Shown: one piece after another, positions 1 to 64,000 of the stretch | How the letters are laid out: every line of letters begins with the position of its first letter | How positions within the stretch are numbered: the first letter of the stretch is position 1 | NCBI RefSeq assembly: GCF_014205075.1 | Contig: NZ_JACHMU010000001.1 | Coordinates: 1,364,001 to 1,428,000 of the forward strand | Length of the DNA stretch: 64,000 bases | Source of the DNA: Microbacterium ginsengiterrae | GTDB taxonomy: Bacteria > Actinomycetota > Actinomycetes > Actinomycetales > Microbacteriaceae | Reading direction: 5' to 3' | Translations under genes and position numbers: made by a program | Notes under the pieces: generated by a model | The model's database searches: none | Seen by the model: only the letters and a program-made list of their open reading frames with translations | Told to the model about the DNA's origin: nothing

Positions 1-1512
1 GTCCGGCTGGCCGGCGGCGAAGATGCCCTCGCCGGGCAGGTAGCGCGCGATCACCGATGGGAGGAGTTCCTCCGCCGACCGCCGAAGCTCCGCTGCCGTG
101 GACTCGTCGCCCTCGAGCTCGACGATCGAGGCAGCGGTGCGCATGTTCCACACGTTCGCGGCGTTGAGGCCGGCCACCTCGTGCGTGTACGAGCTGACGC
201 ATTCCAGCAGGTTGTCGATCTCGCCGTAGTCCGCCAGCTCCGTGTCGTTCCTCAGCGCCTTCCAGGCGGTCGCCCACTCGCGCACCGACGCGCCCACCGT
301 CGTGTCGGCGACCCGTTCGGAGAGGAACGCGATGTCGCCGGTGAGACGCACGTAGTCGTGGACGAGTCGGATCATCGCGTAATCGTTGACGGAGTACCAC
401 CGGCCGACCGGTCCGCCGGTGACCGACGAGGTGCCGAAGTGCGAGTGGATATCGAGCGAGATCCAGTGCAGGAGTTGGCGGCGCATCTCGGCGGGGTCGA
501 GCAGAGCGTGGCTGAGGGAGCTCAGGCTGTAGTCCCAGATGAACGTCGTCGTGCCCCAGTAGTTGGGCATGAGTGTGTCGTAGGAGCGGCCGAGGATGTT
601 GCCCTCCCAGTCGCGGCGGAACCAGATGACGCCGAGTGCCGCCCACCAGTAGATCTTCCGCAGCGGTTCCGATGCCGTCTCCAGCACGGGCAGCGCGCCG
701 GAGAACTCGCCACTGCCCGGGGTGAAGGCGGCCTCGAGTTGCCTGTTCCAGAATTCCTCGGCAGCGACGACTGTGCCCGGTACGTCGGCGGCGAGCTCTG
801 TGAAGGTGCGGCGCGCGGCGTCCTCTGCCGTACCGATTGCCTGCACGTACCCGGTCCGCGTCGTGCCGCCTGCGGGCAGGTCGAGCACGACGGTGAGATC
901 GCCGCCGCGGCCGTTTCCGCCGATGCCGACCTCCAATTCCGCAGGCAATGCAGCCACGCCGCTGAGAGCCGCCTCGCCGCCTACGATCCCCTGGATGCTC
1001 CAGGCCGCGGAGTCGGGGGAGGAGAACTCGATCGTGCCGTCGGCGACGGTCGCGGCATCCGTCTGGGAGGGCGACTCGGCGTCCAGCCAGGCGTCCGCCG
1101 ACCTCGTCACGCGGGCCGCGGCGGACAGGCCGATGGCCACCGAGCGCGCGGGTCCCGCGTTCGAGACGGCGATGTCGATCGCCACGGCCGTGCGGCCGGG
1201 GACGCAGACCGTTGTCGTCTCGATCGTCAGGTCGCCGAGCACCGCACGACGCACGACCCGATCCGGTCGCCATTCGTGCGTGACGGGCACGCCGTATGAG
1301 GCGAACAGGCGCCCGTCGACGAAGAGCGCCGCGGTCTGGGTGAGGCCCTGCGACACCGGCGGGAACTGCACCGCCGAAAGCGCGGTGAGATCGTGGTCGA
1401 CGCGCACCGTGCCGAGCATGTTCGTCAACCCGGCCGGGGCGATCATGTCGTCGTACAGATGGGTGACAGGGTCGGCGGCGAGGTCGTCGACGGTGGGGAT
1501 CAGCGAGGTCAT
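1..1512 (-). CDS. glycoside hydrolase, six-hairpin (GH63/mannosylglycerate hydrolase-like), 3' end outside window
   Basis: The reading frame begins with ATG at 1512 and runs off the window start without a stop, giving 504 codons. The second half reads as an (alpha/alpha)6 glycosidase: aromatic and acidic stretches such as NILGRSYDTLMPNYWGTTTF and IWDYSLSSLSHALLD (about residues 305-340) resemble the catalytic core of GH63-like or mannosylglycerate hydrolase enzymes; the first 200 residues look like a beta-sandwich. There is no signal peptide, so it should act in the cytoplasm on an imported oligosaccharide. It is the last gene seen of the operon, 8 bases after the permease at 1521-2330. With a ROK kinase and a phosphomannose isomerase in the same operon, an alpha-mannoside or mannosylglycerate substrate is my inference. 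Confidence 0.7.
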   Translation of the reverse strand, partial: MTSLIPTVDDLAADPVTHLYDDMIAPAGLTNMLGTVRVDHDLTALSAVQFPPVSQGLTQTAALFVDGRLFASYGVPVTHEWRPDRVVRRAVLGDLTIETTTVCVPGRTAVAIDIAVSNAGPARSVAIGLSAAARVTRSADAWLDAESPSQTDAATVADGTIEFSSPDSAAWSIQGIVGGEAALSGVAALPAELEVGIGGNGRGGDLTVVLDLPAGGTTRTGYVQAIGTAEDAARRTFTELAADVPGTVVAAEEFWNRQLEAAFTPGSGEFSGALPVLETASEPLRKIYWWAALGVIWFRRDWEGNILGRSYDTLMPNYWGTTTFIWDYSLSSLSHALLDPAEMRRQLLHWISLDIHSHFGTSSVTGGPVGRWYSVNDYAMIRLVHDYVRLTGDIAFLSERVADTTVGASVREWATAWKALRNDTELADYGEIDNLLECVSSYTHEVAGLNAANVWNMRTAASIVELEGDESTAAELRRSAEELLPSVIARYLPGEGIFAAGQPD

Positions 1513-1520
1513 GATGCCTT

Positions 1521-2330
1521 TCAGTACTGGCCGAGGGCCAAGCCCTTGTTGAAGAATCTCTGCGTGCACAGGAACAGCACGACGGTCGGCAGGGAGACGA
1601 TCACTGCTGCCGCGAGCACCGTCGACATCTGTGCGCCGCCGTACGTGCTCTGCATGCCGGAGAGCGTCGTGATGATGGGGCGTACGTCGTCGGACTGGCT
1701 GAGGGTCAGACCCAGCAGCAGGTCGTTCCAGACGAAGGTCGCCTGCAGGATGAAGATCGCCACGAGCGCACTGGATGCCATCGGCAGGTACATGCGCGTG
1801 AAGATCTTCCAGGTCGTCGCGCCGTCGAGCACCGCGGCCTCGAACGTCGAGTGCGCGACCCCGGTGAAGAAGTTGCGCATGACGAACGCCGAGAACGGGA
1901 TCGAGATGACGGTGTAGATGATCACCATGCCGAACCGGGTGTCGAACATCCCGGTACGGGAGTACGCATCGAACAGAGGCAGCAGGATCATCTGCAGCGG
2001 GAACACGGACCCGCCGAAGATGACGACGAACCACGTGAATCCGTGCCTGAGCCGAAGCGCGACGATGGCGAAGCCCGCCGCCGCACCGACAAGCACGGCG
2101 ATCGTCGGCGACACGATGGAGTAAATCAGTGTGCTGACGATGCTGTCGCCGAGTCCGGACAGTTCAAAGGCGGCGGCGAAGTTCTCGAGCAGGTGGAAGT
2201 CGGTGGGGATCCAGGACTCCTTCGAGGTGAAGGTGAGCGGATCCTTGGCGGCATTGACGATCAGCAGATACGCGGGCATGAGCCAGACCAGACCGAGGAC
2301 GATGAGGATGCCGTAGCGGAGTGACTTCAT
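1521..2330 (-). CDS. carbohydrate ABC transporter permease, MalG type
   Basis: 269 residues with six predicted membrane segments, beginning MKSLRYGILIVLGLVWLMPA. The EAA-type loop (EAAVLDGATTWKIFTRMYLP, about residues 164-183) that contacts the ATPase is present, as in binding-protein-dependent sugar permeases. It follows the MalF-type partner by one base and is followed by the glycoside hydrolase 8 bases later, so it belongs to one operon. No ATPase gene is present here; actinobacterial CUT1 importers commonly share a single MsiK-type ATPase encoded elsewhere, which I assume here. Confidence 0.93.
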   Translation of the reverse strand: MKSLRYGILIVLGLVWLMPAYLLIVNAAKDPLTFTSKESWIPTDFHLLENFAAAFELSGLGDSIVSTLIYSIVSPTIAVLVGAAAGFAIVALRLRHGFTWFVVIFGGSVFPLQMILLPLFDAYSRTGMFDTRFGMVIIYTVISIPFSAFVMRNFFTGVAHSTFEAAVLDGATTWKIFTRMYLPMASSALVAIFILQATFVWNDLLLGLTLSQSDDVRPIITTLSGMQSTYGGAQMSTVLAAAVIVSLPTVVLFLCTQRFFNKGLALGQY

Positions 2331-2331
2331 G

Positions 2332-3207
2332 TCAGATCTCCTTCTTGGGAGAGAGCTGCTGGCGCAGGTAGGTCACGGAGGCGACCAGGGTGATGACGGT
2401 GAGGAACACGGCGATCGCAGAACCCAGCCCGTAATCGCTGTTGACGAAGGTCTCCTTGTACATCGTCAGCGCGAGCGTCTCCGAGACGGTCCCCGGCCCG
2501 CCCTTGGTCATGCCCCAGACGATGTCGAACGTCTTCAGGCTCGCGACGATCGAGAGGCCGACGACCACGGCCGTGAGCGGACGCAGCATCGGCCAGAGGA
2601 TGCTGGCGAACAGACGCACGCCGTTGGCCCCGTCGATGCGAGCCGCTTCGAGTGGTTCCTTGGGGATCGCCTGCAAACCGATCGTGAACAGCAGCGCGTT
2701 CACGCCGACGCCCTGCCAGGCAGCGGCGAAGATCATGACGACGGTGTTGAGCGGAGCATCCAGCAGCCATCGCGGCGGATCCAGGATGCCGAACGCAGCG
2801 AGAGCCTGGTCGAGCGCCCCGCCGGAGGAGAGTATGAACGACCACACCACGCCGACACCGATGCCGGAGAGCGCGTACGGGATGAGGAAGGGAAGACGCA
2901 GCCAGATGCCGCCACCGAGGTTCCAGGTGAGCAGAGCCACGCCCAGGCCGATGCCCACGGGGATGATCAGGGTCCCGACCACCCAGAGCAGGGTGTTCAG
3001 CGACGAGGTGACGAAGTCCGCGTCGGTGAACATCTCGACGTAATTGTCGATCCCGATCCAGTCGGGGCTGCCGAGACCGTTGTAGTCGGTGAAGCTGAGG
3101 TAGATCGTCCACAGCAGCGGCAGGTAGAGCAGCACCGCGATGAGCAGCACGCCCGGGGCGATGAAGCCCCGGGCGGACCACTGATACGGCGTCTTCTGAT
3201 GCGCCAT
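2332..3207 (-). CDS. carbohydrate ABC transporter permease, MalF type
   Basis: 291 residues, with the first membrane helix after a short cytoplasmic tail (GVLLIAVLLYLPLLWTIYLS) and an EAA loop around PLEAARIDGANGVRLFASILWP. It forms the membrane heterodimer with the MalG-type permease immediately downstream and takes substrate from the lipoprotein encoded 8 bases upstream. The order binding protein, MalF, MalG is the usual CUT1 arrangement. The substrate cannot be read from the permease; the operon context points to a mannose-containing saccharide. Confidence 0.93.
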   Translation of the reverse strand: MAHQKTPYQWSARGFIAPGVLLIAVLLYLPLLWTIYLSFTDYNGLGSPDWIGIDNYVEMFTDADFVTSSLNTLLWVVGTLIIPVGIGLGVALLTWNLGGGIWLRLPFLIPYALSGIGVGVVWSFILSSGGALDQALAAFGILDPPRWLLDAPLNTVVMIFAAAWQGVGVNALLFTIGLQAIPKEPLEAARIDGANGVRLFASILWPMLRPLTAVVVGLSIVASLKTFDIVWGMTKGGPGTVSETLALTMYKETFVNSDYGLGSAIAVFLTVITLVASVTYLRQQLSPKKEI

Positions 3208-3214
3208 CCGGGCC

Positions 3215-4486
3215 TTACTCCTGCTCTGCCCAGTACTTGTCGGCCGTGGCCTGGATCTTCTCCAGGAACGGCACGGGGTCGCCAGGGTTGGCGTTGAACG
3301 CGCCGAACTGCTCGATCGCGGTGGTCACGATCGCGGTGGGCATCGCCTCGAAGAAGCGGTCGTAGAGCTGGTAGTCGTCGCCGGCGATCTGCGAGCCGAT
3401 CTCCGCGAGCACCGGGTCGGCGACGGTCGTCTTCGGGTTGAATGCGACGTCACCGTGGGCGGCGTTCCATGCGGTCTGCGCGCTCTCCGACATCCACCAC
3501 TCGGAGTAGGCGAGCCCGAGGTCGCGCTGCGAGGAGTTCTCCGCGACGCAGATGGGACCCGACTCGACGGCGACGGGGGTCTTGTCCAGGTCGTCGTTGA
3601 CGGCGGGGATGGCGAACATGCCGTAGTCGTCCTCCGTCATGCCGGCCCCGGCGAGGTTGCCGGCGAAGAAGGTGCCGAAGTTGATCATGGCGAAGTCGCC
3701 CTGCTTGAGGCCGACGGCGGGGTCAGTGCTGCTGCCGGCGTCGCTGAACCAGCCGTTCTCGTGCTCCTCGAGCCAGAGGTTCATGATGTCGACGATCTCG
3801 GGGTCGGTGTACTTGACGTCACCCGTGGTGAGCCCGGCGTACAGATCCGGGTCGCTGGACGCGACGAGATGCTGGAACCACTGGAACGTGAACAGCACGC
3901 TGCTCTGCTGGTACGGGGTGACGCCGGCGGCCTTGAGGGTGGCGGCCGCGTCGTCGAGCTCGTCCCACGTGGTCGGCACTTCGATGCCGTTGTCGGCGAA
4001 GGCGGCCTTGTTGTAGAACATGACCCAGTAGGCGATGTTCATCGGCACGCAGTACTGCTTGCCGTCGAACGTATAGCCCTCGGCGAGGTCCTCGCTCACC
4101 CAGCCCTCATCGATCGCGTTCGCCCAGATGTCGCTCGTCTCGGCGATGAGCCCCTCGTCGACGAGTTCCTTGAGCGATTCGCCTGTGTGCCAGGTGAACA
4201 GACCGGGGGACTTGTTCGTGCGGAAAGACTGCTTGATGAACGCGTCGTATTGGTTCGCGTCCGAATATCCGGTCGTCTTCAGGGTGATGTCGACGTCCGC
4301 ACCGCTGGTGTCGTTGAGCGATTCGAAGTCGGGTTTCCATGCGGCCTTGTCCGTGTAGAAGTTCAACGTGCCGGTGGTTTCGCCGCCGCCTCCTCCTGAT
4401 CCGGATCCGCCGGAGCAGCCGGCCAGGGCTGCTCCGGCCACGACGAGGCCGGTGACGGCGATGGCGATCTTGCGGCGCGAGATCAT
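3215..4486 (-). CDS. extracellular sugar-binding lipoprotein of ABC importer (family 1 SBP)
   Basis: 423 residues. The N-terminus has a lysine/arginine start, a hydrophobic stretch and a lipobox ending ALAGCSGGSG, so the mature protein should be anchored through the cysteine near residue 24. The rest has the length and composition of family 1 solute-binding proteins (CUT1, oligosaccharide). It sits directly before the two permeases and 47 bases after the isomerase gene. That gap carries the ribosome binding site AAGGAG; I see no strong separate promoter, so co-transcription from the LacI-controlled promoter is likely. Confidence 0.93.
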   Translation of the reverse strand: MISRRKIAIAVTGLVVAGAALAGCSGGSGSGGGGGETTGTLNFYTDKAAWKPDFESLNDTSGADVDITLKTTGYSDANQYDAFIKQSFRTNKSPGLFTWHTGESLKELVDEGLIAETSDIWANAIDEGWVSEDLAEGYTFDGKQYCVPMNIAYWVMFYNKAAFADNGIEVPTTWDELDDAAATLKAAGVTPYQQSSVLFTFQWFQHLVASSDPDLYAGLTTGDVKYTDPEIVDIMNLWLEEHENGWFSDAGSSTDPAVGLKQGDFAMINFGTFFAGNLAGAGMTEDDYGMFAIPAVNDDLDKTPVAVESGPICVAENSSQRDLGLAYSEWWMSESAQTAWNAAHGDVAFNPKTTVADPVLAEIGSQIAGDDYQLYDRFFEAMPTAIVTTAIEQFGAFNANPGDPVPFLEKIQATADKYWAEQE

Positions 4487-4533
4487 GAGAACTCCTTCGT
4501 TCAGGTGGTGCGGTGTCGGGGTGTGCTGTGTGT

Positions 4534-6342
4534 TCAGTTGTCGGATGCGCGGGAGCCGCGGACGTACGCCTTGATGGTGGCGAGGCGAGGACTGCGGGTG
4601 TTCTCCGTGCGCTCGATGCGGTAGGCGCCGACGGCGGCGGGGACGATGAACGTCTCGGCATAGTGGACGACGTACGGCTCGAACGCTCCGGTCGGGCTCA
4701 CCACCCGTGCTTCATCCCCCTCCACGAGGTTGAGCACGTTGACGGTGCCGTCGGTGTCGTGATCGGCGCCCTGGGTGAACCAGTGCCGACGGGTCTCGAT
4801 GAACTCGAGCGCATGCAGCCCGGTGCGTTCCTCGGTGACACCGGTCACATCGTCGACGTGGAGGGTCTCGACCTGATCGATGAGGTTCTCCTCGACCCAG
4901 TCGGTGTCGCGATCCCACTGGATGTTGCGGGAGCCGTGGGCGAGGTGGACGGGACGCGGGATGCCGTCGAGCCCGACGCGACCCCAGTCCCACAGCTTGA
5001 ACGTGAAGATGAACGGGGTGGCCGAGATCTCGAGCACCATCGAGTTCGCGCCGGACGCGTGCACCGTACCCGCAGGGATCGCAAAATGGTCGTGTGCGCG
5101 GGCGGGGTATGCGTTGACGTACTTCTCGGCAGGGAAGGGCACCTCGCCCTGCTGTGCGGTGGTGAGATCGGCGAGCATCGCGTCACGGTCGGTGCCGTTC
5201 TTGGTGCCGAGGTAGACGACCGCGTCGTCACCGGCATCCAGCAGGTAATAGCTCTCGTCCTGCGTGTAGGGCATCCCGAACGTGTCGCGGATGTAATCGG
5301 TGAGCGGGTGTACCTGCAGGCTGAGGTTGCCGCCGTCCATGGTGTCGAGGAAGTCGAATCGGATCGGGAACTCGGCCCCGAAGCGGGCGAACGTCTTCGC
5401 GCCGAGCAGCTCGACGGGCTGCGAGAAGACGAGGTCGAGGGAGGGGATCTCGATGACGCCGCCGTCGCCCTCCAGCAGGAGCGAGTTCTCCTCCGGCACG
5501 CAGTCGAAGCACCACGCGTAGTTGTCCTTGGACGGGTCGAGGCCGATGCGGTTCTTCATCCACTGGCCGCCCCAGACTCCGGGGTCGAAGAACGGCACGA
5601 CGCGGAAGGGTCGGGTGGCGGCACCTCGGAGCGCGGAACGGAACGCATCGCCGGAGATCATCCCGGCCTCGGGGGATTCGGCGTGCGGCTCGGCGGGGGC
5701 GATCGCGTTGCCGTCGACGACGAAGTCGACGGTGTCGAAGAGAGCGCGCTTGTGGCGGTCGGCGACGCGCCATTCGACGAAGAAGCCCCGCTTGTACTTG
5801 CGGAGGATGTCCTCCCCGGCGTTGTCGGCGCGCCAGTTCGTCGCCCCGGCCCGAAGGCGCAGCTGGATCTCCCAGCGGGCCATGTCGACGAGAATGGTGG
5901 CGGTGTCGGCGAGGTGATCGGCGAGGAGGGCGGCGCCCCAGCCGACCACGACGGTGTGCTCCCCGATCCGGTCGGCCGTCTCGGCGAGGCGCTCCTGGTC
6001 GTAGAAGTCGGCGAGGGTGAAGTGGCTCATGATGCCGAAGACTCGGTCGTCGGTGAGGTTCGGCGCGATGAGCTGCTCGACCTCGGCGACGGGCCGCGCT
6101 GCCTCCTCGACGTCCACGATCGTCCACTCCGGCAGAGCGGCGCGGATCTGCGCGGTGAGCGCGGGGATGTCGACGCCCGGGTACGTGTCGACCAGCAGAG
6201 TCGTCGCGGTTTCGGCGGCGGCTTGCCAGGCGGCCGCTCCGCGGAGGATGCGCTCGCCGCTGGGGAGCGGCACCGTGGGCTGGGTGTCGTAGCGGCCGCG
6301 TTCGGTGTGTCCCTCGTGCATGTCGCTGATCGGCGTGGTCAC
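4534..6342 (-). CDS. manA: class I mannose-6-phosphate isomerase with N-terminal kinase-like domain
   Basis: 602 residues, against about 300-420 for ordinary class I phosphomannose isomerases, which interconvert mannose-6-P and fructose-6-P. The C-terminal part (about residues 250-600) carries the cupin metal-site features: LSLQVHPLTDYI, ESYYLLDAG and AGTVHASGANS. The first 220 residues look like a uridine-kinase-type alpha/beta domain, but where a P-loop would be expected the sequence reads LVDTYPGVD, without GxxxxGK. Two-domain isomerases of this size occur in other bacteria; the role of the front domain is unclear. The gene starts with GTG overlapping the stop of the ROK kinase gene (GTGA), so the two are translationally coupled. 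Confidence 0.82.
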   Translation of the reverse strand: MTTPISDMHEGHTERGRYDTQPTVPLPSGERILRGAAAWQAAAETATTLLVDTYPGVDIPALTAQIRAALPEWTIVDVEEAARPVAEVEQLIAPNLTDDRVFGIMSHFTLADFYDQERLAETADRIGEHTVVVGWGAALLADHLADTATILVDMARWEIQLRLRAGATNWRADNAGEDILRKYKRGFFVEWRVADRHKRALFDTVDFVVDGNAIAPAEPHAESPEAGMISGDAFRSALRGAATRPFRVVPFFDPGVWGGQWMKNRIGLDPSKDNYAWCFDCVPEENSLLLEGDGGVIEIPSLDLVFSQPVELLGAKTFARFGAEFPIRFDFLDTMDGGNLSLQVHPLTDYIRDTFGMPYTQDESYYLLDAGDDAVVYLGTKNGTDRDAMLADLTTAQQGEVPFPAEKYVNAYPARAHDHFAIPAGTVHASGANSMVLEISATPFIFTFKLWDWGRVGLDGIPRPVHLAHGSRNIQWDRDTDWVEENLIDQVETLHVDDVTGVTEERTGLHALEFIETRRHWFTQGADHDTDGTVNVLNLVEGDEARVVSPTGAFEPYVVHYAETFIVPAAVGAYRIERTENTRSPRLATIKAYVRGSRASDN

Positions 6343-7265
6343 TGATTCTCCTGGTCTTTCTCGGTGGGGGTCTGCGTGCGGCGGGCGAGCGTGCTCAGCC
6401 CGCGCGCGACGGAGTACTCGGGCTCCGGCGGAATAATGAAGCGCGGGGCAGTCATCGACGGCCAGAGATGTTCGCGGACGTGGGTCTCGATCGGCCCGCT
6501 GACCGCGGCTCCGGCGCGGAGAATGCCGCCGGAGAGGATCACCGCCCGCGGGTCGTACATGTGGATGAGAGTGACGACCGTGGCGCCCCAGACGTGCAGG
6601 AAGCCCGCGCGGACGTCAGCGTGGGCTTCCCCCGCGAACACCTCGCGCATGGTCGCCGCTTCCTGCGGGTCGTCGAGCGAAGAAGACGCGGCCTCCGAGC
6701 CCCCATTCCGCAACGCCCAGGTGCTCGCCAGGGCCTCTGCGCACCCCACGTTCCCGCACGGGCACAGTGGGCCGTAGATGTCGGTCGTGACGTGGCCGCC
6801 GAGGATGCCGGCGTGACCGCTGACGCCGCGCAGCGGTACGCCGTCGATCATGGCCGCCGTTCCGATTCCGGTGCCGAGGGTGACGAGCACGGCGTCGCGC
6901 GTTCCGGCAGCCGAACCGGTGGACGTCTCGCCGATGAGGGCGGCACGGGCGTCGTTCTCGACGACGGCGGGAACACCGAGCTGGTCGTAAGCCCAGGCAC
7001 TGAGGTCGAACTCGTTGAGGAAGGCGTACTTGTCGTTGGCGTGCAGCATCCGAGCGGATGCCGGGTCCACGACGCCGGGCACCGCGATGCCGACCGCGGT
7101 CGGCATCGCGCCGCAGCTCGAGAGCAGAGCACGAGACGCCGTGACCGCAGCGTTCAGGTCGCGGGCATCGCCGGTGACGGGGAGGCGGTCGGTGGCGAGG
7201 ACGCGCACGCCGTCGATGGCAGCGAGCTTGATCTCGGTTCCGCCGAAGTCGATGCACAGCTCCAT
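6339..7265 (-). CDS. ROK-family sugar kinase (probable manno-/fructo-/glucokinase)
   Basis: 308 residues from ATG 7265, beginning MELCIDFGGTEIKLAAI with the phosphate-binding DxGGT motif. The ROK zinc site is complete: a histidine in GHAGILGGH and the cysteine cluster CPCGNVGCAE (about residue 175). LGTGIGTAAMI and VENDARAALIGE match the sugar and nucleotide site. I chose ATG 7265 because GGGAGGAC lies just before it; a longer frame starting at 7301 would have its start codon inside the LacI operator. It is the first gene of the operon and overlaps the isomerase gene by 4 bases. A kinase feeding a mannose-6-P isomerase suggests mannokinase activity (inference). Confidence 0.85.
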   Translation of the reverse strand: MELCIDFGGTEIKLAAIDGVRVLATDRLPVTGDARDLNAAVTASRALLSSCGAMPTAVGIAVPGVVDPASARMLHANDKYAFLNEFDLSAWAYDQLGVPAVVENDARAALIGETSTGSAAGTRDAVLVTLGTGIGTAAMIDGVPLRGVSGHAGILGGHVTTDIYGPLCPCGNVGCAEALASTWALRNGGSEAASSSLDDPQEAATMREVFAGEAHADVRAGFLHVWGATVVTLIHMYDPRAVILSGGILRAGAAVSGPIETHVREHLWPSMTAPRFIIPPEPEYSVARGLSTLARRTQTPTEKDQENQ

Positions 7266-7284
7266 CGCGTGTCCTCCCTGATTA

Positions 7285-7302
7285 ATTGGTAACGTTACCA
7301 AT
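7285..7302. promoter_or_regulatory. LacI-family operator
   Basis: ATTGGTAACGTTACCAAT is a perfect 18-base palindrome with the central AACGTT typical of LacI/GalR operators. It lies 20 bases upstream of the ROK kinase start and downstream of the lacI-type gene, so it should control the whole sugar operon. Confidence 0.85.
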
Positions 7303-7371
7303 CCAGATCGAAGGTGTCAACACTCACTCGAGACCCGATGCTGCAGGGGAGGGGACGGCTTCCGTGCTCGG

Positions 7372-8397
7372 TCAGCGCAGGTGTGTCCGCAGTTCGACGG
7401 GCAATTCGATCTCGCGCATCGGACCGCCGTCGCCGTCGGCATCCAACCGGTCCAGCAGCAGGCGTGCAGCAGTGCGTCCGAGCTCCCGAGGGTCATGGTC
7501 GATCACGCTGATCGGCACGGGCGAGAGCTCAGCGAGCTCGAAGTCGTCGAAGCTCATGATCTCGGGATACGCCGTGGCGGGCTTGAGGCCTGCGCCGATC
7601 TGCGTGCTGATCTCTTTGATGGCGCCGATCGCGTTGCGGTTGTTGGCGCAGAAGATCGCGGTGGGCGGATTCTTCATCCGCAGCAGGGCTCGGGTGGCTT
7701 CACGCGCCTGCTCGACGGTCTGGGGGCCGGCCGCGACGAGTGATGCGTCGAGGCGGAGTCCGCGTTCCTCGAGTGCGCGGACGAATCCGGCATGCCGGCG
7801 CCGACCGGTGAAGATCGCGAGTGTGTTGCCGAGGTAGCCGATCCGGGTGTGGCCGCCGTCGATGAGGGCGATCGTCCCACGGTGCGCGCCCTCGTCGTCT
7901 GCGAGGACGACGCTGTCGGCATCCAATCCTTCGACGCGGCGGGAGGCGAGGACGACGGGCACGCCCTGTTTCTGTGAGGCGGCGAGATGATCGGGCTCGG
8001 CGCTCGCCGGGACGACGATGAGGCCCTCGACTCGTCGACCGAGGAAGTCGCTGACGAGAGCGTTCTCGCGGGCGGCGTCCTCCGATGTGTTGCCGAGCAG
8101 GATGCGGCGCCCGGTGAGTGCCGCCTCCTCCTCGACGCCCAGCGCGAAGGTGCTGTAGTACGGGTTGGCGATGTTCGTGATGGCGACGCCGATGAGTCCG
8201 CTGGAGTGGCCTGGTCGGATGCTGCGCGCATTCTCATTGCGGTGATAGCCGAGTTCTGCGACGGCGGCGAGGACGCGCTCCTGCACGTCGGGCTTGACGT
8301 TGAGTCCTCCGGACAGCGTGCGCGAGACGGTCATGGGGCTCACGCCCGCGCGCAGCGCGACCTCTTTGATGGTCGGGCGATGGGAGCGTGCGGTCAT
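7372..8397 (-). CDS. LacI-family transcriptional regulator of the sugar operon
   Basis: 341 residues. The N-terminal HTH reads TIKEVALRAGVSPMTVSRTLSGG (residues 9-31), followed by a hinge helix and a periplasmic-binding-protein-like effector domain ending with RTAARLLLDRL. GGAGG precedes the ATG. It lies in the same orientation upstream of the operon it should repress, with a palindromic operator in front of the operon (7285-7302) and a near-identical site in front of its own gene (8421-8432), so autoregulation is likely. The effector would be the imported sugar or its phosphate. Confidence 0.92.
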   Translation of the reverse strand: MTARSHRPTIKEVALRAGVSPMTVSRTLSGGLNVKPDVQERVLAAVAELGYHRNENARSIRPGHSSGLIGVAITNIANPYYSTFALGVEEEAALTGRRILLGNTSEDAARENALVSDFLGRRVEGLIVVPASAEPDHLAASQKQGVPVVLASRRVEGLDADSVVLADDEGAHRGTIALIDGGHTRIGYLGNTLAIFTGRRRHAGFVRALEERGLRLDASLVAAGPQTVEQAREATRALLRMKNPPTAIFCANNRNAIGAIKEISTQIGAGLKPATAYPEIMSFDDFELAELSPVPISVIDHDPRELGRTAARLLLDRLDADGDGGPMREIELPVELRTHLR

Positions 8398-8420
8398 CTC
8401 GAGCCTCCGTCTGCCACGTA

Positions 8421-8432
8421 GGGAACGTTACC
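8421..8432. promoter_or_regulatory. second LacI-family operator (autoregulation)
   Basis: GGGAACGTTACC shares 11 of 12 bases with the core of the 7285-7302 operator and lies 23 bases upstream of the lacI-type start codon. Confidence 0.65.
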
Positions 8433-8513
8433 AGGGGTGATCGTCGCGCAGAGTGGCGTGACGCCCGGAGACGTGGGCGGTCATCGCCCCGAGCCCCTGC
8501 CCGGATGCCGGGT

Positions 8514-8519
8514 TAGCCT
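8514..8519 (+). promoter_or_regulatory. -10 box (TAGCCT) of a leaderless promoter
   Basis: TAGCCT ends 6 bases before the ATG at 8526, which would place transcription start at or next to the start codon. Confidence 0.5.
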
Positions 8520-8525
8520 GTCAGC

Positions 8526-9041
8526 ATGAATATCGACTCCCCGACGGGCGACCGTGACCGAGAGTCGCTCGACCGGACGGACAGAGAGTTCCTCGCCGAG
8601 GCGGTCAAGCTCGCCGTCGACAACGTCGCGGACGGCGGCGGCCCCTTCGGCGCCGTGGTGGTCCGCGATGGCGAGATCGTCAGCGTCGGACAGAACAGGG
8701 TGACCCGCGACCACGACCCCAGCGCGCACGCCGAAGTGGTCGCGATCCGCGCGGCGGGCCGGAACATCGGCGACTTCTCGCTGGAGGGCACGACGCTGTA
8801 CTCCTCGTGCGAGCCGTGCCCGATGTGCATGGCCGCCTCGCTGTGGGCGCGCGTGGACCGCGTCGTCTATGCGGCGGACCGTCACGATGCGGCAGAGGGC
8901 GGCTTCGACGACCTCGAGTTCTATCGCCTCTTCGAGACGGACCGATCCGAATGGTCGGTGCCGGTGGAATCGCTCCGCATCAACGATGCCGCCGCGCCGT
9001 TCGAGCACTGGATGAGCGCCGCGGGACGCACCGAGTACTGA
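8526..9041 (+). CDS. guaD: guanine deaminase
   Basis: 171 residues of the cytidine-deaminase fold: GGGPFGAVVV, the zinc/catalytic motif AHAEV (about residue 72) and the zinc cysteines in CEPCPMCMA (about residues 96-104). The C-terminus, with AAEGGFDD, PFEHW and a final TEY, matches Bacillus-type guanine deaminase rather than tRNA adenosine deaminase. It would convert guanine to xanthine in the cytoplasm. The ATG has no ribosome binding site but a TAGCCT box 6 bases upstream, fitting a leaderless message. It is divergent from the lacI-type gene and stands alone. Confidence 0.85.
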   Translation: MNIDSPTGDRDRESLDRTDREFLAEAVKLAVDNVADGGGPFGAVVVRDGEIVSVGQNRVTRDHDPSAHAEVVAIRAAGRNIGDFSLEGTTLYSSCEPCPMCMAASLWARVDRVVYAADRHDAAEGGFDDLEFYRLFETDRSEWSVPVESLRINDAAAPFEHWMSAAGRTEY

Positions 9042-9073
9042 GCGCGCGCTCGCGACCCCTCGCGGCGGCCTCG

Positions 9074-9131
9074 AGCGGGTATGGATCTCGCCGGTTATCG
9101 GCGCTCAGAACCGGCACGATCCATACCCGCT
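9074..9131. repeat. large imperfect palindrome (REP-like), two-part stem
   Basis: AGCGGGTATGGATC (9074-9087) is the exact reverse complement of GATCCATACCCGCT (9118-9131). Inside, CCGGTT (9091-9096) pairs with AACCGG (9109-9114). It sits in the gap after guaD and may act as a terminator or be a dispersed palindromic repeat. Confidence 0.75.
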
Positions 9132-9240
9132 GCGCGCAACGGAAGCGCGCTCCGTTACACGCATCGGGATGCCGTTGCAAGGGCGTGCTGCTCGCACGAC
9201 TTCCGACGTAGAAAGGAAGTCGACGACAGGGAGGTGCGCC

Positions 9241-9468
9241 GTGGCCGCAGGAGACATCGAGACTTTTCACCGCAACGGAACGTGGTTCAACCGCATCCAG
9301 GGCGAGGCGAGCACACTGGGCCCCGGGTTCAACGATCGTGAGGATGCCATCGCCGCCGGCCGCTCGGCGGCGACCGCACGGCAGGTCGAGCACAGCGTCC
9401 GGACCGAAGAGGGTCCGTCCGATGACCGCAACCTCTTCGGCACCCACCCTCGCGACCTGATCGGCTGA
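9241..9468 (+). CDS. DUF2188 domain protein
   Basis: 75 residues from GTG 9241 (VAAGDIETFHRNGTWFNR), preceded by GGGAGGT 6 bases upstream. The pattern TWFNRIQGEAS..GPGFNDREDAIAAGRSAA is the DUF2188 signature, a small two-stranded/helical domain in which the tryptophan/phenylalanine start and the AxxxGR helix are conserved. The C-terminal tail TEEGPSDDRNLFGTHPRD is also usual. Its function is unknown; such proteins are abundant in actinobacteria. The frame is open further upstream, but no start there has a ribosome binding site. Confidence 0.75.
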   Translation: MAAGDIETFHRNGTWFNRIQGEASTLGPGFNDREDAIAAGRSAATARQVEHSVRTEEGPSDDRNLFGTHPRDLIG

Positions 9469-9491
9469 ACCGCCCTCACACCCGTCGACGC

Positions 9492-9531
9492 TTCCGTCGC
9501 CGGCGGGGCGCCCCACTCGCCGGCGACGGAA
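9492..9531. terminator. bidirectional hairpin terminator
   Basis: TTCCGTCGCCGGCG (9492-9505) and CGCCGGCGACGGAA (9518-9531) form a 14-base-pair stem with a 12-base loop between the convergent DUF2188 and DNA ligase genes. Confidence 0.8.
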
Positions 9532-11055
9532 TCACTCCCGCAGCAGTCCTCGCAGCGACTGGATCGTGTCGGCCTCGGCCGCGGTCTTGTCGGGCCGATA
9601 TCCCTTGACCCGAGCGAAGCGCAGCGCGAGCCCACCGGGATAGCGGGGTGACCGCTGCACCCCGTCGATCGCGACCTCGACGACGAGCTCGGGGCGCAGG
9701 AACACCGCGTATCCGTCGCGATGCGTCTCGTACTCCGGGAAGGTCTCGGTCTGCCACGTCAGCAGCGCATCCGTGAGGCCCTTGAAGGTCTTGCCGACCA
9801 TGACGAAGTCGCCTGGCTCGCCGAACTCGCCCTCGGGGTCGCGGGCGCCGAGGTGCAGGTTCGAGAGCTTGCCCGTCCGGCGCCCTGAGCCCCACTCCGC
9901 GCCGAGCACGACGAGGTCGTACGTGAGCACGGGCTTGACCTTCACCCATGACTTGCCGCGCCGGCCCGCCGAGTAGGCGGAGTCGATTCCCTTCACCAGC
10001 ACGCCCTCGTGGCCGGCGGCGAGAGCCTCGCGGGACAGCTGCTCGGCGGCTTCGGGGTCGTCGGTGATGATGCCCGGCATCCGCCATTCGCCGGCCACAC
10101 GGTCGAGCTCGGCGATGCGCGTCTCGAGGGGGTCGTCGAGTAGGTCGCGCCCATCGACGTGCAGCAGGTCGAAGAACCAGGGTCGAAGGGCGATGTCGCG
10201 GGCGACATCCGCACCGAAGCGCGACATCGTCTCCTGGAACGGGCGCGGCCCGCCGTCCTCGTCGAGTGCGAGGGTCTCGCCGTCGAGGATGAGGTCCTGC
10301 GCGGGGAGGGCGCGGACGATCTCGACGATCTCGGGCACCCGGTGGGTGATGTCGGCGAGACTGCGCGTGTAGACGCCGACCTCGTCGCCGTGGCGGTGGA
10401 TCTGGATGCGGGCGCCGTCGAGCTTGTACTCGACCGACGCCTTGCCGGTGATCTCGAGCGCTGCCGTCGGGGTCGTGGCGGTGGCGGCGAGCATCGGGAG
10501 GACGGGACGGCCGACCTGCAGCCCGACCGCTTCGAGGTCTTCTGCCGTGCCGGTGAGGGCGAGCACCGCGGTCTCGCCGAGGTCTCCCGAGAGCATGGCC
10601 GCGCGCCGCACGGCGGCTGCGGGGCGGTCGGCGGCGCGGGCGATGGCGTCGAGCAGAACGCCGCCGAGCGCGCCCGTGCGCAGCTCGCCGAGCATCGCGC
10701 GGGTGAGGAAGTCCCATTCGTCGGCGGTGCTCCGCGAGGCGAGGTCGGTGAGGATCGCGGTGCGGCGGGCAGCGGAGCCGGCGCCCGACGCACCGGCGAG
10801 CTCGTCGAGGGCGTCGTCGACGTCGGTGATGGACAGCCCGGTCTCCTCGGCGCGCTCGACGGGGAGGCTGCGGAGGCTGCGCCACCCGACGCCGAGGCGC
10901 CCCTGTCGCGGTGCGGCGAGGAGGAGCCCGATGAGCGCAGGGGTCTCGTCGGGCTCGGCGCGTGCGAGCAGGGTCGCGAGCGCGTCGATCTTCGCAAGGC
11001 GTGACGAGGTGGCGGCGACCTGCTGCGTGGTGTCCACGAGCTCCGAGAGCTTCAT
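9532..11055 (-). CDS. ligB: ATP-dependent DNA ligase (LigB type)
   Basis: 507 residues, the same size as the actinobacterial LigB enzymes. Order: N-terminal DNA-binding domain (about 1-190), adenylation domain with the nucleophile motif EYKLDGARIQIHR (lysine near residue 211) and later DGETLALD and EGVLVKG motifs, then an OB-fold with WVKVKP and RFARVKGYRPDK at the end. It seals nicks using ATP and is additional to the essential NAD-dependent LigA. It is monocistronic, facing a strong terminator at 9492-9531. The start codon lies at 11055 with GAGGAGATC-like sequence nearby. Confidence 0.92.
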   Translation of the reverse strand: MKLSELVDTTQQVAATSSRLAKIDALATLLARAEPDETPALIGLLLAAPRQGRLGVGWRSLRSLPVERAEETGLSITDVDDALDELAGASGAGSAARRTAILTDLASRSTADEWDFLTRAMLGELRTGALGGVLLDAIARAADRPAAAVRRAAMLSGDLGETAVLALTGTAEDLEAVGLQVGRPVLPMLAATATTPTAALEITGKASVEYKLDGARIQIHRHGDEVGVYTRSLADITHRVPEIVEIVRALPAQDLILDGETLALDEDGGPRPFQETMSRFGADVARDIALRPWFFDLLHVDGRDLLDDPLETRIAELDRVAGEWRMPGIITDDPEAAEQLSREALAAGHEGVLVKGIDSAYSAGRRGKSWVKVKPVLTYDLVVLGAEWGSGRRTGKLSNLHLGARDPEGEFGEPGDFVMVGKTFKGLTDALLTWQTETFPEYETHRDGYAVFLRPELVVEVAIDGVQRSPRYPGGLALRFARVKGYRPDKTAAEADTIQSLRGLLRE

Positions 11056-11269
11056 GAGGAGATCATCGCACCGGCATCCGACCTTCTGTCCTGCCTTCCG
11101 CGGGCGCGGGCCGTGTGGTAGCGGCCTGTGGTGCTACTCCGAGAATCCCTGGTGAGCAAGGGTCTGCGTCGGCGGGAGCTTTCCCGTAGAAATGGATCAC
11201 GAGACGGGAGAGCGACATGGTCCGAGGTTCTGAGGTCTCCCGCTGCGGGCGGGGCCGGGGAGTGCGCGC

Positions 11270-12001
11270 ATGCTGATCCAGGTGTGCGTGAACGGCGCGC
11301 GTGAGGTGGCGGAGCATCCGCGGCTCAGCGCCGACGAGCATCAGGTCGCGGCCGAGGCGGCGGGGGCGGTCGCGGCCGGTGCCGAGGCGATCCACGTGCA
11401 CCCGAAGGATGCGGCGGGGCTCGACAGCCTCGCGGCCGAGGATGTCGCGCGGTGGGTGCGAGCGGTGCGCGTGGCGTGCCCGGGGGTGCCGGTCGGCGTG
11501 ACGACGGGTGCGTGGGCGGCGAGCGGGGTCGAGGACCGCCTCGACGCGGTCGCCGGGTGGGTGGAGCTGCCCGACTTCGCGTCCGTGAACTGGCATGAGG
11601 ATGGCGCGGATGTCGTGGCATCCGCTCTCGTGAACCGCGGCGTCGCGGTGGAGGCGGGGATCTGGAACGACGAGGGAGCGACGGCTTGGTCGCGCTCGCC
11701 CGTACGTGATGAGTGCGTGCGGGTGCTCGTCGAGGTGCCCGATGTGGCGGAGGCGGAGGCGCGCGTCCTGGCGGAGGATCTCGTCGCGCGGGTCGAGGCG
11801 ATGGCGCCGGAAGCCCGGATCCTGCTGCACGGGGAGGGGCAGTCGACGTGGGCGGTGCTGGACCTCGCGGTGGCGCGCGGCCTGGCGACCCGCATCGGCC
11901 TGGAGGACTGCCTCACGCTGCCCGACGGCTCTCCCGCGCGCGACAACGCCGCCCTCGTGCGTGCCGCGATGGAGCGTCTCCCACCTTCACATCTCGGGTG
12001 A
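11270..12001 (+). CDS. DUF849 / beta-keto acid cleavage enzyme (BKACE) family protein
   Basis: 243 residues starting MLIQVCVNGAREVAEHP, with GGGGAG 10 bases before the ATG. The family's zinc motif appears as AIHVHPKD (about residues 40-47), followed by GVTTGAW and a C-terminal RIGLEDCLTLPDG. BKACE enzymes condense a beta-keto acid with acetyl-CoA to give acetoacetate and a CoA ester; 3-keto-5-aminohexanoate cleavage is the founding activity. This member is shorter than the usual 270-310 residues, so the substrate is uncertain. It is single, convergent with the alcohol dehydrogenase, and its stop codon lies inside a palindromic repeat. Confidence 0.8.
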   Translation: MLIQVCVNGAREVAEHPRLSADEHQVAAEAAGAVAAGAEAIHVHPKDAAGLDSLAAEDVARWVRAVRVACPGVPVGVTTGAWAASGVEDRLDAVAGWVELPDFASVNWHEDGADVVASALVNRGVAVEAGIWNDEGATAWSRSPVRDECVRVLVEVPDVAEAEARVLAEDLVARVEAMAPEARILLHGEGQSTWAVLDLAVARGLATRIGLEDCLTLPDGSPARDNAALVRAAMERLPPSHLG

Positions 12002-12074
12002 GACACCACTCCTGACGTGAGAAACCACGCGCGGCGAGATGTCTCAGGCCGTGCGTGGTTTCTCAGCGGGGTGG
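11993..12074. repeat. palindromic repeat family A, copy 1
   Basis: The stem TGAGAAACCACGC (12018-12030) pairs perfectly with GCGTGGTTTCTCA (12053-12065) and extends inward with one G-U pair. The full 82 bases recur at 13184-13265 with about 90% identity. The copy includes the stop codon of the DUF849 gene and could serve as its terminator. Confidence 0.85.
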
Positions 12075-12078
12075 TCGG

Positions 12079-13023
12079 TCAGTCAGTGACCTTCGCGACA
12101 AGGCGGCCGACGGCGGTGCCGTCGATGAGCTGCTGGATGCCGTCGGGGATCTGTTCGAAGTCGATCTCCGAGAGGACGGGCGTGAGGTCACCGGATGCCA
12201 TGTAGCGCATGGTCTCCTCGATGTCCTCCTTGCTGCCGCCCGCCGAGCCGTGCAGCTGCTTGCGGCCGAGGATGAGGCCGTAGGTGTCGATGGTCGTCTC
12301 GAGCTTGCCCATGCCGACCTGGACGACGCGGCCGCCGCCCGAGGACTTCACGGTGTCGAGGGCGTCCGAGGTGGTGACGCCGAAGCCCGCGTAGTCGATG
12401 ATGACGTCGAGTTCGACGTCGGCGAACTCGGTGATCGACTTCGCGACCTTCACGGCGCCGGCTTCACGGGCGCGGTCCCAGGCCGACTCGTTGATCTCGG
12501 CGACGTAGACCTCGGCGCCGCGCAGGTGGGCGACGCGTGCGCCGATCTGGCCGAGGCCGCCGAAGCCGATGATGCCGACCTTCATGCCCTTCTCGACGCC
12601 GGCGGTCGTCAGGGCGCCGACGGAGGTCATTCCGGCGTCGGTCGCGGCGGCGGCCTGTGCGAAGGAGACGTCGTCAGGGATGGCGACGAGGGTCTCGGTG
12701 CTGACCTCGGAGCGGTCTTCCCAGGCGCCGTTGACGGAGTAGCCCTGGCCGAGCATGGGCCAGACGGCGACGCGGTCGCCGACCTTCCAGTCGGTGACGC
12801 CCTCGCCGACCTCGCTGATCACGCCGGCGGTCTCGTGACCGGGGACGACGGGGAGCTCCTTCATGTTGGCGAGCCACTTCTCGTCTTCGAGGATGCCGAC
12901 GTCGGAGTGGCAGAGCCCCGCAGCCTTGACGTCGATGACGACGTTGCCGGGGCCGGCGGTGGGTTCCTCGATGTCGACTCGTTCGAACGGCTTGTGTGTG
13001 CCGACGAAATGCCATGCGCGCAT
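12079..13023 (-). CDS. zinc-type alcohol dehydrogenase-like protein lacking the structural zinc lobe
   Basis: 314 residues of the MDR superfamily. Catalytic zinc ligands are visible: C38 in GLCHSD and H63-E64 in PGHETAG. The Rossmann motif is GFGGLGQIGA. After GDRVAVWPMLGQG the sequence runs straight to the nucleotide domain: the roughly 30-residue segment with four cysteines that binds structural zinc is absent, explaining the short length (340-350 is usual). An aspartate in ATDAGMTS may replace the third catalytic zinc cysteine. It likely oxidises an alcohol with NAD(P). The gene is flanked on both sides by copies of palindromic repeat A. Confidence 0.82.
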   Translation of the reverse strand: MRAWHFVGTHKPFERVDIEEPTAGPGNVVIDVKAAGLCHSDVGILEDEKWLANMKELPVVPGHETAGVISEVGEGVTDWKVGDRVAVWPMLGQGYSVNGAWEDRSEVSTETLVAIPDDVSFAQAAAATDAGMTSVGALTTAGVEKGMKVGIIGFGGLGQIGARVAHLRGAEVYVAEINESAWDRAREAGAVKVAKSITEFADVELDVIIDYAGFGVTTSDALDTVKSSGGGRVVQVGMGKLETTIDTYGLILGRKQLHGSAGGSKEDIEETMRYMASGDLTPVLSEIDFEQIPDGIQQLIDGTAVGRLVAKVTD

Positions 13024-13183
13024 GGGGATCTCCTTCGTACTGCGGTTCGGGAGCCGGGGGTTCGGGGCTCCCCTGTCTTCTCAGGGTAGGCACGTCGCAC
13101 TCGGATCCGGTGGGACTTTCGCCCCGAGCGGAATATTCGTCTGAATACAAATTCGAGTGCTACTGGGCGGGGTGGTCGCCGTT

Positions 13184-13265
13184 CTCGGGTGAGGCAGCAC
13201 TCTTGGCGTGAGAAACCACGCACGGCGAGGTGTCTCAGGCCTCGCGTGGTTTCTCAGCGCGATGG
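13184..13265. repeat. palindromic repeat family A, copy 2
   Basis: TGAGAAACCACGC (13209-13221) and GCGTGGTTTCTCA (13244-13256) form the same perfect 13-base stem as copy 1, in the same orientation and 1191 bases away. It ends 5 bases before the SDR stop codon. Confidence 0.85.
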
Positions 13266-13270
13266 TGTGG

Positions 13271-14272
13271 TTACTGCACGGACCATCCGCCGTCGGAGGC
13301 GAGGATCGCGCCGTTGATGTTCACGCCGTCATCCGAGAGGAGGAACGTGATCGAGGCGGCGAGGTGCTCGGCCGTGGCGAGCGAGGGGATCGCCTGCTGG
13401 AACGGTGCGAGGCGCGCGGAGCCGGCTTCGGACATGTGCGGGGGCATCGGGATGCCGGTGGCGACACCGCCCGGTGCGACGGAGTTCACGCGGATGCCCT
13501 TGGGCCCGTACATGAACGCTGCGGACTTGGTCACGCCGATGCTGCCGTGCTTGCTCGCGGTGTAGGCGTTGCCCGAGGCGTTGCCGCGGAGGCCGGCTTC
13601 GCTGGCGACGTTGAGGATCGCGCCGCGACCGGCCTTCTCCATGACGGGGAGGACGGCGCGCATGAGCTTGAAGGGCGCGGTGAGGTTGATCGCGATGACG
13701 CGGTCCCAGACGGCATCCGTCGTCTCGCCTGCGGGCGAGAAGTCGTCGTTGATCCCGGCGATGTTGGCGAGGCCGTCGATGCGCTCGCCGGCGGCGGCGA
13801 TCACAGCATCGATGGCGTCCTGCTGGGTGAGGTCGCCGGCGACGGTGATGATGTCGGCATCCGGGAGCTCAGCCCTGAAGGCCTCGAGCTTCTCGGCGGC
13901 GATGTCGCAGGCGATGACGCGTCCGCCTTCGCGGGCGATGCGGGATGCCGTGGCCTTGCCGATCCCGGATGCCGCACCCGTGACGATCACGGTCTTGCCG
14001 GCGAAGCGGCCGGGGGTGGTCTGCTCGGCCCAGCCGGCCGGGGTCTCGTCGGCGGGGATCTCTCCGCCGTTCGCGGCGCGGACGAGGTCGTCGACGACGG
14101 ACTGCGGCATCTGCCCCTGGCTGAGGGTGACGAGCTGCTGCAGCGGGAGGCCGAGGACGGGGGTGAGGGATGCGGGGTCGGCGCCGGACTGGGCGAGCAG
14201 GCCGCGGACGAGTTCGCCGCCCGTCGGGTCGTCAAGCCATTCGCCGATGGTGGAGTGTGCGGTCAGTGCCAT
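13271..14272 (-). CDS. short-chain dehydrogenase with extra N-terminal helical domain
   Basis: 333 residues from ATG 14272, chosen because GGAGAT precedes it; an in-frame ATG 7 codons earlier lacks a site. Residues about 90-333 are a classical SDR: TGAASGIGKA, NIAGIN, catalytic YTASKHG and a C-terminal GGWSVQ. The first 80 residues (HSTIGEWLDDPTGGELVRGLL and onwards) form an additional helical domain not found in ordinary 250-residue SDRs; it resembles a small helical module I associate with some glycosidase C-termini. Divergent from the TetR-type gene, which may repress it. Its substrate is unknown. Confidence 0.82.
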   Translation of the reverse strand: MALTAHSTIGEWLDDPTGGELVRGLLAQSGADPASLTPVLGLPLQQLVTLSQGQMPQSVVDDLVRAANGGEIPADETPAGWAEQTTPGRFAGKTVIVTGAASGIGKATASRIAREGGRVIACDIAAEKLEAFRAELPDADIITVAGDLTQQDAIDAVIAAAGERIDGLANIAGINDDFSPAGETTDAVWDRVIAINLTAPFKLMRAVLPVMEKAGRGAILNVASEAGLRGNASGNAYTASKHGSIGVTKSAAFMYGPKGIRVNSVAPGGVATGIPMPPHMSEAGSARLAPFQQAIPSLATAEHLAASITFLLSDDGVNINGAILASDGGWSVQ

Positions 14273-14328
14273 ATCGATCTCCTCATTTCGCAACGGTGCG
14301 TCTCGTTATGTTTCAGTCTACGCCTCGA

Positions 14329-14334
14329 TACCCT
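14329..14334 (+). promoter_or_regulatory. -10 box (TACCCT) of a leaderless promoter for the TetR gene
   Basis: TACCCT ends 6 bases before GTG 14341, the same spacing as other start-proximal -10 boxes in this window. Confidence 0.45.
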
Positions 14335-14340
14335 CGAAGG

Positions 14341-14913
14341 GTGCCTCGTCCTCGCAGTGAAAAAGCCCGCAGGGCCGTGCTCGAGTCGATGCGCGCTGCC
14401 CTCGCATCCGGCGGGTACGAGACCGTGACAATCGAGGGGCTCGCCGCGGAGGCGGAGGTCTCGAAGCAGACGATCTACCGGTGGTGGCCGTCGAAGGCGG
14501 CGATCCTCGGCGAGGCGCTGCTGGAGGGCTCGCTGCCGACGCCTGCGCTGCCCGTGACGGACGACCTGGCCGCCGATCTTCGGTCGTGGTTCTCAACGAT
14601 GTCCGCCGAGGCCGGGCACGCGGCGAGCGTCGAGGTCGCGCGTGCGCTGATCGCCGTGACCGCGACGGATCCCGAGCTCGGCGCTGCGTTGAATGCGCGG
14701 CTCGCCGGTCCGATCGCGGAACAGATCGTCGCACGCCTTGCGGTTGCTCAGGAGGCCGGCGATGTTCGCGAGGACGTGGATGCCGCGGCCGTGGCGGATC
14801 AGTTCATCGCGGTGTCGTCGTACTCGGCGCTGCTGGGGCGCGGGTTGGATGAGGAGCGCGTGGATGCCGTGGTGGATGTGTTGATGCGGGGGATTGGGAA
14901 CTCCTGCGCCTGA
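14341..14913 (+). CDS. TetR/AcrR-family transcriptional regulator
   Basis: 190 residues from GTG 14341 (VPRPRSEKARRAVLESM). The TetR HTH is clear: TVTIEGLAAEAEVSKQTIYRWWPSKAAIL (about residues 27-55), with the C-terminal ligand domain typical of the TetR_C_16-like group. A longer frame is open upstream, with another ATG at 14308, but GTG 14341 has a TACCCT box at leaderless spacing and matches the usual N-terminus of the family. Divergent from the SDR at 13271-14272, its likely target. It ends immediately before the stop of the convergent helicase gene. Confidence 0.85.
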   Translation: MPRPRSEKARRAVLESMRAALASGGYETVTIEGLAAEAEVSKQTIYRWWPSKAAILGEALLEGSLPTPALPVTDDLAADLRSWFSTMSAEAGHAASVEVARALIAVTATDPELGAALNARLAGPIAEQIVARLAVAQEAGDVREDVDAAAVADQFIAVSSYSALLGRGLDEERVDAVVDVLMRGIGNSCA

Positions 14914-16650
14914 TCAGGCGAGCAAACTTCTCAACCGCTCCCGCAGTTCCGGGTCGCACACATATACGTAGGTTCCGAGCATTCCGCGGGTGAGCAGAAC
15001 GCCGTAGATGTTGCGGATGAATATTAGGAGGTCTTCGTCGTCGAAGGAGGCGGCGAGGTGGCCCGTGCGTTCCTTGCCCTTCTTGTCGCGATACGCGTCC
15101 CAGTTGGCCACAATCGCCCCCGTATCCGAGGAGACGGACAGGTCGGGCCCGATGATTACTCCTGCATAGTTGAGGTCGTAGCCCTGGACTGTGTGAATAG
15201 ATCCCACCTCGTCGAGTGAGCCTGGAGAATTGATCCAGTCCTTATCTGCACTGTTCCACCGCAGGGAGATTCCGTCGAGATGGATGTCGAAGGCTTGCGG
15301 GTCACGGCGAGATACCCAATCCCACGCATAGCCAGCGACGAGGCGTGAAAGGCCGACTTCCTCATCGCGCGCGCGGATCGCGGTGACCATATCGCCAAGA
15401 TCGTCAAAGAGTCTGAGGTCATAAGACCCCAGGTCCGGTCGAGGTGGAAACTCGTTGCGCAAGACGGCGCGAACGAACTCGACGTAGTCCGCACCGGCCT
15501 GGACGCGCATTTGAGTGGTCAGTCGATAGTGGCGATGGAGATCCCGCGCAGAGCGAACCTCCGCCGAAAGCACGGTCGGTGAGAGGTCATGCGGCCGGAC
15601 GCTTTGTTCGCTGTCAACCAGAAGGAGCTGATGTCTACTTCGCGCCTTGATCCAATCAAGCTGCGTGTATCGAGTGTCGTCCTTGCCAAACAACGCGACG
15701 TTGATGTCACGGAACTTCTTGTTCTGTACCCCCGACGCCTGGTTCGCTCGCTGGCCCAGCCTGTGCGTCTCATCGACGAGGATGAGATCAAAAGCGCGCT
15801 CAGACTCCCCGACCTGAAACGGTGTCAGAACCATAGTCGGATCGAGTCGCGGCGTCTTCTTGAAGACCTTCTTGACCGATTCGCGCAGTGACTGCTGAGG
15901 AACAACGAGCGCCATACGAATATCGGCCAGGAGATCACGATTCTCGGACACGAAAAACTCCGCGAACATCGAGTCCGGCTGGATATCGTCATGATCCTGA
16001 TAGTCGCGAATATCGGCAAGGAGTTTCAGAAGGAAAATCGCAATGATGGTCTTGCCCGTCCCCGGGCTACCCTGCACGACGAGCGTCGATTGCCTGTCTG
16101 GATGCTGCAAGTCTTCAAGTAACCCCTCGACGATGTCGGTGACAGCAACGGCCTGATCGTCGTTGAGGGCCTTGAATGGCGACAGTTTGAACAGGTCGGA
16201 GTTCTCGATCTGAGGGATGCTGCGCGAAAACAGCCCTTCAGCGCGCAATGCCTCGAAGACATCGCGGAAGGACTCCCGATACATGTCGCGATCGAAGTAT
16301 CGTGCATCGGTGAGTCCGTCGTTGCCGTTAAGAAGCTCGTACTGGCCATCGCCGTGAAACCACCGAATGAGGTGTGACTCGAGGTCGAGGCACACGGACT
16401 TGTTGAATCGCTCGTCTACGACCACTCGGATTGACTCGAGACCCTCATGCCTTTTGGAACCCGCGAGATGCTGGCGCATGCGCGTCGCGGTCCTCACGGT
16501 CTCGCCCACGTATAGAGCAGGCACTTTTCGCCTCTCGGCGCCATCGATGACGTAGACGACGGGCCAGTTCGTGTGGCGCGCGTCGTCTTGTGCCCATGCG
16601 TCGACCGCTGATCGCTCGAAGGGAAGTCGCTGAATAGTGAAGCCCGTCAT
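14914..16650 (-). CDS. GIY-YIG nuclease fused to DUF2075 (Schlafen group 3-like) helicase
   Basis: 578 residues. The N-terminal GIY-YIG domain (about 25-115) shows VVYVIDG, the paired LYVGET, a conserved arginine in RMRQHL and the catalytic glutamate in LDLESHLIRWF. Residues about 170-578 form a superfamily 1-like helicase: Walker A QGSPGTGKT, Walker B LILVDETHRLG, and SIHTVQGYDLNYAGVIIGPD near the end, the DUF2075 pattern. Nuclease-helicase fusions of this type are candidates for anti-phage or DNA repair roles. It overlaps the MazG-like gene by 4 bases. Codon use is clearly more AT-rich than neighbours, suggesting transfer. Confidence 0.85.
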   Translation of the reverse strand: MTGFTIQRLPFERSAVDAWAQDDARHTNWPVVYVIDGAERRKVPALYVGETVRTATRMRQHLAGSKRHEGLESIRVVVDERFNKSVCLDLESHLIRWFHGDGQYELLNGNDGLTDARYFDRDMYRESFRDVFEALRAEGLFSRSIPQIENSDLFKLSPFKALNDDQAVAVTDIVEGLLEDLQHPDRQSTLVVQGSPGTGKTIIAIFLLKLLADIRDYQDHDDIQPDSMFAEFFVSENRDLLADIRMALVVPQQSLRESVKKVFKKTPRLDPTMVLTPFQVGESERAFDLILVDETHRLGQRANQASGVQNKKFRDINVALFGKDDTRYTQLDWIKARSRHQLLLVDSEQSVRPHDLSPTVLSAEVRSARDLHRHYRLTTQMRVQAGADYVEFVRAVLRNEFPPRPDLGSYDLRLFDDLGDMVTAIRARDEEVGLSRLVAGYAWDWVSRRDPQAFDIHLDGISLRWNSADKDWINSPGSLDEVGSIHTVQGYDLNYAGVIIGPDLSVSSDTGAIVANWDAYRDKKGKERTGHLAASFDDEDLLIFIRNIYGVLLTRGMLGTYVYVCDPELRERLRSLLA

Positions 16651-16982
16651 TCTTCTTCCTCGGCGAGCTTCGTGTACTTCGTCATCCGTCCTTTAGCGAG
16701 GTGGACCGGATATTTCGCAGCGGTGGACTGGAGTTTGCGTATCACGATGTCATCGAGGTCGACCCCGAGCTTGTTCGCGAGATGAACGCAGTATGTGACT
16801 ACGTCGGCGAGTTCCTCCTCGACACGTGTTTGGTCGAAATCTGACGACCACTGGAAGCACTCGAGAAGCTCTGAGGCCTCAATAGAGATGCTTTTTGCGA
16901 GGTTCTCCGGGGAGTGAAACTGGTCCCAATCGCGCTCTGCAACGAAGGCGCGGAGGGCTGCGAGGGTGGCTGCGGACGGCAT
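16647..16982 (-). CDS. MazG-like nucleotide pyrophosphohydrolase
   Basis: 111 residues from ATG 16982. The all-alpha NTP pyrophosphatase signature is complete: EASELLECFQW (about residues 35-45) and EEELADVVTYC (about 55-65), giving the ExxE...ExxD metal site; HSPENLAKSIS precedes it as in the RS21-C6/dCTPase group. It should hydrolyse a (d)NTP to the monophosphate and PPi. A GTG at 17036 would add 18 residues, but TAGCGT 7 bases before ATG 16982 suggests a leaderless start there. It is translationally coupled to the nuclease-helicase gene, so the two probably work together. Confidence 0.85.
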   Translation of the reverse strand: MPSAATLAALRAFVAERDWDQFHSPENLAKSISIEASELLECFQWSSDFDQTRVEEELADVVTYCVHLANKLGVDLDDIVIRKLQSTAAKYPVHLAKGRMTKYTKLAEEEE

Positions 16983-16989
16983 GACCGTG

Positions 16990-16995
16990 ACGCTA
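16990..16995 (-). promoter_or_regulatory. -10 box (TAGCGT on the minus strand) for the MazG/helicase operon
   Basis: TAGCGT lies 7 bases before ATG 16982, the spacing expected for a leaderless message. Confidence 0.45.
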
Positions 16996-17138
16996 TCAGC
17001 TTGGTCTGGGGTCACTGATGGGTTCAACGTCGACACGGAGCGGCGGGTGCCGCGACACTGCCGCGGATCGCCAGCATCGAACTCGCCCTCCGCTACTGTC
17101 GGGGCTACCCATCAGTTCAAAGAGGAGCGGAAGCGTAA

Positions 17139-18224
17139 ATGGAATTCTCAGAGCGGCTTGACGCCCTGGCGACCAAAGTCAAGAACCAGGCCACTGCCAT
17201 CGGCACCGAGGAAGCGACCAAGAACGCATTCGTCATGCCTTTCATCTCTACGATTCTTGGCTATGACGTGTTTGACCCGCTGGAAGTAGTTCCGGAATTC
17301 ACGGCCGATGTGGGGACGAAGAAGGGCGAGAAGATCGACTACGCCATCATGCGTGACGGCGAGGTCCAGATCTTGATCGAATGCAAGCCATCCATGGGGC
17401 CTCTGAAGATAGAGCACGCTTCCCAGCTCTTCCGATATTTTTCGGTTACGAACGCGCGTATAGCTGTACTCACTAACGGTGTCGCCTGGCACTTCTACAC
17501 TGATCTTGATGCGCCGAACCGCATGGACGCGAAGCCCTTCCTCGTGCTGGACCTCCTTGACATCGACGAGACGCTGATTCCCGAGATCCAGAAGCTCAGC
17601 AAAGAGAGTTTCGACCTGGATTCGATCATCAGTGCAGCTGAGGAACTGAAGTACATCGGCGCCTTGAAGCGTGAGATCGCAGGTCAGTTCCGGGAGCCTA
17701 CGGACGACTGGATCAAGTTCTTCACCTCGCGCGTCTATGAAGGTGCCTTTACGCAGAAAGTTCGCCAGCAGTTCACCGGCTTGGTGCGAAAAGCGGCCCT
17801 GCAGTTCCTCACAGAGCGCGTGAACGACAGGCTCAAGACGGCTTTGGGGGTGAGTGGAATCACGCAGGTAGTGGAACCGACCGCGATGCCGAGCGCCGAA
17901 GTGGCCGAGGCGGATCTTGATCGCGACACCGAAATCGAGACGACTCTTGAAGAACTAGAGGGGTATCAGATCGTCAAAGCGATCGCATGTGGCGAAGTAA
18001 AACCACAGCGAGTCACACACCGTGACGCAAAGAGCTACTTCGCCGTCCTCATCGACGATAACAATCGCAAGCCTGTTGCCCGTTTGCACTTCAACGGAAG
18101 GCAGAAGTACCTCGGGCTGTTGGACGAGGACAAAACCGAAACACGGCATCCCATCAATGACCTGGACGAGATCTACGACCATGCTGACTCGATTCGTGAC
18201 GCAGTGCGGCGCTACCGAGGGTAG
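17139..18224 (+). CDS. orphan HsdR N-terminal-type restriction endonuclease
   Basis: 361 residues with AGGAG before the ATG. The PD-(D/E)XK nuclease core appears as EKIDYAIMRDGEVQILIECKP (about residues 64-84), giving D...ExK, after the helix TEEATKNAFVMPFISTILGYDVF; this is the HsdR_N_2 family domain. There is no helicase motor, and no HsdM or HsdS gene is nearby, so it is not a complete type I system. The C-terminal 120 residues hold an acidic linker and a second small domain (KSYFAVLIDDNNRKPVARLHF). AT-richer codon use groups it with the divergent MazG/helicase operon. Function may be defensive; the target is unknown. Confidence 0.82.
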   Translation: MEFSERLDALATKVKNQATAIGTEEATKNAFVMPFISTILGYDVFDPLEVVPEFTADVGTKKGEKIDYAIMRDGEVQILIECKPSMGPLKIEHASQLFRYFSVTNARIAVLTNGVAWHFYTDLDAPNRMDAKPFLVLDLLDIDETLIPEIQKLSKESFDLDSIISAAEELKYIGALKREIAGQFREPTDDWIKFFTSRVYEGAFTQKVRQQFTGLVRKAALQFLTERVNDRLKTALGVSGITQVVEPTAMPSAEVAEADLDRDTEIETTLEELEGYQIVKAIACGEVKPQRVTHRDAKSYFAVLIDDNNRKPVARLHFNGRQKYLGLLDEDKTETRHPINDLDEIYDHADSIRDAVRRYRG

Positions 18225-18232
18225 GTAGCCGA

Positions 18233-18238
18233 TAGCGT
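18233..18238 (+). promoter_or_regulatory. -10 box (TAGCGT) of a leaderless promoter
   Basis: TAGCGT ends 7 bases before the ATG at 18246. Confidence 0.45.
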
Positions 18239-18245
18239 CGACAAC

Positions 18246-19085
18246 ATGCCCCAGTCGCGCATCGAGCTCCACGTCGACCGCGACAGCGTCGCGATGGGCG
18301 ACGACATGGTCTCGCACGCGAAAGTGGTGACCGTCCGCGAAGGAACCAGACTGAAGACCGCGTTGCAGAGCAGCCTTCCCGATATCAGAGCCAAGGGCTG
18401 GTCGTGGGTCGCTGTCGTCGACGGCGAGGTCTCCGCCGTGTGGTCGGTGGATCACGGCATCCGCTTGCTCGTCGAGAACCGCAGGCTGACCGGCGGGCCG
18501 GTCGACATCCTCTTCCGGTACTTCCTCCAGATCGACCCGGCTTGGCTGTTCGACCGCCTCGCGGCGGGTGCGCCCGCGCGCCTGCTCGACCTCGAGGCGG
18601 AATACGCGGCGATCGCGCGCGAGAAGCGAGAAGCCGAGCTGCGGCGCCGTGAGCGCACGATAAAAGCAAAGCTGCTCGGCGCCGAATGCATCGACGCCAT
18701 CGCGCACTACGGCGCCAAGATCACCCTGCACGCCGACATCGCCTGCCGCTTCACCTACGCGGGCGAGCAGTGGACGGTGCGGCGTGCGGACACCATGCTC
18801 CAGATGTTCACCCGCGACGGGGCCACGCACGCATCGATCCGTCCGCACGGCCTCGGCGAGGCGTGGGTTGTCGGCATGCTCGCGGCATCCGCTCGTGTCG
18901 CCGAAGGCCGTCCTGATCTGCCCGACGCCGACTTTCACCCCGGCCTCGAACTCGAGCGCCGCGGCAATCGATGGATGTCGCACGGGGCGACCGTCGTCCA
19001 GGTCGAATCCGACTTCGCCGCCGACGTCGCGAGGCTGGTGTTCGGGCGGCCCATCGCCGAGGTGCGCCCGCTCTTCGACGGCTGA
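18246..19085 (+). CDS. hypothetical protein
   Basis: 279 residues that I do not recognise. It begins MPQSRIELHVDRDSVAMGDD; residues about 20-100 contain alternating beta strands and helices (RAKGWSWVAVVDGEVSAVW), then a charged helix (EKREAELRRRERTIKAK, about 123-140), then a second alpha/beta part ending RLVFGRPIAEVRPLFDG. There is no signal peptide, membrane segment or obvious catalytic motif. GC-rich codon use matches the chromosome rather than the AT-richer block before it. It starts 21 bases after the nuclease gene but has its own TAGCGT box. Confidence 0.7.
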   Translation: MPQSRIELHVDRDSVAMGDDMVSHAKVVTVREGTRLKTALQSSLPDIRAKGWSWVAVVDGEVSAVWSVDHGIRLLVENRRLTGGPVDILFRYFLQIDPAWLFDRLAAGAPARLLDLEAEYAAIAREKREAELRRRERTIKAKLLGAECIDAIAHYGAKITLHADIACRFTYAGEQWTVRRADTMLQMFTRDGATHASIRPHGLGEAWVVGMLAASARVAEGRPDLPDADFHPGLELERRGNRWMSHGATVVQVESDFAADVARLVFGRPIAEVRPLFDG

Positions 19086-19121
19086 CTCGACGCGCTGCCG
19101 ATCTCCGCCGACGCCGATCGA

Positions 19122-19127
19122 TAGTCT
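19122..19127 (+). promoter_or_regulatory. -10 box (TAGTCT) of a leaderless promoter
   Basis: TAGTCT ends 6 bases before the ATG at 19134. Confidence 0.5.
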
Positions 19128-19133
19128 TTCCGA

Positions 19134-20129
19134 ATGCGCACCAGTGCCGACGTCGACGCCCGAGCCGCACAGGATGCGCACCGACCACGCGTGATCCACA
19201 CCGGTCAGGCGCTCGTCGACCTGGTCATCGAGGTCGCCGACCTCCCCGCGCGGGGGCAGAACCTCATGGCCGACTCCGTCGCCCAGTACGCGGGCGGCGC
19301 CGTCACGGTCCTGCTCGCCGCGGCTCGCCTCGGCGCACACTGCTTGCATGCCGGCGCGATCGGCACGGGCCCGCACGGCGATCTCATCCGCCATGCGCTG
19401 GAAGCCGAGGGCATCGCCGCATCCGCGCCGCCGGTGACCACTCAGGACACCGGCGTGTGCGTCGTCCTCGTCGAACCGACCGCGGAGCGCACCTTCGTCA
19501 CGACGCTCGGCGCCGAGCGCGAGATCACGGTCGAGTCCCTCTCGACCGCCCACGTGCAACCAGGCGACCTTGTCTGCATCACCGGATACTCCCTCGCCGT
19601 CGCGAAGACCAGCGACCCGCTCCTCACCTGGCTGGCATCCCTTCCTGACGAAGCGGTTGTGGTTCTCGACCCAGGGGCGGCCTTCGCCGCGCTGCCCGCC
19701 GACATCCGCGACATGATGCTCGCGCGCACCGACGTGTGGACCGGCAACGCCGAAGAGGCGACGGACCTGCTGGACGCGCTGTCCGCCTCGGTCGACGCCT
19801 CCGAGCGTGAGATCGTCGCCCAGGCCCGCGCGCTGGCCCCCTTCATGCGGTCCGGCGCGATCACCATCGTTCGCGACGGCGCAGAAGGCTGCGCGGCGCA
19901 CGCGCACGGAGAGAGCACCTACGTGCCCGGCTTCCCGCAGACGCCCGTCGACACCAACGGCGCAGGCGACACGCACACCGGCGCGCTCCTGGCCGGCATC
20001 GCCGACGGCGCCACCTGGGTCGATGCGTGCCGACGCGCCAACGCCGCAGCCGCGATCAAGGTCACCCGGCGCGGGCCGACGACGGCTCCGACCGAGGACG
20101 AAGTCGAGGCGTTCCTCCGCGCGAGGTGA
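19134..20129 (+). CDS. PfkB-family carbohydrate kinase
   Basis: 331 residues. The C-terminal PfkB signature DTNGAGDTHTGALLAG (about residues 264-279) holds the catalytic aspartate; the N-terminal sugar-binding part reads ALVDLVIEVADLPARGQN and YAGGAVTVLLAAARLGA. It phosphorylates a sugar or nucleoside, but the family does not fix which one (ribokinase and fructokinase branches are possible). ATG 19134 is chosen on a TAGTCT box at leaderless spacing. It converges on the DUF4127 gene of the ManNAc regulon across a hairpin, so it is a neighbour rather than an operon member. Confidence 0.88.
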   Translation: MRTSADVDARAAQDAHRPRVIHTGQALVDLVIEVADLPARGQNLMADSVAQYAGGAVTVLLAAARLGAHCLHAGAIGTGPHGDLIRHALEAEGIAASAPPVTTQDTGVCVVLVEPTAERTFVTTLGAEREITVESLSTAHVQPGDLVCITGYSLAVAKTSDPLLTWLASLPDEAVVVLDPGAAFAALPADIRDMMLARTDVWTGNAEEATDLLDALSASVDASEREIVAQARALAPFMRSGAITIVRDGAEGCAAHAHGESTYVPGFPQTPVDTNGAGDTHTGALLAGIADGATWVDACRRANAAAAIKVTRRGPTTAPTEDEVEAFLRAR

Positions 20130-20130
20130 G

Positions 20131-20157
20131 GAGCGGGGGAGCCCCCGTCTCCCGCTC
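20131..20157. terminator. hairpin between convergent genes
   Basis: GAGCGGG (20131-20137) pairs with CCCGCTC (20151-20157), with a nested GGGG/CCCC stem, between the PfkB and DUF4127 genes. Its right arm overlaps the DUF4127 stop codon. Confidence 0.6.
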
Positions 20158-21658
20158 AGCGCAGCGTGAGCCCGATCTCGAACGAGCGTCGCCAGGGCAG
20201 CGTCAGATCCTCGATCTCGATGCCGTCGGCGGGGAGCATCGACTCGAGAAGGGCGCCGAGCTCCTCGCGGATCACCCGGCGGGCCTCGTCGACGCGCGCG
20301 CGGTCGTTCATCGGGAAGCGATCGGGGAACAGTGAGGGGCCGCTGTCCGTGCGCACGACGGACTGGTACGCGAAGTCATCGAGCAACCGCGTGAGCAGTG
20401 CGATCCGCGCTGCGCGCTCGTCGAACGTTCCCCCGGCGCGTCCCACGACGCCGGCGGCCGAGATCGCGACGACACTGCCGATCGTGTTGCCCGCGGTGTT
20501 CCATCCGCCGAACGCCTCGAGCCGCCCGAGCAGACCCTCATCGGCGAGCGCCCGCACGAGCGCCTCGTCCGCGCCGTTCGGGTAGCGCACATCCGCCAGA
20601 GCCACCCGCTCCCCGGCATCCAACCGTGCACGCACGAGCGCGGTCGTCTCGGCCACGGCATCCTCGTCGACGGCATCAGGCCGCCCGCGGAACATGTCGT
20701 GACGGTCGGGGTCGGGCGCGTGCATCACGAGCGTCACGTCGCCGCCCTCCGGCACCTCGGTCGCCCCGGCCGCACGGATCTGTCGGCTCACCGACGCCGT
20801 CAGCGGCATGTTCTCGTAGGGCGGGATACGCGTCATGCCCTCCTCCGTCGCACAGGCGACCGAGAACGACGGGCGCACCCCGGCATCGGCGGCCAGCGCG
20901 CGAGCGACGAGCACTGCGCCGACCTCATCGGCTCCGGGGTACATCAGCACCTCCCGGCCGCGGGGGAGCATCCGCATCCAGTGCCGCATCCAGACCTGCT
21001 CGGCGCTGCCGGCCGCGAACGGCGCCGTGTCGTCGGCCGTGATGGCGAGGAAGTCGAGCGTGCCGTCCTCGACGAGCCCGATCGTCGACAGGTTCGCGAT
21101 GTGGTTCCGCAGACGCCTGGTCGAATAGTCCGACACGACCTCGGCCGGGACGGCGGTCAGGTCGCCCAGCTCGATGATCTCCGTCTCGCCGAGCAACCGG
21201 TGGGCGTCGCCTCCGAGCGCGTGCAACTCCTTGCCGTGCTCGGTCCAGTACAGCGGTTCCTCCGCCGCCGAGTACGAGTTGCTCGCCCGCATCACCAGTG
21301 ACACGGCCGAGATCGGCAGCTCCGGTCGGCGGCGATGCACCTCACGGAGCGTGTCGAGACGGGCGAGCACGGCGCGGGTGTCGTCGTCGCTCGTGCGGCT
21401 GGCGATGAGGCCGCCGTACAGCAGCATGTCCACCGAGACGACGATGTGCACGGTTTCCGGATCGGCGGCCCGCTCCAGCAGCCAGGCGCCGAGCGCATCG
21501 GCGTCGCCGGCCGTCCGATAGTCGGGAAGGATCTCCTGCGGCGGCACATCCAGGGTCACACCAGCGACCGCAGCGACGTCGCCGGGCAGCAGGACGTTCA
21601 CCGGCCGGTCGTCCAGGGGGAGCAGGGCGATGCGCCGGCGCGCGGGGGAGGAGGTCAC
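20156..21658 (-). CDS. DUF4127 family protein
   Basis: 500 residues, the normal length for this family, opening with the conserved RIALLPLDDRPVNVLLPGDVAAVAG. Other conserved spots are VSVDMLLYGGLIASR, RASNSYSAAEEPLYW and MYPGADEVGAVLVARALA. There is no signal peptide. The biochemical activity is unknown to me. It lies 16 bases after the GntR regulator in the same orientation and is divergent from an ABC importer plus nanE and nanK genes whose shared control region carries two GntR-type operators. That context suggests work on an N-acetylmannosamine-type sugar or its derivative (inference). Confidence 0.85.
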   Translation of the reverse strand: MTSSPARRRIALLPLDDRPVNVLLPGDVAAVAGVTLDVPPQEILPDYRTAGDADALGAWLLERAADPETVHIVVSVDMLLYGGLIASRTSDDDTRAVLARLDTLREVHRRRPELPISAVSLVMRASNSYSAAEEPLYWTEHGKELHALGGDAHRLLGETEIIELGDLTAVPAEVVSDYSTRRLRNHIANLSTIGLVEDGTLDFLAITADDTAPFAAGSAEQVWMRHWMRMLPRGREVLMYPGADEVGAVLVARALAADAGVRPSFSVACATEEGMTRIPPYENMPLTASVSRQIRAAGATEVPEGGDVTLVMHAPDPDRHDMFRGRPDAVDEDAVAETTALVRARLDAGERVALADVRYPNGADEALVRALADEGLLGRLEAFGGWNTAGNTIGSVVAISAAGVVGRAGGTFDERAARIALLTRLLDDFAYQSVVRTDSGPSLFPDRFPMNDRARVDEARRVIREELGALLESMLPADGIEIEDLTLPWRRSFEIGLTLR

Positions 21659-21674
21659 GGGGTGGTGCCTTTCA

Positions 21675-22391
21675 TCAGGGGCGGGTGATGGAGAGCTGGT
21701 ACGAGTAGCGGTCGCCGCGGTAGACGGACTCCGCGTACTCGATGGGACGGCTGCGCGCGTCGTAGGTGGTGCGGCGGACGAGGAACGCCGGGGAGAACGG
21801 TGGCGTCTGCAGCGCAGCCGCCTGCTCCTCGTCGAGGACCACAGCGTGGATCTCCTGGTCGGCGCGCACGGCCACGAGCCCGAAGCGCTGGCGGATGTCG
21901 TCGTAGAGCGAATCGCCCTCGATCCCTCCTTCGAGACCGGGGACGGATGCCGCGGCGAACGTCGACTCCTCCAGGCAGATGGGGATGTCGTCCGCCGTCC
22001 GCACTCGGCGCACCCGAACGACGTCCTCGCGCGGGGAGAGCCCCAGAGCGTATCCGACGGTCTGGCCGGCTGCGCCGACCTGCAGGTCGATCGACTGCGA
22101 ACCCGGCCGCATGTTTCGCGCCCGCATGTCCTCGGAGAACGACGTCAGTTCGAAACTCTTGCTGATCCTCGCCTCGCTGACGAAGGTGCCGGCGCCCTGC
22201 AGGCGGTAGACGACGCCCTCGCGCTCGAGCTCGTCGAGGGCGCCGCGAACGGTCTGGCGGTTGACCTCGAGGGTCTCGGCGAGTTCTCGTTCGGTGGGGA
22301 GACGCTCATGGGGGGACAGGCCGGCGCCGATCATGTCTTCGACGTGCCGCCGAACGAGATCGCGCTTGGTCCCGCCTTCGGGTGAAGTCAC
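21675..22391 (-). CDS. GntR-family regulator, HutC subfamily (UTRA domain)
   Basis: 238 residues from GTG 22391 with AAAGGAGG upstream. The winged HTH is LPTERELAETLEVNRQTVRGALDELEREGVVYRLQGAGTFV (about residues 26-66), followed by a UTRA effector domain (VRRVRTADDIPICLEESTFAA; later YAESVYRGDRYSYQLSI). It is transcribed with the DUF4127 gene and divergent from the ManNAc-type ABC operon. Two near-identical 14-base sites (22405-22418 and 22469-22482) in the shared control region are its probable operators, so it should regulate both directions, with an amino-sugar phosphate as likely effector. Confidence 0.9.
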   Translation of the reverse strand: MTSPEGGTKRDLVRRHVEDMIGAGLSPHERLPTERELAETLEVNRQTVRGALDELEREGVVYRLQGAGTFVSEARISKSFELTSFSEDMRARNMRPGSQSIDLQVGAAGQTVGYALGLSPREDVVRVRRVRTADDIPICLEESTFAAASVPGLEGGIEGDSLYDDIRQRFGLVAVRADQEIHAVVLDEEQAAALQTPPFSPAFLVRRTTYDARSRPIEYAESVYRGDRYSYQLSITRP

Positions 22392-22404
22392 CGTCGCCTC
22401 CTTT

Positions 22405-22418
22405 TTGGACTAACCCAA
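22405..22418. promoter_or_regulatory. GntR operator, copy 1
   Basis: TTGGACTAACCCAA has TTGG/CCAA arms around a TA centre and shares 12 of 14 bases with the site at 22469. It lies next to the ribosome binding site of the GntR gene. Confidence 0.75.
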
Positions 22419-22420
22419 TC

Positions 22421-22450
22421 TTGACGACTTCCGCAGTTGTGTGTCAATGT
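22421..22450 (+). promoter_or_regulatory. probable promoter of the ABC-nanE-nanK operon
   Basis: TTGACG (22421-22426) and CAATGT (22445-22450) are 18 bases apart and lie between the two GntR operators, so a bound regulator would bracket the polymerase site. The -10 is weak. Confidence 0.45.
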
Positions 22451-22468
22451 CTGACCAACCCTTCGTAA

Positions 22469-22482
22469 TTGGACTACACCAA
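22469..22482. promoter_or_regulatory. GntR operator, copy 2
   Basis: TTGGACTACACCAA matches copy 1; the centres are 64 bases apart, about six helical turns. It is 33 bases upstream of the binding-protein start. Confidence 0.75.
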
Positions 22483-22515
22483 TCGCGAGACCTCACAGAT
22501 GAGTGGAGAACTTCG

Positions 22516-23802
22516 ATGCAGTTGCAGCACCAGAAGACATGGCGGGTTGTCGGCGCCGCAGCAATGGCGGCCGTGACCGTCGCCGGGCTCGCGGGATGCG
22601 CGTCCGGCGGCGCGGACGCGGACGGCAAGACCGAGATCACGTTCTCCTACCTGTGGGGCGGCGCTGAAGCGGAGGCCCTCGAGGAGATCATCGCGGACTT
22701 CAACGACAGCCAGGACGAGATCGTCGTCAAGGGCGTCTCGAGCCCCGACCAGCAGAAGCAGCTCACCTCGATGTCGTCGTCGAACGGGTCCTTCGACATC
22801 TCCGACAACTTCGGCAACAACGTCGGCGCGTGGGCGTCGAAGGGCGTGCTCGCCCCGCTCGACGAGGCGATCGCGGCGGAGGGGATCGACATCGACGACT
22901 TCATCCCCAGCGCGATGGAGCAGATGATCTACGACGGGACGACGTACGCGCTGCCCATCGCGATCCACAGCTTCCAGCTGCTCTACAACAAGACTCTGCT
23001 CGATGAGGCGGGCATCACCCCGCCGACCACGATGGACGAACTCGCGGCCGCGGCCCAGGCGCTCACCGTCGAGGAGGATGGCAAGATCACCCGGCTCGGT
23101 CTCGGATCGGCCAACGACAGCACGACGCTGACGACCCTCGGGTTCGCGTTCGGTGGCAGCTGGGACGACGCCGACGGCCCCACGCCGGCGGATGCCGGCA
23201 ATCTCGAGGCCCTCGAGTGGTACCAGGAGAACATCATCGAGCCGGTCGGCGCGGAGAAGATGGCCGCGTTCGTCTCCGGGCAGGGCGAGTACCTCTCGGC
23301 GCAGGATCCGTTCTTCAGCGGCAAGGTCGCCATGATCATCGACGGCGAATGGCGTTCGGCCAGCGCCGCCAACGTGGCCCCCGAGCTCGACTGGGGTGTG
23401 ACGGCGATCCCCGCCGCATCGCCCGAGCTCGAGAACAGCACGCAGGTGACGGCGAGCACGCTGTTCATCCCGGCGAACTCCACGCACAAGGAAGAGGCGG
23501 CGACCTTCCTCGCGTACCTCGTCAGCGACGAGCCGATGGAGAAGTTCAGCCTCGCTCTGGGCAACCTGCCCGGCCGCACGTCCCTCGCCGGCAGTGAGGT
23601 GTTCTCCGAACTGGAGAACTTCGAGGTGTGGGCGGATGCCGCGACCTCCCCGAACGCGAAGTCGCTGGCCAGCGCGCCGTACAGCGCCGAGTACGCCGCC
23701 GACCTCAAGGCGGCCTTCGACGAGATCGTCCGCCTCACCTCCACTCCGGAGGAGGCGATCGCCACGGTCGAGTCGCGCATGTCGAGCTACTCCAGCAAGT
23801 GA
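22516..23802 (+). CDS. sugar-binding lipoprotein of ABC importer (family 1 SBP)
   Basis: 428 residues from ATG 22516, with GGAGA upstream; the frame is open earlier but those starts lie in the operator region. A lipoprotein signal ends VAGLAGCASGG (cysteine near residue 27). The mature part resembles CUT1 binding proteins (LPIAIHSFQLLYNKTLLDEAGITPPTTMDEL in several short blocks, and KVAMIIDGEW). It is the first gene of an operon with two permeases, nanE and nanK, so the ligand is probably a ManNAc- or sialic-acid-related saccharide (inference). The ATPase is encoded elsewhere. Confidence 0.93.
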   Translation: MQLQHQKTWRVVGAAAMAAVTVAGLAGCASGGADADGKTEITFSYLWGGAEAEALEEIIADFNDSQDEIVVKGVSSPDQQKQLTSMSSSNGSFDISDNFGNNVGAWASKGVLAPLDEAIAAEGIDIDDFIPSAMEQMIYDGTTYALPIAIHSFQLLYNKTLLDEAGITPPTTMDELAAAAQALTVEEDGKITRLGLGSANDSTTLTTLGFAFGGSWDDADGPTPADAGNLEALEWYQENIIEPVGAEKMAAFVSGQGEYLSAQDPFFSGKVAMIIDGEWRSASAANVAPELDWGVTAIPAASPELENSTQVTASTLFIPANSTHKEEAATFLAYLVSDEPMEKFSLALGNLPGRTSLAGSEVFSELENFEVWADAATSPNAKSLASAPYSAEYAADLKAAFDEIVRLTSTPEEAIATVESRMSSYSSK

Positions 23803-23806
23803 TCAC

Positions 23807-24772
23807 GTGACAACGACGACCGCTCCGAGCCGGGGGCAGCAGACCGCGCGTTCTGCTGCCCCCGGCGGCCGCCGTCCTCGGCGACGGCGCTCGACGCTCA
23901 TCGGCCTCGCCTTCGCCGCGCCGTTCATCGTCGGGTTCCTGTTCCTGTTCGCCTATCCGATCGCGGCCTCGGCGTACTACAGCTTCACGGACTTCAACCT
24001 GTTCCAGTCGCCCGAATGGGTGGGCGTGGCCAACTACGTCCAGATGTTCAACGACGGGGTGTTCTGGAAGTCGCTCGCCAACACCGCGATCCTCACCGTC
24101 TTCGGCGTTCCTCTTGCGATCGGCATCGCCCTGGCCGGCGCCCACCTGTTGAACTCTCCGGTGCGCGGGCAGCCCCTGTACCGTGCGCTCATCTATCTGC
24201 CTTCGATCGTGCCTGTCGTCGTCGGCGGTTACCTCTGGCGGTGGATGCTCAACGCCGAGTACGGCTTCATCAACTACTTCCTCTCCTGGTTCGGCATCGA
24301 GGGGCCGGCCTGGCTGCAGAATCCGGACTTCACCAAACCGTCGATCATCTTCCTGTCGCTGTGGACGGTCGGCGGCACCATGATCATCTACCTCGCGGCA
24401 CTGCAGGAGGTCCCCAAGGAGCTCTACGAAGCCGCCGAGCTCGACGGTGCGGGGGTATGGCGCAGGTTCGCCAATGTCACGTGGCCCACGGTCTCGCCGG
24501 TCACGCTCTTCCAGGTGATCGTGAGCATCATCGGATTCCTGCAGATCTTCGCCCAGCCGTACATCATGGCCCAGGAGCGGCTGAATCAGGCCAGCGCGGG
24601 GCCGGGTCAGTCGATGCTCTCGTATGCGATGTACCTGTACCAGAACGCGTTCGTGTTCCTGAAGATGGGCTACGCCTCGGCGATGGCGTGGACGCTGTTC
24701 ATCGTCACGCTGGTCGTGAGCCTCATCGTCCTGGCCACGTCGAAGAAGTGGGTGCACGATGGCAACAACTGA
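23807..24772 (+). CDS. carbohydrate ABC transporter permease, MalF type
   Basis: 321 residues from GTG 23807, four bases after the binding-protein stop. An arginine-rich cytoplasmic tail (GGRRPRRRRST) precedes six membrane segments starting LIGLAFAAPFIVGFLFLFAY. The EAA loop is LYEAAELDGAGVWRRFANVTWP. It overlaps the MalG-type partner by 14 bases. A much longer open frame upstream overlaps the binding-protein gene and is not needed. Confidence 0.9.
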   Translation: MTTTTAPSRGQQTARSAAPGGRRPRRRRSTLIGLAFAAPFIVGFLFLFAYPIAASAYYSFTDFNLFQSPEWVGVANYVQMFNDGVFWKSLANTAILTVFGVPLAIGIALAGAHLLNSPVRGQPLYRALIYLPSIVPVVVGGYLWRWMLNAEYGFINYFLSWFGIEGPAWLQNPDFTKPSIIFLSLWTVGGTMIIYLAALQEVPKELYEAAELDGAGVWRRFANVTWPTVSPVTLFQVIVSIIGFLQIFAQPYIMAQERLNQASAGPGQSMLSYAMYLYQNAFVFLKMGYASAMAWTLFIVTLVVSLIVLATSKKWVHDGNN

Positions 24773-25613
24773 ACGCCCGGTGCGCTCCCCGCGCCGCCGG
24801 CTGACCCGCAGCATCCGTCAGCAGATCTCCGTCGCGCTGCTCGCGCTGGTGTTCCTGTTCCCGCTCCTGGTGATGGTCTCGACGGCGTTCAAGACGCCGA
24901 ACGACGTCTTCTCCTCGCCGCCGACGCTCCTGCCGACGGAATGGACGCTGGACAACTTCGCCGAGGCGTTCGCGCAGATACCGATCTGGCGGTACCTCGC
25001 CAACACGCTGTTCGTCTCGGGGATGAGCATCCTCGGCACGATCATCGCCTGCCCCCTGGTCGCGTACTCACTGGCCAAGGTGCGCTGGCGCGGAGCGCGC
25101 CCGCTGCTCATCCTCGTCCTCGCGACGATGATGCTGCCGCCGCAGGTCACGCTGATTCCTCTGTTCCTCGTCTGGAACGGACTCGGCGCGACGAACACCT
25201 ACCTGCCGCTCATCGTGCCCGCCTTTCTCGGGACGCCGTTCTTCATCTTCATGATCCGGCAGTTCCTACTCGCCGTCCCCGACGAGCTCATCGAGGCGGC
25301 GCGACTGGACGGAGCATCCGAGTTCCGCACCTACGCCACCATCGTCCTGCCGCTCGCGCGCCCCGCCATCGTCACTGCAGCGATCTTCCAGTTCGTGTGG
25401 GCATGGACCGATTTCCTCAATCCCCTCATCTATCTGAACGACGAGTCGACCTACACGCTGTCCCTCGGGCTGTACGCCTTCTTCGGGGAGAATGACGTCG
25501 CCTGGGGCCCGCTCATGGCCGCATGCGTCTTGTTCACCCTGCCGGCCGTGGTCATCTTCCTCATCGGTCAGAAATTCTTCATCGGCGGCGCAGCCGCAGG
25601 AGCTCTCAAATGA
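24759..25613 (+). CDS. carbohydrate ABC transporter permease, MalG type
   Basis: 284 residues, six membrane segments, first helix VALLALVFLFPLLVMVSTAF, and EAA loop LIEAARLDGASEFRTYATIVLP. It begins inside the end of the MalF gene and its stop overlaps the nanE start (ATGA), so translation along the operon is coupled. It pairs with the MalF-type permease to import the sugar bound by the upstream lipoprotein. Confidence 0.93.
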   Translation: MATTERPVRSPRRRLTRSIRQQISVALLALVFLFPLLVMVSTAFKTPNDVFSSPPTLLPTEWTLDNFAEAFAQIPIWRYLANTLFVSGMSILGTIIACPLVAYSLAKVRWRGARPLLILVLATMMLPPQVTLIPLFLVWNGLGATNTYLPLIVPAFLGTPFFIFMIRQFLLAVPDELIEAARLDGASEFRTYATIVLPLARPAIVTAAIFQFVWAWTDFLNPLIYLNDESTYTLSLGLYAFFGENDVAWGPLMAACVLFTLPAVVIFLIGQKFFIGGAAAGALK

Positions 25614-26296
25614 CACATCCTCTTCCCGCCGTCCTCGCATCGCTCGCCGGCGGCCTCGTCGTCTCCGTGCAGGCGAACGACGGAACGCCGGTGCGCGACG
25701 TCGCGGTCATCGCCGCGCTCGCCGAGTCGGCTCTGCTCGGTGGTGCACGCGCGCTACGACTGAACGGGCCGGAGGACGTGCGCCGCGTTCGGGCGGTCAC
25801 CGACGTTCCGATCATCGGCCTGCACAAGGTGCACAACGGCACCCGCAACATCATCACTCCCGAGGTCGGCCTGGCCGTCAGCCTCGCGGAAGCCGGTGCG
25901 GACATCATCGCGGTGGATGCCACGGCTGAACATCTCGGGACGGACTTCGGGCTGCTGGGGGAGATCGTCGCCGCCACAGGCCGACCGGTGATGGCAGACG
26001 TCTCGACCCTCGACGACGGCCTGCGGGCGCGGGACAACGGCGCATCCATCGTCGGAACGACCCTGTCGGGCTACACCCCCGAGTCCCGCCGCGGTGAGGA
26101 GCCCGATGTGCAGCTCATCGCCGAACTCGTCGGCGCAGGCATCCCCACCATCGCCGAAGGCCGCTACCGGACGCCGGAGCAGGTCGCGGCGGCGTTCGAT
26201 GCGGGTGCGTTCGCGGTCGTGGTGGGCGGCGCCATCACGGACCCGATCGCGATCACCCGACGATTCGTCGACGTCACCCCCGGCGCACGCGAATGA
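25610..26296 (+). CDS. nanE: N-acetylmannosamine-6-phosphate 2-epimerase
   Basis: 228 residues from ATG 25610, overlapping the permease stop. TIM-barrel epimerase motifs of NanE are present in order: GGLVVSVQA, IIGLHKVHNGT (catalytic lysine region), DIIAVDATAEH, MADVSTLDDGLRA, GTTLSGYT and PTIAEGRYRTPEQV. It converts ManNAc-6-P to GlcNAc-6-P. It is followed by the ROK kinase through another ATGA overlap; kinase then epimerase is the standard order of reactions. No sialic acid lyase (nanA), nagA or nagB lies in the window. Confidence 0.9.
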   Translation: MTHPLPAVLASLAGGLVVSVQANDGTPVRDVAVIAALAESALLGGARALRLNGPEDVRRVRAVTDVPIIGLHKVHNGTRNIITPEVGLAVSLAEAGADIIAVDATAEHLGTDFGLLGEIVAATGRPVMADVSTLDDGLRARDNGASIVGTTLSGYTPESRRGEEPDVQLIAELVGAGIPTIAEGRYRTPEQVAAAFDAGAFAVVVGGAITDPIAITRRFVDVTPGARE

Positions 26297-27207
26297 TCGT
26301 CGGAGTCGACATCGGCGGCACGAAGATCGCCGCCGCGGTGTTCGCCCAGGGCGACGGCGGTCGACTGCGCATGGCCTCGCCGACCCGTGTCGTGCCCACT
26401 CCGGCGACGGCCGGTGGCGCCGCCGTCGTCCGTGCGGTGGCCGAGCTCGTCTCGGGCTTCGGTGATGCGGATGCCGTCACGGCTGTCGGCGTGGGGACGG
26501 CCGGAGTCGTCGGTTCCGACGGCGCGATCGCATCGTCGACGGATGCGATCACCGGTTGGGCCGGGCTGCCGCTGCGCGCGGCCCTTGAGGATGCCGTCGG
26601 CATCGAGGTCTCGGTGCTCAACGACGTGCATGCCGCGGCTGTCGCCGAAGCCGCTCAGGGAGCGGGTGCCGGGTCCCGCGACGTGCTGATGGTGACGGTC
26701 GGAACCGGGATCGGGGGCGCGGTCGTATTCGACGAGATCCTGCGCCGGGGCGAGACGGGCACCGCCGGCTCTCTCGGCCATGTCGAGGTGTCGATGCGGG
26801 ATGCCCTGGCAGACCGTCGATGCCCGTGCGGCGGTCGCGGACATGTGGAGGCGGTGGCATCCGGCCCGGCGATGGAGCAGACGTATCTCGAGCGGACGGG
26901 CGCGCGACGCGGCCTGCGTGACATCGCCGAGGCAGCCGCGCACGGTGACGCGGTCGCCGTCGAGGTGATCGAGGAAGGCGCTCGCCTGCTCGGCAGGGCG
27001 CTGGCGTCGGCCAACGCCCTGCTCGACGTCGGGACGATCGTGATCGGCGGCGGGGTCGCCGAGATCGGCGAGCGTTACCTCGGCGCGGTCGCGGAGAGTT
27101 ATCGGGATGCCGCGATGCCAGGGCCGGCCCGTGCGCGGATCGTGGCCGCGGCACTGGGTGTGAATGCCACACTGACGGGCGCGGCGATCACCGCGGCCCA
27201 GCGCTGA
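26293..27207 (+). CDS. nanK: ROK-family kinase, probable N-acetylmannosamine kinase
   Basis: 304 residues starting MIVGVDIGGTKIAAAVF (DxGGT phosphate motif). VGTGIGGAVVF and LNDVHAAAVAEA fit the ROK active site. The zinc motif reads CPCGGRGHVE, where most ROK proteins have a third cysteine (CxCGxxGC); a histidine stands in that place and may still bind zinc. Adjacent nanE makes ManNAc the likely substrate, giving ManNAc-6-P. Last gene of the operon; about 110 bases follow before the next gene. Confidence 0.85.
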   Translation: MIVGVDIGGTKIAAAVFAQGDGGRLRMASPTRVVPTPATAGGAAVVRAVAELVSGFGDADAVTAVGVGTAGVVGSDGAIASSTDAITGWAGLPLRAALEDAVGIEVSVLNDVHAAAVAEAAQGAGAGSRDVLMVTVGTGIGGAVVFDEILRRGETGTAGSLGHVEVSMRDALADRRCPCGGRGHVEAVASGPAMEQTYLERTGARRGLRDIAEAAAHGDAVAVEVIEEGARLLGRALASANALLDVGTIVIGGGVAEIGERYLGAVAESYRDAAMPGPARARIVAAALGVNATLTGAAITAAQR

Positions 27208-27319
27208 CACCCCGCTACTGCTCCCGCCACTACTCCTCGGGCTTCCACCGCAGCAGGTCACCGGACTCTGCCCCGCCCACTCCTTGTCTCCCGCCGCGCC
27301 GCTCCGGCATGGTGGAGGC

Positions 27320-27985
27320 ATGGCTCTCGCTCTCGTCACCGGCGCCGCCCGCGCCAACAGCATCGCGGCGGAGATCGTGCCGCGCCTCATCGTGGACGGC
27401 TGGGATGTCGTCACCAGCGACCTCGCGGATGTCGACTACCCCTGCGACCTGTCCTCCCCGACCGCTCCGGACGATCTCATGGATGCCGTCACGGCGGACC
27501 ACGGGCCGGTGAGCGCGCTCGTGCTCAGTCACGCGCACGACGTCGAGTCCGGCATCCTCACGACGACAGCGGCGAGCTTCGATGCGCACGTCGCCGTCAA
27601 CGCACGAGCGAGCCTGCTGCTCATCGCGGCGTTCGCGCGACAGATCCCGCCGACCGGCGGCGCGATCGTCGCCCTCACGAGCGATCACACGACGGGGAAC
27701 CTGCCCTACGGGGCATCCAAGGGCGCGCTCGATCGCATCGTGATCTCCGCGGCGCGCGAGCTCGGACCGATCGGCATCTCGGCGAACGTCGTCAACCCCG
27801 GCCCCATCGACACCGGATGGATGGGCGACGACCTGCCCGCCGCGCTCGTGCCGGCGCATCCGCTCGGCCGACTCGGCACCCCTGCCGACATCGCCGCCGT
27901 CGTCTCGTTCCTCATCTCCGACGAGGGGCGCTGGGTGTCGGGGCAGCTGCTCAACGTCGACGGAGGGTTCTCGGCGCGGTTCTAG
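27320..27985 (+). CDS. short-chain dehydrogenase (SDR)
   Basis: 221 residues from ATG 27320, with GGAGG very close upstream. It begins MALALVTGAARANSIAAEI; the glycine-rich motif is degenerate (TGAARANS in place of TGxxxGIG), while the catalytic tyrosine-lysine pair is normal (YGASKGALDR) and the C-terminus ends VDGGFSARF. Substrate unknown. It converges with, and overlaps by 35 bases, the MFS transporter gene on the other strand, so the 3' ends share sequence. Confidence 0.82.
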   Translation: MALALVTGAARANSIAAEIVPRLIVDGWDVVTSDLADVDYPCDLSSPTAPDDLMDAVTADHGPVSALVLSHAHDVESGILTTTAASFDAHVAVNARASLLLIAAFARQIPPTGGAIVALTSDHTTGNLPYGASKGALDRIVISAARELGPIGISANVVNPGPIDTGWMGDDLPAALVPAHPLGRLGTPADIAAVVSFLISDEGRWVSGQLLNVDGGFSARF

Positions 27986-29120
27986 CGACCAGTCGTCGCC
28001 CCGCCGGCGCCGCCACGGCGAACACGACCGTGAGCGCTGCGATCCCGAGCATCGCACCGCGAAGCCCGACGAGTCCGGCGAGCAGTCCGACGTAGACCGG
28101 CCCGACGACGAAGCCGAGGTACGCCGTCGTGCCGACCGCCGAGGTCGCCCGGCCGCGTCGGTCGTCCGCGACTCCTCGGAGCGCCGTGCTGAGCAGCGTG
28201 GGGAACAGCACCGACGTGCCGATCGCTGCGAGCGTCACCCCGCACAGAGCGACGAGGATGCCGGGAGCCACTGCGACGACGACGGCACCGGCGGACGCGA
28301 CCACCCCACCGACGATGAGCAGCACAGACTCGGGGATGCGGGTGGATGCTCCGACCGCGAAGCGCGTCACAGCCGCGGCAGCGGCGAAGGTCGCCGGCGC
28401 GAGGGAGGCGACGCCGACGCCTGCCTGCAGCTCGTCCTCGAGGAGGATCGCCCCCCAACTCTGATGACCGTTCTCCGCCGCGAACCCGAGCGCACCGATG
28501 AGCCCGACGACGACGAACGGCCAGAACCGTGCGAGCGTTCGTGCGGAAGGCGCGGTGACCGCGGCGGGGGCGGTGACCGGCCGCCCGTTGCTGCGGATCA
28601 ACACCGTCGCGCCTGCGACACCGATGAGCGCACCGGCGGCCGCGAAGACGGCGACCGCTTCCTGCCCGCTCGCGCGCAGCGCACCGGCGCCGAGGCTGCC
28701 GACGACGACGAACGACGAGAAGACGCCGTGGCTCACGGTGATGACCCGTCGACCGCTTCTCGCCTCGCCGAGCGCCGCGAGCGCGTTGGCCGAGACATCG
28801 GAGGCGCCCGAGGCCGCCCCGACCAGCAGCATCCCGACCGAGATCGAGACCGGATCCCTCGCCCACCAGGAGAGCAGGATGCCGGCGGCCCCGAGCGCGA
28901 GGAGGAACAGGCCGGCCACCCGCACGCCAAAGCGGTCGACGGCCCTGCCGGTGAAGAGCATGGCGGGGAGGGCGCCGGCCCCGACACAGAGGAGCGCGGT
29001 GCCGAGCTGCGCCTCGGTCAGACCTGCTGCGTCGCGGAGGGCGGGGAGTGACGCTCCCCACGCGCCCCAGAAGATCCCGAAGGCGGCGAATGCGACATGT
29101 GGTCCGAGTCGGAAACGCAT
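27951..29120 (-). CDS. MFS transporter
   Basis: 389 residues, about 12 membrane segments, with the inter-helix 2-3 motif GRAVDRFGVRVAG typical of the major facilitator superfamily and the segment VSHGVFSSFVVVGSLGAGAL. I start at ATG 29120 rather than 29138 because the earlier codon lies inside the palindrome 29122-29137, and a TATCGT box lies exactly 7 bases before 29120. It is divergent from a LacI-type regulator that probably controls it. The cargo (sugar or small amphiphile) cannot be told. Confidence 0.85.
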   Translation of the reverse strand: MRFRLGPHVAFAAFGIFWGAWGASLPALRDAAGLTEAQLGTALLCVGAGALPAMLFTGRAVDRFGVRVAGLFLLALGAAGILLSWWARDPVSISVGMLLVGAASGASDVSANALAALGEARSGRRVITVSHGVFSSFVVVGSLGAGALRASGQEAVAVFAAAGALIGVAGATVLIRSNGRPVTAPAAVTAPSARTLARFWPFVVVGLIGALGFAAENGHQSWGAILLEDELQAGVGVASLAPATFAAAAAVTRFAVGASTRIPESVLLIVGGVVASAGAVVVAVAPGILVALCGVTLAAIGTSVLFPTLLSTALRGVADDRRGRATSAVGTTAYLGFVVGPVYVGLLAGLVGLRGAMLGIAALTVVFAVAAPAGRRLVARTAPRTLRRR

Positions 29121-29121
29121 C

Positions 29122-29145
29122 TGTGTAACGATACACATCTAGACT
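29122..29145. promoter_or_regulatory. divergent promoters and operator between MFS and LacI genes
   Basis: TGTGTAACGATACACA (29122-29137) has perfect six-base arms. On the minus strand TATCGT (29128-29133) is 7 bases before the MFS ATG; on the plus strand TAGACT (29140-29145) is 6 bases before the LacI GTG. Both genes appear leaderless, with the operator across the start sites. Confidence 0.65.
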
Positions 29146-29151
29146 GGCGAT

Positions 29152-30162
29152 GTGAACAGTAAGCGGGTGACGATGCGTGACGTCGCGGCGGAGGCCGGCG
29201 TCGCCCCGATGACCGTCAGCTACACGTACACCCGCCCCACCCGTGTCGCCGCGGCCACCCGCGATCGGGTCCTCGCCGCGGCCGCCCGCCTCGGATACGC
29301 GGGGCCCGATCCCGTGGCGAGATCGTTGCGCAACGGGGCGACGCGTAACCTCGGCGTGATCCTCGGAGAGCGGCTGAACTACGCCTTCGAGGACCCGCAG
29401 GCCGCGCGCTTCCTCGCCGGCGTCTCGCAGGTCTGCGTCGACAACCGCCTCGGTCTCGTGCTCATCCCCAGCACCGGCGACGCCGACGATGCCGAACGCG
29501 TGCGCGAGGCGGCGGTCGACGGGTTCGTGCTCTGGACGACGGACGCAGCGGACCCGGTCCTCGACGCCGTGGTCGCCACCGGCCGACCGGCCGCGATCCA
29601 GGGCGGGCCCGATGTCGACGGCATCCAGGTCGTCGCCGCGGATGACCGCGAGGCGGCACGGGCCGTCGCCGGGCACATGCTCGCCGGCGCCGTGTCACCG
29701 CTGATCCTGTCGCATCCGTTCGATCGCGAGCGATGGACCGGGCTCACCCGCGGCCCGAGCACGGACGTGGCCTTCCCCGTCACTCGGGAGCGCCTCGCGG
29801 GATTCCGGGATGCCGTCGAGCAGACCGGCGGCGACTGGGCGGAGACCCCCGTGGCCGTCGCCGCCCGCAACACCCGCGAGGACGGCAGGCGCACGACCGA
29901 GGCGGCGCTCTCGGGCTTCGACGCCGACGAGCAACCGGATGTCGTCATCGCGATGAGCGATCAGCTCGCCGCGGGAGCACGGGATGCGCAGGGCGCGGGC
30001 GTGCGGATCAGCGGGTGGGATGACAGCGAGACCGCGCAGGCGCTCGGGTTCTCCAGCATCCGCCAGTCGCTCTACGACCAGGGCGTGGCGTGCGCGTCCA
30101 TCGCCGCGGGCCTGATGACGACGGTCGGGGTGCCCGCCTGGTCGCTCGTGCAACGCGGATAG
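29152..30162 (+). CDS. LacI-family transcriptional regulator
   Basis: 336 residues from GTG 29152. HTH: VTMRDVAAEAGVAPMTVSYTYTRPTRVAAATRDRVLAAA (residues 4-42), then a ligand domain (ARSLRNGATRNLGVILGE; DVVIAMSDQLAAGARDA) and the final helix RQSLYDQGVACASIAAGL. The leaderless-type spacing of TAGACT supports this start. It should bind the palindrome 29122-29137 and control itself and the divergent MFS transporter. Confidence 0.9.
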   Translation: MNSKRVTMRDVAAEAGVAPMTVSYTYTRPTRVAAATRDRVLAAAARLGYAGPDPVARSLRNGATRNLGVILGERLNYAFEDPQAARFLAGVSQVCVDNRLGLVLIPSTGDADDAERVREAAVDGFVLWTTDAADPVLDAVVATGRPAAIQGGPDVDGIQVVAADDREAARAVAGHMLAGAVSPLILSHPFDRERWTGLTRGPSTDVAFPVTRERLAGFRDAVEQTGGDWAETPVAVAARNTREDGRRTTEAALSGFDADEQPDVVIAMSDQLAAGARDAQGAGVRISGWDDSETAQALGFSSIRQSLYDQGVACASIAAGLMTTVGVPAWSLVQRG

Positions 30163-30187
30163 GCGGCGCTGCTGCCGGCATCCTGTT

Positions 30188-30982
30188 TCATGCCCGTCGG
30201 AGGCGCAGCCCCAGGGCGACGAGGGCGAACACGATCACGGCGATCCCGTATCCGACGGTCACTGCCGTGAGCCCGACGAGTCCGACGAGTAGCCCGGCGG
30301 CCACAGCCGGGATGCCGAACGCGAGGTACGCCAGCACGTAGATGACCGCGAAGGTGTCCGCGCGCTCGGCGGCGGGGATGCGGGGTGCGAGCGACGCGAT
30401 GACACCGGAGAAGGTGGTGCCGAAGCCGGTCCCCGTCACGGCCGCCGCGACGAGGTAGAACGGCAGCGACGTCACGCCGAGGGCGATGAGGGAGAGCGCC
30501 GTTCCCGTGGCCAGGGCCGCGGTGCCGAACAGCACGGTCGCCCGCGGCTTCAGTCGGCGCAGCGTGAACGCGGCCAGCGCGCCGGAGCCGGCGAGCAGCG
30601 TGACCGCCAGCCCCTGCCAGAGGTGTGCGACGCCGCCGAGCTCGGTGCGGACGATCGTCGAGCCGAGCGACAGGAAGAGGCCACCGGTGGCCCACCCGGC
30701 GAGGATCGCGGGCGCCGAACGCCACAGGTCTCCGCGGATCGGCGCAGGGATGGCCAGGCGGAACCGCAGCGACTGCCATGCGCCGCTGCGCAGCGGCGCA
30801 GTCTCGGGGGCGAAGAAGAAGAGGACGGCGAGCACGATGTAGACGGTCGCCAGTGGGGCGAACACATCGAGCATCGGTTCGCCGGTCGCATCCAGGATGA
30901 GTCCGGAGGCGAGGGCGCCGGCGGCCAGGCCGATGCCGGGGCTCAGGGCGTTCCAGAGTCCGGCGATGCCGGGGCGTCCGGT
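30188..30982 (-). pseudogene. MFS transporter remnant, N-terminal half missing
   Basis: The frame from 30982 to 30188 encodes the middle and C-terminal half of an MFS permease. It begins inside what should be transmembrane helix 4 (GLWNALSPGIGLAAGALASGLIL) and has no ATG or GTG until MLDVF at 30874. A TAG stop lies directly upstream (30985-30983), and 10 bases further the divergent ArsR gene starts. An intact gene would need about 120 more codons plus a promoter. A deletion fused the remnant directly to the regulator region. Translation from 30874 could give a 228-residue fragment, unlikely to transport. Confidence 0.8.
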
Positions 30983-30992
30983 CTATCGAACC

Positions 30993-31310
30993 ATGCCAGG
31001 AGAGCTCCCGCACCCGGATCGGGAGGACATTCAACTCACCGAGGTCCTCTTCGCCCTCAGTGACCCCGATCGCCTGACGATCGCGCGACAGTTGCGCGGT
31101 GGACCACTCGACATGGCCGTCTGCCACACGACCGACCCCGACCTTCCCAAGTCGACGCGCTCGCATCTGATGAAGGTGCTCCGCGAGGCCGGGGTGATCC
31201 GCAACGACCCGAACGGCCGTCGCCGCACCCTCAGCCTTCGCGAAGACGACCTCGAGGCCCGGTTTCCCGGGTTGGTGGATGCCGTGCTCGGCGATCAGGG
31301 AGCGGTGTAG
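30993..31310 (+). CDS. ArsR-family HTH regulator
   Basis: 105 residues from ATG 30993 (MPGELPHPDREDIQLTEVLFALSDPDRLTIARQL in short blocks). The winged HTH follows: LPKSTRSHLMKVLREAGVIRNDPNGRRRTLSLREDDLEARFPG. Regulators of this kind usually sit divergent to an MFS pump, as here, but the pump is broken, so this regulator may have lost its local target. The last 16 bases overlap the 3' end of the convergent SDR gene. Confidence 0.82.
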   Translation: MPGELPHPDREDIQLTEVLFALSDPDRLTIARQLRGGPLDMAVCHTTDPDLPKSTRSHLMKVLREAGVIRNDPNGRRRTLSLREDDLEARFPGLVDAVLGDQGAV

Positions 31311-32047
31311 CCGCCGTCGACCAGGTGGTAGCTGCCCGTGATGAAGCTCGCGGCGTCACTGGCGAGGAAGGCCACGAGGTTCGCGACCTCGTCGGCTTTG
31401 CCGAGGCGGCCGATCGGATGCTTCGAGACGAGGAACTCCTTCGCCTCGGCATCCATCTGCGCGAGCAGGGGCGTGTCGATGAACCCGGGCCCGACGGAGT
31501 TCACGCGCACGCCCTGCGCGGAATACTCCAGCGCCGCCGACTTCGTCATGCCGACCACGCCGTGCTTGGCGGTGACGTAGGCGGGGGAGCCGGCGAACCC
31601 GACACTGCCGAGAATCGACGCGATGTTGACCACCGAGCCGCCGCCTGCGGCGAGGATCGCGGGGATCTGCGCCTTCATGTTGCGGAACACCGCGTTGAGG
31701 TTGAGGGCGATGACCTTGTCCCAGTCCGCGTCGTCGTACTCGGCGGTCGGTGCGGTCGCCCCTCCGATACCGGCGTTGTTCACGCCGATTCGCAGCGGAG
31801 CGAGGGTGCCCGCCAGTTCGACCGAAGACGCGATCCACGCGGCATCCGTCGCATCGCCCGGGGAGGCCTCGGCGACGCCGCCCGCGGAGCGGATCTCGTC
31901 GGTCACCGCCTGCGCGGCGTCGGGGTCGAGGTCGTTCACGACGACGGAGGCGCCGTTCTTCGCGAGGAGCAGCGCGACGGCCTTGCCGATCCCGCTGCCT
32001 GCTCCGGTGACGATCGCCGAACGGTCTGAGACATCGTACTGAGCCAT
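31295..32047 (-). CDS. short-chain dehydrogenase, FabG-like
   Basis: 250 residues, a full classical SDR: TGAGSGIGKAVA, NNAGIGGA, catalytic serine in NIASILGS, YVTAKHGV and the C-terminal HLVDGGYTAP. GGAAG precedes the ATG. It reduces or oxidises a carbonyl/hydroxyl substrate with NAD(P); the family does not fix which. It stands alone, tail-to-tail with the ArsR gene. No operator was recognised upstream. Confidence 0.88.
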   Translation of the reverse strand: MAQYDVSDRSAIVTGAGSGIGKAVALLLAKNGASVVVNDLDPDAAQAVTDEIRSAGGVAEASPGDATDAAWIASSVELAGTLAPLRIGVNNAGIGGATAPTAEYDDADWDKVIALNLNAVFRNMKAQIPAILAAGGGSVVNIASILGSVGFAGSPAYVTAKHGVVGMTKSAALEYSAQGVRVNSVGPGFIDTPLLAQMDAEAKEFLVSKHPIGRLGKADEVANLVAFLASDAASFITGSYHLVDGGYTAP

Positions 32048-32150
32048 GAGCTTCCAATCCGGGCGTCCCGGCGCCGGGAGCGCTTCCCGGTCGGTCCGTC
32101 CTCTTCGACCGTACGGCGCCTGCGGGCTGTGGCGGCGGGGGTTGACAGCC

Positions 32151-32516
32151 TCAGGCCTTGTCGTGGACCGTCACGCGGTACCCGTCGGGGTCGATGAACG
32201 TGAACGTGCGGCCGAAGGGTCCGTCGACCGGTGCGGTGGCGATCGGCACGCCGGATGCCACGAGCTCGTCATGCAGGGCTTGGCTGTCGGTTGCGTGGAG
32301 CCACAGGGCGACGCCGGCGCCGGGGTGATCGGTGGCGGCCACGTCGAACTCGGGAGATGCCGCGCGCACGGCGAACGCGATCGGCGTCGTCGCGAACACC
32401 ACGGCGCTCGGCGGACCGGCCTGTCTGGTCAGCCCGAGACGGGTCTCATAGAACTCCGCGGAGCGGGCGAGATCGCTCACCTGCAGCGAGATGAAGTCGG
32501 GTCCGGTGACGGTCAT
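32151..32516 (-). CDS. VOC-family (glyoxalase/bleomycin-resistance-like) protein
   Basis: 121 residues with GGAGGAATC before the ATG. The vicinal oxygen chelate pattern of two beta-alpha-beta-beta-beta units is visible: DFISLQVSDLARSAEFYETRLGL and GRTFTFIDPDGYRVTVHD. It is divergent from a MarR regulator with two operator palindromes in the 61-base gap, so a small reactive or antibiotic-like molecule may induce it. Exact substrate unknown. Confidence 0.87.
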   Translation of the reverse strand: MTVTGPDFISLQVSDLARSAEFYETRLGLTRQAGPPSAVVFATTPIAFAVRAASPEFDVAATDHPGAGVALWLHATDSQALHDELVASGVPIATAPVDGPFGRTFTFIDPDGYRVTVHDKA

Positions 32517-32534
32517 GATTCCTCCTTGATCTGA

Positions 32535-32552
32535 GTGTCAGATTCCTGACAC
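32535..32552. promoter_or_regulatory. MarR operator, copy 1
   Basis: GTGTCAG-ATTC-CTGACAC: perfect 7-base arms with a 4-base centre. Confidence 0.8.
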
Positions 32553-32561
32553 GTAAAGACT

Positions 32562-32579
32562 ATGTCAGACTACTGACAT
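32562..32579. promoter_or_regulatory. MarR operator, copy 2
   Basis: ATGTCAG-ACTA-CTGACAT has the same 7-4-7 layout, 27 bases from copy 1, and overlaps the first two bases of the marR start codon. Confidence 0.8.
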
Positions 32580-33030
32580 GAGCGCCAGTGGCATCGAACT
32601 CGAGACCTCGTTGGGATATCTCATCAAGGAGACGTCCAGTGCGCTTCGCGAGGCGATGGAGGCGGTCCTGCGACCGCTGGGGATGACGATCACTCATTAC
32701 TCATGCCTGGAACTCCTCGCGCAGCGCCCCGGATTGTCGAACTCGGAGCTCGCGCGCGGGACGTTCGTCACGCGTCAGTCGATGAACGTGCTGCTGCAGC
32801 GGCTCGAGCGGGAGGGCGTCGTCACGCGCCCGGATGCTGCGCCGTCGGGTCGCGCGCTCCCGACGAAGCTCACCGACCGGGGCAGGAGGCAACTGGCGGA
32901 GGCGAGTGCGGCGGTGCGGAGCGTGGAGGACGCGATGCTCAGCGGGCTCTCGAGTGAGGCGCGGGGGGAGTTGCGGGAGCATCTGCGAAGTTGTGTGGCG
33001 GCGCTGCGTGAGGCCGCGCCTCGTATATAG
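32578..33030 (+). CDS. MarR-family transcriptional regulator
   Basis: 150 residues. Winged HTH: HYSCLELLAQRPGLSNSELARGTFVTRQSMNVLLQRLEREGVVTR (about residues 40-85), with the MarR wing RALPTKLTDRGRRQL. There is no ribosome binding site; the second operator touches the ATG, so the message is probably leaderless and directly autorepressed. The divergent VOC gene is the evident partner target. Confidence 0.88.
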   Translation: MSASGIELETSLGYLIKETSSALREAMEAVLRPLGMTITHYSCLELLAQRPGLSNSELARGTFVTRQSMNVLLQRLEREGVVTRPDAAPSGRALPTKLTDRGRRQLAEASAAVRSVEDAMLSGLSSEARGELREHLRSCVAALREAAPRI

Positions 33031-33131
33031 CTTCGAATTTGGTGAGGTCCACACGATCCGCTCGCCTCGTTTCATATCGGCGATCTCGCGTCTGTTCGTA
33101 TTTTTCTTCGAAGAATGTCGGAGGCCCTCGG

Positions 33132-33137
33132 TAGTCT
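33132..33137 (+). promoter_or_regulatory. -10 box (TAGTCT) of a leaderless promoter
   Basis: TAGTCT ends 6 bases before ATG 33144; a GTG at 33138 would abut it. Confidence 0.45.
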
Positions 33138-33143
33138 GTGAGC

Positions 33144-34487
33144 ATGTCGAAGTTGACCGCGTTGCACGAGGCGATGACCCGCCTCGATGAGGCGTGGGCG
33201 GGAGTCGACGACCCGAACGATCTTTCGCGGGAGCAACTCGTCGCAGTCAGTGAGCGCATCGCGCTCGTACAGAGACGGCTGGATGCCGTGCACGTCGAGG
33301 TGGCCGCGGGCGTGGCCAGGGAGTCCCGGCCGGAGCTCGGAGCTGAGAGCCTCGCGAAGCAGCACGGCTTCCGGAACCCCGCCACGATGCTGGCCGCGAC
33401 GATGGGGGTCTCGACGGGGGATGCGCGCCGCCTCATCGCGGTCGGCGAGGGCGTCGAGCCGCGCCGCGACCTCATCGGGGCGCGGCTGCCGGCGAAGTAT
33501 CCCGTCATCCGTAGCTCGCTCGAGGCGGGGAGGCTCAGTGCGCAGGCAGCGGCGATGATCATCGCCCTCCTCGACCGGTGCCGCATCGCGGCGGGTGCGG
33601 AGCGGATCGCCGAGGGTGAGCGTGTGCTGGCCGACTCCGCCGTCGGGCTCGGGCTCGACGAGGTGCGCAAGCTCATCACGCGGGCGGAGGCGTGGCTCGA
33701 CCCCGACGGCGTCGAACCGCGTGATGAGGAGCTGCGGTCCCAGCGAACCGTGACGATCTTCGAGCGCGGCGGCATGATCCATCTCAACGCGAAGCTCGAC
33801 GCCGAATCGGGTGCGCCGGTGGTCGCCGCTTTGCGCGGCTACGTGACGGCAGCGTTCGCGGCGCGCAAGGATGCGGTCGATCCCGATGCTCCGGATGCCG
33901 ACCGCCGCACGGTCCCCATGATCCAGGCGGATGCGCTGAGCATGTTCTGCGCGCACGCGCTTGGCTGCACGGCGAAGGGTCTGCCGCTCGCCGGTGCGAC
34001 CGTCGTCGTCCGCATGAACCTCGAAGACTTGCAGGCCGGTACGGGTTCCGCCCTCATCGACGGCGTCGACCAACCGGTCGGGGCCGGTGTCGTCCGGCGG
34101 ATGGCCGCCGGAGGCGGAGTGATCCCCTGCGTCCTCGGCGGGGGCAGCGAGATCCTCGACTGGGGTCGCGAGAAGCGGCTGTTCACGCGGGCGCAGCGCC
34201 TGGCTCTGGTCGAACGCGACGGAGGGTGCGCGATGTGCGGACTCCCACCCGAGATGACCAGGGCTCATCACATCCGTTGGTGGCAGCGACATCGCGGCAA
34301 GACCGACCTCTCCAACGGAGTGCTGCTGTGCGAGACGTGTCACCATCGCATTCACGACAACGGATGGGATATCCGGATCGACGGCGCAGGAGTGGGAGCG
34401 AGGGTCTGGTTCATCCCACCGCCGTACGTTGACCGAGACCGCACTCCGAGGCTGGGCGGCAGGGCACGCTTCGACATCGCGGCATGA
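33144..34487 (+). CDS. DUF222 / 13E12-repeat protein with HNH endonuclease domain
   Basis: 447 residues from ATG 33144. The large N-terminal DUF222 domain (about 10-290, for example LVAVSERIALVQRRLDAVHVEVAAGV) is followed by a C-terminal HNH nuclease: CAMCGLPPEM, AHHIRWW, LLCETCHHRIHDNGW (about residues 365-405), with CxxC zinc knuckles and the HH catalytic pair. These genes are common and multi-copy in actinobacteria; a role in mobile-element biology has been proposed but not settled. The start fits a TAGTCT leaderless box. Confidence 0.9.
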   Translation: MSKLTALHEAMTRLDEAWAGVDDPNDLSREQLVAVSERIALVQRRLDAVHVEVAAGVARESRPELGAESLAKQHGFRNPATMLAATMGVSTGDARRLIAVGEGVEPRRDLIGARLPAKYPVIRSSLEAGRLSAQAAAMIIALLDRCRIAAGAERIAEGERVLADSAVGLGLDEVRKLITRAEAWLDPDGVEPRDEELRSQRTVTIFERGGMIHLNAKLDAESGAPVVAALRGYVTAAFAARKDAVDPDAPDADRRTVPMIQADALSMFCAHALGCTAKGLPLAGATVVVRMNLEDLQAGTGSALIDGVDQPVGAGVVRRMAAGGGVIPCVLGGGSEILDWGREKRLFTRAQRLALVERDGGCAMCGLPPEMTRAHHIRWWQRHRGKTDLSNGVLLCETCHHRIHDNGWDIRIDGAGVGARVWFIPPPYVDRDRTPRLGGRARFDIAA

Positions 34488-34507
34488 GGCGTTGCGGAGG
34501 TGTGCGC

Positions 34508-34555
34508 GCGTCACCGCGAGCGTGCGTCACCGCGAGCGTGCGTCACCGCGAGCGT
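34508..34555. repeat. three perfect 16-base tandem repeats
   Basis: GCGTCACCGCGAGCGT occurs three times in a row (34508, 34524, 34540), followed by a diverged fragment, just after the HNH gene. Possibly replication slippage. Confidence 0.9.
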
Positions 34556-34606
34556 GCGCCATGGCGAGGTTCGCCGTGCTCGGAACCGCCTTCCATAACG
34601 ACACTG

Positions 34607-34620
34607 AACGATATATCGTT
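34607..34620. promoter_or_regulatory. PadR-type operator
   Basis: AACGATATATCGTT is a perfect 14-base palindrome 36 bases before the PadR gene, in an otherwise GC-rich region; it probably covers the -10 region. Confidence 0.75.
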
Positions 34621-34656
34621 AACGCTCCTGAATGACCCACGATCGAGGAGGACATC

Positions 34657-35232
34657 ATGAACAGCTCGTTCCCCACCGGCGGCTTCAACATCGAGTCGCT
34701 CTTCGGAGGTCCAGGCGGCCCCGGCGCCGCGATCTTCGATGCCATGGACCAGTTCCGCAAGTCGTTCGAGCAGCGCACCGGCGGCCCTTCGCGCATGGCG
34801 CGCGGCGACGTCCGCGCTGCGGTGATCACGCTCCTCGCCGAGCAGCCCATGCACGGCTACCAGATCATCAACGAGATCGCCGAGCGGTCGGGCGGCTCCT
34901 GGAAGCCCAGCGCCGGTTCCGTCTACCCGACCCTGCAGCTCCTGGCGGACGAGGGGCTCATCACGGCCGAGGAGCAGAACGGCCGCAAGACGTACTCGCT
35001 CACCGGCGCCGGCCGCGAAGAGGCGGAGATCGCCGCGGAGAAGCCGGCACCGTGGGAGGCGTTCTCCTCCCGCGAGGGCAGCCACCTCACCGCGCTGCCG
35101 AAGGCCGGGATGGACCTCGCCGGTGCCGCCGCTCAGGTCGCGCGCACCGGAACGCCCGCCCAGGTACAGGAAGCGGTCACCGTGCTCGAGGAGGCGCGAC
35201 GTAGGCTGTACGCGATCCTTGCCGAAAGCTGA
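34657..35232 (+). CDS. PadR-family transcriptional regulator
   Basis: 191 residues with GAGGAGG before the ATG. A glycine/phenylalanine-rich N-terminal tail of about 45 residues precedes the PadR winged HTH: DVRAAVITLLAEQPMHGYQIINEIAERSGGSWKPSAGSVYPTLQLLADEGLI (about 50-100), then a C-terminal helical dimer region. It is followed 13 bases later by the ABC1 kinase gene, so both are probably transcribed together under the palindrome 34607-34620. Confidence 0.9.
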   Translation: MNSSFPTGGFNIESLFGGPGGPGAAIFDAMDQFRKSFEQRTGGPSRMARGDVRAAVITLLAEQPMHGYQIINEIAERSGGSWKPSAGSVYPTLQLLADEGLITAEEQNGRKTYSLTGAGREEAEIAAEKPAPWEAFSSREGSHLTALPKAGMDLAGAAAQVARTGTPAQVQEAVTVLEEARRRLYAILAES

Positions 35233-35245
35233 CCCGAGGGGCGCC

Positions 35246-36931
35246 ATGGACTCTGCGGACGTCGGACGCACCGCCCACCGAGCCCGGTATCGCCGCATCG
35301 TCGCGTTCGCCGCCCGCGAGTTCATCAAGATCTGGTGGTTCGAGCTCGTCCTGCCGAAGTTCTGGCTGTCGTCGATCTCCGAACGCACCCGAGGACCGCG
35401 CATGCTGCGGTTCGCCCGCCGGTTCCACACCCTCGCGGTCGAACTCGGCGGGCTCATGATCAAGGTCGGCCAGTTCATGTCGTCGCGCCTCGATGTGCTC
35501 CCGCCTGAGATCACCGACGAGCTCGCCGGGCTGCAGGACGAAGTGCCCGCCGTGCCGTATTCAGCCATCAAGAAGCTCGCCGAGGCTGAACTCGGGGTGC
35601 CGCTCGATCGCGCGTTCGCCTGGGTCGACGAGAACGCGCTCGCCGCGGCATCCCTCGGCCAGGTCCACCGTGCGCGCCTCTCCGAACTCGACGCCGCCGA
35701 CACCGGGCTCCTCGACGTCGTCGTCAAGGTGCAGCGCCCCGGCATCGACGAGATCGTCGCCGTCGACCTCGCCGCGCTCCGCCGCGTCGGCGGGTGGCTG
35801 CGCCGCGTCCGCATCGTGTCGGACCGCGTCGACGCACCGGCACTCGTCGAGGAGTTCGCGCAGACGAGCCTCGAGGAGATCGACTACCTGCACGAGGCGG
35901 CGAACGGCGAACGGTTCCGGGATGCCTTCGCCGACAATCCCCGCGTCGACACACCGGAGATCGTCTGGGAGCGCACCACCCGACGCGTGCTCACCCTGTC
36001 TGACGTCACGGCGATCAAGATCAACGACACCGCCGCCCTCCGCCGCGCAGGCATCGATCCGTCCGAGGTCGCCGACGCCTTCGCCGAGGTGATGTTCGAC
36101 CAGGTCTTCACGCATGGATTCGTGCACGCCGACCCGCACCCCGGCAACATCTTCGTCACCCCGACACCGGGAACGGACCGCGGGTGGAAGTTCACCTTCG
36201 TCGACTTCGGCATGATGGCCGAGGTGCCCGCGTCGCTGCGCGGCGGACTGCGCACCCTGCTCATCGCCGTCACCGCCCGCGACAGCAAAGGCCTCGTCGC
36301 CGCCGCCCAGGAGATCGGAGTGCTGCTGCCGACGGCGGACACCGTCGAACTCGAGCGTGCCCTCAGCGCCCTGTTCGCGCGATTCGGTGGCATGGGCTTC
36401 GCCGAACTCGCCAAGGTCGACCCCCGCGACTTCAAGGACTTCGCGGACGAGTTCGGCGACATGGTCCGCGCGCTGCCCCTGCAGCTCCCCGAGAACATGC
36501 TGCTGCTCATCCGGGCGGTGTCACTGACGAGCGGAATGTGCAGCGCCCTGGACCCCTCCTTCAACGTCTGGGATGCCGCAGAGCCGTACACCGGGCGACT
36601 GCTGCGTGACGAGAGCGGCAACCTCATGCAGGACTTCGCGCGTCAGGCGATGGCGACCGCGAACACCACCATGGGACTCCCGCAGCGCATCGACGACGTG
36701 ATCACGCGGATCGACGACGGCACGGTCTCCATCGACACGTCACGCCTCGAACGACGTCTCGACTCGCTCATCCGCATCGGCCGCCGGGCGGTCGCCGCGG
36801 TCCTGTTCGCGGGACTCGTGGTCGGTGGCGCGCTCCTACTCGATCCGAACCCCGGACTCGGCACGACGCTGATCGCGGTCTCCGCGCTGCCGCTGCTCTA
36901 TGCCGTGTTCTCCGGGGTCGGCAAGCGCTGA
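35246..36931 (+). CDS. ABC1/AarF (UbiB)-family atypical kinase
   Basis: 561 residues from ATG 35246, which has GAGGGG upstream; the frame is open earlier within the padR gene. Family motifs: KVGQFMSSRLDVLPPEI (KxGQ motif), AAASLGQVHRARL, VVVKVQRPG with the conserved lysine, HADPHPGNIF and FVDFGMMAEV. Two hydrophobic segments close the C-terminus (AAVLFAGLVVGGALLL and a second). UbiB-type proteins are ATPases linked to lipid or quinone metabolism in membranes; the actinobacterial role is not defined. Likely co-transcribed with PadR. Confidence 0.88.
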   Translation: MDSADVGRTAHRARYRRIVAFAAREFIKIWWFELVLPKFWLSSISERTRGPRMLRFARRFHTLAVELGGLMIKVGQFMSSRLDVLPPEITDELAGLQDEVPAVPYSAIKKLAEAELGVPLDRAFAWVDENALAAASLGQVHRARLSELDAADTGLLDVVVKVQRPGIDEIVAVDLAALRRVGGWLRRVRIVSDRVDAPALVEEFAQTSLEEIDYLHEAANGERFRDAFADNPRVDTPEIVWERTTRRVLTLSDVTAIKINDTAALRRAGIDPSEVADAFAEVMFDQVFTHGFVHADPHPGNIFVTPTPGTDRGWKFTFVDFGMMAEVPASLRGGLRTLLIAVTARDSKGLVAAAQEIGVLLPTADTVELERALSALFARFGGMGFAELAKVDPRDFKDFADEFGDMVRALPLQLPENMLLLIRAVSLTSGMCSALDPSFNVWDAAEPYTGRLLRDESGNLMQDFARQAMATANTTMGLPQRIDDVITRIDDGTVSIDTSRLERRLDSLIRIGRRAVAAVLFAGLVVGGALLLDPNPGLGTTLIAVSALPLLYAVFSGVGKR

Positions 36932-36943
36932 GACCGGCGTCGC

Positions 36944-37510
36944 TCACGACTCGACGAGGCGTTCGGTGGACGAGATCGTCGCGAACCCGCGTGCGGCGAG
37001 AATGGCCTCGGTCCGGCGCATGATGTCCTCGCCCGACACCGCGGCGAGCCCTCCGTCGGCCTCGATCGGCGAGGTCGTCGTCGCGTCGGTGACGAAGACG
37101 ACATCGAACCCCAGGTCGGCGGCGACGCGTGCGGTCGTCTCGCAGCACTGATCCGTGCGGATGCCGCAGATCACGACGCGCGTCACGCCGGCATCCCGCA
37201 GCCGTTCCTCGAGGTCGGTCGAGGTGAACGCGTTGACGGACGTCTTGGTCACGGCCATTTCAGTGGGGAGCGGATCGAGATCGGACACCACTCTCACGAA
37301 CCCCTGCGCGGGATCGAACACCCCACCCGACCCCGGTTCCGAATGGGTCACCCACGCCACCGTCTCGCCGAGCACCCGCGCGCGGTCGACGAGGCGGGCG
37401 ATGTTCTCGAGCACGCGGGGGTTCGCCGTCTGCGCCCATTCCTGCGTGCGCTGACGGAACGACTCCTGCGCGTCGATCACGAGAAGAGCTGTGGTGCCTG
37501 CATGCGTCAT
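36944..37510 (-). CDS. isochorismatase-family cysteine hydrolase
   Basis: 188 residues from ATG 37510; earlier in-frame starts lack a site and the family N-terminus fits here (TTALLVIDAQESF with the catalytic aspartate). The lysine is in VTKTSVNAF and the nucleophile in ICGIRTDQCCETTARVA, completing the D-K-C triad. The family includes nicotinamidases and related amidases; the substrate is not evident. It converges on the ABC1 kinase gene and lies about 100 bases from the MerR gene. Confidence 0.82.
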   Translation of the reverse strand: MTHAGTTALLVIDAQESFRQRTQEWAQTANPRVLENIARLVDRARVLGETVAWVTHSEPGSGGVFDPAQGFVRVVSDLDPLPTEMAVTKTSVNAFTSTDLEERLRDAGVTRVVICGIRTDQCCETTARVAADLGFDVVFVTDATTTSPIEADGGLAAVSGEDIMRRTEAILAARGFATISSTERLVES

Positions 37511-37609
37511 CTGCTCATCCTGCGTCAGGCGCCGCGGCGCGACAAGAAGCCTTCCCGACAACGATCGTCGGATTCGTGCCGATGCCCGGCGTCGGGGCAT
37601 CGCCCCTGA

Positions 37610-38344
37610 TCACTGGAGCGTGAGCACGCGCTCCTGCGCAAGCGCGCTCGCCCGGACGAACACGTCCAGCTGAGCCGGGTTGTAGAGCTCGACCAGCGCC
37701 TCGACGAAGACCTCGGCCGAGCCGGACTCACGGCCCTGCGGAAGTCGCGAGCCGGGATCGCGGAGCCACGGGTAGGCAGCGAGGTTCTGCGCGAGCACAG
37801 GAGCGAGGCCGTCGATGAGGCGCTGCCTGGTCTCCTCATCGGCATCCGCCGGCAGGTTGTCGATCTCCGCCGCGAGGTCGAGGTCATCCGCCTCTGTCAT
37901 GTCCCGGATGTCGGTCAGGGTGGCCTCGTCGTACACCTGCGAATAGAGATGAACCATCGACCGGTCGGCGTCGGAGAGACGCGAGGCGACCGGGGCGAAC
38001 CCGGCCGGCGCATCCGCCGGCGCCTGATTGCGGAGGATCGACGCGATCTCCTCCCTCGCCTGGGTCAGATGCTCGATCTTCGTCCTGAGGGTGTCGTCGA
38101 CCGTCTCAAGAACCTCGGCCGGCAGCTGGTCGGAGGAGAGGATGCCCGGAATCTCTCCCAGCGGGATGCCGAGTGCGACGAGTCGCCGGATGCGCAGCAG
38201 CCGCACCAGGTGCGAGATGTCGTACTGCTTGTACCCGTTGTATCGGCGGTCGGGCTCATCCAGCAGCCCCACCCGGTGGTAGTGCCGGACGGTGTTGAGG
38301 GTCGTCCCCGCGAGCTCCGCGAGTTCGTTCGTACTCCACGGCAT
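37610..38344 (-). CDS. MerR-family transcriptional regulator
   Basis: 244 residues from ATG 38344, with GGAAG upstream. The MerR HTH begins STNELAELAGTTLNTVRHYHRVGLLDEPDRRYNGYKQY (residues 4-41), followed by the dimer helix. The C-terminal 130 residues are an unassigned helical effector domain with few cysteines, so metal sensing is unlikely. The open frame continues upstream over the divergent ArsR promoter and is not used. Confidence 0.85.
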   Translation of the reverse strand: MPWSTNELAELAGTTLNTVRHYHRVGLLDEPDRRYNGYKQYDISHLVRLLRIRRLVALGIPLGEIPGILSSDQLPAEVLETVDDTLRTKIEHLTQAREEIASILRNQAPADAPAGFAPVASRLSDADRSMVHLYSQVYDEATLTDIRDMTEADDLDLAAEIDNLPADADEETRQRLIDGLAPVLAQNLAAYPWLRDPGSRLPQGRESGSAEVFVEALVELYNPAQLDVFVRASALAQERVLTLQ

Positions 38345-38452
38345 GAGTCTTCCTTCCCACCGCGATCGAGTTGAGACGTTCAACACCGGCAACCTCGTGT
38401 TTATGCCGCGGGCTCCGCGGAGTCGTCGACATGGAGCGCGGGAAGAACCTCT

Positions 38453-38495
38453 TGACACGGCATCCTCTCGGTCGTAACGTACAACCAAATGGTTG
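38453..38495 (+). promoter_or_regulatory. promoter and operator of the ArsR-SRPBCC operon
   Basis: TTGACA (near 38453) and TAACGT (38475-38480) are about 16 bases apart; TAACGT is 8 bases before ATG 38489, so the message is probably leaderless. CAACCA-AA-TGGTTG (38482-38495) is a palindrome across the transcription start and start codon, a natural autorepression site. Confidence 0.6.
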
Positions 38496-38848
38496 CACAA
38501 ACGGAACTGAGCGAAACGGAGATCGACCGTGTCTTCCACGCATTGGCGACGGCGACACGGCGTGACATCCTGCGCCGGACGATCACCGAAGAGCAGTCCG
38601 TGTCGACCCTCGCGGGCGACTACGACATGTCCTTCGCGGCGGTGCAGAAGCATGTCGCCGTACTCGAGGTCGCGGGCCTCATCATCAAGCGCGCCGAGGG
38701 ACGCGAGCGGCTCGTCCGTGCGAATCCCGAGATGATCGCGCGCGCACGGGCGCTGCTCGCCCGATACGAAGAGCTGTGGCGGGCTCGCATCTCCCGCCTG
38801 GACGACCTGCTCACCACGGATGCACAGCACGCGAACGAAGGAGTTTGA
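38489..38848 (+). CDS. ArsR-family HTH regulator
   Basis: 119 residues. ArsR winged HTH: IDRVFHALATATRRDILRRTI and VSTLAGDYDMSFAAVQKHVAVLEVAGLIIKRAEGRERLVRANPE. No metal-binding cysteines. It ends 2 bases before the SRPBCC gene. ArsR-AHSA1/SRPBCC pairs of this type are common, and the partner may sense or process a hydrophobic ligand; which one is unknown. Confidence 0.88.
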   Translation: MVAQTELSETEIDRVFHALATATRRDILRRTITEEQSVSTLAGDYDMSFAAVQKHVAVLEVAGLIIKRAEGRERLVRANPEMIARARALLARYEELWRARISRLDDLLTTDAQHANEGV

Positions 38849-38850
38849 CC

Positions 38851-39837
38851 ATGCCTGTCACCGACATCACCACCGATCCGCAGAGTCTCACGATGACGCT
38901 GACCGCCGAGTTCCCCGCGCCCGTCGAACGGGTCTGGAAGGCGTTCACCGACCCCAGCCAGCTCGAGCGGTTCTGGGGCCCGCCAGGATGGCCGGCGACG
39001 TTCGGCGACATCGACCTCACCGTCGGCGCGCGCGTCCAGTACCGCATGACGAGCCCGAGGGGCGAGCGCTCCAGCGGGTCGTGGGAGTTCCTCTCCATCG
39101 ACGAGCCGCGGTCGTTCGAGGTCATCGATTCGTTCGTCACGGACGACGGCGAGCCCCTCGACGGGTTCCCGGCGATGCGCATGACGTTCGAGTTCCACGA
39201 GACCCCTGAGGGGGCGCGACTCGTGAACACGACGTACTTCGACAACGCCGATGCGCTCGAGCAGGTGGTCGCGATGGGTGCGATCGAGGGTTCGCGGATG
39301 GCGATGGCCCAGCTGGATGCCGTCCTGCAGGACCTCCGCGAATACGCGGAGGGCAAGGGGACGCGCGTCGAGCTGCTCGACGACACGCACGTGCGCATCA
39401 CGCGGCTCGTCAACGGTCCGCGCGAGCTCGTGTGGCGCGCGCACCACGAACCGGATCTGATCCGGCAGTGGATGCTCGGACCGGACGGATGGGAGATGAC
39501 CGAGTGCGTCGCGACCACGACCGTCGGCGAGAGCTACCGCAACTCGTGGGCTCCGGTCGGCGACGCCGAGGGGGAGCCGTTCGGCTTCGAGGGCGAGGTG
39601 CTGCTCGTCGATGCCCCGCGCCGCGCGGTCACCACCGAGCGGATGCAGGGCATGCCCACCGAGACCCTCAACGACCTCAACCTTTATGAGGAGGACGGCG
39701 CCACCCTCGTCACGGTGCTCATCGAGTACCCCGACAAGGAGACGCGCGACATGATCCTCGCCACCGGCATGGCCGACGGCATGGAGTCGTCGTTCCAGCG
39801 CCTGGAGCGCGAGGTGCTCACCGCCGCCCGTCCCTGA
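38851..39837 (+). CDS. tandem SRPBCC (AHSA1-like) domain protein
   Basis: 328 residues from ATG 38851, preceded by AAGGAG. It holds two START/Bet v1-like domains in a row: the first (about 12-165) starts TMTLTAEFPAPVERVWKAFTDPSQLERFWGP, the second (about 180-328) starts HVRITRLVNGPRELVWRAHHEPDLIRQWMLGP. Each has the typical long C-terminal helix (GMADGMESSFQRLERE in the second). Single-domain relatives of about 150 residues are more usual. They bind hydrophobic ligands in a helix-grip cavity. Co-transcribed with the ArsR gene. Confidence 0.88.
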   Translation: MPVTDITTDPQSLTMTLTAEFPAPVERVWKAFTDPSQLERFWGPPGWPATFGDIDLTVGARVQYRMTSPRGERSSGSWEFLSIDEPRSFEVIDSFVTDDGEPLDGFPAMRMTFEFHETPEGARLVNTTYFDNADALEQVVAMGAIEGSRMAMAQLDAVLQDLREYAEGKGTRVELLDDTHVRITRLVNGPRELVWRAHHEPDLIRQWMLGPDGWEMTECVATTTVGESYRNSWAPVGDAEGEPFGFEGEVLLVDAPRRAVTTERMQGMPTETLNDLNLYEEDGATLVTVLIEYPDKETRDMILATGMADGMESSFQRLEREVLTAARP

Positions 39838-39877
39838 CAGGGGGTGGCCCTGCGCCGCCGCTACTGCTACCGTCGCC

Positions 39878-39959
39878 GCATAACTCCGGAGAAACCGCTG
39901 CTTCCGCCGGGCACGCCGCCCGAACGTCGCGGATCCGCGGAAATTCTCCGGAGTTGTGC
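39878..39959. repeat. palindromic repeat family B, copy 1
   Basis: GCATAACTCCGGAGAA (39878-39893) pairs with TTCTCCGGAGTTGTGC (39944-39959) with one T-G wobble; an inner hairpin CGGGC/GCCCG lies at the tip. The conserved core TTCCGCCGGGCACGCCGCCC recurs at 51998-52089. Confidence 0.85.
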
Positions 39960-40069
39960 GGCGTTCATGTGTGAGGCGCACAGTCAGTGGGCTGATTGTC
40001 GAAAGGCAGTTGTCGGGCAGGATTTGTCTAATGTCAGCTAGACTTCACAGCCTAGAAGGAAGGGCGTCA

Positions 40070-40768
40070 ATGACGAACACCTTGGGAGATCGGCGCGTTC
40101 AGCGTCATGCTCCGATCCGAGAACAGGTCGCCGCCATCCTGCGGGACGCGATCGTCCAGATGGAGCTTCGTCCCGGGCAGGTCCTCATCGAGCGGGAACT
40201 GTGCGAGATGACCTCGGCAAGTCGGCCGTCGGTGCGCGAGGCGCTGCGGCAGCTCGAGTCGGAAGGGCTCGTCGAGTCGAGGACCGGCCGGGGAACCGTC
40301 GTCGCCGCACCGTCTCGAGATCAGGCCGAGCAGTTGTACCAAGTGCGCGCCGAACTCGAGGGTATGGCTGTCGAGTTGTTCACCACTCGGGCAGATGATG
40401 CGCAGCGCGCGCAATTGCGGGAAGCCTTCGACGCTCTCGAACGCGCCGTGAAATCGCGGCCGTACGGCGATGTGGAGGCGGGTGTGGCGGCAGAGATGCT
40501 CGCCGCGAAGGACCGGATCTACGGCATCTTCATCGAGGGGGCCGGCAACGAGATCCTCAGTGAGATGGTGGGCGGATTGCAACGCCGCGTCACGCAGCTG
40601 CGCGCGCTGACGATGACCAATCCCGGCAGACTCCAGGCGAGCCTCGAGGAGATCCGCACGATCGTGGAAGCGGTCGAGCGGAAGGATGCCGGCGCGGCTC
40701 GCCGCGCGGCGACGACCCACGTGGAGATGGCCGCACGAACGGCGCTGTCGTTCGTGCGCGGTACCTGA
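40070..40768 (+). CDS. GntR-family regulator, FadR subfamily (FCD domain)
   Basis: 232 residues from ATG 40070, with GGAAGG upstream. Winged HTH: IREQVAAILRDAIVQMELRPGQVLIERELCEMTSASRPSVREALRQLESEGLVESRTGRGTVVA (about residues 15-78 in consecutive blocks), then an all-helical FCD ligand domain ending HVEMAARTALSFVRGT. FCD regulators bind carboxylic acids, often with a metal. As the first gene of the cluster it likely controls the MBL/CMD operon and the oxidase/esterase promoters, where TTGTCAG-type sites occur. TAGACT (40039-40044) may be its own -10. Confidence 0.88.
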   Translation: MTNTLGDRRVQRHAPIREQVAAILRDAIVQMELRPGQVLIERELCEMTSASRPSVREALRQLESEGLVESRTGRGTVVAAPSRDQAEQLYQVRAELEGMAVELFTTRADDAQRAQLREAFDALERAVKSRPYGDVEAGVAAEMLAAKDRIYGIFIEGAGNEILSEMVGGLQRRVTQLRALTMTNPGRLQASLEEIRTIVEAVERKDAGAARRAATTHVEMAARTALSFVRGT

Positions 40769-40834
40769 TTCCGGACGCACACGAGACAAGGCGGGCGACG
40801 GGAGTCGTCCGCCTTCGTCGTCTCCACGACCAAC

Positions 40835-40877
40835 TTGCCTGCTGCGCAAATGTCCGATATACATTTGTCAGACAGAT
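40835..40877 (+). promoter_or_regulatory. promoter and putative GntR operator for the MBL-CMD operon
   Basis: TTGCCT (40835-40840) and TATACA (40858-40863) are 17 bases apart. TTGTCAGACAGA (40866-40877), containing the palindrome TGTCAGACA, follows directly, where a repressor would block the start site. Confidence 0.6.
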
Positions 40878-40886
40878 TGGAAGCTC

Positions 40887-41696
40887 GTGCTCGCCCACTC
40901 CACCTACGACATCGCCGCCGTAAAGTACGGGGCTCTCGCGACCATGCGCTCCGACGTGTTCCTCAACTACGCCGACTACCGGGAATCGGATGAGCCGACG
41001 GGGCTGTCGTACTACTTCTGGGTCGTGCGCAACGGCGATCGCGTCGTCCTCGTCGACACCGGCTTCGACCCCGCGGTAGGGGCTCGGCGCGGCCGTACCA
41101 CCCTCATCGACCCGTTCGATGCGTGGACGGCACTCGGCGTGCCCGATGAGGAGGACACCACGGTCGTCCTGACCCACGCACACTACGACCACATCGGCAA
41201 TGTGCGCCGCCTGAAGCGGGCGCGCTTCGTCATGGCCGCCGCCGAGTACGACTTCTGGATCTCCCGTCCGCGGCAACAGCGGATCACCCGTCAGGTGATC
41301 GAAGAGGACGAACTCGCCGTCCTCGCCGAGCTGCGCGCCTCCGGCCGCCTCACGTTGATCGAGGACTCGCAGGAGCTCGTGCCGGGAATCGACCTGCTCC
41401 TTGCGCCGGGACACACCCCCGGCCAGCTCATGCTTCACGTGCAGACCGCGGAGGGAGGCGTCCTGCTCGCCGCCGACGCGATCCACGTCGATGAAGAACT
41501 GGACCGGCGCATGCCCTTCCGGCACATGTGCGACATCGTCGCGGCCGCCGACAGCTACGAGATCGTCGACCACCTGAGAACTTCCGGCGCCGTCACGCAT
41601 GTGATCGCCGGTCATGAACCGTCTCTCATGGAGCGGTTCCCCACCCATCCCGCCTTGCCCGAGCACACCATCGTGCTGGGCAGCAGCGCGGCGTGA
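40887..41696 (+). CDS. metallo-beta-lactamase-fold hydrolase, N-acyl homoserine lactonase-like
   Basis: 269 residues from GTG 40887 with GGAAG 5 bases before. The dinuclear metal site is complete: THAHYDHIG (HxHxDH, about residues 95-103), GHTPGQ (about 178), the aspartate in LLAADAIH and the histidine in VIAGHEPS. Proteins with this layout include AHL lactonases and other lactone or ester hydrolases. As first gene of a catabolic operon, ring opening of a lactone intermediate is a reasonable guess. The CMD gene follows with a 26-base gap, or overlaps it if an earlier GTG is used. Confidence 0.85.
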   Translation: MLAHSTYDIAAVKYGALATMRSDVFLNYADYRESDEPTGLSYYFWVVRNGDRVVLVDTGFDPAVGARRGRTTLIDPFDAWTALGVPDEEDTTVVLTHAHYDHIGNVRRLKRARFVMAAAEYDFWISRPRQQRITRQVIEEDELAVLAELRASGRLTLIEDSQELVPGIDLLLAPGHTPGQLMLHVQTAEGGVLLAADAIHVDEELDRRMPFRHMCDIVAAADSYEIVDHLRTSGAVTHVIAGHEPSLMERFPTHPALPEHTIVLGSSAA

Positions 41697-41722
41697 CACC
41701 CATCGGAATCGGAGAACTGAAC

Positions 41723-42127
41723 GTGACCTTCACGAAAGAGCCCTCGCACGAGGCCACCTACGACGCAGGCCTCGCGGTGCGCCGCGCGGTCCTCGGCAGC
41801 GAGTACGTCGACGCATCACTGTCGAACGCGACGGACTTCAACTCGGCGCTGCAGGACCTCGTCACGGAATACTGCTGGGGTGCGGTCTGGACCCGGGACG
41901 GCCTGGAGCGGCGGGACCGGAGCCTGCTCAACCTCGCCATGATGACGGCCCTGAACCGCCCGCACGAGCTCGCCCTGCACGTGCGCGGCGCCCTGAACAA
42001 CGGTCTCTCGCGCGAGGAGATCCGCGAGGTCTTCCTCCAGACCGCGATCTACGCCGGCATCCCCGCGGCCATCGAGTCGTTCAAGGTCGCTCAGGCCGTG
42101 TTCACCGAGGAGGATGCGCGTGACTGA
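41723..42127 (+). CDS. carboxymuconolactone decarboxylase (CMD) family protein, single domain
   Basis: 134 residues from GTG 41723, with GGAGA 7 bases before; a GTG at 41693 would add 10 residues and overlap the previous stop. The CMD/AhpD-like fold is recognisable: RSLLNLAMMTALNRPHELALHVRGALNNGLSREEIREVFLQTAIYAGIPAAIESFKVAQ (about residues 60-120 in consecutive blocks). There is no CxxC pair, so it is of the PcaC decarboxylase type rather than an AhpD peroxidase. It overlaps the downstream dehydrogenase gene. Confidence 0.85.
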   Translation: MTFTKEPSHEATYDAGLAVRRAVLGSEYVDASLSNATDFNSALQDLVTEYCWGAVWTRDGLERRDRSLLNLAMMTALNRPHELALHVRGALNNGLSREEIREVFLQTAIYAGIPAAIESFKVAQAVFTEEDARD

Positions 42128-43016
42128 GGCTCCGGCGCTCAGCCTGGTCGGCCTCGGAAACATGGGAGCGGCGATGGCCGCGCGTTGGGTGGACGGCGGC
42201 GTTGCCGTGCATGGATTCGACGTGTCGGAGGGGGCGCGTGCCGCCCTCGAGCAGACCGGTGGAACGGCGTACCCGACTGCCGCGGACGCCGCGCGTGCCT
42301 CCACCGTGTGCGTCCTCATGCTCCCTGACAGCAGGATCGTCGACGCCGTCCTCGCCGACCTGCTCGCACAGGATGCGCTGGCCCCCGGCGCTCTCGTCAT
42401 CGACATGAGTTCGTCGGAGCCGATGAGCTCCCGGGTCAATGCCGACCGACTGGCCGACGTCGGAGTCGACTTCATCGACGCCCCCGTGTCGGGCGGCGTG
42501 CGCGGAGTCGTCGCCGGGACGCTCGCGATCATGGCCGGAGGCGACGACAGGCTCGTCGGACGCGCCAAGCCGATCCTTGAGCACCTGGGATCCGTGACGC
42601 ACGTGGGTCCGGTGGGGGCGGGGCACGCGGCGAAGGCCTTGAACAACCTCGTGTCGGCCAGTCACCTGTGGATGACGTCGGAAGCGGTGCTCGTCGCCGA
42701 GCGATTCGGCATCGAACCGTCCACCATGGTCGAAGTTCTGAACGCCTCGACCGGTCGCAGCGTGTCCAGCGAGGTGAAGTGGCCCAAGTTCATCCTCAAC
42801 GAAGCCTACGACTCCGGTTTCTTCGCCCGGCTGCTGAGCAAGGATGCGAGCGTGGCCACCGGGCTCGCCGCCGAACTGGGCCTTCCTCCTCTCATGGGTG
42901 TGCAGGTGGCAGAACTCTGGCGCGAGGCTGTCGCGGAGATGGAGCCGAGCGCGGACCACACGGCCATCGCGCAGTGGATCCGCGGACGCCTTGATGCCGA
43001 GGGGGAGCGCCGGTGA
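42120..43016 (+). CDS. beta-hydroxyacid dehydrogenase (3-hydroxyisobutyrate dehydrogenase-like)
   Basis: 298 residues from GTG 42120, with AGGAGG at 6 bases; ATG 42114 is an alternative. NAD(P) motif SLVGLGNMGAAMAARW, substrate signature IDAPVSGGVRGVVAGTLAIMAGG (about residues 115-137) and the catalytic lysine in GHAAKALNNLV. The family oxidises beta-hydroxy acids or reduces semialdehydes. Overlapping starts tie it tightly to the CMD genes on both sides, indicating consecutive steps in one pathway. Confidence 0.88.
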   Translation: MTEAPALSLVGLGNMGAAMAARWVDGGVAVHGFDVSEGARAALEQTGGTAYPTAADAARASTVCVLMLPDSRIVDAVLADLLAQDALAPGALVIDMSSSEPMSSRVNADRLADVGVDFIDAPVSGGVRGVVAGTLAIMAGGDDRLVGRAKPILEHLGSVTHVGPVGAGHAAKALNNLVSASHLWMTSEAVLVAERFGIEPSTMVEVLNASTGRSVSSEVKWPKFILNEAYDSGFFARLLSKDASVATGLAAELGLPPLMGVQVAELWREAVAEMEPSADHTAIAQWIRGRLDAEGERR

Positions 43017-43744
43017 CCGACTTCGATCTGCGCGCGGCCGCTACTGCGCGGTTCGCCTGGAACGCCGCGTGGGACCAGACGCTGACCCGACGCCCGGAGT
43101 ACGTCTCCGCAGCACTCGGGCTGGACAGCGCCGCAGAGCGAAGCGGGCATCTCGACCCGAAGACCCGCGCCTTCGTCCGGATCGCATTGAACGCGACGAT
43201 GACCCATCTCGCCCCGCACGCCACGCGGTGCGCGATCCGGGATGCCGTCGCCGCCGGCGCGACCCATGAGGAGATCGTCGAGGTGCTCTTCGTCGCGTGC
43301 ACGATCTCCGTGCACGCGATGAACGCGGATGTCCTCGCAGAGGTGCTCGAAGAGCGGGGTGAGCGCACCGGTCCTGCGCCGCTCTCCGAGGCCCAGGAGC
43401 GGATCAGGGCCGATTTCGCCGCGACGCGTGGATACTGGCGCGACTTCCTCGATCTCACCCTCGAACTCGCGCCCGACTTCCTCGACGCCTATCTCGCCTT
43501 CTCCGGTGCCCCTTGGGAGCACGGCGTCCTCGAACCGAAGGTGCGGGAGTTCCTCTACCTGGCGTTCGACACCTCGGCCACGCACCTGCACATGACCGGT
43601 CTGCGTATCCACATGCACAACGCGCTGGACCACGGTGCGACGCCGGAGGAGATCGTCGAGGTGATGACCATCGCAGCGGGTATGGGGCTCCAGTCGCTCG
43701 ACCTCGCGATGCCCATTCTCTCTGAAGAGTTTGTATCTGACTGA
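43013..43744 (+). CDS. carboxymuconolactone decarboxylase family protein, two-domain
   Basis: 243 residues starting with GTG 43013 that overlaps the previous stop (GTGA). It is a tandem of two CMD units: KTRAFVRIALNATMTHLAPHATRCAIRDAVAAGATHEEIVEVLFVA in the first half and KVREFLYLAFDTSATHLHMTGLRIHMHNALDHGATPEEIVEVMTIA in the second (each quoted in consecutive blocks). Both halves keep the histidine-rich helix but lack CxxC. Such proteins may catalyse decarboxylation or lactone chemistry, but many have no known activity. Last gene of the MBL-led operon before a new promoter region. Confidence 0.85.
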   Translation: MTDFDLRAAATARFAWNAAWDQTLTRRPEYVSAALGLDSAAERSGHLDPKTRAFVRIALNATMTHLAPHATRCAIRDAVAAGATHEEIVEVLFVACTISVHAMNADVLAEVLEERGERTGPAPLSEAQERIRADFAATRGYWRDFLDLTLELAPDFLDAYLAFSGAPWEHGVLEPKVREFLYLAFDTSATHLHMTGLRIHMHNALDHGATPEEIVEVMTIAAGMGLQSLDLAMPILSEEFVSD

Positions 43745-43790
43745 CAATGTGTTAGCTGATATTGACTCGTCTGCAATGTCTAGATAAGTT
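43736..43790. promoter_or_regulatory. promoter of ABC operon with putative operator
   Basis: TTGACT (43762-43767) and TAAGTT (43785-43790) are 17 bases apart. On the minus strand, 43747-43736 reads TTGTCAGTCAGA, 11 of 12 bases like the site at 40866. TCTAGA (43780-43785) adds another small palindrome. Confidence 0.5.
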
Positions 43791-43898
43791 TTCCATAATC
43801 TTGTGCGCCCAACCGGCGCTCAGGTCGACGAGGGACACCCGCATCGCCTCTGTCGAGAAAGACCCACACAGCTGCATGAACCCAAAGGAGGGTTTTGA

Positions 43899-44894
43899 AT
43901 GAACTCCCGCTTCCGCCGCATCCTCGCCGTCAGCGCCGCCGCGGCTCTCGCCACGTCGCTCGTGGCGTGCTCCGGCTCCAGTGACGCCGGCGGCGACGCC
44001 TCGGAGCCCAGCGAGGGCCCCACGGCGATCACCGTCGCCACCTACCCGGTGATGTCCAACGCCGCCGTCTACATCGGGGTCGAGGAGGGCATCTTCGCCG
44101 ACAACGGGCTGGACGTCACTCTCGAGACGATCACCTCGGGTCCGGACTCCGTCCCGACCCTGCTCAGCGGTGACCTCACCTTCACCTCGATCGACGTCCC
44201 CACCCTCATCAACGCCACCAAGGAAGACGTCGGCCTCGTGGCCGTCGGCGCGATGATGGTCGGCGTCGACGTCGACCGCGGATACGTCGGCGTCGTCGCC
44301 GCCCCGGACAAGGGCATCGAGGACTGGGCCGACCTCGAGGGCAAGAAGGTCGGTGTGAATGCGCTCGGCAGCACTCCGGTCGCCCTCATCAGCGCATCCA
44401 TGGAAGCCGTCGGCGCCGACCCCAGCACGGTGCAGTGGGTGCAGATCGCACAGCCGGAGACCATCCCTGCACTGCAGGCCGGGCAGCTCGACGCGGCCAA
44501 CCTCGCTCAGCCTCTGCTGACGGCTGCCGAGGAGGCGGGCTTCGAACAGGTCGGCAACCCCGAGCAGCTCACGGTCGGTGGTGTCCCCACGTTCCTGTAC
44601 GTGACGACGCGAGAGTACGCCGAGAAGAACCCCGAGGTGGTCGCCGCGTTCCAGGAGTCGCTGAACGCGTCCGGTGAGATCGCCAACGGAGATCACGAGC
44701 TCGCCATCGAAACCGCGAAGAAGTCCACCACGGTGGACCCGGCCGTCCTCGACAAGGTCACCGGCCTTCCGATGTGGGGCTCCAAGCCGCTGACGACGGA
44801 GGACCTCCAGAAGTTCATCGATGTCCTGGTCAACGCCGGTCAGCTCGACGAGAGCGACGCCTCGATCGCCGACCAGATGATCTGGAACGGCTGA
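43899..44894 (+). CDS. ABC importer substrate-binding lipoprotein, SsuA/NMT1 type
   Basis: 331 residues with a perfect AAGGAGG before the ATG. Lipoprotein signal MNSRFRRILAVSAAAALATS ends at the lipobox VACSGS (cysteine near residue 24). The mature part matches the nitrate/sulfonate/taurine family: ITVATYPVMSNAAVYIGVEEGIFADNGLDVTLET and SGDLTFTSIDVPTLINATKE. This family binds small charged or aromatic molecules rather than sugars. First gene of a four-gene importer plus an SDR. Confidence 0.9.
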   Translation: MNSRFRRILAVSAAAALATSLVACSGSSDAGGDASEPSEGPTAITVATYPVMSNAAVYIGVEEGIFADNGLDVTLETITSGPDSVPTLLSGDLTFTSIDVPTLINATKEDVGLVAVGAMMVGVDVDRGYVGVVAAPDKGIEDWADLEGKKVGVNALGSTPVALISASMEAVGADPSTVQWVQIAQPETIPALQAGQLDAANLAQPLLTAAEEAGFEQVGNPEQLTVGGVPTFLYVTTREYAEKNPEVVAAFQESLNASGEIANGDHELAIETAKKSTTVDPAVLDKVTGLPMWGSKPLTTEDLQKFIDVLVNAGQLDESDASIADQMIWNG

Positions 44895-44940
44895 CCGACA
44901 GTGATGAGGAGTCAAGATCAACGAGAGCAGGAGATCGCTG

Positions 44941-45759
44941 ATGAACGCGTCAACTGAGGTCACGCGCGCGCCGCGCGCTGACCGACGCGGGCCGAGCACA
45001 TTCGGCTGGCTCCTCATCCAGACCGGTGCGGTCGTCCTGGCGGGGGGAATCTGGTGGCTCGCCTCCGGATTCTTCCCCGCCGGGGCGATCCCCACCCCGC
45101 CGGAGGTGCTGGGCCGGCTGGGGCAGCTGGTGCTGACCGGAGAGTTCTGGTCCGCGATCGGTATCACCGTCGGTACCTTCGCGCTTGCTCTGACCGTCAG
45201 CATCGTCGTGGCCGTCCCGCTCGGCCTCGTGATCGGCGCCAGCACGTTCTGGACCCAGAGCACCCGGTTGCTCTTCGATTTCCTCCGCACCATCCCGCCG
45301 ATCGCATTGCTGCCGCTGCTGCTGCTGGTACTCGGAGCCGACTTCGAGATGGTCTTCGGCCTCGCGGTCCTCGGGGCCATCTGGCCGATCCTCATCCAGT
45401 CGATCTACGCCGCCCGGCAAGGGGAGGCGCTCCTGGTCGACATGTCCGCTGCGTATCGCATCCCGCGCGGGTGGTTCATCCGGCACATCTTCGTCCCCGG
45501 CGCACTCCCGTTCGTGATGACCGGAGTTCGACTGGGCACGACGATCTGTCTGCTGCTGACGATCTCCGGGCAGCTCCTCGGAGCGGCCCCCGGTCTCGGC
45601 CACGAGATCGCCGCAGCCCAAGCCTGGTACGACACCCCGCGCATGTACGCCTATGTCCTGGTGGCCGCGATACTCGGCCTCATCGTGAACGCGGGCGTAT
45701 GGGCGGCGCAACGCCGCCTGCTGCGCTGGCATCCGTCCGTCCGAGGGGAGTCCCGCTGA
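44941..45759 (+). CDS. ABC importer permease, SsuC type (first of two)
   Basis: 272 residues, AGGAGAT before the ATG, six membrane segments (LLIQTGAVVLAGGIWWLAS first). EAA loop: LVDMSAAYRIPRGWFIRHIFVPGALPFVMTG. Its stop overlaps the start of a second, clearly different permease (TGATG), so the membrane part is probably a heterodimer. Many transporters of this family use one permease as a homodimer. Confidence 0.9.
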   Translation: MNASTEVTRAPRADRRGPSTFGWLLIQTGAVVLAGGIWWLASGFFPAGAIPTPPEVLGRLGQLVLTGEFWSAIGITVGTFALALTVSIVVAVPLGLVIGASTFWTQSTRLLFDFLRTIPPIALLPLLLLVLGADFEMVFGLAVLGAIWPILIQSIYAARQGEALLVDMSAAYRIPRGWFIRHIFVPGALPFVMTGVRLGTTICLLLTISGQLLGAAPGLGHEIAAAQAWYDTPRMYAYVLVAAILGLIVNAGVWAAQRRLLRWHPSVRGESR

Positions 45760-46550
45760 TGAAGGCGTTCCGTAACGGGGTCTCGCTCCTCGCGATCGAG
45801 ATCTGGCTGCCGCTGCTGCTCGTGGTCCTGTGGTGGACCGTGAGCGAGTACGTGAACTCGCTGTACTTCCCGCCGCTGCGGGTGATCATGGAGGCGTTCG
45901 CCGAGAACTGGCTCGTGCCGGACAAGGCGCTGTCGAACCTGGTGCCCAGCCTTCAGCTGATCATCGTGGCGTACTCGCTGGCGGTGGTCGCCGGTATCGT
46001 CTTCGGCACCACGCTGGGCCTGGTGCGCCCCCTTGAGCGCGCGGTCCGCCCGATCGTCGAGGCCATGCGCGCCGTGCCCGGCGTCGCTCTCCTACCCCTG
46101 TTCATCGTGCTGTTCGGCATCGATCAGCCGATGCGGATCCTGCTCGTCGCGTTCGGCGCGATGTGGCCGGTGCTGCTCAACACCCTCGACGGTGTGCGAG
46201 GCGTCGAGCCGACTCTGCTCGACATGACCCGCTCGTACCGCGTCGGGCGCGTGCGCCGCCTTTTCCAGGTCATCCTGAAATCTGCCGGCCCTCAGATCTT
46301 CGCCGGCGCGCGGATCTCGCTCGCGGTGACCCTGATCATCATGGTGGTCGCCGAGACCGTGGGTGCCGACGGCGGCGTCGGCTACTTCCTGATGACGGCC
46401 AAGAGCGAGTTCCGCATCTCCGCGATGTGGAGCGCCATGGTCGCCCTCGGCATCCTCGGCTACATCCTCAACATCATCTTCCGCATCGCAGAGCGCTACG
46501 TCCTGCGCTGGCACCGACTTCAGCAAGCCCGATTGGAGAGGACGTCATGA
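45759..46550 (+). CDS. ABC importer permease, SsuC type (second of two)
   Basis: 263 residues from ATG 45759, overlapping the previous stop; six membrane segments (LLAIEIWLPLLLVVLWWTVS first) and EAA loop LLDMTRSYRVGRVRRLFQVILKSAGPQIFAG. It differs substantially from its neighbour but has the same topology. The stop overlaps the ATPase start (ATGA). Confidence 0.9.
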   Translation: MKAFRNGVSLLAIEIWLPLLLVVLWWTVSEYVNSLYFPPLRVIMEAFAENWLVPDKALSNLVPSLQLIIVAYSLAVVAGIVFGTTLGLVRPLERAVRPIVEAMRAVPGVALLPLFIVLFGIDQPMRILLVAFGAMWPVLLNTLDGVRGVEPTLLDMTRSYRVGRVRRLFQVILKSAGPQIFAGARISLAVTLIIMVVAETVGADGGVGYFLMTAKSEFRISAMWSAMVALGILGYILNIIFRIAERYVLRWHRLQQARLERTS

Positions 46551-47395
46551 CCTCGAACTCCACGCCCGCGCAGGGCGCAGCATCCACCACCGTCGCCGCG
46601 CTCGAGGCGCGAGGGCTCGGCCACTCCTACGGTCCGCGCCAGATCCTCGGAGGCATCGACTTCTCGGTCGAGCAGGGCGAGTTCGTGTGCATCGTCGGAC
46701 CGTCCGGCGTCGGCAAGACCACCCTCCTGCGATGCCTGTCCGGGTTGCAGGTGTCGACCGCGGGTGAGCTGCACGTGCTCGGCTCCGTGGTCAAGGAGCC
46801 CCAGCCCGGTGTCGCCCTCGTGTTCCAGGACTACAGCCGCTCGCTCATGCCGTGGGCGTCGGTGCTGGAGAACGTGACACTGCCGCTGCGCGCCAACCGG
46901 GTATCCAAGAAGGACGCGAACGCCCGTGCCTATGAGGCCCTCGAGCAGGTCGGCCTCGCCGCCGCGGTGGGGGACCAGTACCCCTGGCAGCTCTCCGGCG
47001 GGATGCAGCAGCGCGTGGCGATCGCGCGTGCTCTCGCCTACGACCCGACGGTCCTCCTCATGGACGAGCCGTTCGCGTCGGTGGACGCGCAGACCCGCTC
47101 AGACCTCGAGGACCTCGTGCTGCGTCTGCAGCGACGGCTCGGGCTCACCGTCATCCTCGTCACCCACGACATCGATGAGTCGGTGTACCTCTCCGACCGC
47201 ATCGTGGTGCTCGCGGGGTCGCCCGCTCATGTCGCCGAGATCGTCGACGTGCCCCTGGGTGCGGAACGCGATCAGATCGGGACCAAGAGCGACCCGGCCT
47301 TCGCCACGACCCGTGCCCACGTGCACAACCTTGTGCGCGCCGCTGCCGCGGTCTCGCCGTCGACGGGTACGGCGCGCGTGGTGGACGTGCCGTGA
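46547..47395 (+). CDS. ABC importer ATPase, SsuB/TauB type
   Basis: 282 residues from ATG 46547. Walker A GPSGVGKTTLL (about residue 49), Q-loop LVFQDYSRSLMPW, signature LSGGMQQRVAIARAL, Walker B VLLMDEPFASVD and switch histidine VTHDIDES. The RSLMPW sequence after the Q-loop is typical of nitrate/sulfonate ATPases. It powers the two permeases upstream and overlaps the SDR start (GTGA). Confidence 0.94.
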   Translation: MTSNSTPAQGAASTTVAALEARGLGHSYGPRQILGGIDFSVEQGEFVCIVGPSGVGKTTLLRCLSGLQVSTAGELHVLGSVVKEPQPGVALVFQDYSRSLMPWASVLENVTLPLRANRVSKKDANARAYEALEQVGLAAAVGDQYPWQLSGGMQQRVAIARALAYDPTVLLMDEPFASVDAQTRSDLEDLVLRLQRRLGLTVILVTHDIDESVYLSDRIVVLAGSPAHVAEIVDVPLGAERDQIGTKSDPAFATTRAHVHNLVRAAAAVSPSTGTARVVDVP

Positions 47396-48180
47396 TCGCG
47401 CTGGATCTCCGCGACCGCGTGGCGGTCGTCACCGGAGCGAGCGCGGGAATCGGTCGGGCCACGGTCGGGGTGCTCGTCGAGGCGGGTGCCACCGTGCTCG
47501 CGGTCGCCCGCCGGGAGGAGAACCTCCGCGAACTCGCTGAAACGCTGCCTTCCGGTGCCGTGATTCCGCTGCCGCTCGACATCACCGAACCGGATGCTGC
47601 GGCATGGGTGGTCGACGCCGTCGAGGCGGCCGGAGGCCGTCTCGACATCCTGGTCAACGCCGCGGGCGGGTCTCGCACGGTCGCCGTCGACGCACCGGAC
47701 TCGGCCTGGGACGAGGCGATGGAGCTCAATTTCAGTGGAGGTCGGCGTCTCTCCCAGGCGCTGATACCGTTCCTTCGGTGCAGTGAACACGGCCGCATCA
47801 TCACGGTCACCGGCTCGTCCGAACCTGCCACCAACCCCGTCTTCGCGGACGCGTCGCGCGCCTCGGCACTGAATGCGTCGAACTCGGCGAAGGCTGCGGC
47901 GCACGCATGGAGCAAGGGCCTGTCTCGTGAGCTCGGGGTCGACGGCATCACCGTCAATTGCGTGGCACCTGGCACGATCCTCACCGAACAACTGGCGCGC
48001 ATCTTCCCCACTGAGGAGGACCGCCGCCGGCACGTCGAGGAGATGGGCATCCCCGCCGGCCGATTCGGAGCCCCGATCGAACTCGCGCACACCATCGCCT
48101 TCCTGGCGTCGGATCTCGCCGAGTACATCACCGGCGAGATCATCAGTGTCGACGGCGGGAAGCGACGCTTCGCGTTCTGA
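47392..48180 (+). CDS. SDR-like protein without the catalytic tyrosine
   Basis: 262 residues from GTG 47392. Cofactor motif TGASAGIGRATVG, NAAGG, and C-terminal ISVDGGKRRFAF are normal. The active-site region reads TGSSEPATN and then LNASNSAKAAAHA: the lysine is kept but the position four before it, normally tyrosine, is serine. Similar substitutions occur in some SDR branches with altered chemistry. Translational coupling to the importer suggests it acts on the imported compound or an early intermediate. Confidence 0.82.
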   Translation: MIALDLRDRVAVVTGASAGIGRATVGVLVEAGATVLAVARREENLRELAETLPSGAVIPLPLDITEPDAAAWVVDAVEAAGGRLDILVNAAGGSRTVAVDAPDSAWDEAMELNFSGGRRLSQALIPFLRCSEHGRIITVTGSSEPATNPVFADASRASALNASNSAKAAAHAWSKGLSRELGVDGITVNCVAPGTILTEQLARIFPTEEDRRRHVEEMGIPAGRFGAPIELAHTIAFLASDLAEYITGEIISVDGGKRRFAF

Positions 48181-48210
48181 AGAGGCCCTCTCTCCGGGCG
48201 CGAAGAATTA

Positions 48211-48251
48211 GGAAGGGGAGGAGCGGATTCGTTGTCCGCTCCTCCCCTTCC
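48211..48251. terminator. strong bidirectional terminator
   Basis: GGAAGGGGAGGAGCGGA (48211-48227) and its exact reverse complement (48235-48251) form a 17-base-pair stem with a 7-base loop between two convergent SDR genes. Confidence 0.92.
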
Positions 48252-48260
48252 GTCTGTCGC

Positions 48261-49073
48261 TCAGTCCACGTCGTCCTGGTACTGGTGGAAGGCCTGCTCG
48301 ATCCGACTGAACCTCTTCGCGACGGCGGACCACCGGTCGGGATGGGTGATCGCATACGGGTCGTCGTTCTCGATCGCGCGCACCGTGATGCGCCCTACTT
48401 CCGACGGCTCGAGCCAATGCGTGCTCGACGAGAACGACAGGTCGATCGCGGCATCCTGCAGCGCGCCCTTATCGCCGTCCGGGCGGTGACGAGTGCTCTG
48501 CGCGATGTTCGTGCGCACCGATCCGGGCACCAGCTGCGTGACGTGCACGCGGCTGCCGGCTTCCTCGAGTTCGAGTTGCAGAACCTCGGTGAGCGCCGCG
48601 ACGCCGAACTTCGACACCGCATAGGCGCCCAGCCGGGCGAACGGCGTCAGGGTCGACATCGACGTCGTGTTGACGATGTGGCCGCCGTGCGGGTTGGCTT
48701 CGAGGATCGGCAGGAAGGTGTGCACTCCATGGATCACGCCGTAGAGGTTCACGTCGAGCATCCAGCGCCAGTCGGCCATCGTCAGCTCGGCGATCGGGGC
48801 GAACGGCCCGACGCCGGCGTTGTTGACGACGATCTCGATGCTGCCGAACTCGGCGACCGCGGTGGCTGCGAGCTCTTCCACGCTCTCCAGACGGCTGACG
48901 TCGGTGGCGACCCAGAGCGCACCGATCTCGGCGGCGGTCTGTTCAGCGGCCGCTGCGTCGACGTCTGAGATCATCACGTGCGCACCTTCGGTGATGAGCG
49001 CCTCCGCGATGCCACGACCGATGCCGGATGCACCGCCCGTGACCACCGCGGAGGCGCCATGCACGCGGGTCAC
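48261..49073 (-). CDS. short-chain dehydrogenase (SDR)
   Basis: 270 residues from GTG 49073, with CGGAGG 7 bases upstream. Complete classical SDR: TGGASGIGRGIAEAL, NNAGVGPFAPI, YAVSKFGVAALTE; the C-terminal 60 residues (WLEPSEVGRITVRAIENDDPYAITHPDRW) resemble the longer SDRs acting on hydrophobic alcohols or ketones. It follows the flavin oxidase gene by 25 bases, so it may oxidise or reduce the oxidase product. Confidence 0.88.
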   Translation of the reverse strand: MTRVHGASAVVTGGASGIGRGIAEALITEGAHVMISDVDAAAAEQTAAEIGALWVATDVSRLESVEELAATAVAEFGSIEIVVNNAGVGPFAPIAELTMADWRWMLDVNLYGVIHGVHTFLPILEANPHGGHIVNTTSMSTLTPFARLGAYAVSKFGVAALTEVLQLELEEAGSRVHVTQLVPGSVRTNIAQSTRHRPDGDKGALQDAAIDLSFSSSTHWLEPSEVGRITVRAIENDDPYAITHPDRWSAVAKRFSRIEQAFHQYQDDVD

Positions 49074-49098
49074 GCGACGCCTCCGGAGACTCGGGTCA

Positions 49099-50661
49099 TC
49101 ACGCGCGGTAGCTTCCCGGCCACACGCCGTGACGTCCGGCGGCGAGGATGCCCTTCGGGTCGACGGCATCCTTGATCTTCTCGACGAATCGGCGGTACGC
49201 GTGGTCGTTGAAGGAGAGCTGGTCGGACACGAGGTCCATGAGGTCCACGTGTGCCCGGTACTCGGTGAAGCCGCGCTTGCCCGCCTCGACGACGAGTTTC
49301 TTCATCGTGGTGTACGAGTTGCGGAAGAGCTCCTCATCCGTCACGTCGAACGTGATGCTGTTCACGGCGACGCAGGTGCGGTCGTTCGGGAAGTACAGTG
49401 CGCATACGTGGTTCAGACCGACCGCGTCGACGATGACGTCGCGGATCATGTCGATGCTCTCGACGACGGTGTCGCCCTTCAGCGGGAGCACGGGGGCGAA
49501 GGCGATGTGGCCGACGTTGGCGGGCGTGGCCTGGATGATGTCCATGTTCGGGATTCCGGCCTGGACCTTGTCGACGAACTTCGTGATCTCGCCCCACTCG
49601 TCGCGCGCGAAGATCCGATCGGAGATGACACGACCACCCTCGATCGCCTCCCACGCGGTCCGGATCCGCTCGAGGTGGTGGTCGACGACGACGCGGTCTC
49701 CCCAGAGCGCCGTGCGCGCGCCCCAGCGTCCGAGCCCGGTGCTGTCCCCGAGCTCGTTGAGTTTCTCGTCACTCATCGCAGCATCAGCGCGAAGGTACAT
49801 GTCACGCGTCTCGTCGAACTGTGCGGACATCGTGACGAGGTTCTGGATGCTGGGAACGCCGCGGACAACGCCGTCGAGGCGGAGCTCTCGGAAGATGTCG
49901 ATCGCCTGGGCGAGCTGCTCGTGGCGCGGGATGGTGAGGAACAATGGAGCGAACGCCTCGGGGCGGCGCATGAGCCAGATGCCTGCGCGCGTGACGATGC
50001 CGTAGTTCGACTGGAAGAACAGCTGATCGAGGACCGGACCGTATCCGCGGGTGTACAGGTGCCAGGAGTCGTTGCCCGGCTGGGCGCCGAGCCCGGTGCG
50101 GAGGATCTCACCGTCTGCGAGCACGACCTCGAGGCCGCAGATCTTCTGGAAGTCGGACCCGTAAGGGGCATACGTCATGCCGTTGTCGAGCGAGTTGCCG
50201 ATCACGCTGCCCCAACCGAGGTCCGGGATCGAGAACCAGAGATCCTCGTGACCGGCGCGATCGAGTGCCTCGCGCAGTTCGAACCATGAGACACCGGGCT
50301 CGACGACCGCGTAGGCGAGCTCCTCGTTGATCTCGAGAACGCGGTTCATCTCGCGAAGGCTGATGAGGACTGAGCCGCGGACACGGGGCGAGGGGCCGCC
50401 GTATCCGTTGTTGCGGCCCTGCGATGAGGTCCACAGCGGCACGCCGTGCTCGTTGGCGATGCGGACGATGGCCTGGATCTGCTCCGTCGAGTGCGGGAAC
50501 AACACGAGCGAGGAGTCGTATGTGCGGTCCTCGATGTTCCAGAACGGGTCGCGATAGTTGTCACGCTCTTCCTGCGAACGGAGAGCGTGCTCGTCGCCCA
50601 CGACGGCGACAAGCAGATCGGCGATCTGAGGGTCAAGCTGATAGGGAGCGGCATTCACCAT
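49099..50661 (-). CDS. FAD-linked oxidase of the vanillyl-alcohol oxidase / 4-cresol dehydrogenase family
   Basis: 520 residues, the length of eugenol and vanillyl-alcohol oxidases. PCMH-type FAD domain: VPLWTSSQGRNNGYGGPSPRVRGSVLISL (in blocks), YAVVEPGVSWFELREAL, PDLGWGSVIGNSLDNGMTYAPYG. The cap domain continues to GHIAFAPVLPL and ends ILAAGRHGVWPGSYRA. These enzymes oxidise para-substituted phenols, making quinone methides and then alcohols or aldehydes. AGGACT precedes the ATG. The control region is shared with a divergent serine hydrolase. A phenolic substrate is inference from the family. Confidence 0.85.
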   Translation of the reverse strand: MVNAAPYQLDPQIADLLVAVVGDEHALRSQEERDNYRDPFWNIEDRTYDSSLVLFPHSTEQIQAIVRIANEHGVPLWTSSQGRNNGYGGPSPRVRGSVLISLREMNRVLEINEELAYAVVEPGVSWFELREALDRAGHEDLWFSIPDLGWGSVIGNSLDNGMTYAPYGSDFQKICGLEVVLADGEILRTGLGAQPGNDSWHLYTRGYGPVLDQLFFQSNYGIVTRAGIWLMRRPEAFAPLFLTIPRHEQLAQAIDIFRELRLDGVVRGVPSIQNLVTMSAQFDETRDMYLRADAAMSDEKLNELGDSTGLGRWGARTALWGDRVVVDHHLERIRTAWEAIEGGRVISDRIFARDEWGEITKFVDKVQAGIPNMDIIQATPANVGHIAFAPVLPLKGDTVVESIDMIRDVIVDAVGLNHVCALYFPNDRTCVAVNSITFDVTDEELFRNSYTTMKKLVVEAGKRGFTEYRAHVDLMDLVSDQLSFNDHAYRRFVEKIKDAVDPKGILAAGRHGVWPGSYRA

Positions 50662-50713
50662 TGAGAGTCCTACTCAGTCGGGTCATCAGCGCAGTGGAGC
50701 ATCCACCTGGCTA

Positions 50714-50741
50714 TTTGTCATTTGTCAGACGACACTATAGT
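50714..50741 (+). promoter_or_regulatory. promoter with embedded putative GntR operator
   Basis: TTTGTC (50714-50719) and TATAGT (50736-50741) are 16 bases apart. TTGTCAGACGAC (50722-50733), like the 40866 site, lies between them. It sits in the divergent region between the oxidase and esterase genes and could control both. Confidence 0.55.
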
Positions 50742-50798
50742 AGTTATCTGGCACGCTGCATTGCATGCTCAGGACCCATACCGATGAGTGGAGCAAAG

Positions 50799-51989
50799 AT
50801 GACCACCATTTCCGTCGACACCAGCGCAGAGATCGACGGGCGACACCTCCCCGTGGCCGGCCACCACGAGAAGCGATTCGCCCCCGTCGTCGAGGCGTTC
50901 ATCGACAATTACCGGCAGGAGAACGAGCTCGGATCTGCTGTGAGCCTCGTCGTCGACGGCAAGAAGGTCGTGGACGTCTGGGGCGGGTGGTTCGATGTCG
51001 GACGCGAGCGCGAGTGGGAGCAGGACACTCTCGTCTGCATGATGTCCGTGGCCAAGGGCATCACGGCGATCGCGTTCAACATGCTCATCGACCGGGGCAT
51101 CGTCGACCTCGACGAGCCTGTCGCCACGTACTGGCCGGAGTTCGCCGCCAACGGCAAAGCCGAGCTCCCCGTGCGCTACCTGCTCGACCACCGGGCAGGA
51201 CTGCCCGCCCTCGAGGAGCCGCTGTGGCGCGGCGCGATGTACGACCGTGAGGCCATGGTGGCGGCACTCGCGCGACAGGCGCCGCTGTGGGAACCGGGCA
51301 CCGTCGCTGCGTACCACGTGCACACACAGGGGTATCTGCTCGGCGAGATCATGAGGAGGACCACCGGCAAGCTCGTCGGTGAGTTCGTGCGCAATGAGAT
51401 CGCCGGTCCCCTGGGGGCCGACTACTGGCTCGGGCTGCCGGCATCCGAGCACGCCCGTGTGAGCCCGCTCGTGCCGAGCATGGGGGCGAAGATCCTCGCC
51501 GCTCAGGAGGTCGAGCCGGAGGACTCGCTGCGGCGCCGCGCGTTCGCCCAGAACCCGCCTGGCACCTGGGGTGAGATGGTGAATTCGCCGGAGTGGCGGG
51601 AGATGGAGATGCCCAGCGGCAGCGGGCACGGAAACGCCCGCTCCGTCGCGCGCATCTACGGCGCGCTCGCCGCCGGCGCGGTCGACGGCATCCGCTTGCT
51701 CAGCGAGGACGCGCTCGACACCATGACGACGATGCAGCACGACCAGATCGAGTTGCTCCAGGATCGCCACTACCGCCAGGGGCTCGGGGTGTTGCTGAAT
51801 TCGCCCGATGCCGTGTACATGGGCCCGAACCCCGCGGCATTCGGCCACCACGGAATCGGCGGTTCCATCGGGTTCGCCGACCGCGATGCGCGGATCGGAT
51901 TCTCATACTCGGTCAACCAGATGCACGACGTCGGCACGAACGGGCCGCGCGCACGTCGACTCATTGACGCCGTCTACGCCTGCCTCTGA
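50799..51989 (+). CDS. beta-lactamase-fold serine hydrolase (family VIII esterase-like)
   Basis: 396 residues from ATG 50799, with GTGGAG upstream. The class C-type SxxK motif is SVAK (about residue 83 in CMMSVAKGITA); the second motif has YHVHTQGYLLGEI, where the tyrosine is kept but the usual YxN asparagine is not; the third is HHGIGGSIGF. No signal peptide, so it acts inside the cell as an esterase or amidase rather than in drug resistance. It is divergent from the phenol-type oxidase and probably co-regulated, perhaps freeing its substrate from an ester. Confidence 0.85.
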   Translation: MTTISVDTSAEIDGRHLPVAGHHEKRFAPVVEAFIDNYRQENELGSAVSLVVDGKKVVDVWGGWFDVGREREWEQDTLVCMMSVAKGITAIAFNMLIDRGIVDLDEPVATYWPEFAANGKAELPVRYLLDHRAGLPALEEPLWRGAMYDREAMVAALARQAPLWEPGTVAAYHVHTQGYLLGEIMRRTTGKLVGEFVRNEIAGPLGADYWLGLPASEHARVSPLVPSMGAKILAAQEVEPEDSLRRRAFAQNPPGTWGEMVNSPEWREMEMPSGSGHGNARSVARIYGALAAGAVDGIRLLSEDALDTMTTMQHDQIELLQDRHYRQGLGVLLNSPDAVYMGPNPAAFGHHGIGGSIGFADRDARIGFSYSVNQMHDVGTNGPRARRLIDAVYACL

Positions 51990-51997
51990 CACGGCTG

Positions 51998-52089
51998 CCG
52001 GGGCATAACTCCGGAGAAACCGCCGATTCCGCCGGGCACGCCGCCCGAAACATGCGGATCCGCCGAAAAGCTCCGGAGTTGTGCCCCGG
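51998..52089. repeat. palindromic repeat family B, copy 2
   Basis: CCGGGGCATAACTCCGGAG (51998-52016) pairs with CTCCGGAGTTGTGCCCCGG (52071-52089) with a single wobble. Its inner core matches copy 1 at 39878-39959 almost base for base, in the same orientation. Confidence 0.88.
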
Positions 52090-52121
52090 GCTCGTCCCGT
52101 ACCGCGGCTTCGCCGCTCGAC

Positions 52122-52502
52122 TCAGCGGCGCGTCGACCAGGCCGCGGCCCAGACGAGCACGGGCTGGAAGAACAGCCGCACGAAGCGCTTCATGTCGGTG
52201 TCGAGCCCGAAGCCGTCGCGCTGATGCATCCACTGCGCGACGTTGCCCGGGAAGACGGCGACGAAGAACAGCGCGGCGAGGGTTCCCACGGTGCGGCGGC
52301 GCTTCCGCGCGAACAGCAGGGCGGACCCCAGACCGATCTCCACCGCGCCCGATGCGAGCACGGTCGTGTCGGGGTCGAGCGGCAACGACTCTGGTACCTG
52401 GGCCTGGAACTCGTCACGCGCGAACGTGAGATGCGACACCCCGGCGAACACCAGCGATGCTCCGAGGAAGATACGAGTGACGGTGCGTGCGCGTGAGGCC
52501 AT
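52122..52502 (-). CDS. small DoxX-like membrane protein
   Basis: 126 residues with four hydrophobic segments (RIFLGASLVFAGVSHLTF; VLASGAVEIGLGSALLF; VGTLAALFFVAVFPGNVAQW; FQPVLVWAAAWS). The spacing and the GxxSHLTF and GNVAQW motifs fit DoxX-family proteins, which are linked to redox or thiol stress in some bacteria. TACGCT (minus strand, 52509-52514) is 6 bases before the ATG, suggesting a leaderless start. It converges with the serine hydrolase across repeat B copy 2. Confidence 0.78.
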   Translation of the reverse strand: MASRARTVTRIFLGASLVFAGVSHLTFARDEFQAQVPESLPLDPDTTVLASGAVEIGLGSALLFARKRRRTVGTLAALFFVAVFPGNVAQWMHQRDGFGLDTDMKRFVRLFFQPVLVWAAAWSTRR

Positions 52503-52508
52503 GACAGG

Positions 52509-52514
52509 AGCGTA
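52509..52514 (-). promoter_or_regulatory. -10 box (TACGCT, minus strand) for the DoxX-like gene
   Basis: Six bases separate it from ATG 52502, a leaderless arrangement. Confidence 0.4.
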
Positions 52515-52527
52515 CGCCCCGCGGCGG

Positions 52528-53256
52528 TCAGATCAGGCGGCGCAGCGCCTGCTCGAGGGAGACACCCTGCGCGTCGGCCCTGTCCTTCAGCCGCGCGTGC
52601 TCCTCCGGCGTGAGGGTGAGGTGCAGCTCGATCGCCGTGGCCGGCTCCTGCGCCAATCCGTCGAGGAGATCGGATGCCTCGGCCCACAGCGGTTGCGATG
52701 CGGGCTCGGCGACAGGCCGCCCAGTACCGGCAGACGCCGGCGCGACCGGCGCCGGCGTCGCGACGGTCATCGCGTGCTCGGGCATGACCTCACCCATCGT
52801 GAAGCCGGGACCGCGCTGCGGCTCGCGCCCCGCCTGATACGCCTTCGCTGCCGCGTTCGCACGCTCGTCCGCCGCCTCGTTGAGGTCGTGGCCGGCGTGC
52901 CCCTTCACCCAGGCGAACTTCACATCCCGACCCTGCATCGCCTCGTCCAGCGACTCCATGAGGTCACGGTTGAGCACCGGTGCGCCGTCGGCCTTGCGCC
53001 ATCCGCGGCGCTTCCACCCCGGCATCCACTTCGTGATCGAGTCGATGACGTACTTGCTGTCGCACATGATCAGCAGAGAGTCGTCCGCCCCTGCCGTGGC
53101 GCGCAGCAGCTCGAGGACGGCCTGCAGCTCGCCCTGGTTGTTCGTGCCGTGCGGGGATCCGCCCGCCGCCCAGTTGTCGTCATCGATGTACCAGGCCCAC
53201 CCGTTCGGACCGGGATTGCCGAGGGCGGAGCCGTCTGCCGCGGCGGTGATCGTCAT
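52528..53256 (-). CDS. rnhA: ribonuclease HI with C-terminal ribbon-helix-helix-like extension
   Basis: 242 residues. The RNase H fold spans about 1-150 with the catalytic set: D8 in AAADGSALGNPGP, the glutamate in NNQGELQAV, the aspartate in MCDSKYVID and the last aspartate in NEAADERANAAA. It degrades the RNA of RNA-DNA hybrids. After an alanine/proline-rich linker the last 35 residues (AIELHLTLTPEEHARLKDRADAQGVSLEQALRRLI in blocks) look like a strand-helix-helix ribbon-helix-helix domain, which usually binds DNA. TACGGT (minus strand, 53263-53268) precedes the ATG by 6 bases. Confidence 0.88.
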   Translation of the reverse strand: MTITAAADGSALGNPGPNGWAWYIDDDNWAAGGSPHGTNNQGELQAVLELLRATAGADDSLLIMCDSKYVIDSITKWMPGWKRRGWRKADGAPVLNRDLMESLDEAMQGRDVKFAWVKGHAGHDLNEAADERANAAAKAYQAGREPQRGPGFTMGEVMPEHAMTVATPAPVAPASAGTGRPVAEPASQPLWAEASDLLDGLAQEPATAIELHLTLTPEEHARLKDRADAQGVSLEQALRRLI

Positions 53257-53262
53257 CCTTCC

Positions 53263-53268
53263 ACCGTA
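53263..53268 (-). promoter_or_regulatory. -10 box (TACGGT, minus strand) for rnhA
   Basis: Six bases before ATG 53256; the intervening GGAAGG could also act as a ribosome binding site. Confidence 0.4.
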
Positions 53269-53331
53269 ACGGGGGTCGGCGACCCCTCACGCCGGGCCGA
53301 CCACGTCCGCGACCGTGCGTGAGCGCCGCCG

Positions 53332-54024
53332 CTATGGACGCTCGATCGCGATGACCGTCGTGCGAGTGACGCCCTCGTCCGAGATCGTCTCGACGCGCAC
53401 CTGCATCCCGGGGTGCGCGGTGGCGAACCAGAACGTCTCGGATGCGGCATCCGCCGGTCCTCGCACCTCGTAGCGCAGGCACTCCACCCGTCCGATCGGC
53501 AGCTCCAGAGTCTCCGATGACAGCGTCGTCCGGTCCTCCGGGAACGCCGCATGCGCCTGAAGCTCCCGCCAGGTCACTCGGGAACGCTCGATCTCGCCGT
53601 CCACGATGCCGGTGGGGCCGGACGTCCAGCGTTCGAGCAGCGCACCGTCGTCGTCGACCTCACGGAACCGGTTGACGCGCAGAGTCCGCGTCCCGTCGGC
53701 TTCCTCGTCGAGCATCCGGATCGTCTTCCCGCCGCGGGCGGCGTCCCTGATCTCATCGGCGGTGAACGGGGTCGGGAGGAGACCGGGGCCCAGCACGTGC
53801 GCGTCGGGATCCTTGGGCGCGGCATCCGAGGCGTCGGCGGCCTCCGGCGCCGGCGGGGCGACCGGGAAGACGATCGAGGTGTACTTCGCACCCAACCCGA
53901 TCTCGAGCGGGTCCACCGCCGTCGACGCGTCGAGCACCTCGGCGGCATCCTGCGCGCCGCGCGGTTCACCGGGCAGCGCCGCCCAGGTGTTCTCCTCTTC
54001 CTTGCGCTGCGAGAAAAGTCCCAT
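53332..54024 (-). CDS. hypothetical protein
   Basis: 230 residues beginning MGLFSQRKEEENTWAALPGE. I do not recognise the family. Residues 1-75 are low-complexity (alanine, aspartate and proline-rich); about 85-225 form a beta-rich domain (RTLRVNRFREVDDDGALLERWTSGPTGIV; RVECLRYEVRGPADAASETFWFATAHPG). No signal peptide or membrane segment. It follows the VOC gene by 22 bases and may be co-transcribed with it. Confidence 0.75.
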   Translation of the reverse strand: MGLFSQRKEEENTWAALPGEPRGAQDAAEVLDASTAVDPLEIGLGAKYTSIVFPVAPPAPEAADASDAAPKDPDAHVLGPGLLPTPFTADEIRDAARGGKTIRMLDEEADGTRTLRVNRFREVDDDGALLERWTSGPTGIVDGEIERSRVTWRELQAHAAFPEDRTTLSSETLELPIGRVECLRYEVRGPADAASETFWFATAHPGMQVRVETISDEGVTRTTVIAIERP

Positions 54025-54046
54025 GCGTGCCTCGGCGCTCCGTCCC

Positions 54047-54949
54047 TCAGAAATCGTCGATGATGAGCTTCTTCATCTTCATCATCTTCTCGTACGCCCC
54101 CGGACGCGCCATGAGCTCGCCCATGTTCTCCGGAACGATCTGCCAGCTGAGACCGTACCGATCCACGAGCCATCCGCACACCTCCGCCTCCGGGTCGGTC
54201 GTCAACGCATCCCAGTAGCGGTCGAGCTCCTCCTGGTCGGCGACGCGCACCTCGAGCGAGACGCCGCTGTCGAACGCGAAATCGTGATCGGGTCCGGCAT
54301 CCATCATCGAGAACCACTGATCGGCCAGGCGGAGCTCCCCGAACATGACCGTCCCCGGCCGTGCGTGCACGGCCTGCGACGAATGCAGCGCGATGTACCC
54401 GACCTCGGAATCGGGGAACAGCGACGTGTAGAAGTCCGCCGCCTCACGCGCCTTCCCGTCGACGTCCCTGGTGAAGCTCAGGTGAGGGATGAGGAAGGGC
54501 CGCGTGTCGCCCTCCGGGTTCGCCAGCACCAACTGCCAGTTCACGCCGTAGCGGTCCTCCACCCACCCGTACCGGGGGCTGAACGAGTACTCGTCGAGCT
54601 CCATGCGCACGCGCCCGCCTTCCGAGAGGCCGGCCCACACGGCATCCAGGCTCTCGCGTGCCGCGTCGCGATCGTCGCCGAAGCGGGTCGGGTCGAAATC
54701 GAGCATGAACGACACCGACGGGTTGGGACGGAACTCTGGACCGGCATTGATGAGCGTGAGCCGGTAACCGTCCACGTCGAGATCCACCGTGAGCGTCTTC
54801 CCGGCGAACTCGGCCTGCCAGTCGGCGACCAGCTCGGGGTAGGTCGCGGCGACCGCGGCCGTGGTGTGCGGCAGGAGGCCCGCGTAGAAATCGCCGGCCT
54901 CGTCGGCGTTCTTGTCGAACCAGATGTTCGGCACGATCTTCTGAGACAT
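54047..54949 (-). CDS. two-domain VOC (PhnB-like) protein
   Basis: 300 residues from ATG 54949, with AAGGAG upstream; the longer open frame lacks any site. Two PhnB/3-demethylubiquinone methyltransferase-like VOC units: IVPNIWFDKNADEAGDFYAGLLPH at the start and LIPHLSFTRDVDGKAREAADFYTSLFPDSEV from about residue 150. The repeated (W)V(E/D)RYG signatures occur at VEDRYGVNWQLVL and VDRYGLSWQIVPE. Each unit normally occurs alone. Function unknown; the family includes metal-dependent enzymes and resistance proteins. Confidence 0.85.
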   Translation of the reverse strand: MSQKIVPNIWFDKNADEAGDFYAGLLPHTTAAVAATYPELVADWQAEFAGKTLTVDLDVDGYRLTLINAGPEFRPNPSVSFMLDFDPTRFGDDRDAARESLDAVWAGLSEGGRVRMELDEYSFSPRYGWVEDRYGVNWQLVLANPEGDTRPFLIPHLSFTRDVDGKAREAADFYTSLFPDSEVGYIALHSSQAVHARPGTVMFGELRLADQWFSMMDAGPDHDFAFDSGVSLEVRVADQEELDRYWDALTTDPEAEVCGWLVDRYGLSWQIVPENMGELMARPGAYEKMMKMKKLIIDDF

Positions 54950-55071
54950 CTCGACTCCTTCGTCGATCTGCGGCTGTGCACGTGCGCGCTGGGGTCCGCG
55001 CATGCGCGTGAGTACAGATTGCTCCGAGGAGGCGCGCGGAGGCAAGGGGGGTGACCCCCAAGATGCATGCC

Positions 55072-55077
55072 TAGTCT
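55072..55077 (+). promoter_or_regulatory. -10 box (TAGTCT) of a leaderless promoter
   Basis: TAGTCT ends 6 bases before ATG 55084. Confidence 0.5.
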
Positions 55078-55083
55078 GGGGTG

Positions 55084-56145
55084 ATGTCATCGCTTGTGGA
55101 GCTCGAGGCCGAAGTGGTCTCCTGGGTCGAGACCCTCATCGCCGCCGTCGTCGCCGCGATCATCGTCGCGGCCATCGTGATCGCGGTGCGGTTCGTCGCC
55201 GGCCAGGCGAGGGGCAGGTCGGCCTGGATCGCCGACCTCGAGCGCCGCATCCGCCTCCCCGGCATGGCCCTCGCCTTCGTGATCGCCGCCTGGGTCGTGT
55301 GCGCCGCGTACACCCCGAGCACCCTGTCCTGGTGGCCGGTGCTCGAGCGCGCGCTGCTCATCGTGACGGTCGTCGTCGGCGCATGGTTGCTGTCGACGCT
55401 CGTGACGTTCGGCATGGAACGGCTCATGCAGCACGACCTCCGGAAGGATGCCACGAGCCCTGAGGCGCGCCGCAGGCAGACGCAGCTCACGGTGCTCAAC
55501 CGACTCGCCGTCGTCCTTCTCGGGGTGATCGCCGTCGGCGTCGTGCTGTTCTCCTTCCCCGAGGTCCGCGCGGTGGGCACCAGCATCCTCGCGTCGGCCG
55601 GTGTGGTCAGCATCATCGCCGGACTCGCGGCGCAGTCGACCCTCGGGAACCTCATCGCCGGGGTGCAGATCGCCTTCACGGATGCCATCCGCGTCGGCGA
55701 CGTGGTCGTCATCGAGGATGAGTGGGGGCGCATCGGCGAGATCAACCTGTCGTATGTCGTCGTCTACATCTGGGACGAGCGGCGCCTCATCCTGCCGTGC
55801 ACGTACTTCACCTCCCAGCCGGTGGAGAGCTGGACGCGCAGGTCGGACAAGATCCTCGGCACCGTCTACATGGACCTCGACTGGCGGGTGCCCGTGGATG
55901 CCGTGCGCGAGAAGTTCATGTCGATCATCGAAGGCGCCGACACCTGGGACCGGCGCGCGGCGAGCGTCCTGGTCACCGGGTCGGAGGGCGGCCATGTCAC
56001 GCTGCGGTTCCTCATGTCGTCGAAGAACTCCGACGACCAGTGGGACCTGCGCTGCCTGGTCCGCGAGCAGATCGTGACCTGGTTGCAACAGGAGCACCCC
56101 GAGGCGCTGCCGGTCAGCCGCGTCGTTCTGGATCGTCCGCAGTAG
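55084..56145 (+). CDS. MscS-family mechanosensitive ion channel
   Basis: 353 residues from ATG 55084. Four membrane segments (about 15-40, 60-80, 95-115, 145-170) precede the pore region ILASAGVVSIIAGLAAQSTLGNLIAGVQIAFTDAIRVGDVVVIEDEWGRIGEINLSYVVV (quoted in parts), which matches the MscS TM3 and beta domain. It would open under membrane tension to release solutes. The last 32 bases overlap the convergent protease-inhibitor gene. Confidence 0.9.
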   Translation: MSSLVELEAEVVSWVETLIAAVVAAIIVAAIVIAVRFVAGQARGRSAWIADLERRIRLPGMALAFVIAAWVVCAAYTPSTLSWWPVLERALLIVTVVVGAWLLSTLVTFGMERLMQHDLRKDATSPEARRRQTQLTVLNRLAVVLLGVIAVGVVLFSFPEVRAVGTSILASAGVVSIIAGLAAQSTLGNLIAGVQIAFTDAIRVGDVVVIEDEWGRIGEINLSYVVVYIWDERRLILPCTYFTSQPVESWTRRSDKILGTVYMDLDWRVPVDAVREKFMSIIEGADTWDRRAASVLVTGSEGGHVTLRFLMSSKNSDDQWDLRCLVREQIVTWLQQEHPEALPVSRVVLDRPQ

Positions 56146-56482
56146 CGTCCGGGCCGCCGCCGCGGCGACCGGCATCCGCCTCGCGCACGGCGTCGACGAG
56201 TTCGCGCCACGCTCCGCGCAGTTCAGAGTCGGCGAGTTCGCGTTCGCGCTCCTCGCCGGCCGTGCGCACCTGGATGCTCCAGACGAAGCGGTCCGCGCCG
56301 GCATCCGTCTCGCGCGGCGCGTCCCACGGGCAGCGCTCGATGAGGGCGATCCACACCGTCTTCTCCGGGCGCGGGGGCTCGACGCGCCACCGGCGTCGGA
56401 GGCCGGCGACACCGCCCGAGCGGACGACGGCGACGGTCAGACGGTCGTCATCGTCACCCTGAGCGTCGGGCTCGCTCTGCAT
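56114..56482 (-). CDS. probable emfourin (protealysin-type protease inhibitor)
   Basis: 122 residues beginning MQSEPDAQGDDDDRLTVAVVRSGGVAGLRRRW. Core strands LTVAVVRSGGVAGLRRRWRVE and ADRFVWSIQVRTAGEERERELADSELRGAWRELVDAV match the small cytoplasmic inhibitor family encoded next to protealysin-like M4 peptidases. It overlaps the end of the M4 gene by 29 bases and lies directly downstream, exactly the known protease-inhibitor operon layout. The C-terminal tail (about 25 residues) is disordered. Called by context and length; similarity is weak by eye. Confidence 0.72.
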   Translation of the reverse strand: MQSEPDAQGDDDDRLTVAVVRSGGVAGLRRRWRVEPPRPEKTVWIALIERCPWDAPRETDAGADRFVWSIQVRTAGEERERELADSELRGAWRELVDAVREADAGRRGGGPDATADDPERRG

Positions 56483-57515
56483 CCAGCACTCCCACGGTCT
56501 GCCACGCGTCGCGCACTGCGGCGGTCACCTCCCCACCGTACTCGGCTTCGGCGGCTGCGACGGTGGCATCGGCGAAATCCTGGAAGCTCGCCGTCGACGA
56601 CAGCCCGCCGGTGAGCGCGCGATACCAGACGGTGCCGGCGCGCTCCCACGCGTTGCCGCCGATCGCGCGGGCCGTCAGCGCGAAGGCGCGGTTGGGGATG
56701 CCGGAGTTGATGTGCACGCCGCCGTTGTCCTCGGTCGTGCGGACGAAGTCGCTCATGTGCGCCGGCTGCGGATCCTTCCCGAGCTCGTCGTCGTCGTACG
56801 CCGTCCCGGGCTCCAGCATGGACCGCAGCGCGACGCCCTCGACCTCGTCGGTGAAGATCTCCGCGCCGATGAGCCAGGAGGCGTCGTCGGCCGTCTGACC
56901 GAGGGTGTACTGCTCGGTCAGCGCACCGAGCACGTCGGCGATCGACTCGTTCAGTGCGCCTGGCTGCCCCTGGTACTCGAGGTTGGCCGTGTGCTGAATC
57001 ACGCCATGGGCGAGTTCGTGCCCGATGACGGTGAGCGAGCCGGTGAAACCGCGGAACACCTCGCCGTCTCCGTCGCCGAAGACCATGCGCTCGCCGTCCC
57101 AGAAGGCGTTGTCGTAGTCGACGCCGTAGTGCACGGTGGCGTCGAGACCGCCGCCCAGGCCGTCGAGGGAGTTGCGTCGGAACCCCGAGAGCAGCATCTC
57201 GAACGTCGCCCCGAGGCCGTCGAACGCCTCGTTCACGGTGGCGTCGTCGACGGGCGGGTCGTCCTCGCTGCGGACGACGATCCCGGGAAGCGTCTCGGAA
57301 TTGTTCGCATCGCTGATCGTCCGGTTCGGTGCGTCGCCGAGCTCGGCGACGAGGTCACCGTTCTCGTCGATCGAGAGGTTGATGCGGGCGCGGAACTGCG
57401 GGCGCCCGGCGAGCAGCGTCTGTCGCGCCGCATCCGCCGCCTTGGTGAATCGGCCCGACTGCGCGAGGCGCGCGAGCAGGTATGCGGGGACGAAACCGTG
57501 TGCGCTGTGATCCAT
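56454..57515 (-). CDS. M4-family metallopeptidase, protealysin-like
   Basis: 353 residues. Zinc site HELAH (166-170) in LTVIGHELAHGVIQHTANLEY, third ligand in GALNESIADVLG (glutamate 190), and the downstream histidine in DNGGVHINSGIPNRAF. The N-terminal 50 residues (DHSAHGFVPAYLLARLAQSG) form a short protealysin-type propeptide, and there is no signal peptide, unlike secreted thermolysins; such enzymes mature in the cytoplasm and may be exported by other means. TAAGGT (minus strand) 6 bases before the ATG suggests a leaderless message. Confidence 0.9.
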   Translation of the reverse strand: MDHSAHGFVPAYLLARLAQSGRFTKAADAARQTLLAGRPQFRARINLSIDENGDLVAELGDAPNRTISDANNSETLPGIVVRSEDDPPVDDATVNEAFDGLGATFEMLLSGFRRNSLDGLGGGLDATVHYGVDYDNAFWDGERMVFGDGDGEVFRGFTGSLTVIGHELAHGVIQHTANLEYQGQPGALNESIADVLGALTEQYTLGQTADDASWLIGAEIFTDEVEGVALRSMLEPGTAYDDDELGKDPQPAHMSDFVRTTEDNGGVHINSGIPNRAFALTARAIGGNAWERAGTVWYRALTGGLSSTASFQDFADATVAAAEAEYGGEVTAAVRDAWQTVGVLDAERARRSG

Positions 57516-57521
57516 GCTGCG

Positions 57522-57527
57522 ACCTTA
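57522..57527 (-). promoter_or_regulatory. -10 box (TAAGGT, minus strand) for the protease-inhibitor operon
   Basis: Six bases before ATG 57515. Confidence 0.45.
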
Positions 57528-57679
57528 CGCGCGCCTGCCGACACTGTCATGGCGACCACGTTCGAAACTTTTTCACGGTTCTCCGTGACGAATCGGGGTG
57601 TCGGTGCGTCTCATCAGTGACGCGACCACCGCGTCCCGGCATCCGCACCCGGGTGCCGCACCGAGAGAAGGACCGGGAT

Positions 57680-58123
57680 ATGGCGAACGTGACGGGTGGC
57701 TCTCAGCCTCAGGTGCAGGCTGTCGTGGCGGGGGAAGACGCTCTGGCGTCTGGCAGGACCACGATCGAGGACGGCGTCGTCGCGAAGATCGCGGGCATCG
57801 CCGCCCGCGAGGTGGAGGGTGTGCACGCGCTGGGCGGCGGAGCCGCCAGGATGATGGGCGCGATCCGCGATGCCCTGAACACCACCGATCTCGCGCAGGG
57901 GATCAGTGTCGAGGTCGGCGAGACGCAGGTGGCGGTCGACGTCACCGTCGTCGCCGAGTACCCCGTCTCGTTGCAGAAGGTCGCCGCCGACGTGCGCTCC
58001 GCGGTGCACCGCGCCATGAGCGACCTCGTCGGCATGGAGGTCGTGGAGGTGAACGTGACGATCAACGACGTCCACATCCCCACCGAGGACGACGCGGAGC
58101 AGCAGGACGCCAGGGTCCAGTGA
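57680..58123 (+). CDS. Asp23/Gls24-family envelope stress protein
   Basis: 147 residues from ATG 57680, with GAAGGAC upstream. Gls24 core: TTIEDGVVAKIAGIAAREVEGVHALGGG, VEVGETQVAVDVTVVAEYPVSLQKVAADVRSAVHRAMSDLVGMEVVEVNVTINDVHIP (quoted in consecutive parts). These proteins lie under the membrane and take part in cell-envelope stress responses. It is first in an apparent five-gene operon with a membrane protein, an ECF sigma factor and two more Gls24-like proteins. Confidence 0.9.
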   Translation: MANVTGGSQPQVQAVVAGEDALASGRTTIEDGVVAKIAGIAAREVEGVHALGGGAARMMGAIRDALNTTDLAQGISVEVGETQVAVDVTVVAEYPVSLQKVAADVRSAVHRAMSDLVGMEVVEVNVTINDVHIPTEDDAEQQDARVQ

Positions 58124-58623
58124 GCACCGCAGTGTCAGGGACGAGAGGCGTGCTCGCCGTCGCGGTCACCGCGTCGGTGCTCCTCGCCGTCGGCATCGCC
58201 GGCTGGGTGACCGCAGGCTCCGGTGCGAGCGCGTCACAGGGCCTCTTCATCGACGAGCCGGGCGCTCGTGGCATCCGCATGCTCGTCTTCGTCGGAGCGA
58301 CCCTGGTCATGGTCGTCGCCGGTTGGTTGGTCGTGCGCGCGGCCGCCGACCGGCGCCGGGCGCTTCGCCATGTCACTCTCGTCGTGGACGACCAGGTGCT
58401 CGCCGACGCGACCACGGATGCCGTCGCCGCCCGGTGCGGACTGGAGCGCGACCTCGTCTCCGTCACCGCGGGCAGGCGCGCATTGACCGTCCGGGTCGGG
58501 CCGGTCGGCGAGGGCGTCGTCGATCGGGATCGGGTGGCCGGCGCTGCCGCGCTCGTCCTCGATGCTGCGGGCGTCCACCGCGAGATCCAGGTCGAGGTCG
58601 TCCGAAGCGGGGTGAGCGCGTGA
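58120..58623 (+). CDS. two-helix membrane protein of the Gls24 operon
   Basis: 167 residues from GTG 58120, overlapping the previous stop. Two membrane segments: VLAVAVTASVLLAVGIAGWV (about 11-30) and MLVFVGATLVMVVAGWLVV (about 54-72), then a cytoplasmic domain of about 95 residues (HVTLVVDDQVLADATTDAVAARCGL). By position and topology it is the actinobacterial counterpart of the AmaP-type anchor that holds Asp23 at the membrane in Firmicutes (inference); sequence similarity is not evident by eye. Confidence 0.78.
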   Translation: MSTAVSGTRGVLAVAVTASVLLAVGIAGWVTAGSGASASQGLFIDEPGARGIRMLVFVGATLVMVVAGWLVVRAAADRRRALRHVTLVVDDQVLADATTDAVAARCGLERDLVSVTAGRRALTVRVGPVGEGVVDRDRVAGAAALVLDAAGVHREIQVEVVRSGVSA

Positions 58624-58657
58624 CCACGGTTCCGCACCGCATGTGTGGGCGTTCGTC

Positions 58658-59242
58658 ATGACACCGGACGCGACGGCCGACGGGGCGCCCGAGAACCCGC
58701 GATTGGATGCTGCCGGCGACCGGCTCGTGGCCGGACGGGCGGCCGACGGCGACATCGCCGCGTTCGAGGTGCTCGTGCGCCGATACACGCCCATGATGCG
58801 GGCGTACGCGCGCCGGGTGCTCGTCAGCGGCGCGGATGTCGACGACGTGGTCCAGGAGGCCTTCGTCACGGCGTGGCAGCGACTGTCCGACCTCGAGGAC
58901 CTGTCCGCGGTCAAGAGCTGGTTGATGAGGATCGTCGGACGCAAGGCGATGGATCGGGTGCGCGCGCGTCGCCCGCAGGTGCCCATCGACGACATCGACC
59001 ACCCCGTCTCGACGGACGCCTCGCCCGCGCGCACCGTCGAGGCGCGCGCCGGTGTCGAGGCGCTCAGCGCCGCACTGGGGGAGCTCCCCGACGCCCAGCG
59101 ACAGAGCTGGGTGCTCAGGGAGATGGGTGGTCTCAGCTATGAGGAGGTGGCCGCGGAGCTGGGGGTCCCGGTCACCACAGTGCGCGGGTTGCTCGCCCGG
59201 GCCAGAAAGCACATCATTGTGCGGATGGAGGAATGGCGATGA
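58658..59242 (+). CDS. ECF-type RNA polymerase sigma factor
   Basis: 194 residues from ATG 58658 (GTG 58643 is possible). Region 2: AFEVLVRRYTPMMRAYARRVLVSGADVDDVVQEAFVTAWQRL (about 29-70). Region 4: LGELPDAQRQSWVLREMGGLSYEEVAAELGVPVTTVRGLLARARKHI. It redirects RNA polymerase to a stress regulon. It is embedded in the Gls24 operon, and its stop overlaps the start of the next gene, a usual place for an anti-sigma factor. Confidence 0.92.
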   Translation: MTPDATADGAPENPRLDAAGDRLVAGRAADGDIAAFEVLVRRYTPMMRAYARRVLVSGADVDDVVQEAFVTAWQRLSDLEDLSAVKSWLMRIVGRKAMDRVRARRPQVPIDDIDHPVSTDASPARTVEARAGVEALSAALGELPDAQRQSWVLREMGGLSYEEVAAELGVPVTTVRGLLARARKHIIVRMEEWR

Positions 59243-59832
59243 CCGACGGCGGAACGCCACTCGGGCTCGACCCCGAGGACCTGGACGGGCACACGATCGA
59301 GGAGCTCACGGACTACCTCGACGCCGGCCGCGTCCCCGCCGACCCCTCGATCGACGGCTCGCCGGGCTGCGCTCTCGCCCTCGACGCGCTCGAGCGGCTC
59401 CGGTCCCTCACCCCGGATCTCATCGCCCGTGACACGGAGGAGGAGCCCGAACCGGACGCGAGCTGGGTGCAGTCGATCCTGGACGGCATCGCGATGGACG
59501 CGCGTGCGGGGCGCCGCATCCCGCTCACGCCACCGGACGAGCATGCGGATCTCGCCCTCACGGAGGGCGCGCTGCGGGGCATCGTCCGCGCGGCGGAGAA
59601 CGCGTTCCCCGGCATCCTCATCGGCCGCTGCCGCATCGACGGCGACCTGACGGTGCACGATGCGGAGGTGGCACTCGCGGTGGAGGTGAGCGTGCCGTTC
59701 GGCACGCGCATCCGGCAGTTCGCCGACGAGCTCCGCGCAGAGATCGCGGCGCGCATCGACGCGCACACGGCGTTGCGGGTCACCGCGATCGACATCACGG
59801 TGCAGGACATCTCGAGCGGGAAGGTCGAATGA
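59239..59832 (+). CDS. Gls24-like protein with extra N-terminal domain, possible anti-sigma factor
   Basis: 197 residues from ATG 59239, chosen because GGAGG is 7 bases upstream; ATG 59233 is too close to it. Residues about 85-197 are Gls24-like (LALTEGALRGIVRAAENAFPGILIGRCRIDGD; EVALAVEVSVPFGTRIRQFADELRAEI). Residues 1-80 (LDGHTIEELTDYLDAGRVPADPSIDGSPGCALALDALERL) resemble the start of anti-sigma domains but lack the HxxxCxxC zinc motif. It overlaps the sigma factor stop. An anti-sigma role is inference from position. Confidence 0.75.
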   Translation: MTDGGTPLGLDPEDLDGHTIEELTDYLDAGRVPADPSIDGSPGCALALDALERLRSLTPDLIARDTEEEPEPDASWVQSILDGIAMDARAGRRIPLTPPDEHADLALTEGALRGIVRAAENAFPGILIGRCRIDGDLTVHDAEVALAVEVSVPFGTRIRQFADELRAEIAARIDAHTALRVTAIDITVQDISSGKVE

Positions 59833-60209
59833 TGACGGATCTCATCCCACAGATCGAGGACGTCGTCCTCGCCACCCCCGGCGTGCTCGGTCTCTACCGC
59901 ACCGGGTCCGTGGTGCGCAACGCGGTCGGCGCCGCCGTCGAGGCCCTCGCCGGCGCGGTGGACAGGACGGGTGCGGCCGAGACCCCTCGCCGCATCGTCG
60001 TCGGCCGCGACGGCGACGACCTCACCGTCGACATCGCGATCGGGATCGCAGCGGATGCCGGAGCCGTGGCGACGACGCAGACGGTGCGCGATGCCGTCAC
60101 CGGGCTGTTGGCGGCGCGGGGCGAGCACACCGCGCGGCTGCGGATCACCGTCGTGCGCATCGCGGACGGTGCACCGGCGACGGCGGAGGCTCCCAGGTCG
60201 CTCGCGTAA
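59829..60209 (+). CDS. small Gls24-like protein
   Basis: 126 residues, starting ATGATG at 59829 or 59832 and overlapping the previous stop. It begins TDLIPQIEDVVLATPGVLGLYRTGSVVRN and continues RRIVVGRDGDDLTVDIAIGIAADAGAVATTQTVRDAVTGLL, a shortened Gls24 pattern. Last gene of the operon; its stop codon TAA forms part of the -10 box of the next gene. Confidence 0.75.
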   Translation: MMTDLIPQIEDVVLATPGVLGLYRTGSVVRNAVGAAVEALAGAVDRTGAAETPRRIVVGRDGDDLTVDIAIGIAADAGAVATTQTVRDAVTGLLAARGEHTARLRITVVRIADGAPATAEAPRSLA

Positions 60210-60212
60210 AAT
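60207..60212 (+). promoter_or_regulatory. -10 box (TAAAAT) of a leaderless promoter
   Basis: TAAAAT is the closest match to TATAAT among these boxes and ends 7 bases before ATG 60220. It includes the TAA stop of the preceding gene. Confidence 0.6.
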
Positions 60213-60219
60213 CGGCCTA

Positions 60220-61737
60220 ATGACCGACGCGCCCGCCGACCGCCCCGCAGACCTCGGCGACGGCATCGACCCCGACGATCTCGCCACCACCCTCCGCGTG
60301 CTCGCATCGCTGGATTCGATGAGCGAGCAGCATCCGGACTACATCGCGGTGCGTCGCGCGACGGCGACGATGTTCAAGGCGGTCAAGCGCGCTCGCCGCA
60401 AGGAGATCCGCGATGCGATCGCGGAGGCCGACAAGGCCGTGGTCGCCAAGACCGCAACGGGAGCACCGGACCGCATCGACGACGAGACCCGCGGTATCGA
60501 CCTCGCCACCAGCGTCGATGCGCCGAGCGCCGGCGAGCTGCTCAAACCCCGCAACTGCTACATCTGCAAGCAGCCCTACACGCTCGTCGACGCGTTCTAC
60601 CACCAGCTGTGCCCCGACTGTGCCCGCTTCAGCCACGGCAAGCGCAACGCGCGGACGGATCTCACCGGACGCCGGGCGCTCCTCACCGGCGGACGCGCGA
60701 AGATCGGCATGCACATCGCCCTCCGACTGCTGCGCGACGGTGCGCATCTGACGATCACGACGCGGTTCCCGCGGGATGCCGTCCGCCGGTTCTCGTCGCT
60801 CCCCGACGCGTCGGACTGGCTGCACCGGCTGCGGATCGTCGGAATCGACCTCCGTGACCCCGCCCAGGTCATCTCGCTCGCCGACTCGGTCGCCGCGCAG
60901 GGACCCCTGGACATCCTCATCAACAACGCCGCGCAGACCGTCCGGCGCTCGCCGGGTGCGTACTCGCTCCTGGCGGATGCCGAGATGCAGCCGCTTCCGG
61001 ACGGACCTCTCCCCGAGATGGAGACGTTCGGGCACACGGTCGACCCGCACCCTCAGGCGCTGCAGGCCTCGGTGGATGCGAACCCGCTGCTGTCGGTCGC
61101 GGCCCTCGGCGGCACGGTCGCCGAGCAGGGCGGGCAGGCACTCACGGCAGAGGACCTCGCGCGGCTCGCGATGGCCCCTGGGTCGTCGTCCCTCGCGAAG
61201 CATGCCGACGGCTCCGCCATCGACGCGGGCGGGCTCGTGCCGGACATCGACCACGTCAACAGCTGGGTGCAGTCGATCGAGCAGGTCGACCCGCTCGAGA
61301 TGCTCGAGGTGCAGCTGGCGAACACGACGGCGCCGTTCCTGCTGATCAGCCGTCTCCGCGCCTCGATGGCGGCGTCATCGGCGCACCGCAAGTACGTCGT
61401 GAACGTCTCGGCGATGGAGGGGCAGTTCTCCCGCCGGTACAAGGGCCCGGGGCATCCGCACACCAACATGGCGAAGGCGGCGCTGAACATGCTCACCCGC
61501 ACGAGTGCCGGCGAGATGCTCGCTACGGACGGCATCCTCATGACGGCCGTGGACACCGGGTGGATCACCGACGAGCGTCCGCACCACACCAAGGTGCGCC
61601 TCGCCGAGGAGGGGTTCCATGCCCCGCTCGATCTCGTCGACGGCGCGGCCCGCGTGTACGACCCGATCGTGCAGGGCGAGGCAGGGGTCGATGTGCACGG
61701 CGTGTTCCTCAAGGACTACAAGCCCAGCCCCTGGTGA
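60220..61737 (+). CDS. large SDR protein with zinc ribbon and altered active site
   Basis: 505 residues from ATG 60220. Order: an N-terminal helical region (about 1-110), a zinc ribbon CYICKQPYTLVDAFYHQLC followed by PDC (C-x2-C-x14-C-x2-C, about 112-132), then a Rossmann SDR domain (RALLTGGRAKIGMHIALRLL; ILINNAAQTV; VVNVSAMEG) to the end. The expected YxxxK reads TNMAK, so threonine replaces the catalytic tyrosine. A long insertion of about 100 residues separates the cofactor and active-site parts. Function unknown; the family seems widespread beyond bacteria. Confidence 0.8.
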   Translation: MTDAPADRPADLGDGIDPDDLATTLRVLASLDSMSEQHPDYIAVRRATATMFKAVKRARRKEIRDAIAEADKAVVAKTATGAPDRIDDETRGIDLATSVDAPSAGELLKPRNCYICKQPYTLVDAFYHQLCPDCARFSHGKRNARTDLTGRRALLTGGRAKIGMHIALRLLRDGAHLTITTRFPRDAVRRFSSLPDASDWLHRLRIVGIDLRDPAQVISLADSVAAQGPLDILINNAAQTVRRSPGAYSLLADAEMQPLPDGPLPEMETFGHTVDPHPQALQASVDANPLLSVAALGGTVAEQGGQALTAEDLARLAMAPGSSSLAKHADGSAIDAGGLVPDIDHVNSWVQSIEQVDPLEMLEVQLANTTAPFLLISRLRASMAASSAHRKYVVNVSAMEGQFSRRYKGPGHPHTNMAKAALNMLTRTSAGEMLATDGILMTAVDTGWITDERPHHTKVRLAEEGFHAPLDLVDGAARVYDPIVQGEAGVDVHGVFLKDYKPSPW

Positions 61738-61749
61738 GCCGAAGAATCC

Positions 61750-62088
61750 TCAGTGCGCCGGCACCTGCAGGTTCGCCGATGCCCACTCGCCGAGCCGGCT
61801 GAGGATGGGCACCAGCCCCTCGCCGCTCTCGGTGAGCGAGTACGTCACGGTGATCGGTGGTCCTGCGTCGACCGTCCGCGCGACGAGCCCTGCCTGACCG
61901 AGTTCGGCGAGGCGGTCAGAGAGCACGGTGTCGCTGATGCCGGTGACGGCTCTGCGCAGGGCGACGAAGGGGGCAGGACCGCTGCCGAGCGTGGCGACGA
62001 TCATGCCGTTCCAGCGCTTCCCGAGCACGCTGAACGCCAGTGTGACGGCGGCGTCACACATGTGAACCTCTGTGTCGGTGCCCGCCAT
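61750..62088 (-). CDS. HxlR-family transcriptional regulator
   Basis: 112 residues. HxlR winged HTH: CDAAVTLAFSVLGKRWNGMIVATLGSGPAPFVALRRAVTGISDTVLSDRLAELGQAGLVART (quoted in parts), with the conserved N-terminal cysteine at about residue 11 and the KRWNGMIV helix. Such cysteines can sense reactive electrophiles or quinones. Divergent from the azoreductase, with an inverted repeat between them. TATGAT 6 bases before the ATG suggests a leaderless message. Confidence 0.9.
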   Translation of the reverse strand: MAGTDTEVHMCDAAVTLAFSVLGKRWNGMIVATLGSGPAPFVALRRAVTGISDTVLSDRLAELGQAGLVARTVDAGPPITVTYSLTESGEGLVPILSRLGEWASANLQVPAH

Positions 62089-62094
62089 GCCCCC

Positions 62095-62100
62095 ATCATA
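62095..62100 (-). promoter_or_regulatory. -10 box (TATGAT, minus strand) for the HxlR gene
   Basis: Six bases before ATG 62088. Confidence 0.5.
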
Positions 62101-62118
62101 CCTGTGCTACGTTAACGC

Positions 62119-62145
62119 GAGTCACTAATAAAAACAGAGTGACTC
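62119..62145. promoter_or_regulatory. HxlR operator
   Basis: GAGTCACT (62119-62126) and AGTGACTC (62138-62145) are perfect 8-base arms separated by 11 AT-rich bases, in the divergent region between the HxlR and azoreductase genes. Confidence 0.75.
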
Positions 62146-62164
62146 CGAAAACGAAAGGTCAGCC

Positions 62165-62821
62165 ATGTCCCTGTTCCGCCTGGATGCCAGCATCCTGCCC
62201 GCCACGTCCGCCAGCCGCTCGCTCGCGGACCTGGTCGAAGCCGAGTGGACGAGCTCCCACCCCGACTCCGTCGTGACCCGCCGTGATCTCGCCGCCGACC
62301 CGGTGCCCGCGACGGCGTGGGCCGACGCTGTGACCGGCAGCTTCGTCGCCGCGGAGGAGCGCACCGAGCGCCAGAACGAGGCGCGAGCTCTCGCGACCAC
62401 CTTCGCCGACGAGCTCATCGGCGCGGACGCGCTGCTGTTCGCGGTGCCGCTGTACAACTACGGTCCCTCCCAGCACTTCAAGACCTGGTTCGACCTCGCC
62501 TACACCGACCCGCGCATCGACCCGACGGGTACCGCGCTGAACGGCAAGCCCGCCACACTCGTCACGGTGCTCGGCGGCAACTACTCGGAAGGGTCCCCCA
62601 AAGCGGGGTGGGACCACTCGACCGGCTGGCTCCGCCGCGTGCTCGAGGACGTCTGGGGCCTCGACCTCCGTGTCGTGCAGCGTCCGTTCACGCTCGTCGG
62701 CGTGAACCCGGCGATGGATGCCTTCACCGAGGTCGCCCAGGAGCTGAAGGACAAGGCGGAGGCGTCGGCGCGCACCTATGGGCAGGAGCTCGCCGCGTCC
62801 CGCAACGGCAACGCCGCCTGA
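62165..62821 (+). CDS. azoR: FMN-dependent NADH:quinone/azo reductase
   Basis: 218 residues, with AAAGG before the ATG. Flavodoxin-like fold: RLDASILPATSASRSLADL at the phosphate-binding loop, FAVPLYNYGPSQHFKTWFD (about 96-114) and VTVLGGNYSEGSP, as in AzoR-type reductases. It reduces quinones and azo compounds by two electrons, protecting against thiol-reactive electrophiles. Regulation by the divergent HxlR protein fits that role. Confidence 0.87.
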   Translation: MSLFRLDASILPATSASRSLADLVEAEWTSSHPDSVVTRRDLAADPVPATAWADAVTGSFVAAEERTERQNEARALATTFADELIGADALLFAVPLYNYGPSQHFKTWFDLAYTDPRIDPTGTALNGKPATLVTVLGGNYSEGSPKAGWDHSTGWLRRVLEDVWGLDLRVVQRPFTLVGVNPAMDAFTEVAQELKDKAEASARTYGQELAASRNGNAA

Positions 62822-62827
62822 GCGGGA

Positions 62828-62858
62828 GGGGAGCCGGCGCGTCGGGCGCCGGTTCCCC
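62828..62858 (+). terminator. hairpin terminator after azoR
   Basis: GGGGAGCCGGCGC (62828-62840) pairs with GCGCCGGTTCCCC (62846-62858), 13 pairs including one G-U, with a 5-base loop, directly after the azoR stop. Confidence 0.8.
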
Positions 62859-62900
62859 GGCAGGTAGCCTGTCCGGTGTCCGCAGACGAACGGAGTCGAT

Positions 62901-63662
62901 GTGTCCACTGCGCTGGTGACCGGAGGATCGCGCGGCATCGGCCGTGCCGTCGCACAGGCGCTCGCTGCGCGCGGTGATCGCGTCGCCGTCCACTACGCAT
63001 CCGACCGGGACGCGGCGGAGGAGACCCTGCGCTCGCTCGCCGGCGACGGCCACGTCGTCATCGGCGGCGATCTGCGAGACTCGGACGCCCCATCCCGCAT
63101 CATCGAGCGGGCGGATGCCGCGATGGGAGGCCTCGACATCCTCGTCAACAACGCCGGGATCGCGCCCCTCGAGAGCAATCGGCACCGTCCGGACGAGACG
63201 GACCTCGACGCCTGGCAGTCCGCGTGGCGGCAGATGGTCGACGTCAATCTCATCGCCGCCGCCGAACTGACCTACCTCTTCGCGCGGCGCCTGATCGATC
63301 GGAAGGCGCCCGGCTTCGTCGTCAACGTCGGCTCACGCGGCGCGTTCAAGGGGGAGCCGGACTACCCGGCATACGGCGCGGCGAAGGCCGGACTGCACGC
63401 CTTCGGCCAGTCGATGGCCGTGGCGCTCGCCCCGCACGGGATCGTCGTGACGTCGATCGCCCCCGGGTTCATCAGCTCCGACCGCCAGGCGCCCAAGCTC
63501 GAAGGCGCCGCGGGGGACGCACTGCGGGCCCAGAGCCCGTTCGGCCGGGTCGGCACGCCGGAAGAGGTCGCCGAGGCCGTCCTCTTCCTCAGCTCGCCCG
63601 CCGCGACGTGGTCATCCGGCGCCGTCATCGACTTCAACGGCGCGTCGCACCTTCGTCCCTGA
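62901..63662 (+). CDS. short-chain dehydrogenase, FabG-like
   Basis: 253 residues from GTG 62901 with GGAG 6 bases before. Classical SDR: TGGSRGIGRAVAQAL, NNAGIAPLE, YGAAKAGLHAFGQS and C-terminal GAVIDFNGASHLRP. TAGCCT (62865-62870) may be its -10, giving a short leader. Substrate unknown; it lies alone between a terminator and a repeat-rich gap. Confidence 0.88.
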   Translation: MSTALVTGGSRGIGRAVAQALAARGDRVAVHYASDRDAAEETLRSLAGDGHVVIGGDLRDSDAPSRIIERADAAMGGLDILVNNAGIAPLESNRHRPDETDLDAWQSAWRQMVDVNLIAAAELTYLFARRLIDRKAPGFVVNVGSRGAFKGEPDYPAYGAAKAGLHAFGQSMAVALAPHGIVVTSIAPGFISSDRQAPKLEGAAGDALRAQSPFGRVGTPEEVAEAVLFLSSPAATWSSGAVIDFNGASHLRP

Positions 63663-63694
63663 GTCCCGCGGCCGCGAGCCGCGCCTGGTCGGAG

Positions 63695-63783
63695 GGGCGA
63701 CGGGTGCACGAGCTTCGGACACCTGCACGCCGAATCCGGCGAGACCGGCGTGCAGGCGTCGCCGAGTCGTGCAGGTGTCGCCC
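63695..63783. repeat. composite palindromic repeat region
   Basis: GACACCTGCAC (63718-63728) can pair with GTGCAGGTGTC (63769-63779) or, with its extension, with CGGCGTGCAGG (63746-63756), giving alternative hairpins. An outer pairing joins 63695-63711 and 63767-63783. Flanking direct repeats around CGCGAGCCGCGC lie at about 63674 and 63801. REP-like intergenic element. Confidence 0.7.
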
Positions 63784-63860
63784 GACAGGACGCCCCGCGG
63801 TCGCGAGCCGCGCGCCGAGAAGCCCTCGACAACCGCACGACACGGGCGGATCATGGCCTC

Positions 63861-64000
63861 ATGGCGGATTTCACAGTGGATCACGCGTTCAGCGGCTTCA
63901 GCGTCGACGACATCGACGCGGCCCGGGAGTTCTACGGCACGACCTTGGGGCTCGATGTCCAACCCAACCCGATGGGGTTCCTCGACCTCCGGCTCCCCGG
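63861..64000 (+). CDS. VOC-family protein, 3' end outside window
   Basis: 46 complete codons from ATG 63861: ADFTVDHAFSGFSVDDIDAARE, then FYGTTLGLDVQPNPMGFLDLRLPG. The FS(V)DD...AREFYGTTLGL pattern is the first beta-alpha unit of a glyoxalase/bleomycin-resistance (VOC) domain. An ATG at 63853 is out of frame. The rest of the gene is not in the window, so substrate and length cannot be judged. Confidence 0.75.
   Translation, partial: MADFTVDHAFSGFSVDDIDAAREFYGTTLGLDVQPNPMGFLDLRLP

Follow-up and report, generated by a model that had tools for sequence, protein, structure and literature searches.

A conserved gene cluster of Microbacterium ginsengiterrae that probably imports and breaks down a phenolic compound

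A block of 13 genes at positions 40070-51989 of the window, the 64,000-nucleotide stretch of Microbacterium ginsengiterrae DNA that was analysed, raises the question of which compound its products act on and whether they act together. In a first-pass annotation the block had been described as a candidate undescribed cluster for uptake, ester cleavage, side-chain oxidation and lactone opening of a single phenolic, lactone or ester compound. All genes named in that annotation were present with their catalytic residues in place, and the observation was confirmed by family matches and by residue conservation in relatives (Table 1). Both the helix-turn-helix and the FCD domain of the regulator were found by family scan, and for the two permeases and the ATPase (44941-47395) the identification relies on sequence, position and syntenic relatives, not on family scans. 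The GTG start codons of MBL and SDR2 were assigned in the present analysis. Genes for an aldehyde dehydrogenase, a demethylase and a semialdehyde dehydrogenase are absent from the 13-gene block. From the analysis described below, the cluster probably imports and breaks down a phenolic compound.

Table 1 Genes and sites of the cluster, with positions in the window
Feature	Position	Strand	Length (aa)	Evidence or remark
GntR regulator, FCD-type	40070..40768	+	232	PF00392 67.8 bits; PF07729 (FCD) 87.5 bits
Putative operator TTGTCAGACAG	40865..40875	+		22 bases 5' of the MBL start codon
MBL, metallo-beta-lactamase-fold hydrolase, lactonase-like	40887..41696	+	269	PF00753 (Lactamase_B) 74.1 bits
CMD1, PcaC-like carboxymuconolactone decarboxylase (CMD) family	41693..42127	+	144	CMD 81.9 bits
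HIBDH, beta-hydroxyacid dehydrogenase of the 3-hydroxyisobutyrate family	42114..43016	+	300	PF03446 129.9 bits; PF14833 120.9 bits
CMD2, tandem CMD-domain protein	43013..43744	+	243	PF02627 in two stretches, 61.8 bits
Putative degenerate operator CTGACTGACAA, 5' of the binding-protein gene	43737..43747	+		two mismatches
Substrate-binding protein, NMT1/SsuA-type	43899..44894	+	331	PF09084 (NMT1) 87.5 bits
ABC permease A	44941..45759	+		71% identity in G229
ABC permease B	45759..46550	+		77% identity in G229
ABC ATPase	46547..47395	+		76% identity in G229
SDR1, short-chain dehydrogenase	47392..48180	+	262	PF13561 154.9 bits; 67% in G229
Hairpin, terminator-like, between convergent SDR1 and SDR2	48211..48251	.		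17 pairs, 12 G-C
SDR2, short-chain dehydrogenase	48261..49073	-	270	PF00106 167.5 bits
VAO/eugenol-oxidase-type FAD-dependent 4-phenol oxidase	49099..50661	-	520	FAD_binding_4 (PF01565) 94.7 bits
Putative operator TTGTCAGACGA, divergent VAO/EST promoter region	50722..50732	+		TGTCNGACNA retained in G229 and G215
EST, class C beta-lactamase-fold, family VIII-like esterase	50799..51989	+	396	PF00144 202.9 bits

The set is conserved as a unit in another genome. In G229, which belongs to another genus, all 13 genes were found in the same order and on the same relative strands (locus L040), with 57-80% identity. When three genes lying left of the cluster were searched for, none was matched in the G229 locus at E 1e-8. 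An oxidase with at least 55% identity was carried by eight other genomes of the same family, from 398 searched, and in all eight CMD1, HIBDH and CMD2 lay in one fetched stretch with such an oxidase; three of the 16 oxidase copies at this identity in the eight genomes sit away from CMD1 and HIBDH (L089, L092 and L093). SDR2 adjoins the oxidase in L040 and L089 as well. The MBL-CMD1-HIBDH core was also recovered by itself: 12 of the 13 core loci fetched had no oxidase match in their stretch, 11 of the 13 CMD1-bearing MBL loci had no EST match above 60 bits in theirs, and G215 has an esterase-oxidase-SDR2-GntR set and the core on separate contigs. Because the core recurs without both enzymes, the cluster resembles a more widespread core to which a peripheral oxidase-esterase module is joined, and this core need not act on the oxidase product.

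Relatives of CMD2 at E 1e-10 were found in four of 198 congeneric genomes, its own included. A genome contig search with MBL as the sole single-sequence query gave two loci, and an alignment query would reach further. The CMD1 search of plasmids gave 488 records, mostly from Rhizobium, of which H1-H4 were examined, and the oxidase was found in 32 plasmid records, of which H26 and H27 were examined. CMD1, MBL and GntR relatives were present on Rhizobium etli pB, where no HIBDH match was found, and none of CMD1, MBL, GntR and HIBDH was matched on Corynebacterium pCOCCU. Nine of 13 binding-protein homologues (contigs of at least 6.5 kb; 27 used) equalled some MBL homologue (29 used) in longest-contig size, which is only suggestive.

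A palindromic candidate operator, TTGTCNGACAA, was found in both transcription units. Its longer form, TTTGTCAGACRR, occurs exactly at only two sites in the 3.04 Mb genome, one ahead of each half of the cluster (the second at 50721). Ahead of MBL, 16 bases spanning the site are identical in G229; between the divergent oxidase and esterase genes TGTCNGACNA is retained in G229 and G215; and 5' of the binding-protein gene TGACTGACAA is retained at the same place in G229. The site before the GntR gene is a weak match. Copies of the regulator occupy the same place in G229 (74%) and lie beside EST and VAO in L089 (64%) and beside MBL and CMD1 in L044 (57%). Across 27 related loci the 11-mer, with at most one mismatch, was found at 44 places, 43 of them intergenic, compared with 0-4 intergenic places for each of 19 matched control palindromes in the same loci. 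In the own genome, with one mismatch, the backward control of the 11-mer gave 44 places and the 11-mer itself 21, the 12-mer was found at 5 against 3, and a scan of the window with three mismatches gave no operator excess (9 found, 10.5 expected). Because neither the one-mismatch counts in the own genome nor the looser counts in the window show a clear excess, the case for the operator is carried by place and conservation. Five one-mismatch places outside the cluster were examined: one is just 5' of another GntR gene, one falls within an ORF in the L058 region, and inspection of the other three by eye gave no link to aromatic genes.

The same palindromic operator has been described for two other GntR-controlled catabolic units, where DNase I footprints cover ATTGTCAGACAAT for AlkR (PMC12042122) and TTGTCTGACAA for LhgR (PMC8206213); there it was footprinted and here it is read from sequence. 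As described in those papers, the AlkR unit controls alkane use and the LhgR unit L-2-hydroxyglutarate use, unlike the present phenolic-type cluster. We infer that GntR binds the palindromic operator at its promoters, which its sequence, place and conservation fit; the regulator is presumed to be a repressor, and the whole cluster is apparently switched by one regulator. Synteny in G229 and the operator sequence that the two halves have in common bear out the connection between the oxidase/esterase part and the CMD/ABC part that was implied by describing them as one cluster. They support a conserved, probably co-regulated unit. The 12 of 13 core loci without an oxidase match and the split contigs of G215 speak against the single linear route first proposed. 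No promoter-like sites passed a consensus scan. Two terminator-like sites were found in the region compared with 3.0 in shuffles, so for the hairpin between SDR1 and SDR2 the long stem alone is notable.

The best solved relatives of the oxidase were eugenol oxidase variants (362 bits, residues 19-519 aligned). The phenolate triad of Tyr87, Tyr468 and Arg469 is present and is kept in 23, 24 and 25 of 25 aligned sequences, respectively. The flavin site comprises Asp147, the covalent-flavin His385 and a non-proline N5 residue, Leu148; in the oxidase alignment the Asp, His and Arg were found in 144 of 144 sequences, and the N5 residue was L, I or V in every one. This pattern of Asp, covalent His and non-Pro at N5 is the oxidase type described in PMC7617285, and the residue roles in 4-phenol oxidases were taken from that paper and PMC12507022. 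Eugenol oxidase of Rhodococcus jostii RHA1 shares the Tyr-Tyr-Arg triad, the Asp, the covalent-flavin His and a non-Pro residue at N5, but its pocket residues Gly392 and Ser394 are replaced by Ala387 and Ala389 in the present oxidase. The Gly/Ser pair was found in 107 of 116 relatives at 50-66% identity and in one of 21 at 66% or more, the query included. In eugenol oxidase, S394A is reported to move products toward dehydrogenation (PMC9684555), and position 392 to contact the ortho substituent (PMC11148156). For the present oxidase the two alanines predict that 4-alkylphenols would be dehydrogenated more than hydroxylated.

Aromatic neighbours of cluster relatives were found on pLRE138 of Rhodococcus erythropolis R138, in Amycolatopsis deserti and in Variovorax RA8, and an aromatic-acid-symporter-like gene lies near relatives in L044. 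In the methoxyaromatic-type region of pLRE138, an oxidase with 57% identity has Rieske/VanB, aminomethyltransferase, FolD, PurU, P450, dioxygenase and maleylacetate reductase genes as neighbours; of the 13 cluster proteins, matches in this 37.6 kb stretch were limited to the oxidase and a distant SDR. Since the oxidase has the residues of tested 4-phenol oxidases and its relatives lie beside O-demethylation, C1-folate and dioxygenase genes, it likely acts on a para-substituted phenol, in support of the phenolic reading in the first-pass annotation.

The best solved relatives of EST were carboxylesterase 5gmx (279 bits) and fenoxaprop-P-ethyl hydrolase 7y3z (267.5 bits), and SxxK and Tyr (Ser83, Lys86 and Tyr172), the motif of family VIII esterases, were found in three of three aligned sequences. 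The predicted model of the binding protein (pLDDT 86.3, residues 1-36 below 50) has an NMT1/SsuA/Thi5 fold. Identification of the ligand from structure was tried, but the fold matches were too general, spanning taurine, sulfonate, pyrimidine, thiamin, nitrate, bicarbonate and PQQ binders, and for this reason the importer ligand cannot be named from fold. An importer paralogue in the own genome lies in one stretch (L058) with a catechol 2,3-dioxygenase-like gene, and an importer relative in G365 (L122) adjoins relatives of HpaD and HpaE (75% and 79%).

Degradation of bisphenol F proceeds, after BpfA, by Baeyer-Villiger oxidation and then ester cleavage. A diaryl or aryl ketone could be degraded here in the same manner, by the oxidase, a Baeyer-Villiger enzyme encoded outside the block and the esterase, which is encoded divergently to the oxidase. 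BpfA, from Microbacterium sp. F2, is a 4-phenol oxidase with bisphenol F as a substrate and by its description falls in the same subfamily as the present oxidase (PMC12507022, the main text of which does not contain the words 'gene cluster'). A separate aromatic region of this genome encodes a Baeyer-Villiger-like monooxygenase, which scores 243 bits against a pentalenolactone-type model whose cut-off is 1100. However, this protein had no relative at E 1e-5 in the window at 38001-54000, L040, L089 or L044, and the reading is considered improbable.

In the core, the MBL metal ligands HxHxDH-H-D-H were found in 31 of 31 aligned sequences. For the predicted model of MBL (pLDDT 95.8), the 26 best PDB chains were all lactonases, from a handful of proteins (5eh9 and 5eht among them). 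As modelled, MBL folds like lactonases, and the lactonase-like nature first assigned to it stands at the level of fold. The nearest folds include AHL lactonases, and several public records label MBL relatives 'N-acyl homoserine lactonase family protein', both of which would suit a quorum-quenching or detoxifying lactonase in a defensive, not catabolic, cluster. Quorum quenching was nevertheless rejected because MBL scored far below the cut-offs of the named NCBIfam lactonase models (AidB 62.7 against 360, AiiA 58.8 against 375, 4-pyridoxolactonase 41.5 against 325); with an importer, dehydrogenases and CMD proteins in the operon, and with recurring aromatic neighbourhoods, a defensive role is very improbable.

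CMD1 marginally passes the PcaC model TIGR02425 (157.2 bits, cut-off 155.7), in favour of its being, with MBL as enol-lactone hydrolase, a displaced beta-ketoadipate tail; it is the only match in the genome above this cut-off. The tail was rejected because no match to intradiol dioxygenase (PF00775) was found in the genome, and the protocatechuate dioxygenase that was found is of the 4,5 type, which leaves this origin of the pair with very little probability. The earlier observation that neither a ring-cleavage dioxygenase nor a CoA ligase is present holds for the block only: a LigAB-type protocatechuate 4,5-dioxygenase gene and homoprotocatechuate genes lie elsewhere in the genome.

Lys174 of HIBDH was found in 42 of 42 aligned sequences, paralogues included. 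A lactonase-fold MBL and a hydroxyacid dehydrogenase likewise occur in the Agrobacterium gamma-butyrolactone (blc/att) set, which is made up of a lactonase, a hydroxyacid dehydrogenase and a semialdehyde dehydrogenase; the present block differs in having CMD proteins and no semialdehyde dehydrogenase, and the AttM model gave 44.4 bits against a cut-off of 390. The core could work like that set, and not on ring carbon, if EST yields two halves, of which VAO and SDR2 handle one, a phenol, and MBL, HIBDH and CMD1/CMD2 the other, a non-aromatic hydroxyacid or gamma-lactone. This would agree with the lactonase-like fold of MBL, with the core being carried without VAO and EST at most MBL loci fetched, with a succinate-semialdehyde-dehydrogenase-like gene adjoining CMD2 in L043 (528 bits against a cut-off of 646) and with a succinate-semialdehyde dehydrogenase annotated in a Shinella cluster. 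It is harder to reconcile with the lack of such a dehydrogenase here and with the core sitting among oxygenases and oxidases in Variovorax RA8 and in multi-oxidase Microbacteriaceae-type clusters, and we regard it as possible, though rather unlikely.

The cluster as a whole is best explained, with a probability of about 0.58, by GntR-controlled import, a peripheral oxidase-esterase module and a lactonase/CMD/dehydrogenase core. Gene content, synteny, residue conservation and the shared operator sequence are the observed side of this explanation, from which we infer repression and induction, the substrate class, the order of steps and the core reactions. A GntR/FCD repressor would shut two transcription units via TTGTCNGACAA sites at the MBL promoter, at the divergent oxidase/esterase promoter and probably also 5' of the binding-protein gene, and a substrate-derived inducer would release it from these operators. 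The NMT1-type ABC importer would bring in a small, probably anionic aromatic compound, and EST would cleave an ester to release a phenol that is para-substituted and probably O-methylated. With O2, the oxidase would attack the benzylic carbon via a quinone methide, yielding H2O2 together with an alkene, alcohol, aldehyde or ketone; oxidation of an alcohol would fall to SDR2 (and SDR1). In the core, MBL may open a lactone or activated ester, CMD1 may decarboxylate a product, HIBDH may oxidise or reduce a hydroxyacid or semialdehyde, and CMD2 may have a related role. The resulting aromatic acids could feed the protocatechuate 4,5-cleavage route encoded elsewhere in the genome.

No published description of the 13-gene set was found among the matches listed from open-licence papers, in agreement with its earlier designation as undescribed. 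Tentatively, MBL-CMD1-HIBDH, together with CMD2 and a GntR that reads TTGTCNGACAA, might constitute an as yet undescribed module for central catabolism in Actinobacteria, to which sets in Proteobacteria are related. Several peripheral modules would deliver plant-derived phenolics to a common lactone or hydroxyacid intermediate, and the core would finish it without beta-ketoadipate enzymes. If this is true, the peripheral modules on the central core would be the esterase-oxidase module here and multi-oxidase, Rieske/VanB or importer variants elsewhere. To our knowledge, the role of eugenol- and vanillyl-alcohol-type oxidases in their hosts is mostly open. Such oxidases have been engineered as tools for lignin-derived phenols (e.g. 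PMC9684555), and the present cluster sets oxidase partners, a transporter, a regulator and a likely operator side by side. The operator, found across one bacterial family, predicts regulon members, and it gives a direct way to the inducer and therefore to the substrate. The recurring lactonase/CMD/dehydrogenase core points to catabolic chemistry that is without a name in current family models.

Thirteen genes fill positions 40070-51989 of the window, which comes from a genome of one 3.04 Mb contig, bearing out the gene block named by the first-pass annotation. The nine-gene plus-strand run has overlaps of 1-14 bases at six of its eight junctions. A hairpin separates the convergent SDR genes, so the two halves of the cluster look like separate transcription units; the hairpin is perhaps a two-way terminator.

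Features of the cluster, with the identity of each product to its copy in L040, a stretch of genome G229
Feature	Position	Strand	Arrangement	Identity
GntR (FCD-type regulator)			first gene, ahead of the nine-gene run	74%
Palindrome, one mismatch	40865		22 bases 5' of MBL
MBL (metallo-beta-lactamase-fold hydrolase)		+	run of nine	57%
CMD1 (PcaC-like protein)		+	run of nine	77%
HIBDH (beta-hydroxyacid dehydrogenase)		+	run of nine	66%
CMD2 (tandem CMD-domain protein)		+	run of nine	63%
Binding protein		+	run of nine	72%
Permease A		+	run of nine	71%
Permease B		+	run of nine	77%
ATPase		+	run of nine	76%
SDR1		+	run of nine	67%
Hairpin, long, GC-rich, 17 pairs	48211-48251		between convergent SDR1 and SDR2
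SDR2		-	after the run of nine	71%
VAO-type oxidase		-	after the run of nine	78%
Palindrome, one mismatch	50722		between oxidase and esterase
Esterase			divergent from oxidase, last gene	80%

It had been proposed to look for conservation of the set as a unit, and this was found in another genus: all 13 genes are present in L040 in identical order and relative strands, and three genes from left of the cluster in the window, used as queries, matched nothing in that stretch at E 1e-8. A search of 299 family genomes with MBL (E 1e-25) matched 33, own genome included, and loci were opened in 16 of the 32 others (L040-L054, L059). Relatives of CMD1 and HIBDH lay in the stretch at 13 of these 16; the remaining three (L053, L054, L059) carried HIBDH and GntR relatives without CMD1. 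When 398 family genomes were searched with the oxidase at E 1e-60, 23 matched, again with the own genome. Eight other genomes held at least 16 oxidase copies of at least 55% identity (up to three candidates scored per genome), and in all eight (L040, L084-L088, L090, L091) CMD1, HIBDH and CMD2 shared the fetched stretch with such an oxidase. MBL was also present in seven of the eight, the L091 stretch starting inside CMD1. Per copy, 13 of the 16 listed oxidases accompanied CMD1 and HIBDH; the L089, L092 and L093 copies lie elsewhere, that of L092 near distant CMD2 and MBL relatives and that of L093 with SDR2 only. Five stretches with oxidases of 40-46% identity were opened (L094-L098). MBL, CMD1, HIBDH and CMD2 were all absent from L094, L096, L097 and L098, and L095, a 4.5 kb contig, is too short to judge; L096 holds an importer relative (ATPase 60%). 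The complete form of the cluster is rare: binding-protein relatives at E 1e-40 were found in 4 of 398 family genomes, own included, and are close only in G229; among 198 congeners searched at E 1e-10, four, again counting the own genome, have a CMD2 relative.

Clusters carrying two or three VAO-type oxidases were seen in L084, L086-L088, L090 and L091. L086 also encodes a BagG/FevA2-related FAD oxidase, a zinc alcohol dehydrogenase, a mandelonitrile-lyase-like protein and hydantoinase A, and L090 hydantoinase B; by eye, the other multi-oxidase clusters have similar ORFs. The ORF at 15545-16714 of L086 combines a flavin reductase domain (PF01613) with an FCD ligand-binding domain (PF07729) and does not match the GntR HTH at E 1e-10, an odd joining of a redox domain to a regulator's sensor domain within these clusters; ORFs in L087, L090 and L091 begin in a similar way.

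The two palindromes share the form TTGTC-N-GACAA. Exact copies of TTTGTCAGACRR occur genome-wide only at these two places; allowing one mismatch added three, and the backward control gave three in all. In a set of 27 loci that totals 508 kb and includes the window, the 11-mer TTGTCNGACAA, allowing at most one mismatch, was found at 44 places in 20 loci, 43 of them intergenic by the gene calls made here, and all 15 exact places were intergenic. Nineteen control palindromes of the same half-site composition gave 0-4 intergenic places and 0-24 in total each; the loci are related, a few from one genome, so the sites are not independent and the control covers composition, not kinship. The MBL site lies inside 16 bases identical in G229, and the oxidase/esterase site is conserved in G229 and G215. 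A third site, before the binding protein, is degenerate, with TGACTGACAA kept in G229, and one before GntR is uncertain. Counting against an operator, the 11-mer with one mismatch occurs at 21 places in the own genome versus 44 for its backward control, and a looser scan of the window gave no excess. In the excerpted texts, AlkR, an FCD VanR-type GntR member, was footprinted on ATTGTCAGACAAT (PMC12042122) and the GntR regulator LhgR on TTGTCTGACAA (PMC8206213), the same sequence as the putative operator of the cluster.

The organisms given for database homologues of the oxidase include Microbacterium, Okibacterium, Agromyces, Herbiconiux and Leucobacter, and also Arthrobacter and Streptomyces; this range suggests the family Microbacteriaceae, of which Herbiconiux is a member. 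With residue roles taken from excerpts of PMC7617285 and PMC12507022, alignments mapped the phenolate triad to Tyr87, Tyr468 and Arg469, the flavin Asp to Asp147, the oxidase-type N5 residue to Leu148 and the covalent His to His385. Among 144 sequences (the query, 24 from fetched loci and the best 119 of 2644 database homologues, some rows being one protein twice), the Asp, His and Arg were unchanged and the N5 residue was L, I or V. Phenol oxidation by the cluster is likely. The earlier proposal of uptake, ester cleavage, side-chain oxidation and lactone opening of one compound is partly supported and extended, its lactone step being putative. At pocket positions 392/394 eugenol oxidase has Gly/Ser, whereas the cluster oxidase has Ala/Ala; in the set with the best 119 of 2644 homologues, Gly/Ser was kept by 107 of the 116 that share 50-66% identity with it versus 1 of 21 at 66% or above. 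In eugenol oxidase, S394A favours isoeugenol, the dehydrogenation product (PMC9684555, excerpt), and position 392 touches the ortho substituent (PMC11148156, excerpt). The cluster oxidase may convert 4-alkylphenols to more alkene than alcohol.

The metal ligands of MBL are kept in 31/31 aligned sequences. Its structure model (pLDDT 95.8) best matched 26 PDB chains, all lactonases of a handful of proteins including 4-pyridoxolactonase, with methyl parathion hydrolase next; none of the named lactonase models was reached. HIBDH Lys174 is conserved in 42/42 sequences and CMD1 Glu92, His96, Asn103 and Gly104 in 22/22, CMD1 scoring slightly above the PcaC cut-off. The closest solved relatives of the esterase are carboxylesterases and fenoxaprop-P-ethyl hydrolase, and the binding protein has the general NMT1/SsuA fold.

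Among named organisms, Amycolatopsis deserti has MBL (50%) and oxidase (44%) relatives in one stretch, with a P450, a 2Fe-2S protein, FolD, a PurU-like protein, an intradiol dioxygenase, an Fe-ADH and an FAD monooxygenase. Plasmid pLRE138 of Rhodococcus erythropolis encodes an oxidase 57% identical to the cluster's with Rieske/VanB, aminomethyltransferase, FolD, PurU, P450, dioxygenase and maleylacetate reductase genes; its stretch had no core match. Such folate and demethylase neighbours suggest, by association, that the oxidase relatives act on methoxylated phenols. Corynebacterium pCOCCU matched the oxidase (42%) and not the core. Core relatives, listed here with their neighbours, were found in Variovorax RA8 (MBL 32%, SDR, CMD1 67%, HIBDH 44%, four Rieske proteins, a VanB-type reductase), Comamonas endophytica (GntR 37%, CMD1 68%, HIBDH 45%), Shinella (GntR 39%, HIBDH 41%, CMD1 59%, MBL 28%, ABC transporter, succinate-semialdehyde dehydrogenase) and Rhizobium etli pB (CMD1 68%, MBL 32%, GntR 41%; HIBDH not matched).

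In the own genome no intradiol dioxygenase was matched. Its 1121-1125 kb region encodes a protocatechuate 4,5-dioxygenase fusion, scoring 878.6 bits against a cut-off of 837, and LigK, scoring 413.6 against 304.5; the neighbours there look like the rest of the protocatechuate 4,5-cleavage pathway and did not reach NCBIfam cut-offs. At 1088.6 kb is a protein resembling catechol 2,3-dioxygenase, whose score of 283 misses the cut-off of 320; the same stretch contains another NMT1-type importer and a paralogue of CMD2 (37%). This second aromatic region (L114, C1:1107001-1127000; L058, C1:1088000-1107000) also holds a Baeyer-Villiger-like monooxygenase. A PEP-synthase-like pair in two parts is encoded there as well, with ORFs resembling P450, ferredoxin and reductase genes at its side. 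The pair and these ORFs look like a 4-cresol/4-alkylphenol phosphorylation route, the pair being compared with CreHI/HpeHI as excerpted from PMC9618137. The neighbouring ORFs would correspond to the rest of the cre set. At 2101-2104 kb are HpaD, with 428.2 bits (cut-off 321.4), and HpaE, with 655.2 (cut-off 638.4); in that stretch (L116, C1:2093001-2110000) they and a fumarylacetoacetate-hydrolase-type gene adjoin a phenol 2-monooxygenase family gene (949.9 bits). In L122 (G365) an importer relative adjoins HpaD (75%) and HpaE (79%) relatives. Permeases and ATPase of L122 and L121 (G239) are 55-65% identical to the cluster importer, with the core absent, and in L121 they stand beside ORFs resembling, by eye, acyl-CoA ligases.

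The core and the oxidase/esterase part also occur apart. In genome G215, contig 16 (L089) has esterase (69%), oxidase (68%), SDR2 (68%) and GntR (64%) beside ABC-transporter-like ORFs and no core, and contig 32 (L088) has the core with other oxidases. L044 (G211) carries GntR (57%), MBL, CMD1, HIBDH and esterase (65%) without the oxidase, adjoining a gene that resembles aromatic acid/H+ symporters, though its 316.6 bits fall short of the 418.6 cut-off, and 12 of the 13 CMD1-bearing loci from the MBL search had no oxidase match. The core is therefore more widespread than the oxidase/esterase part. The cluster as a unit, with a shared putative operator sequence and a two-module build, is well supported.
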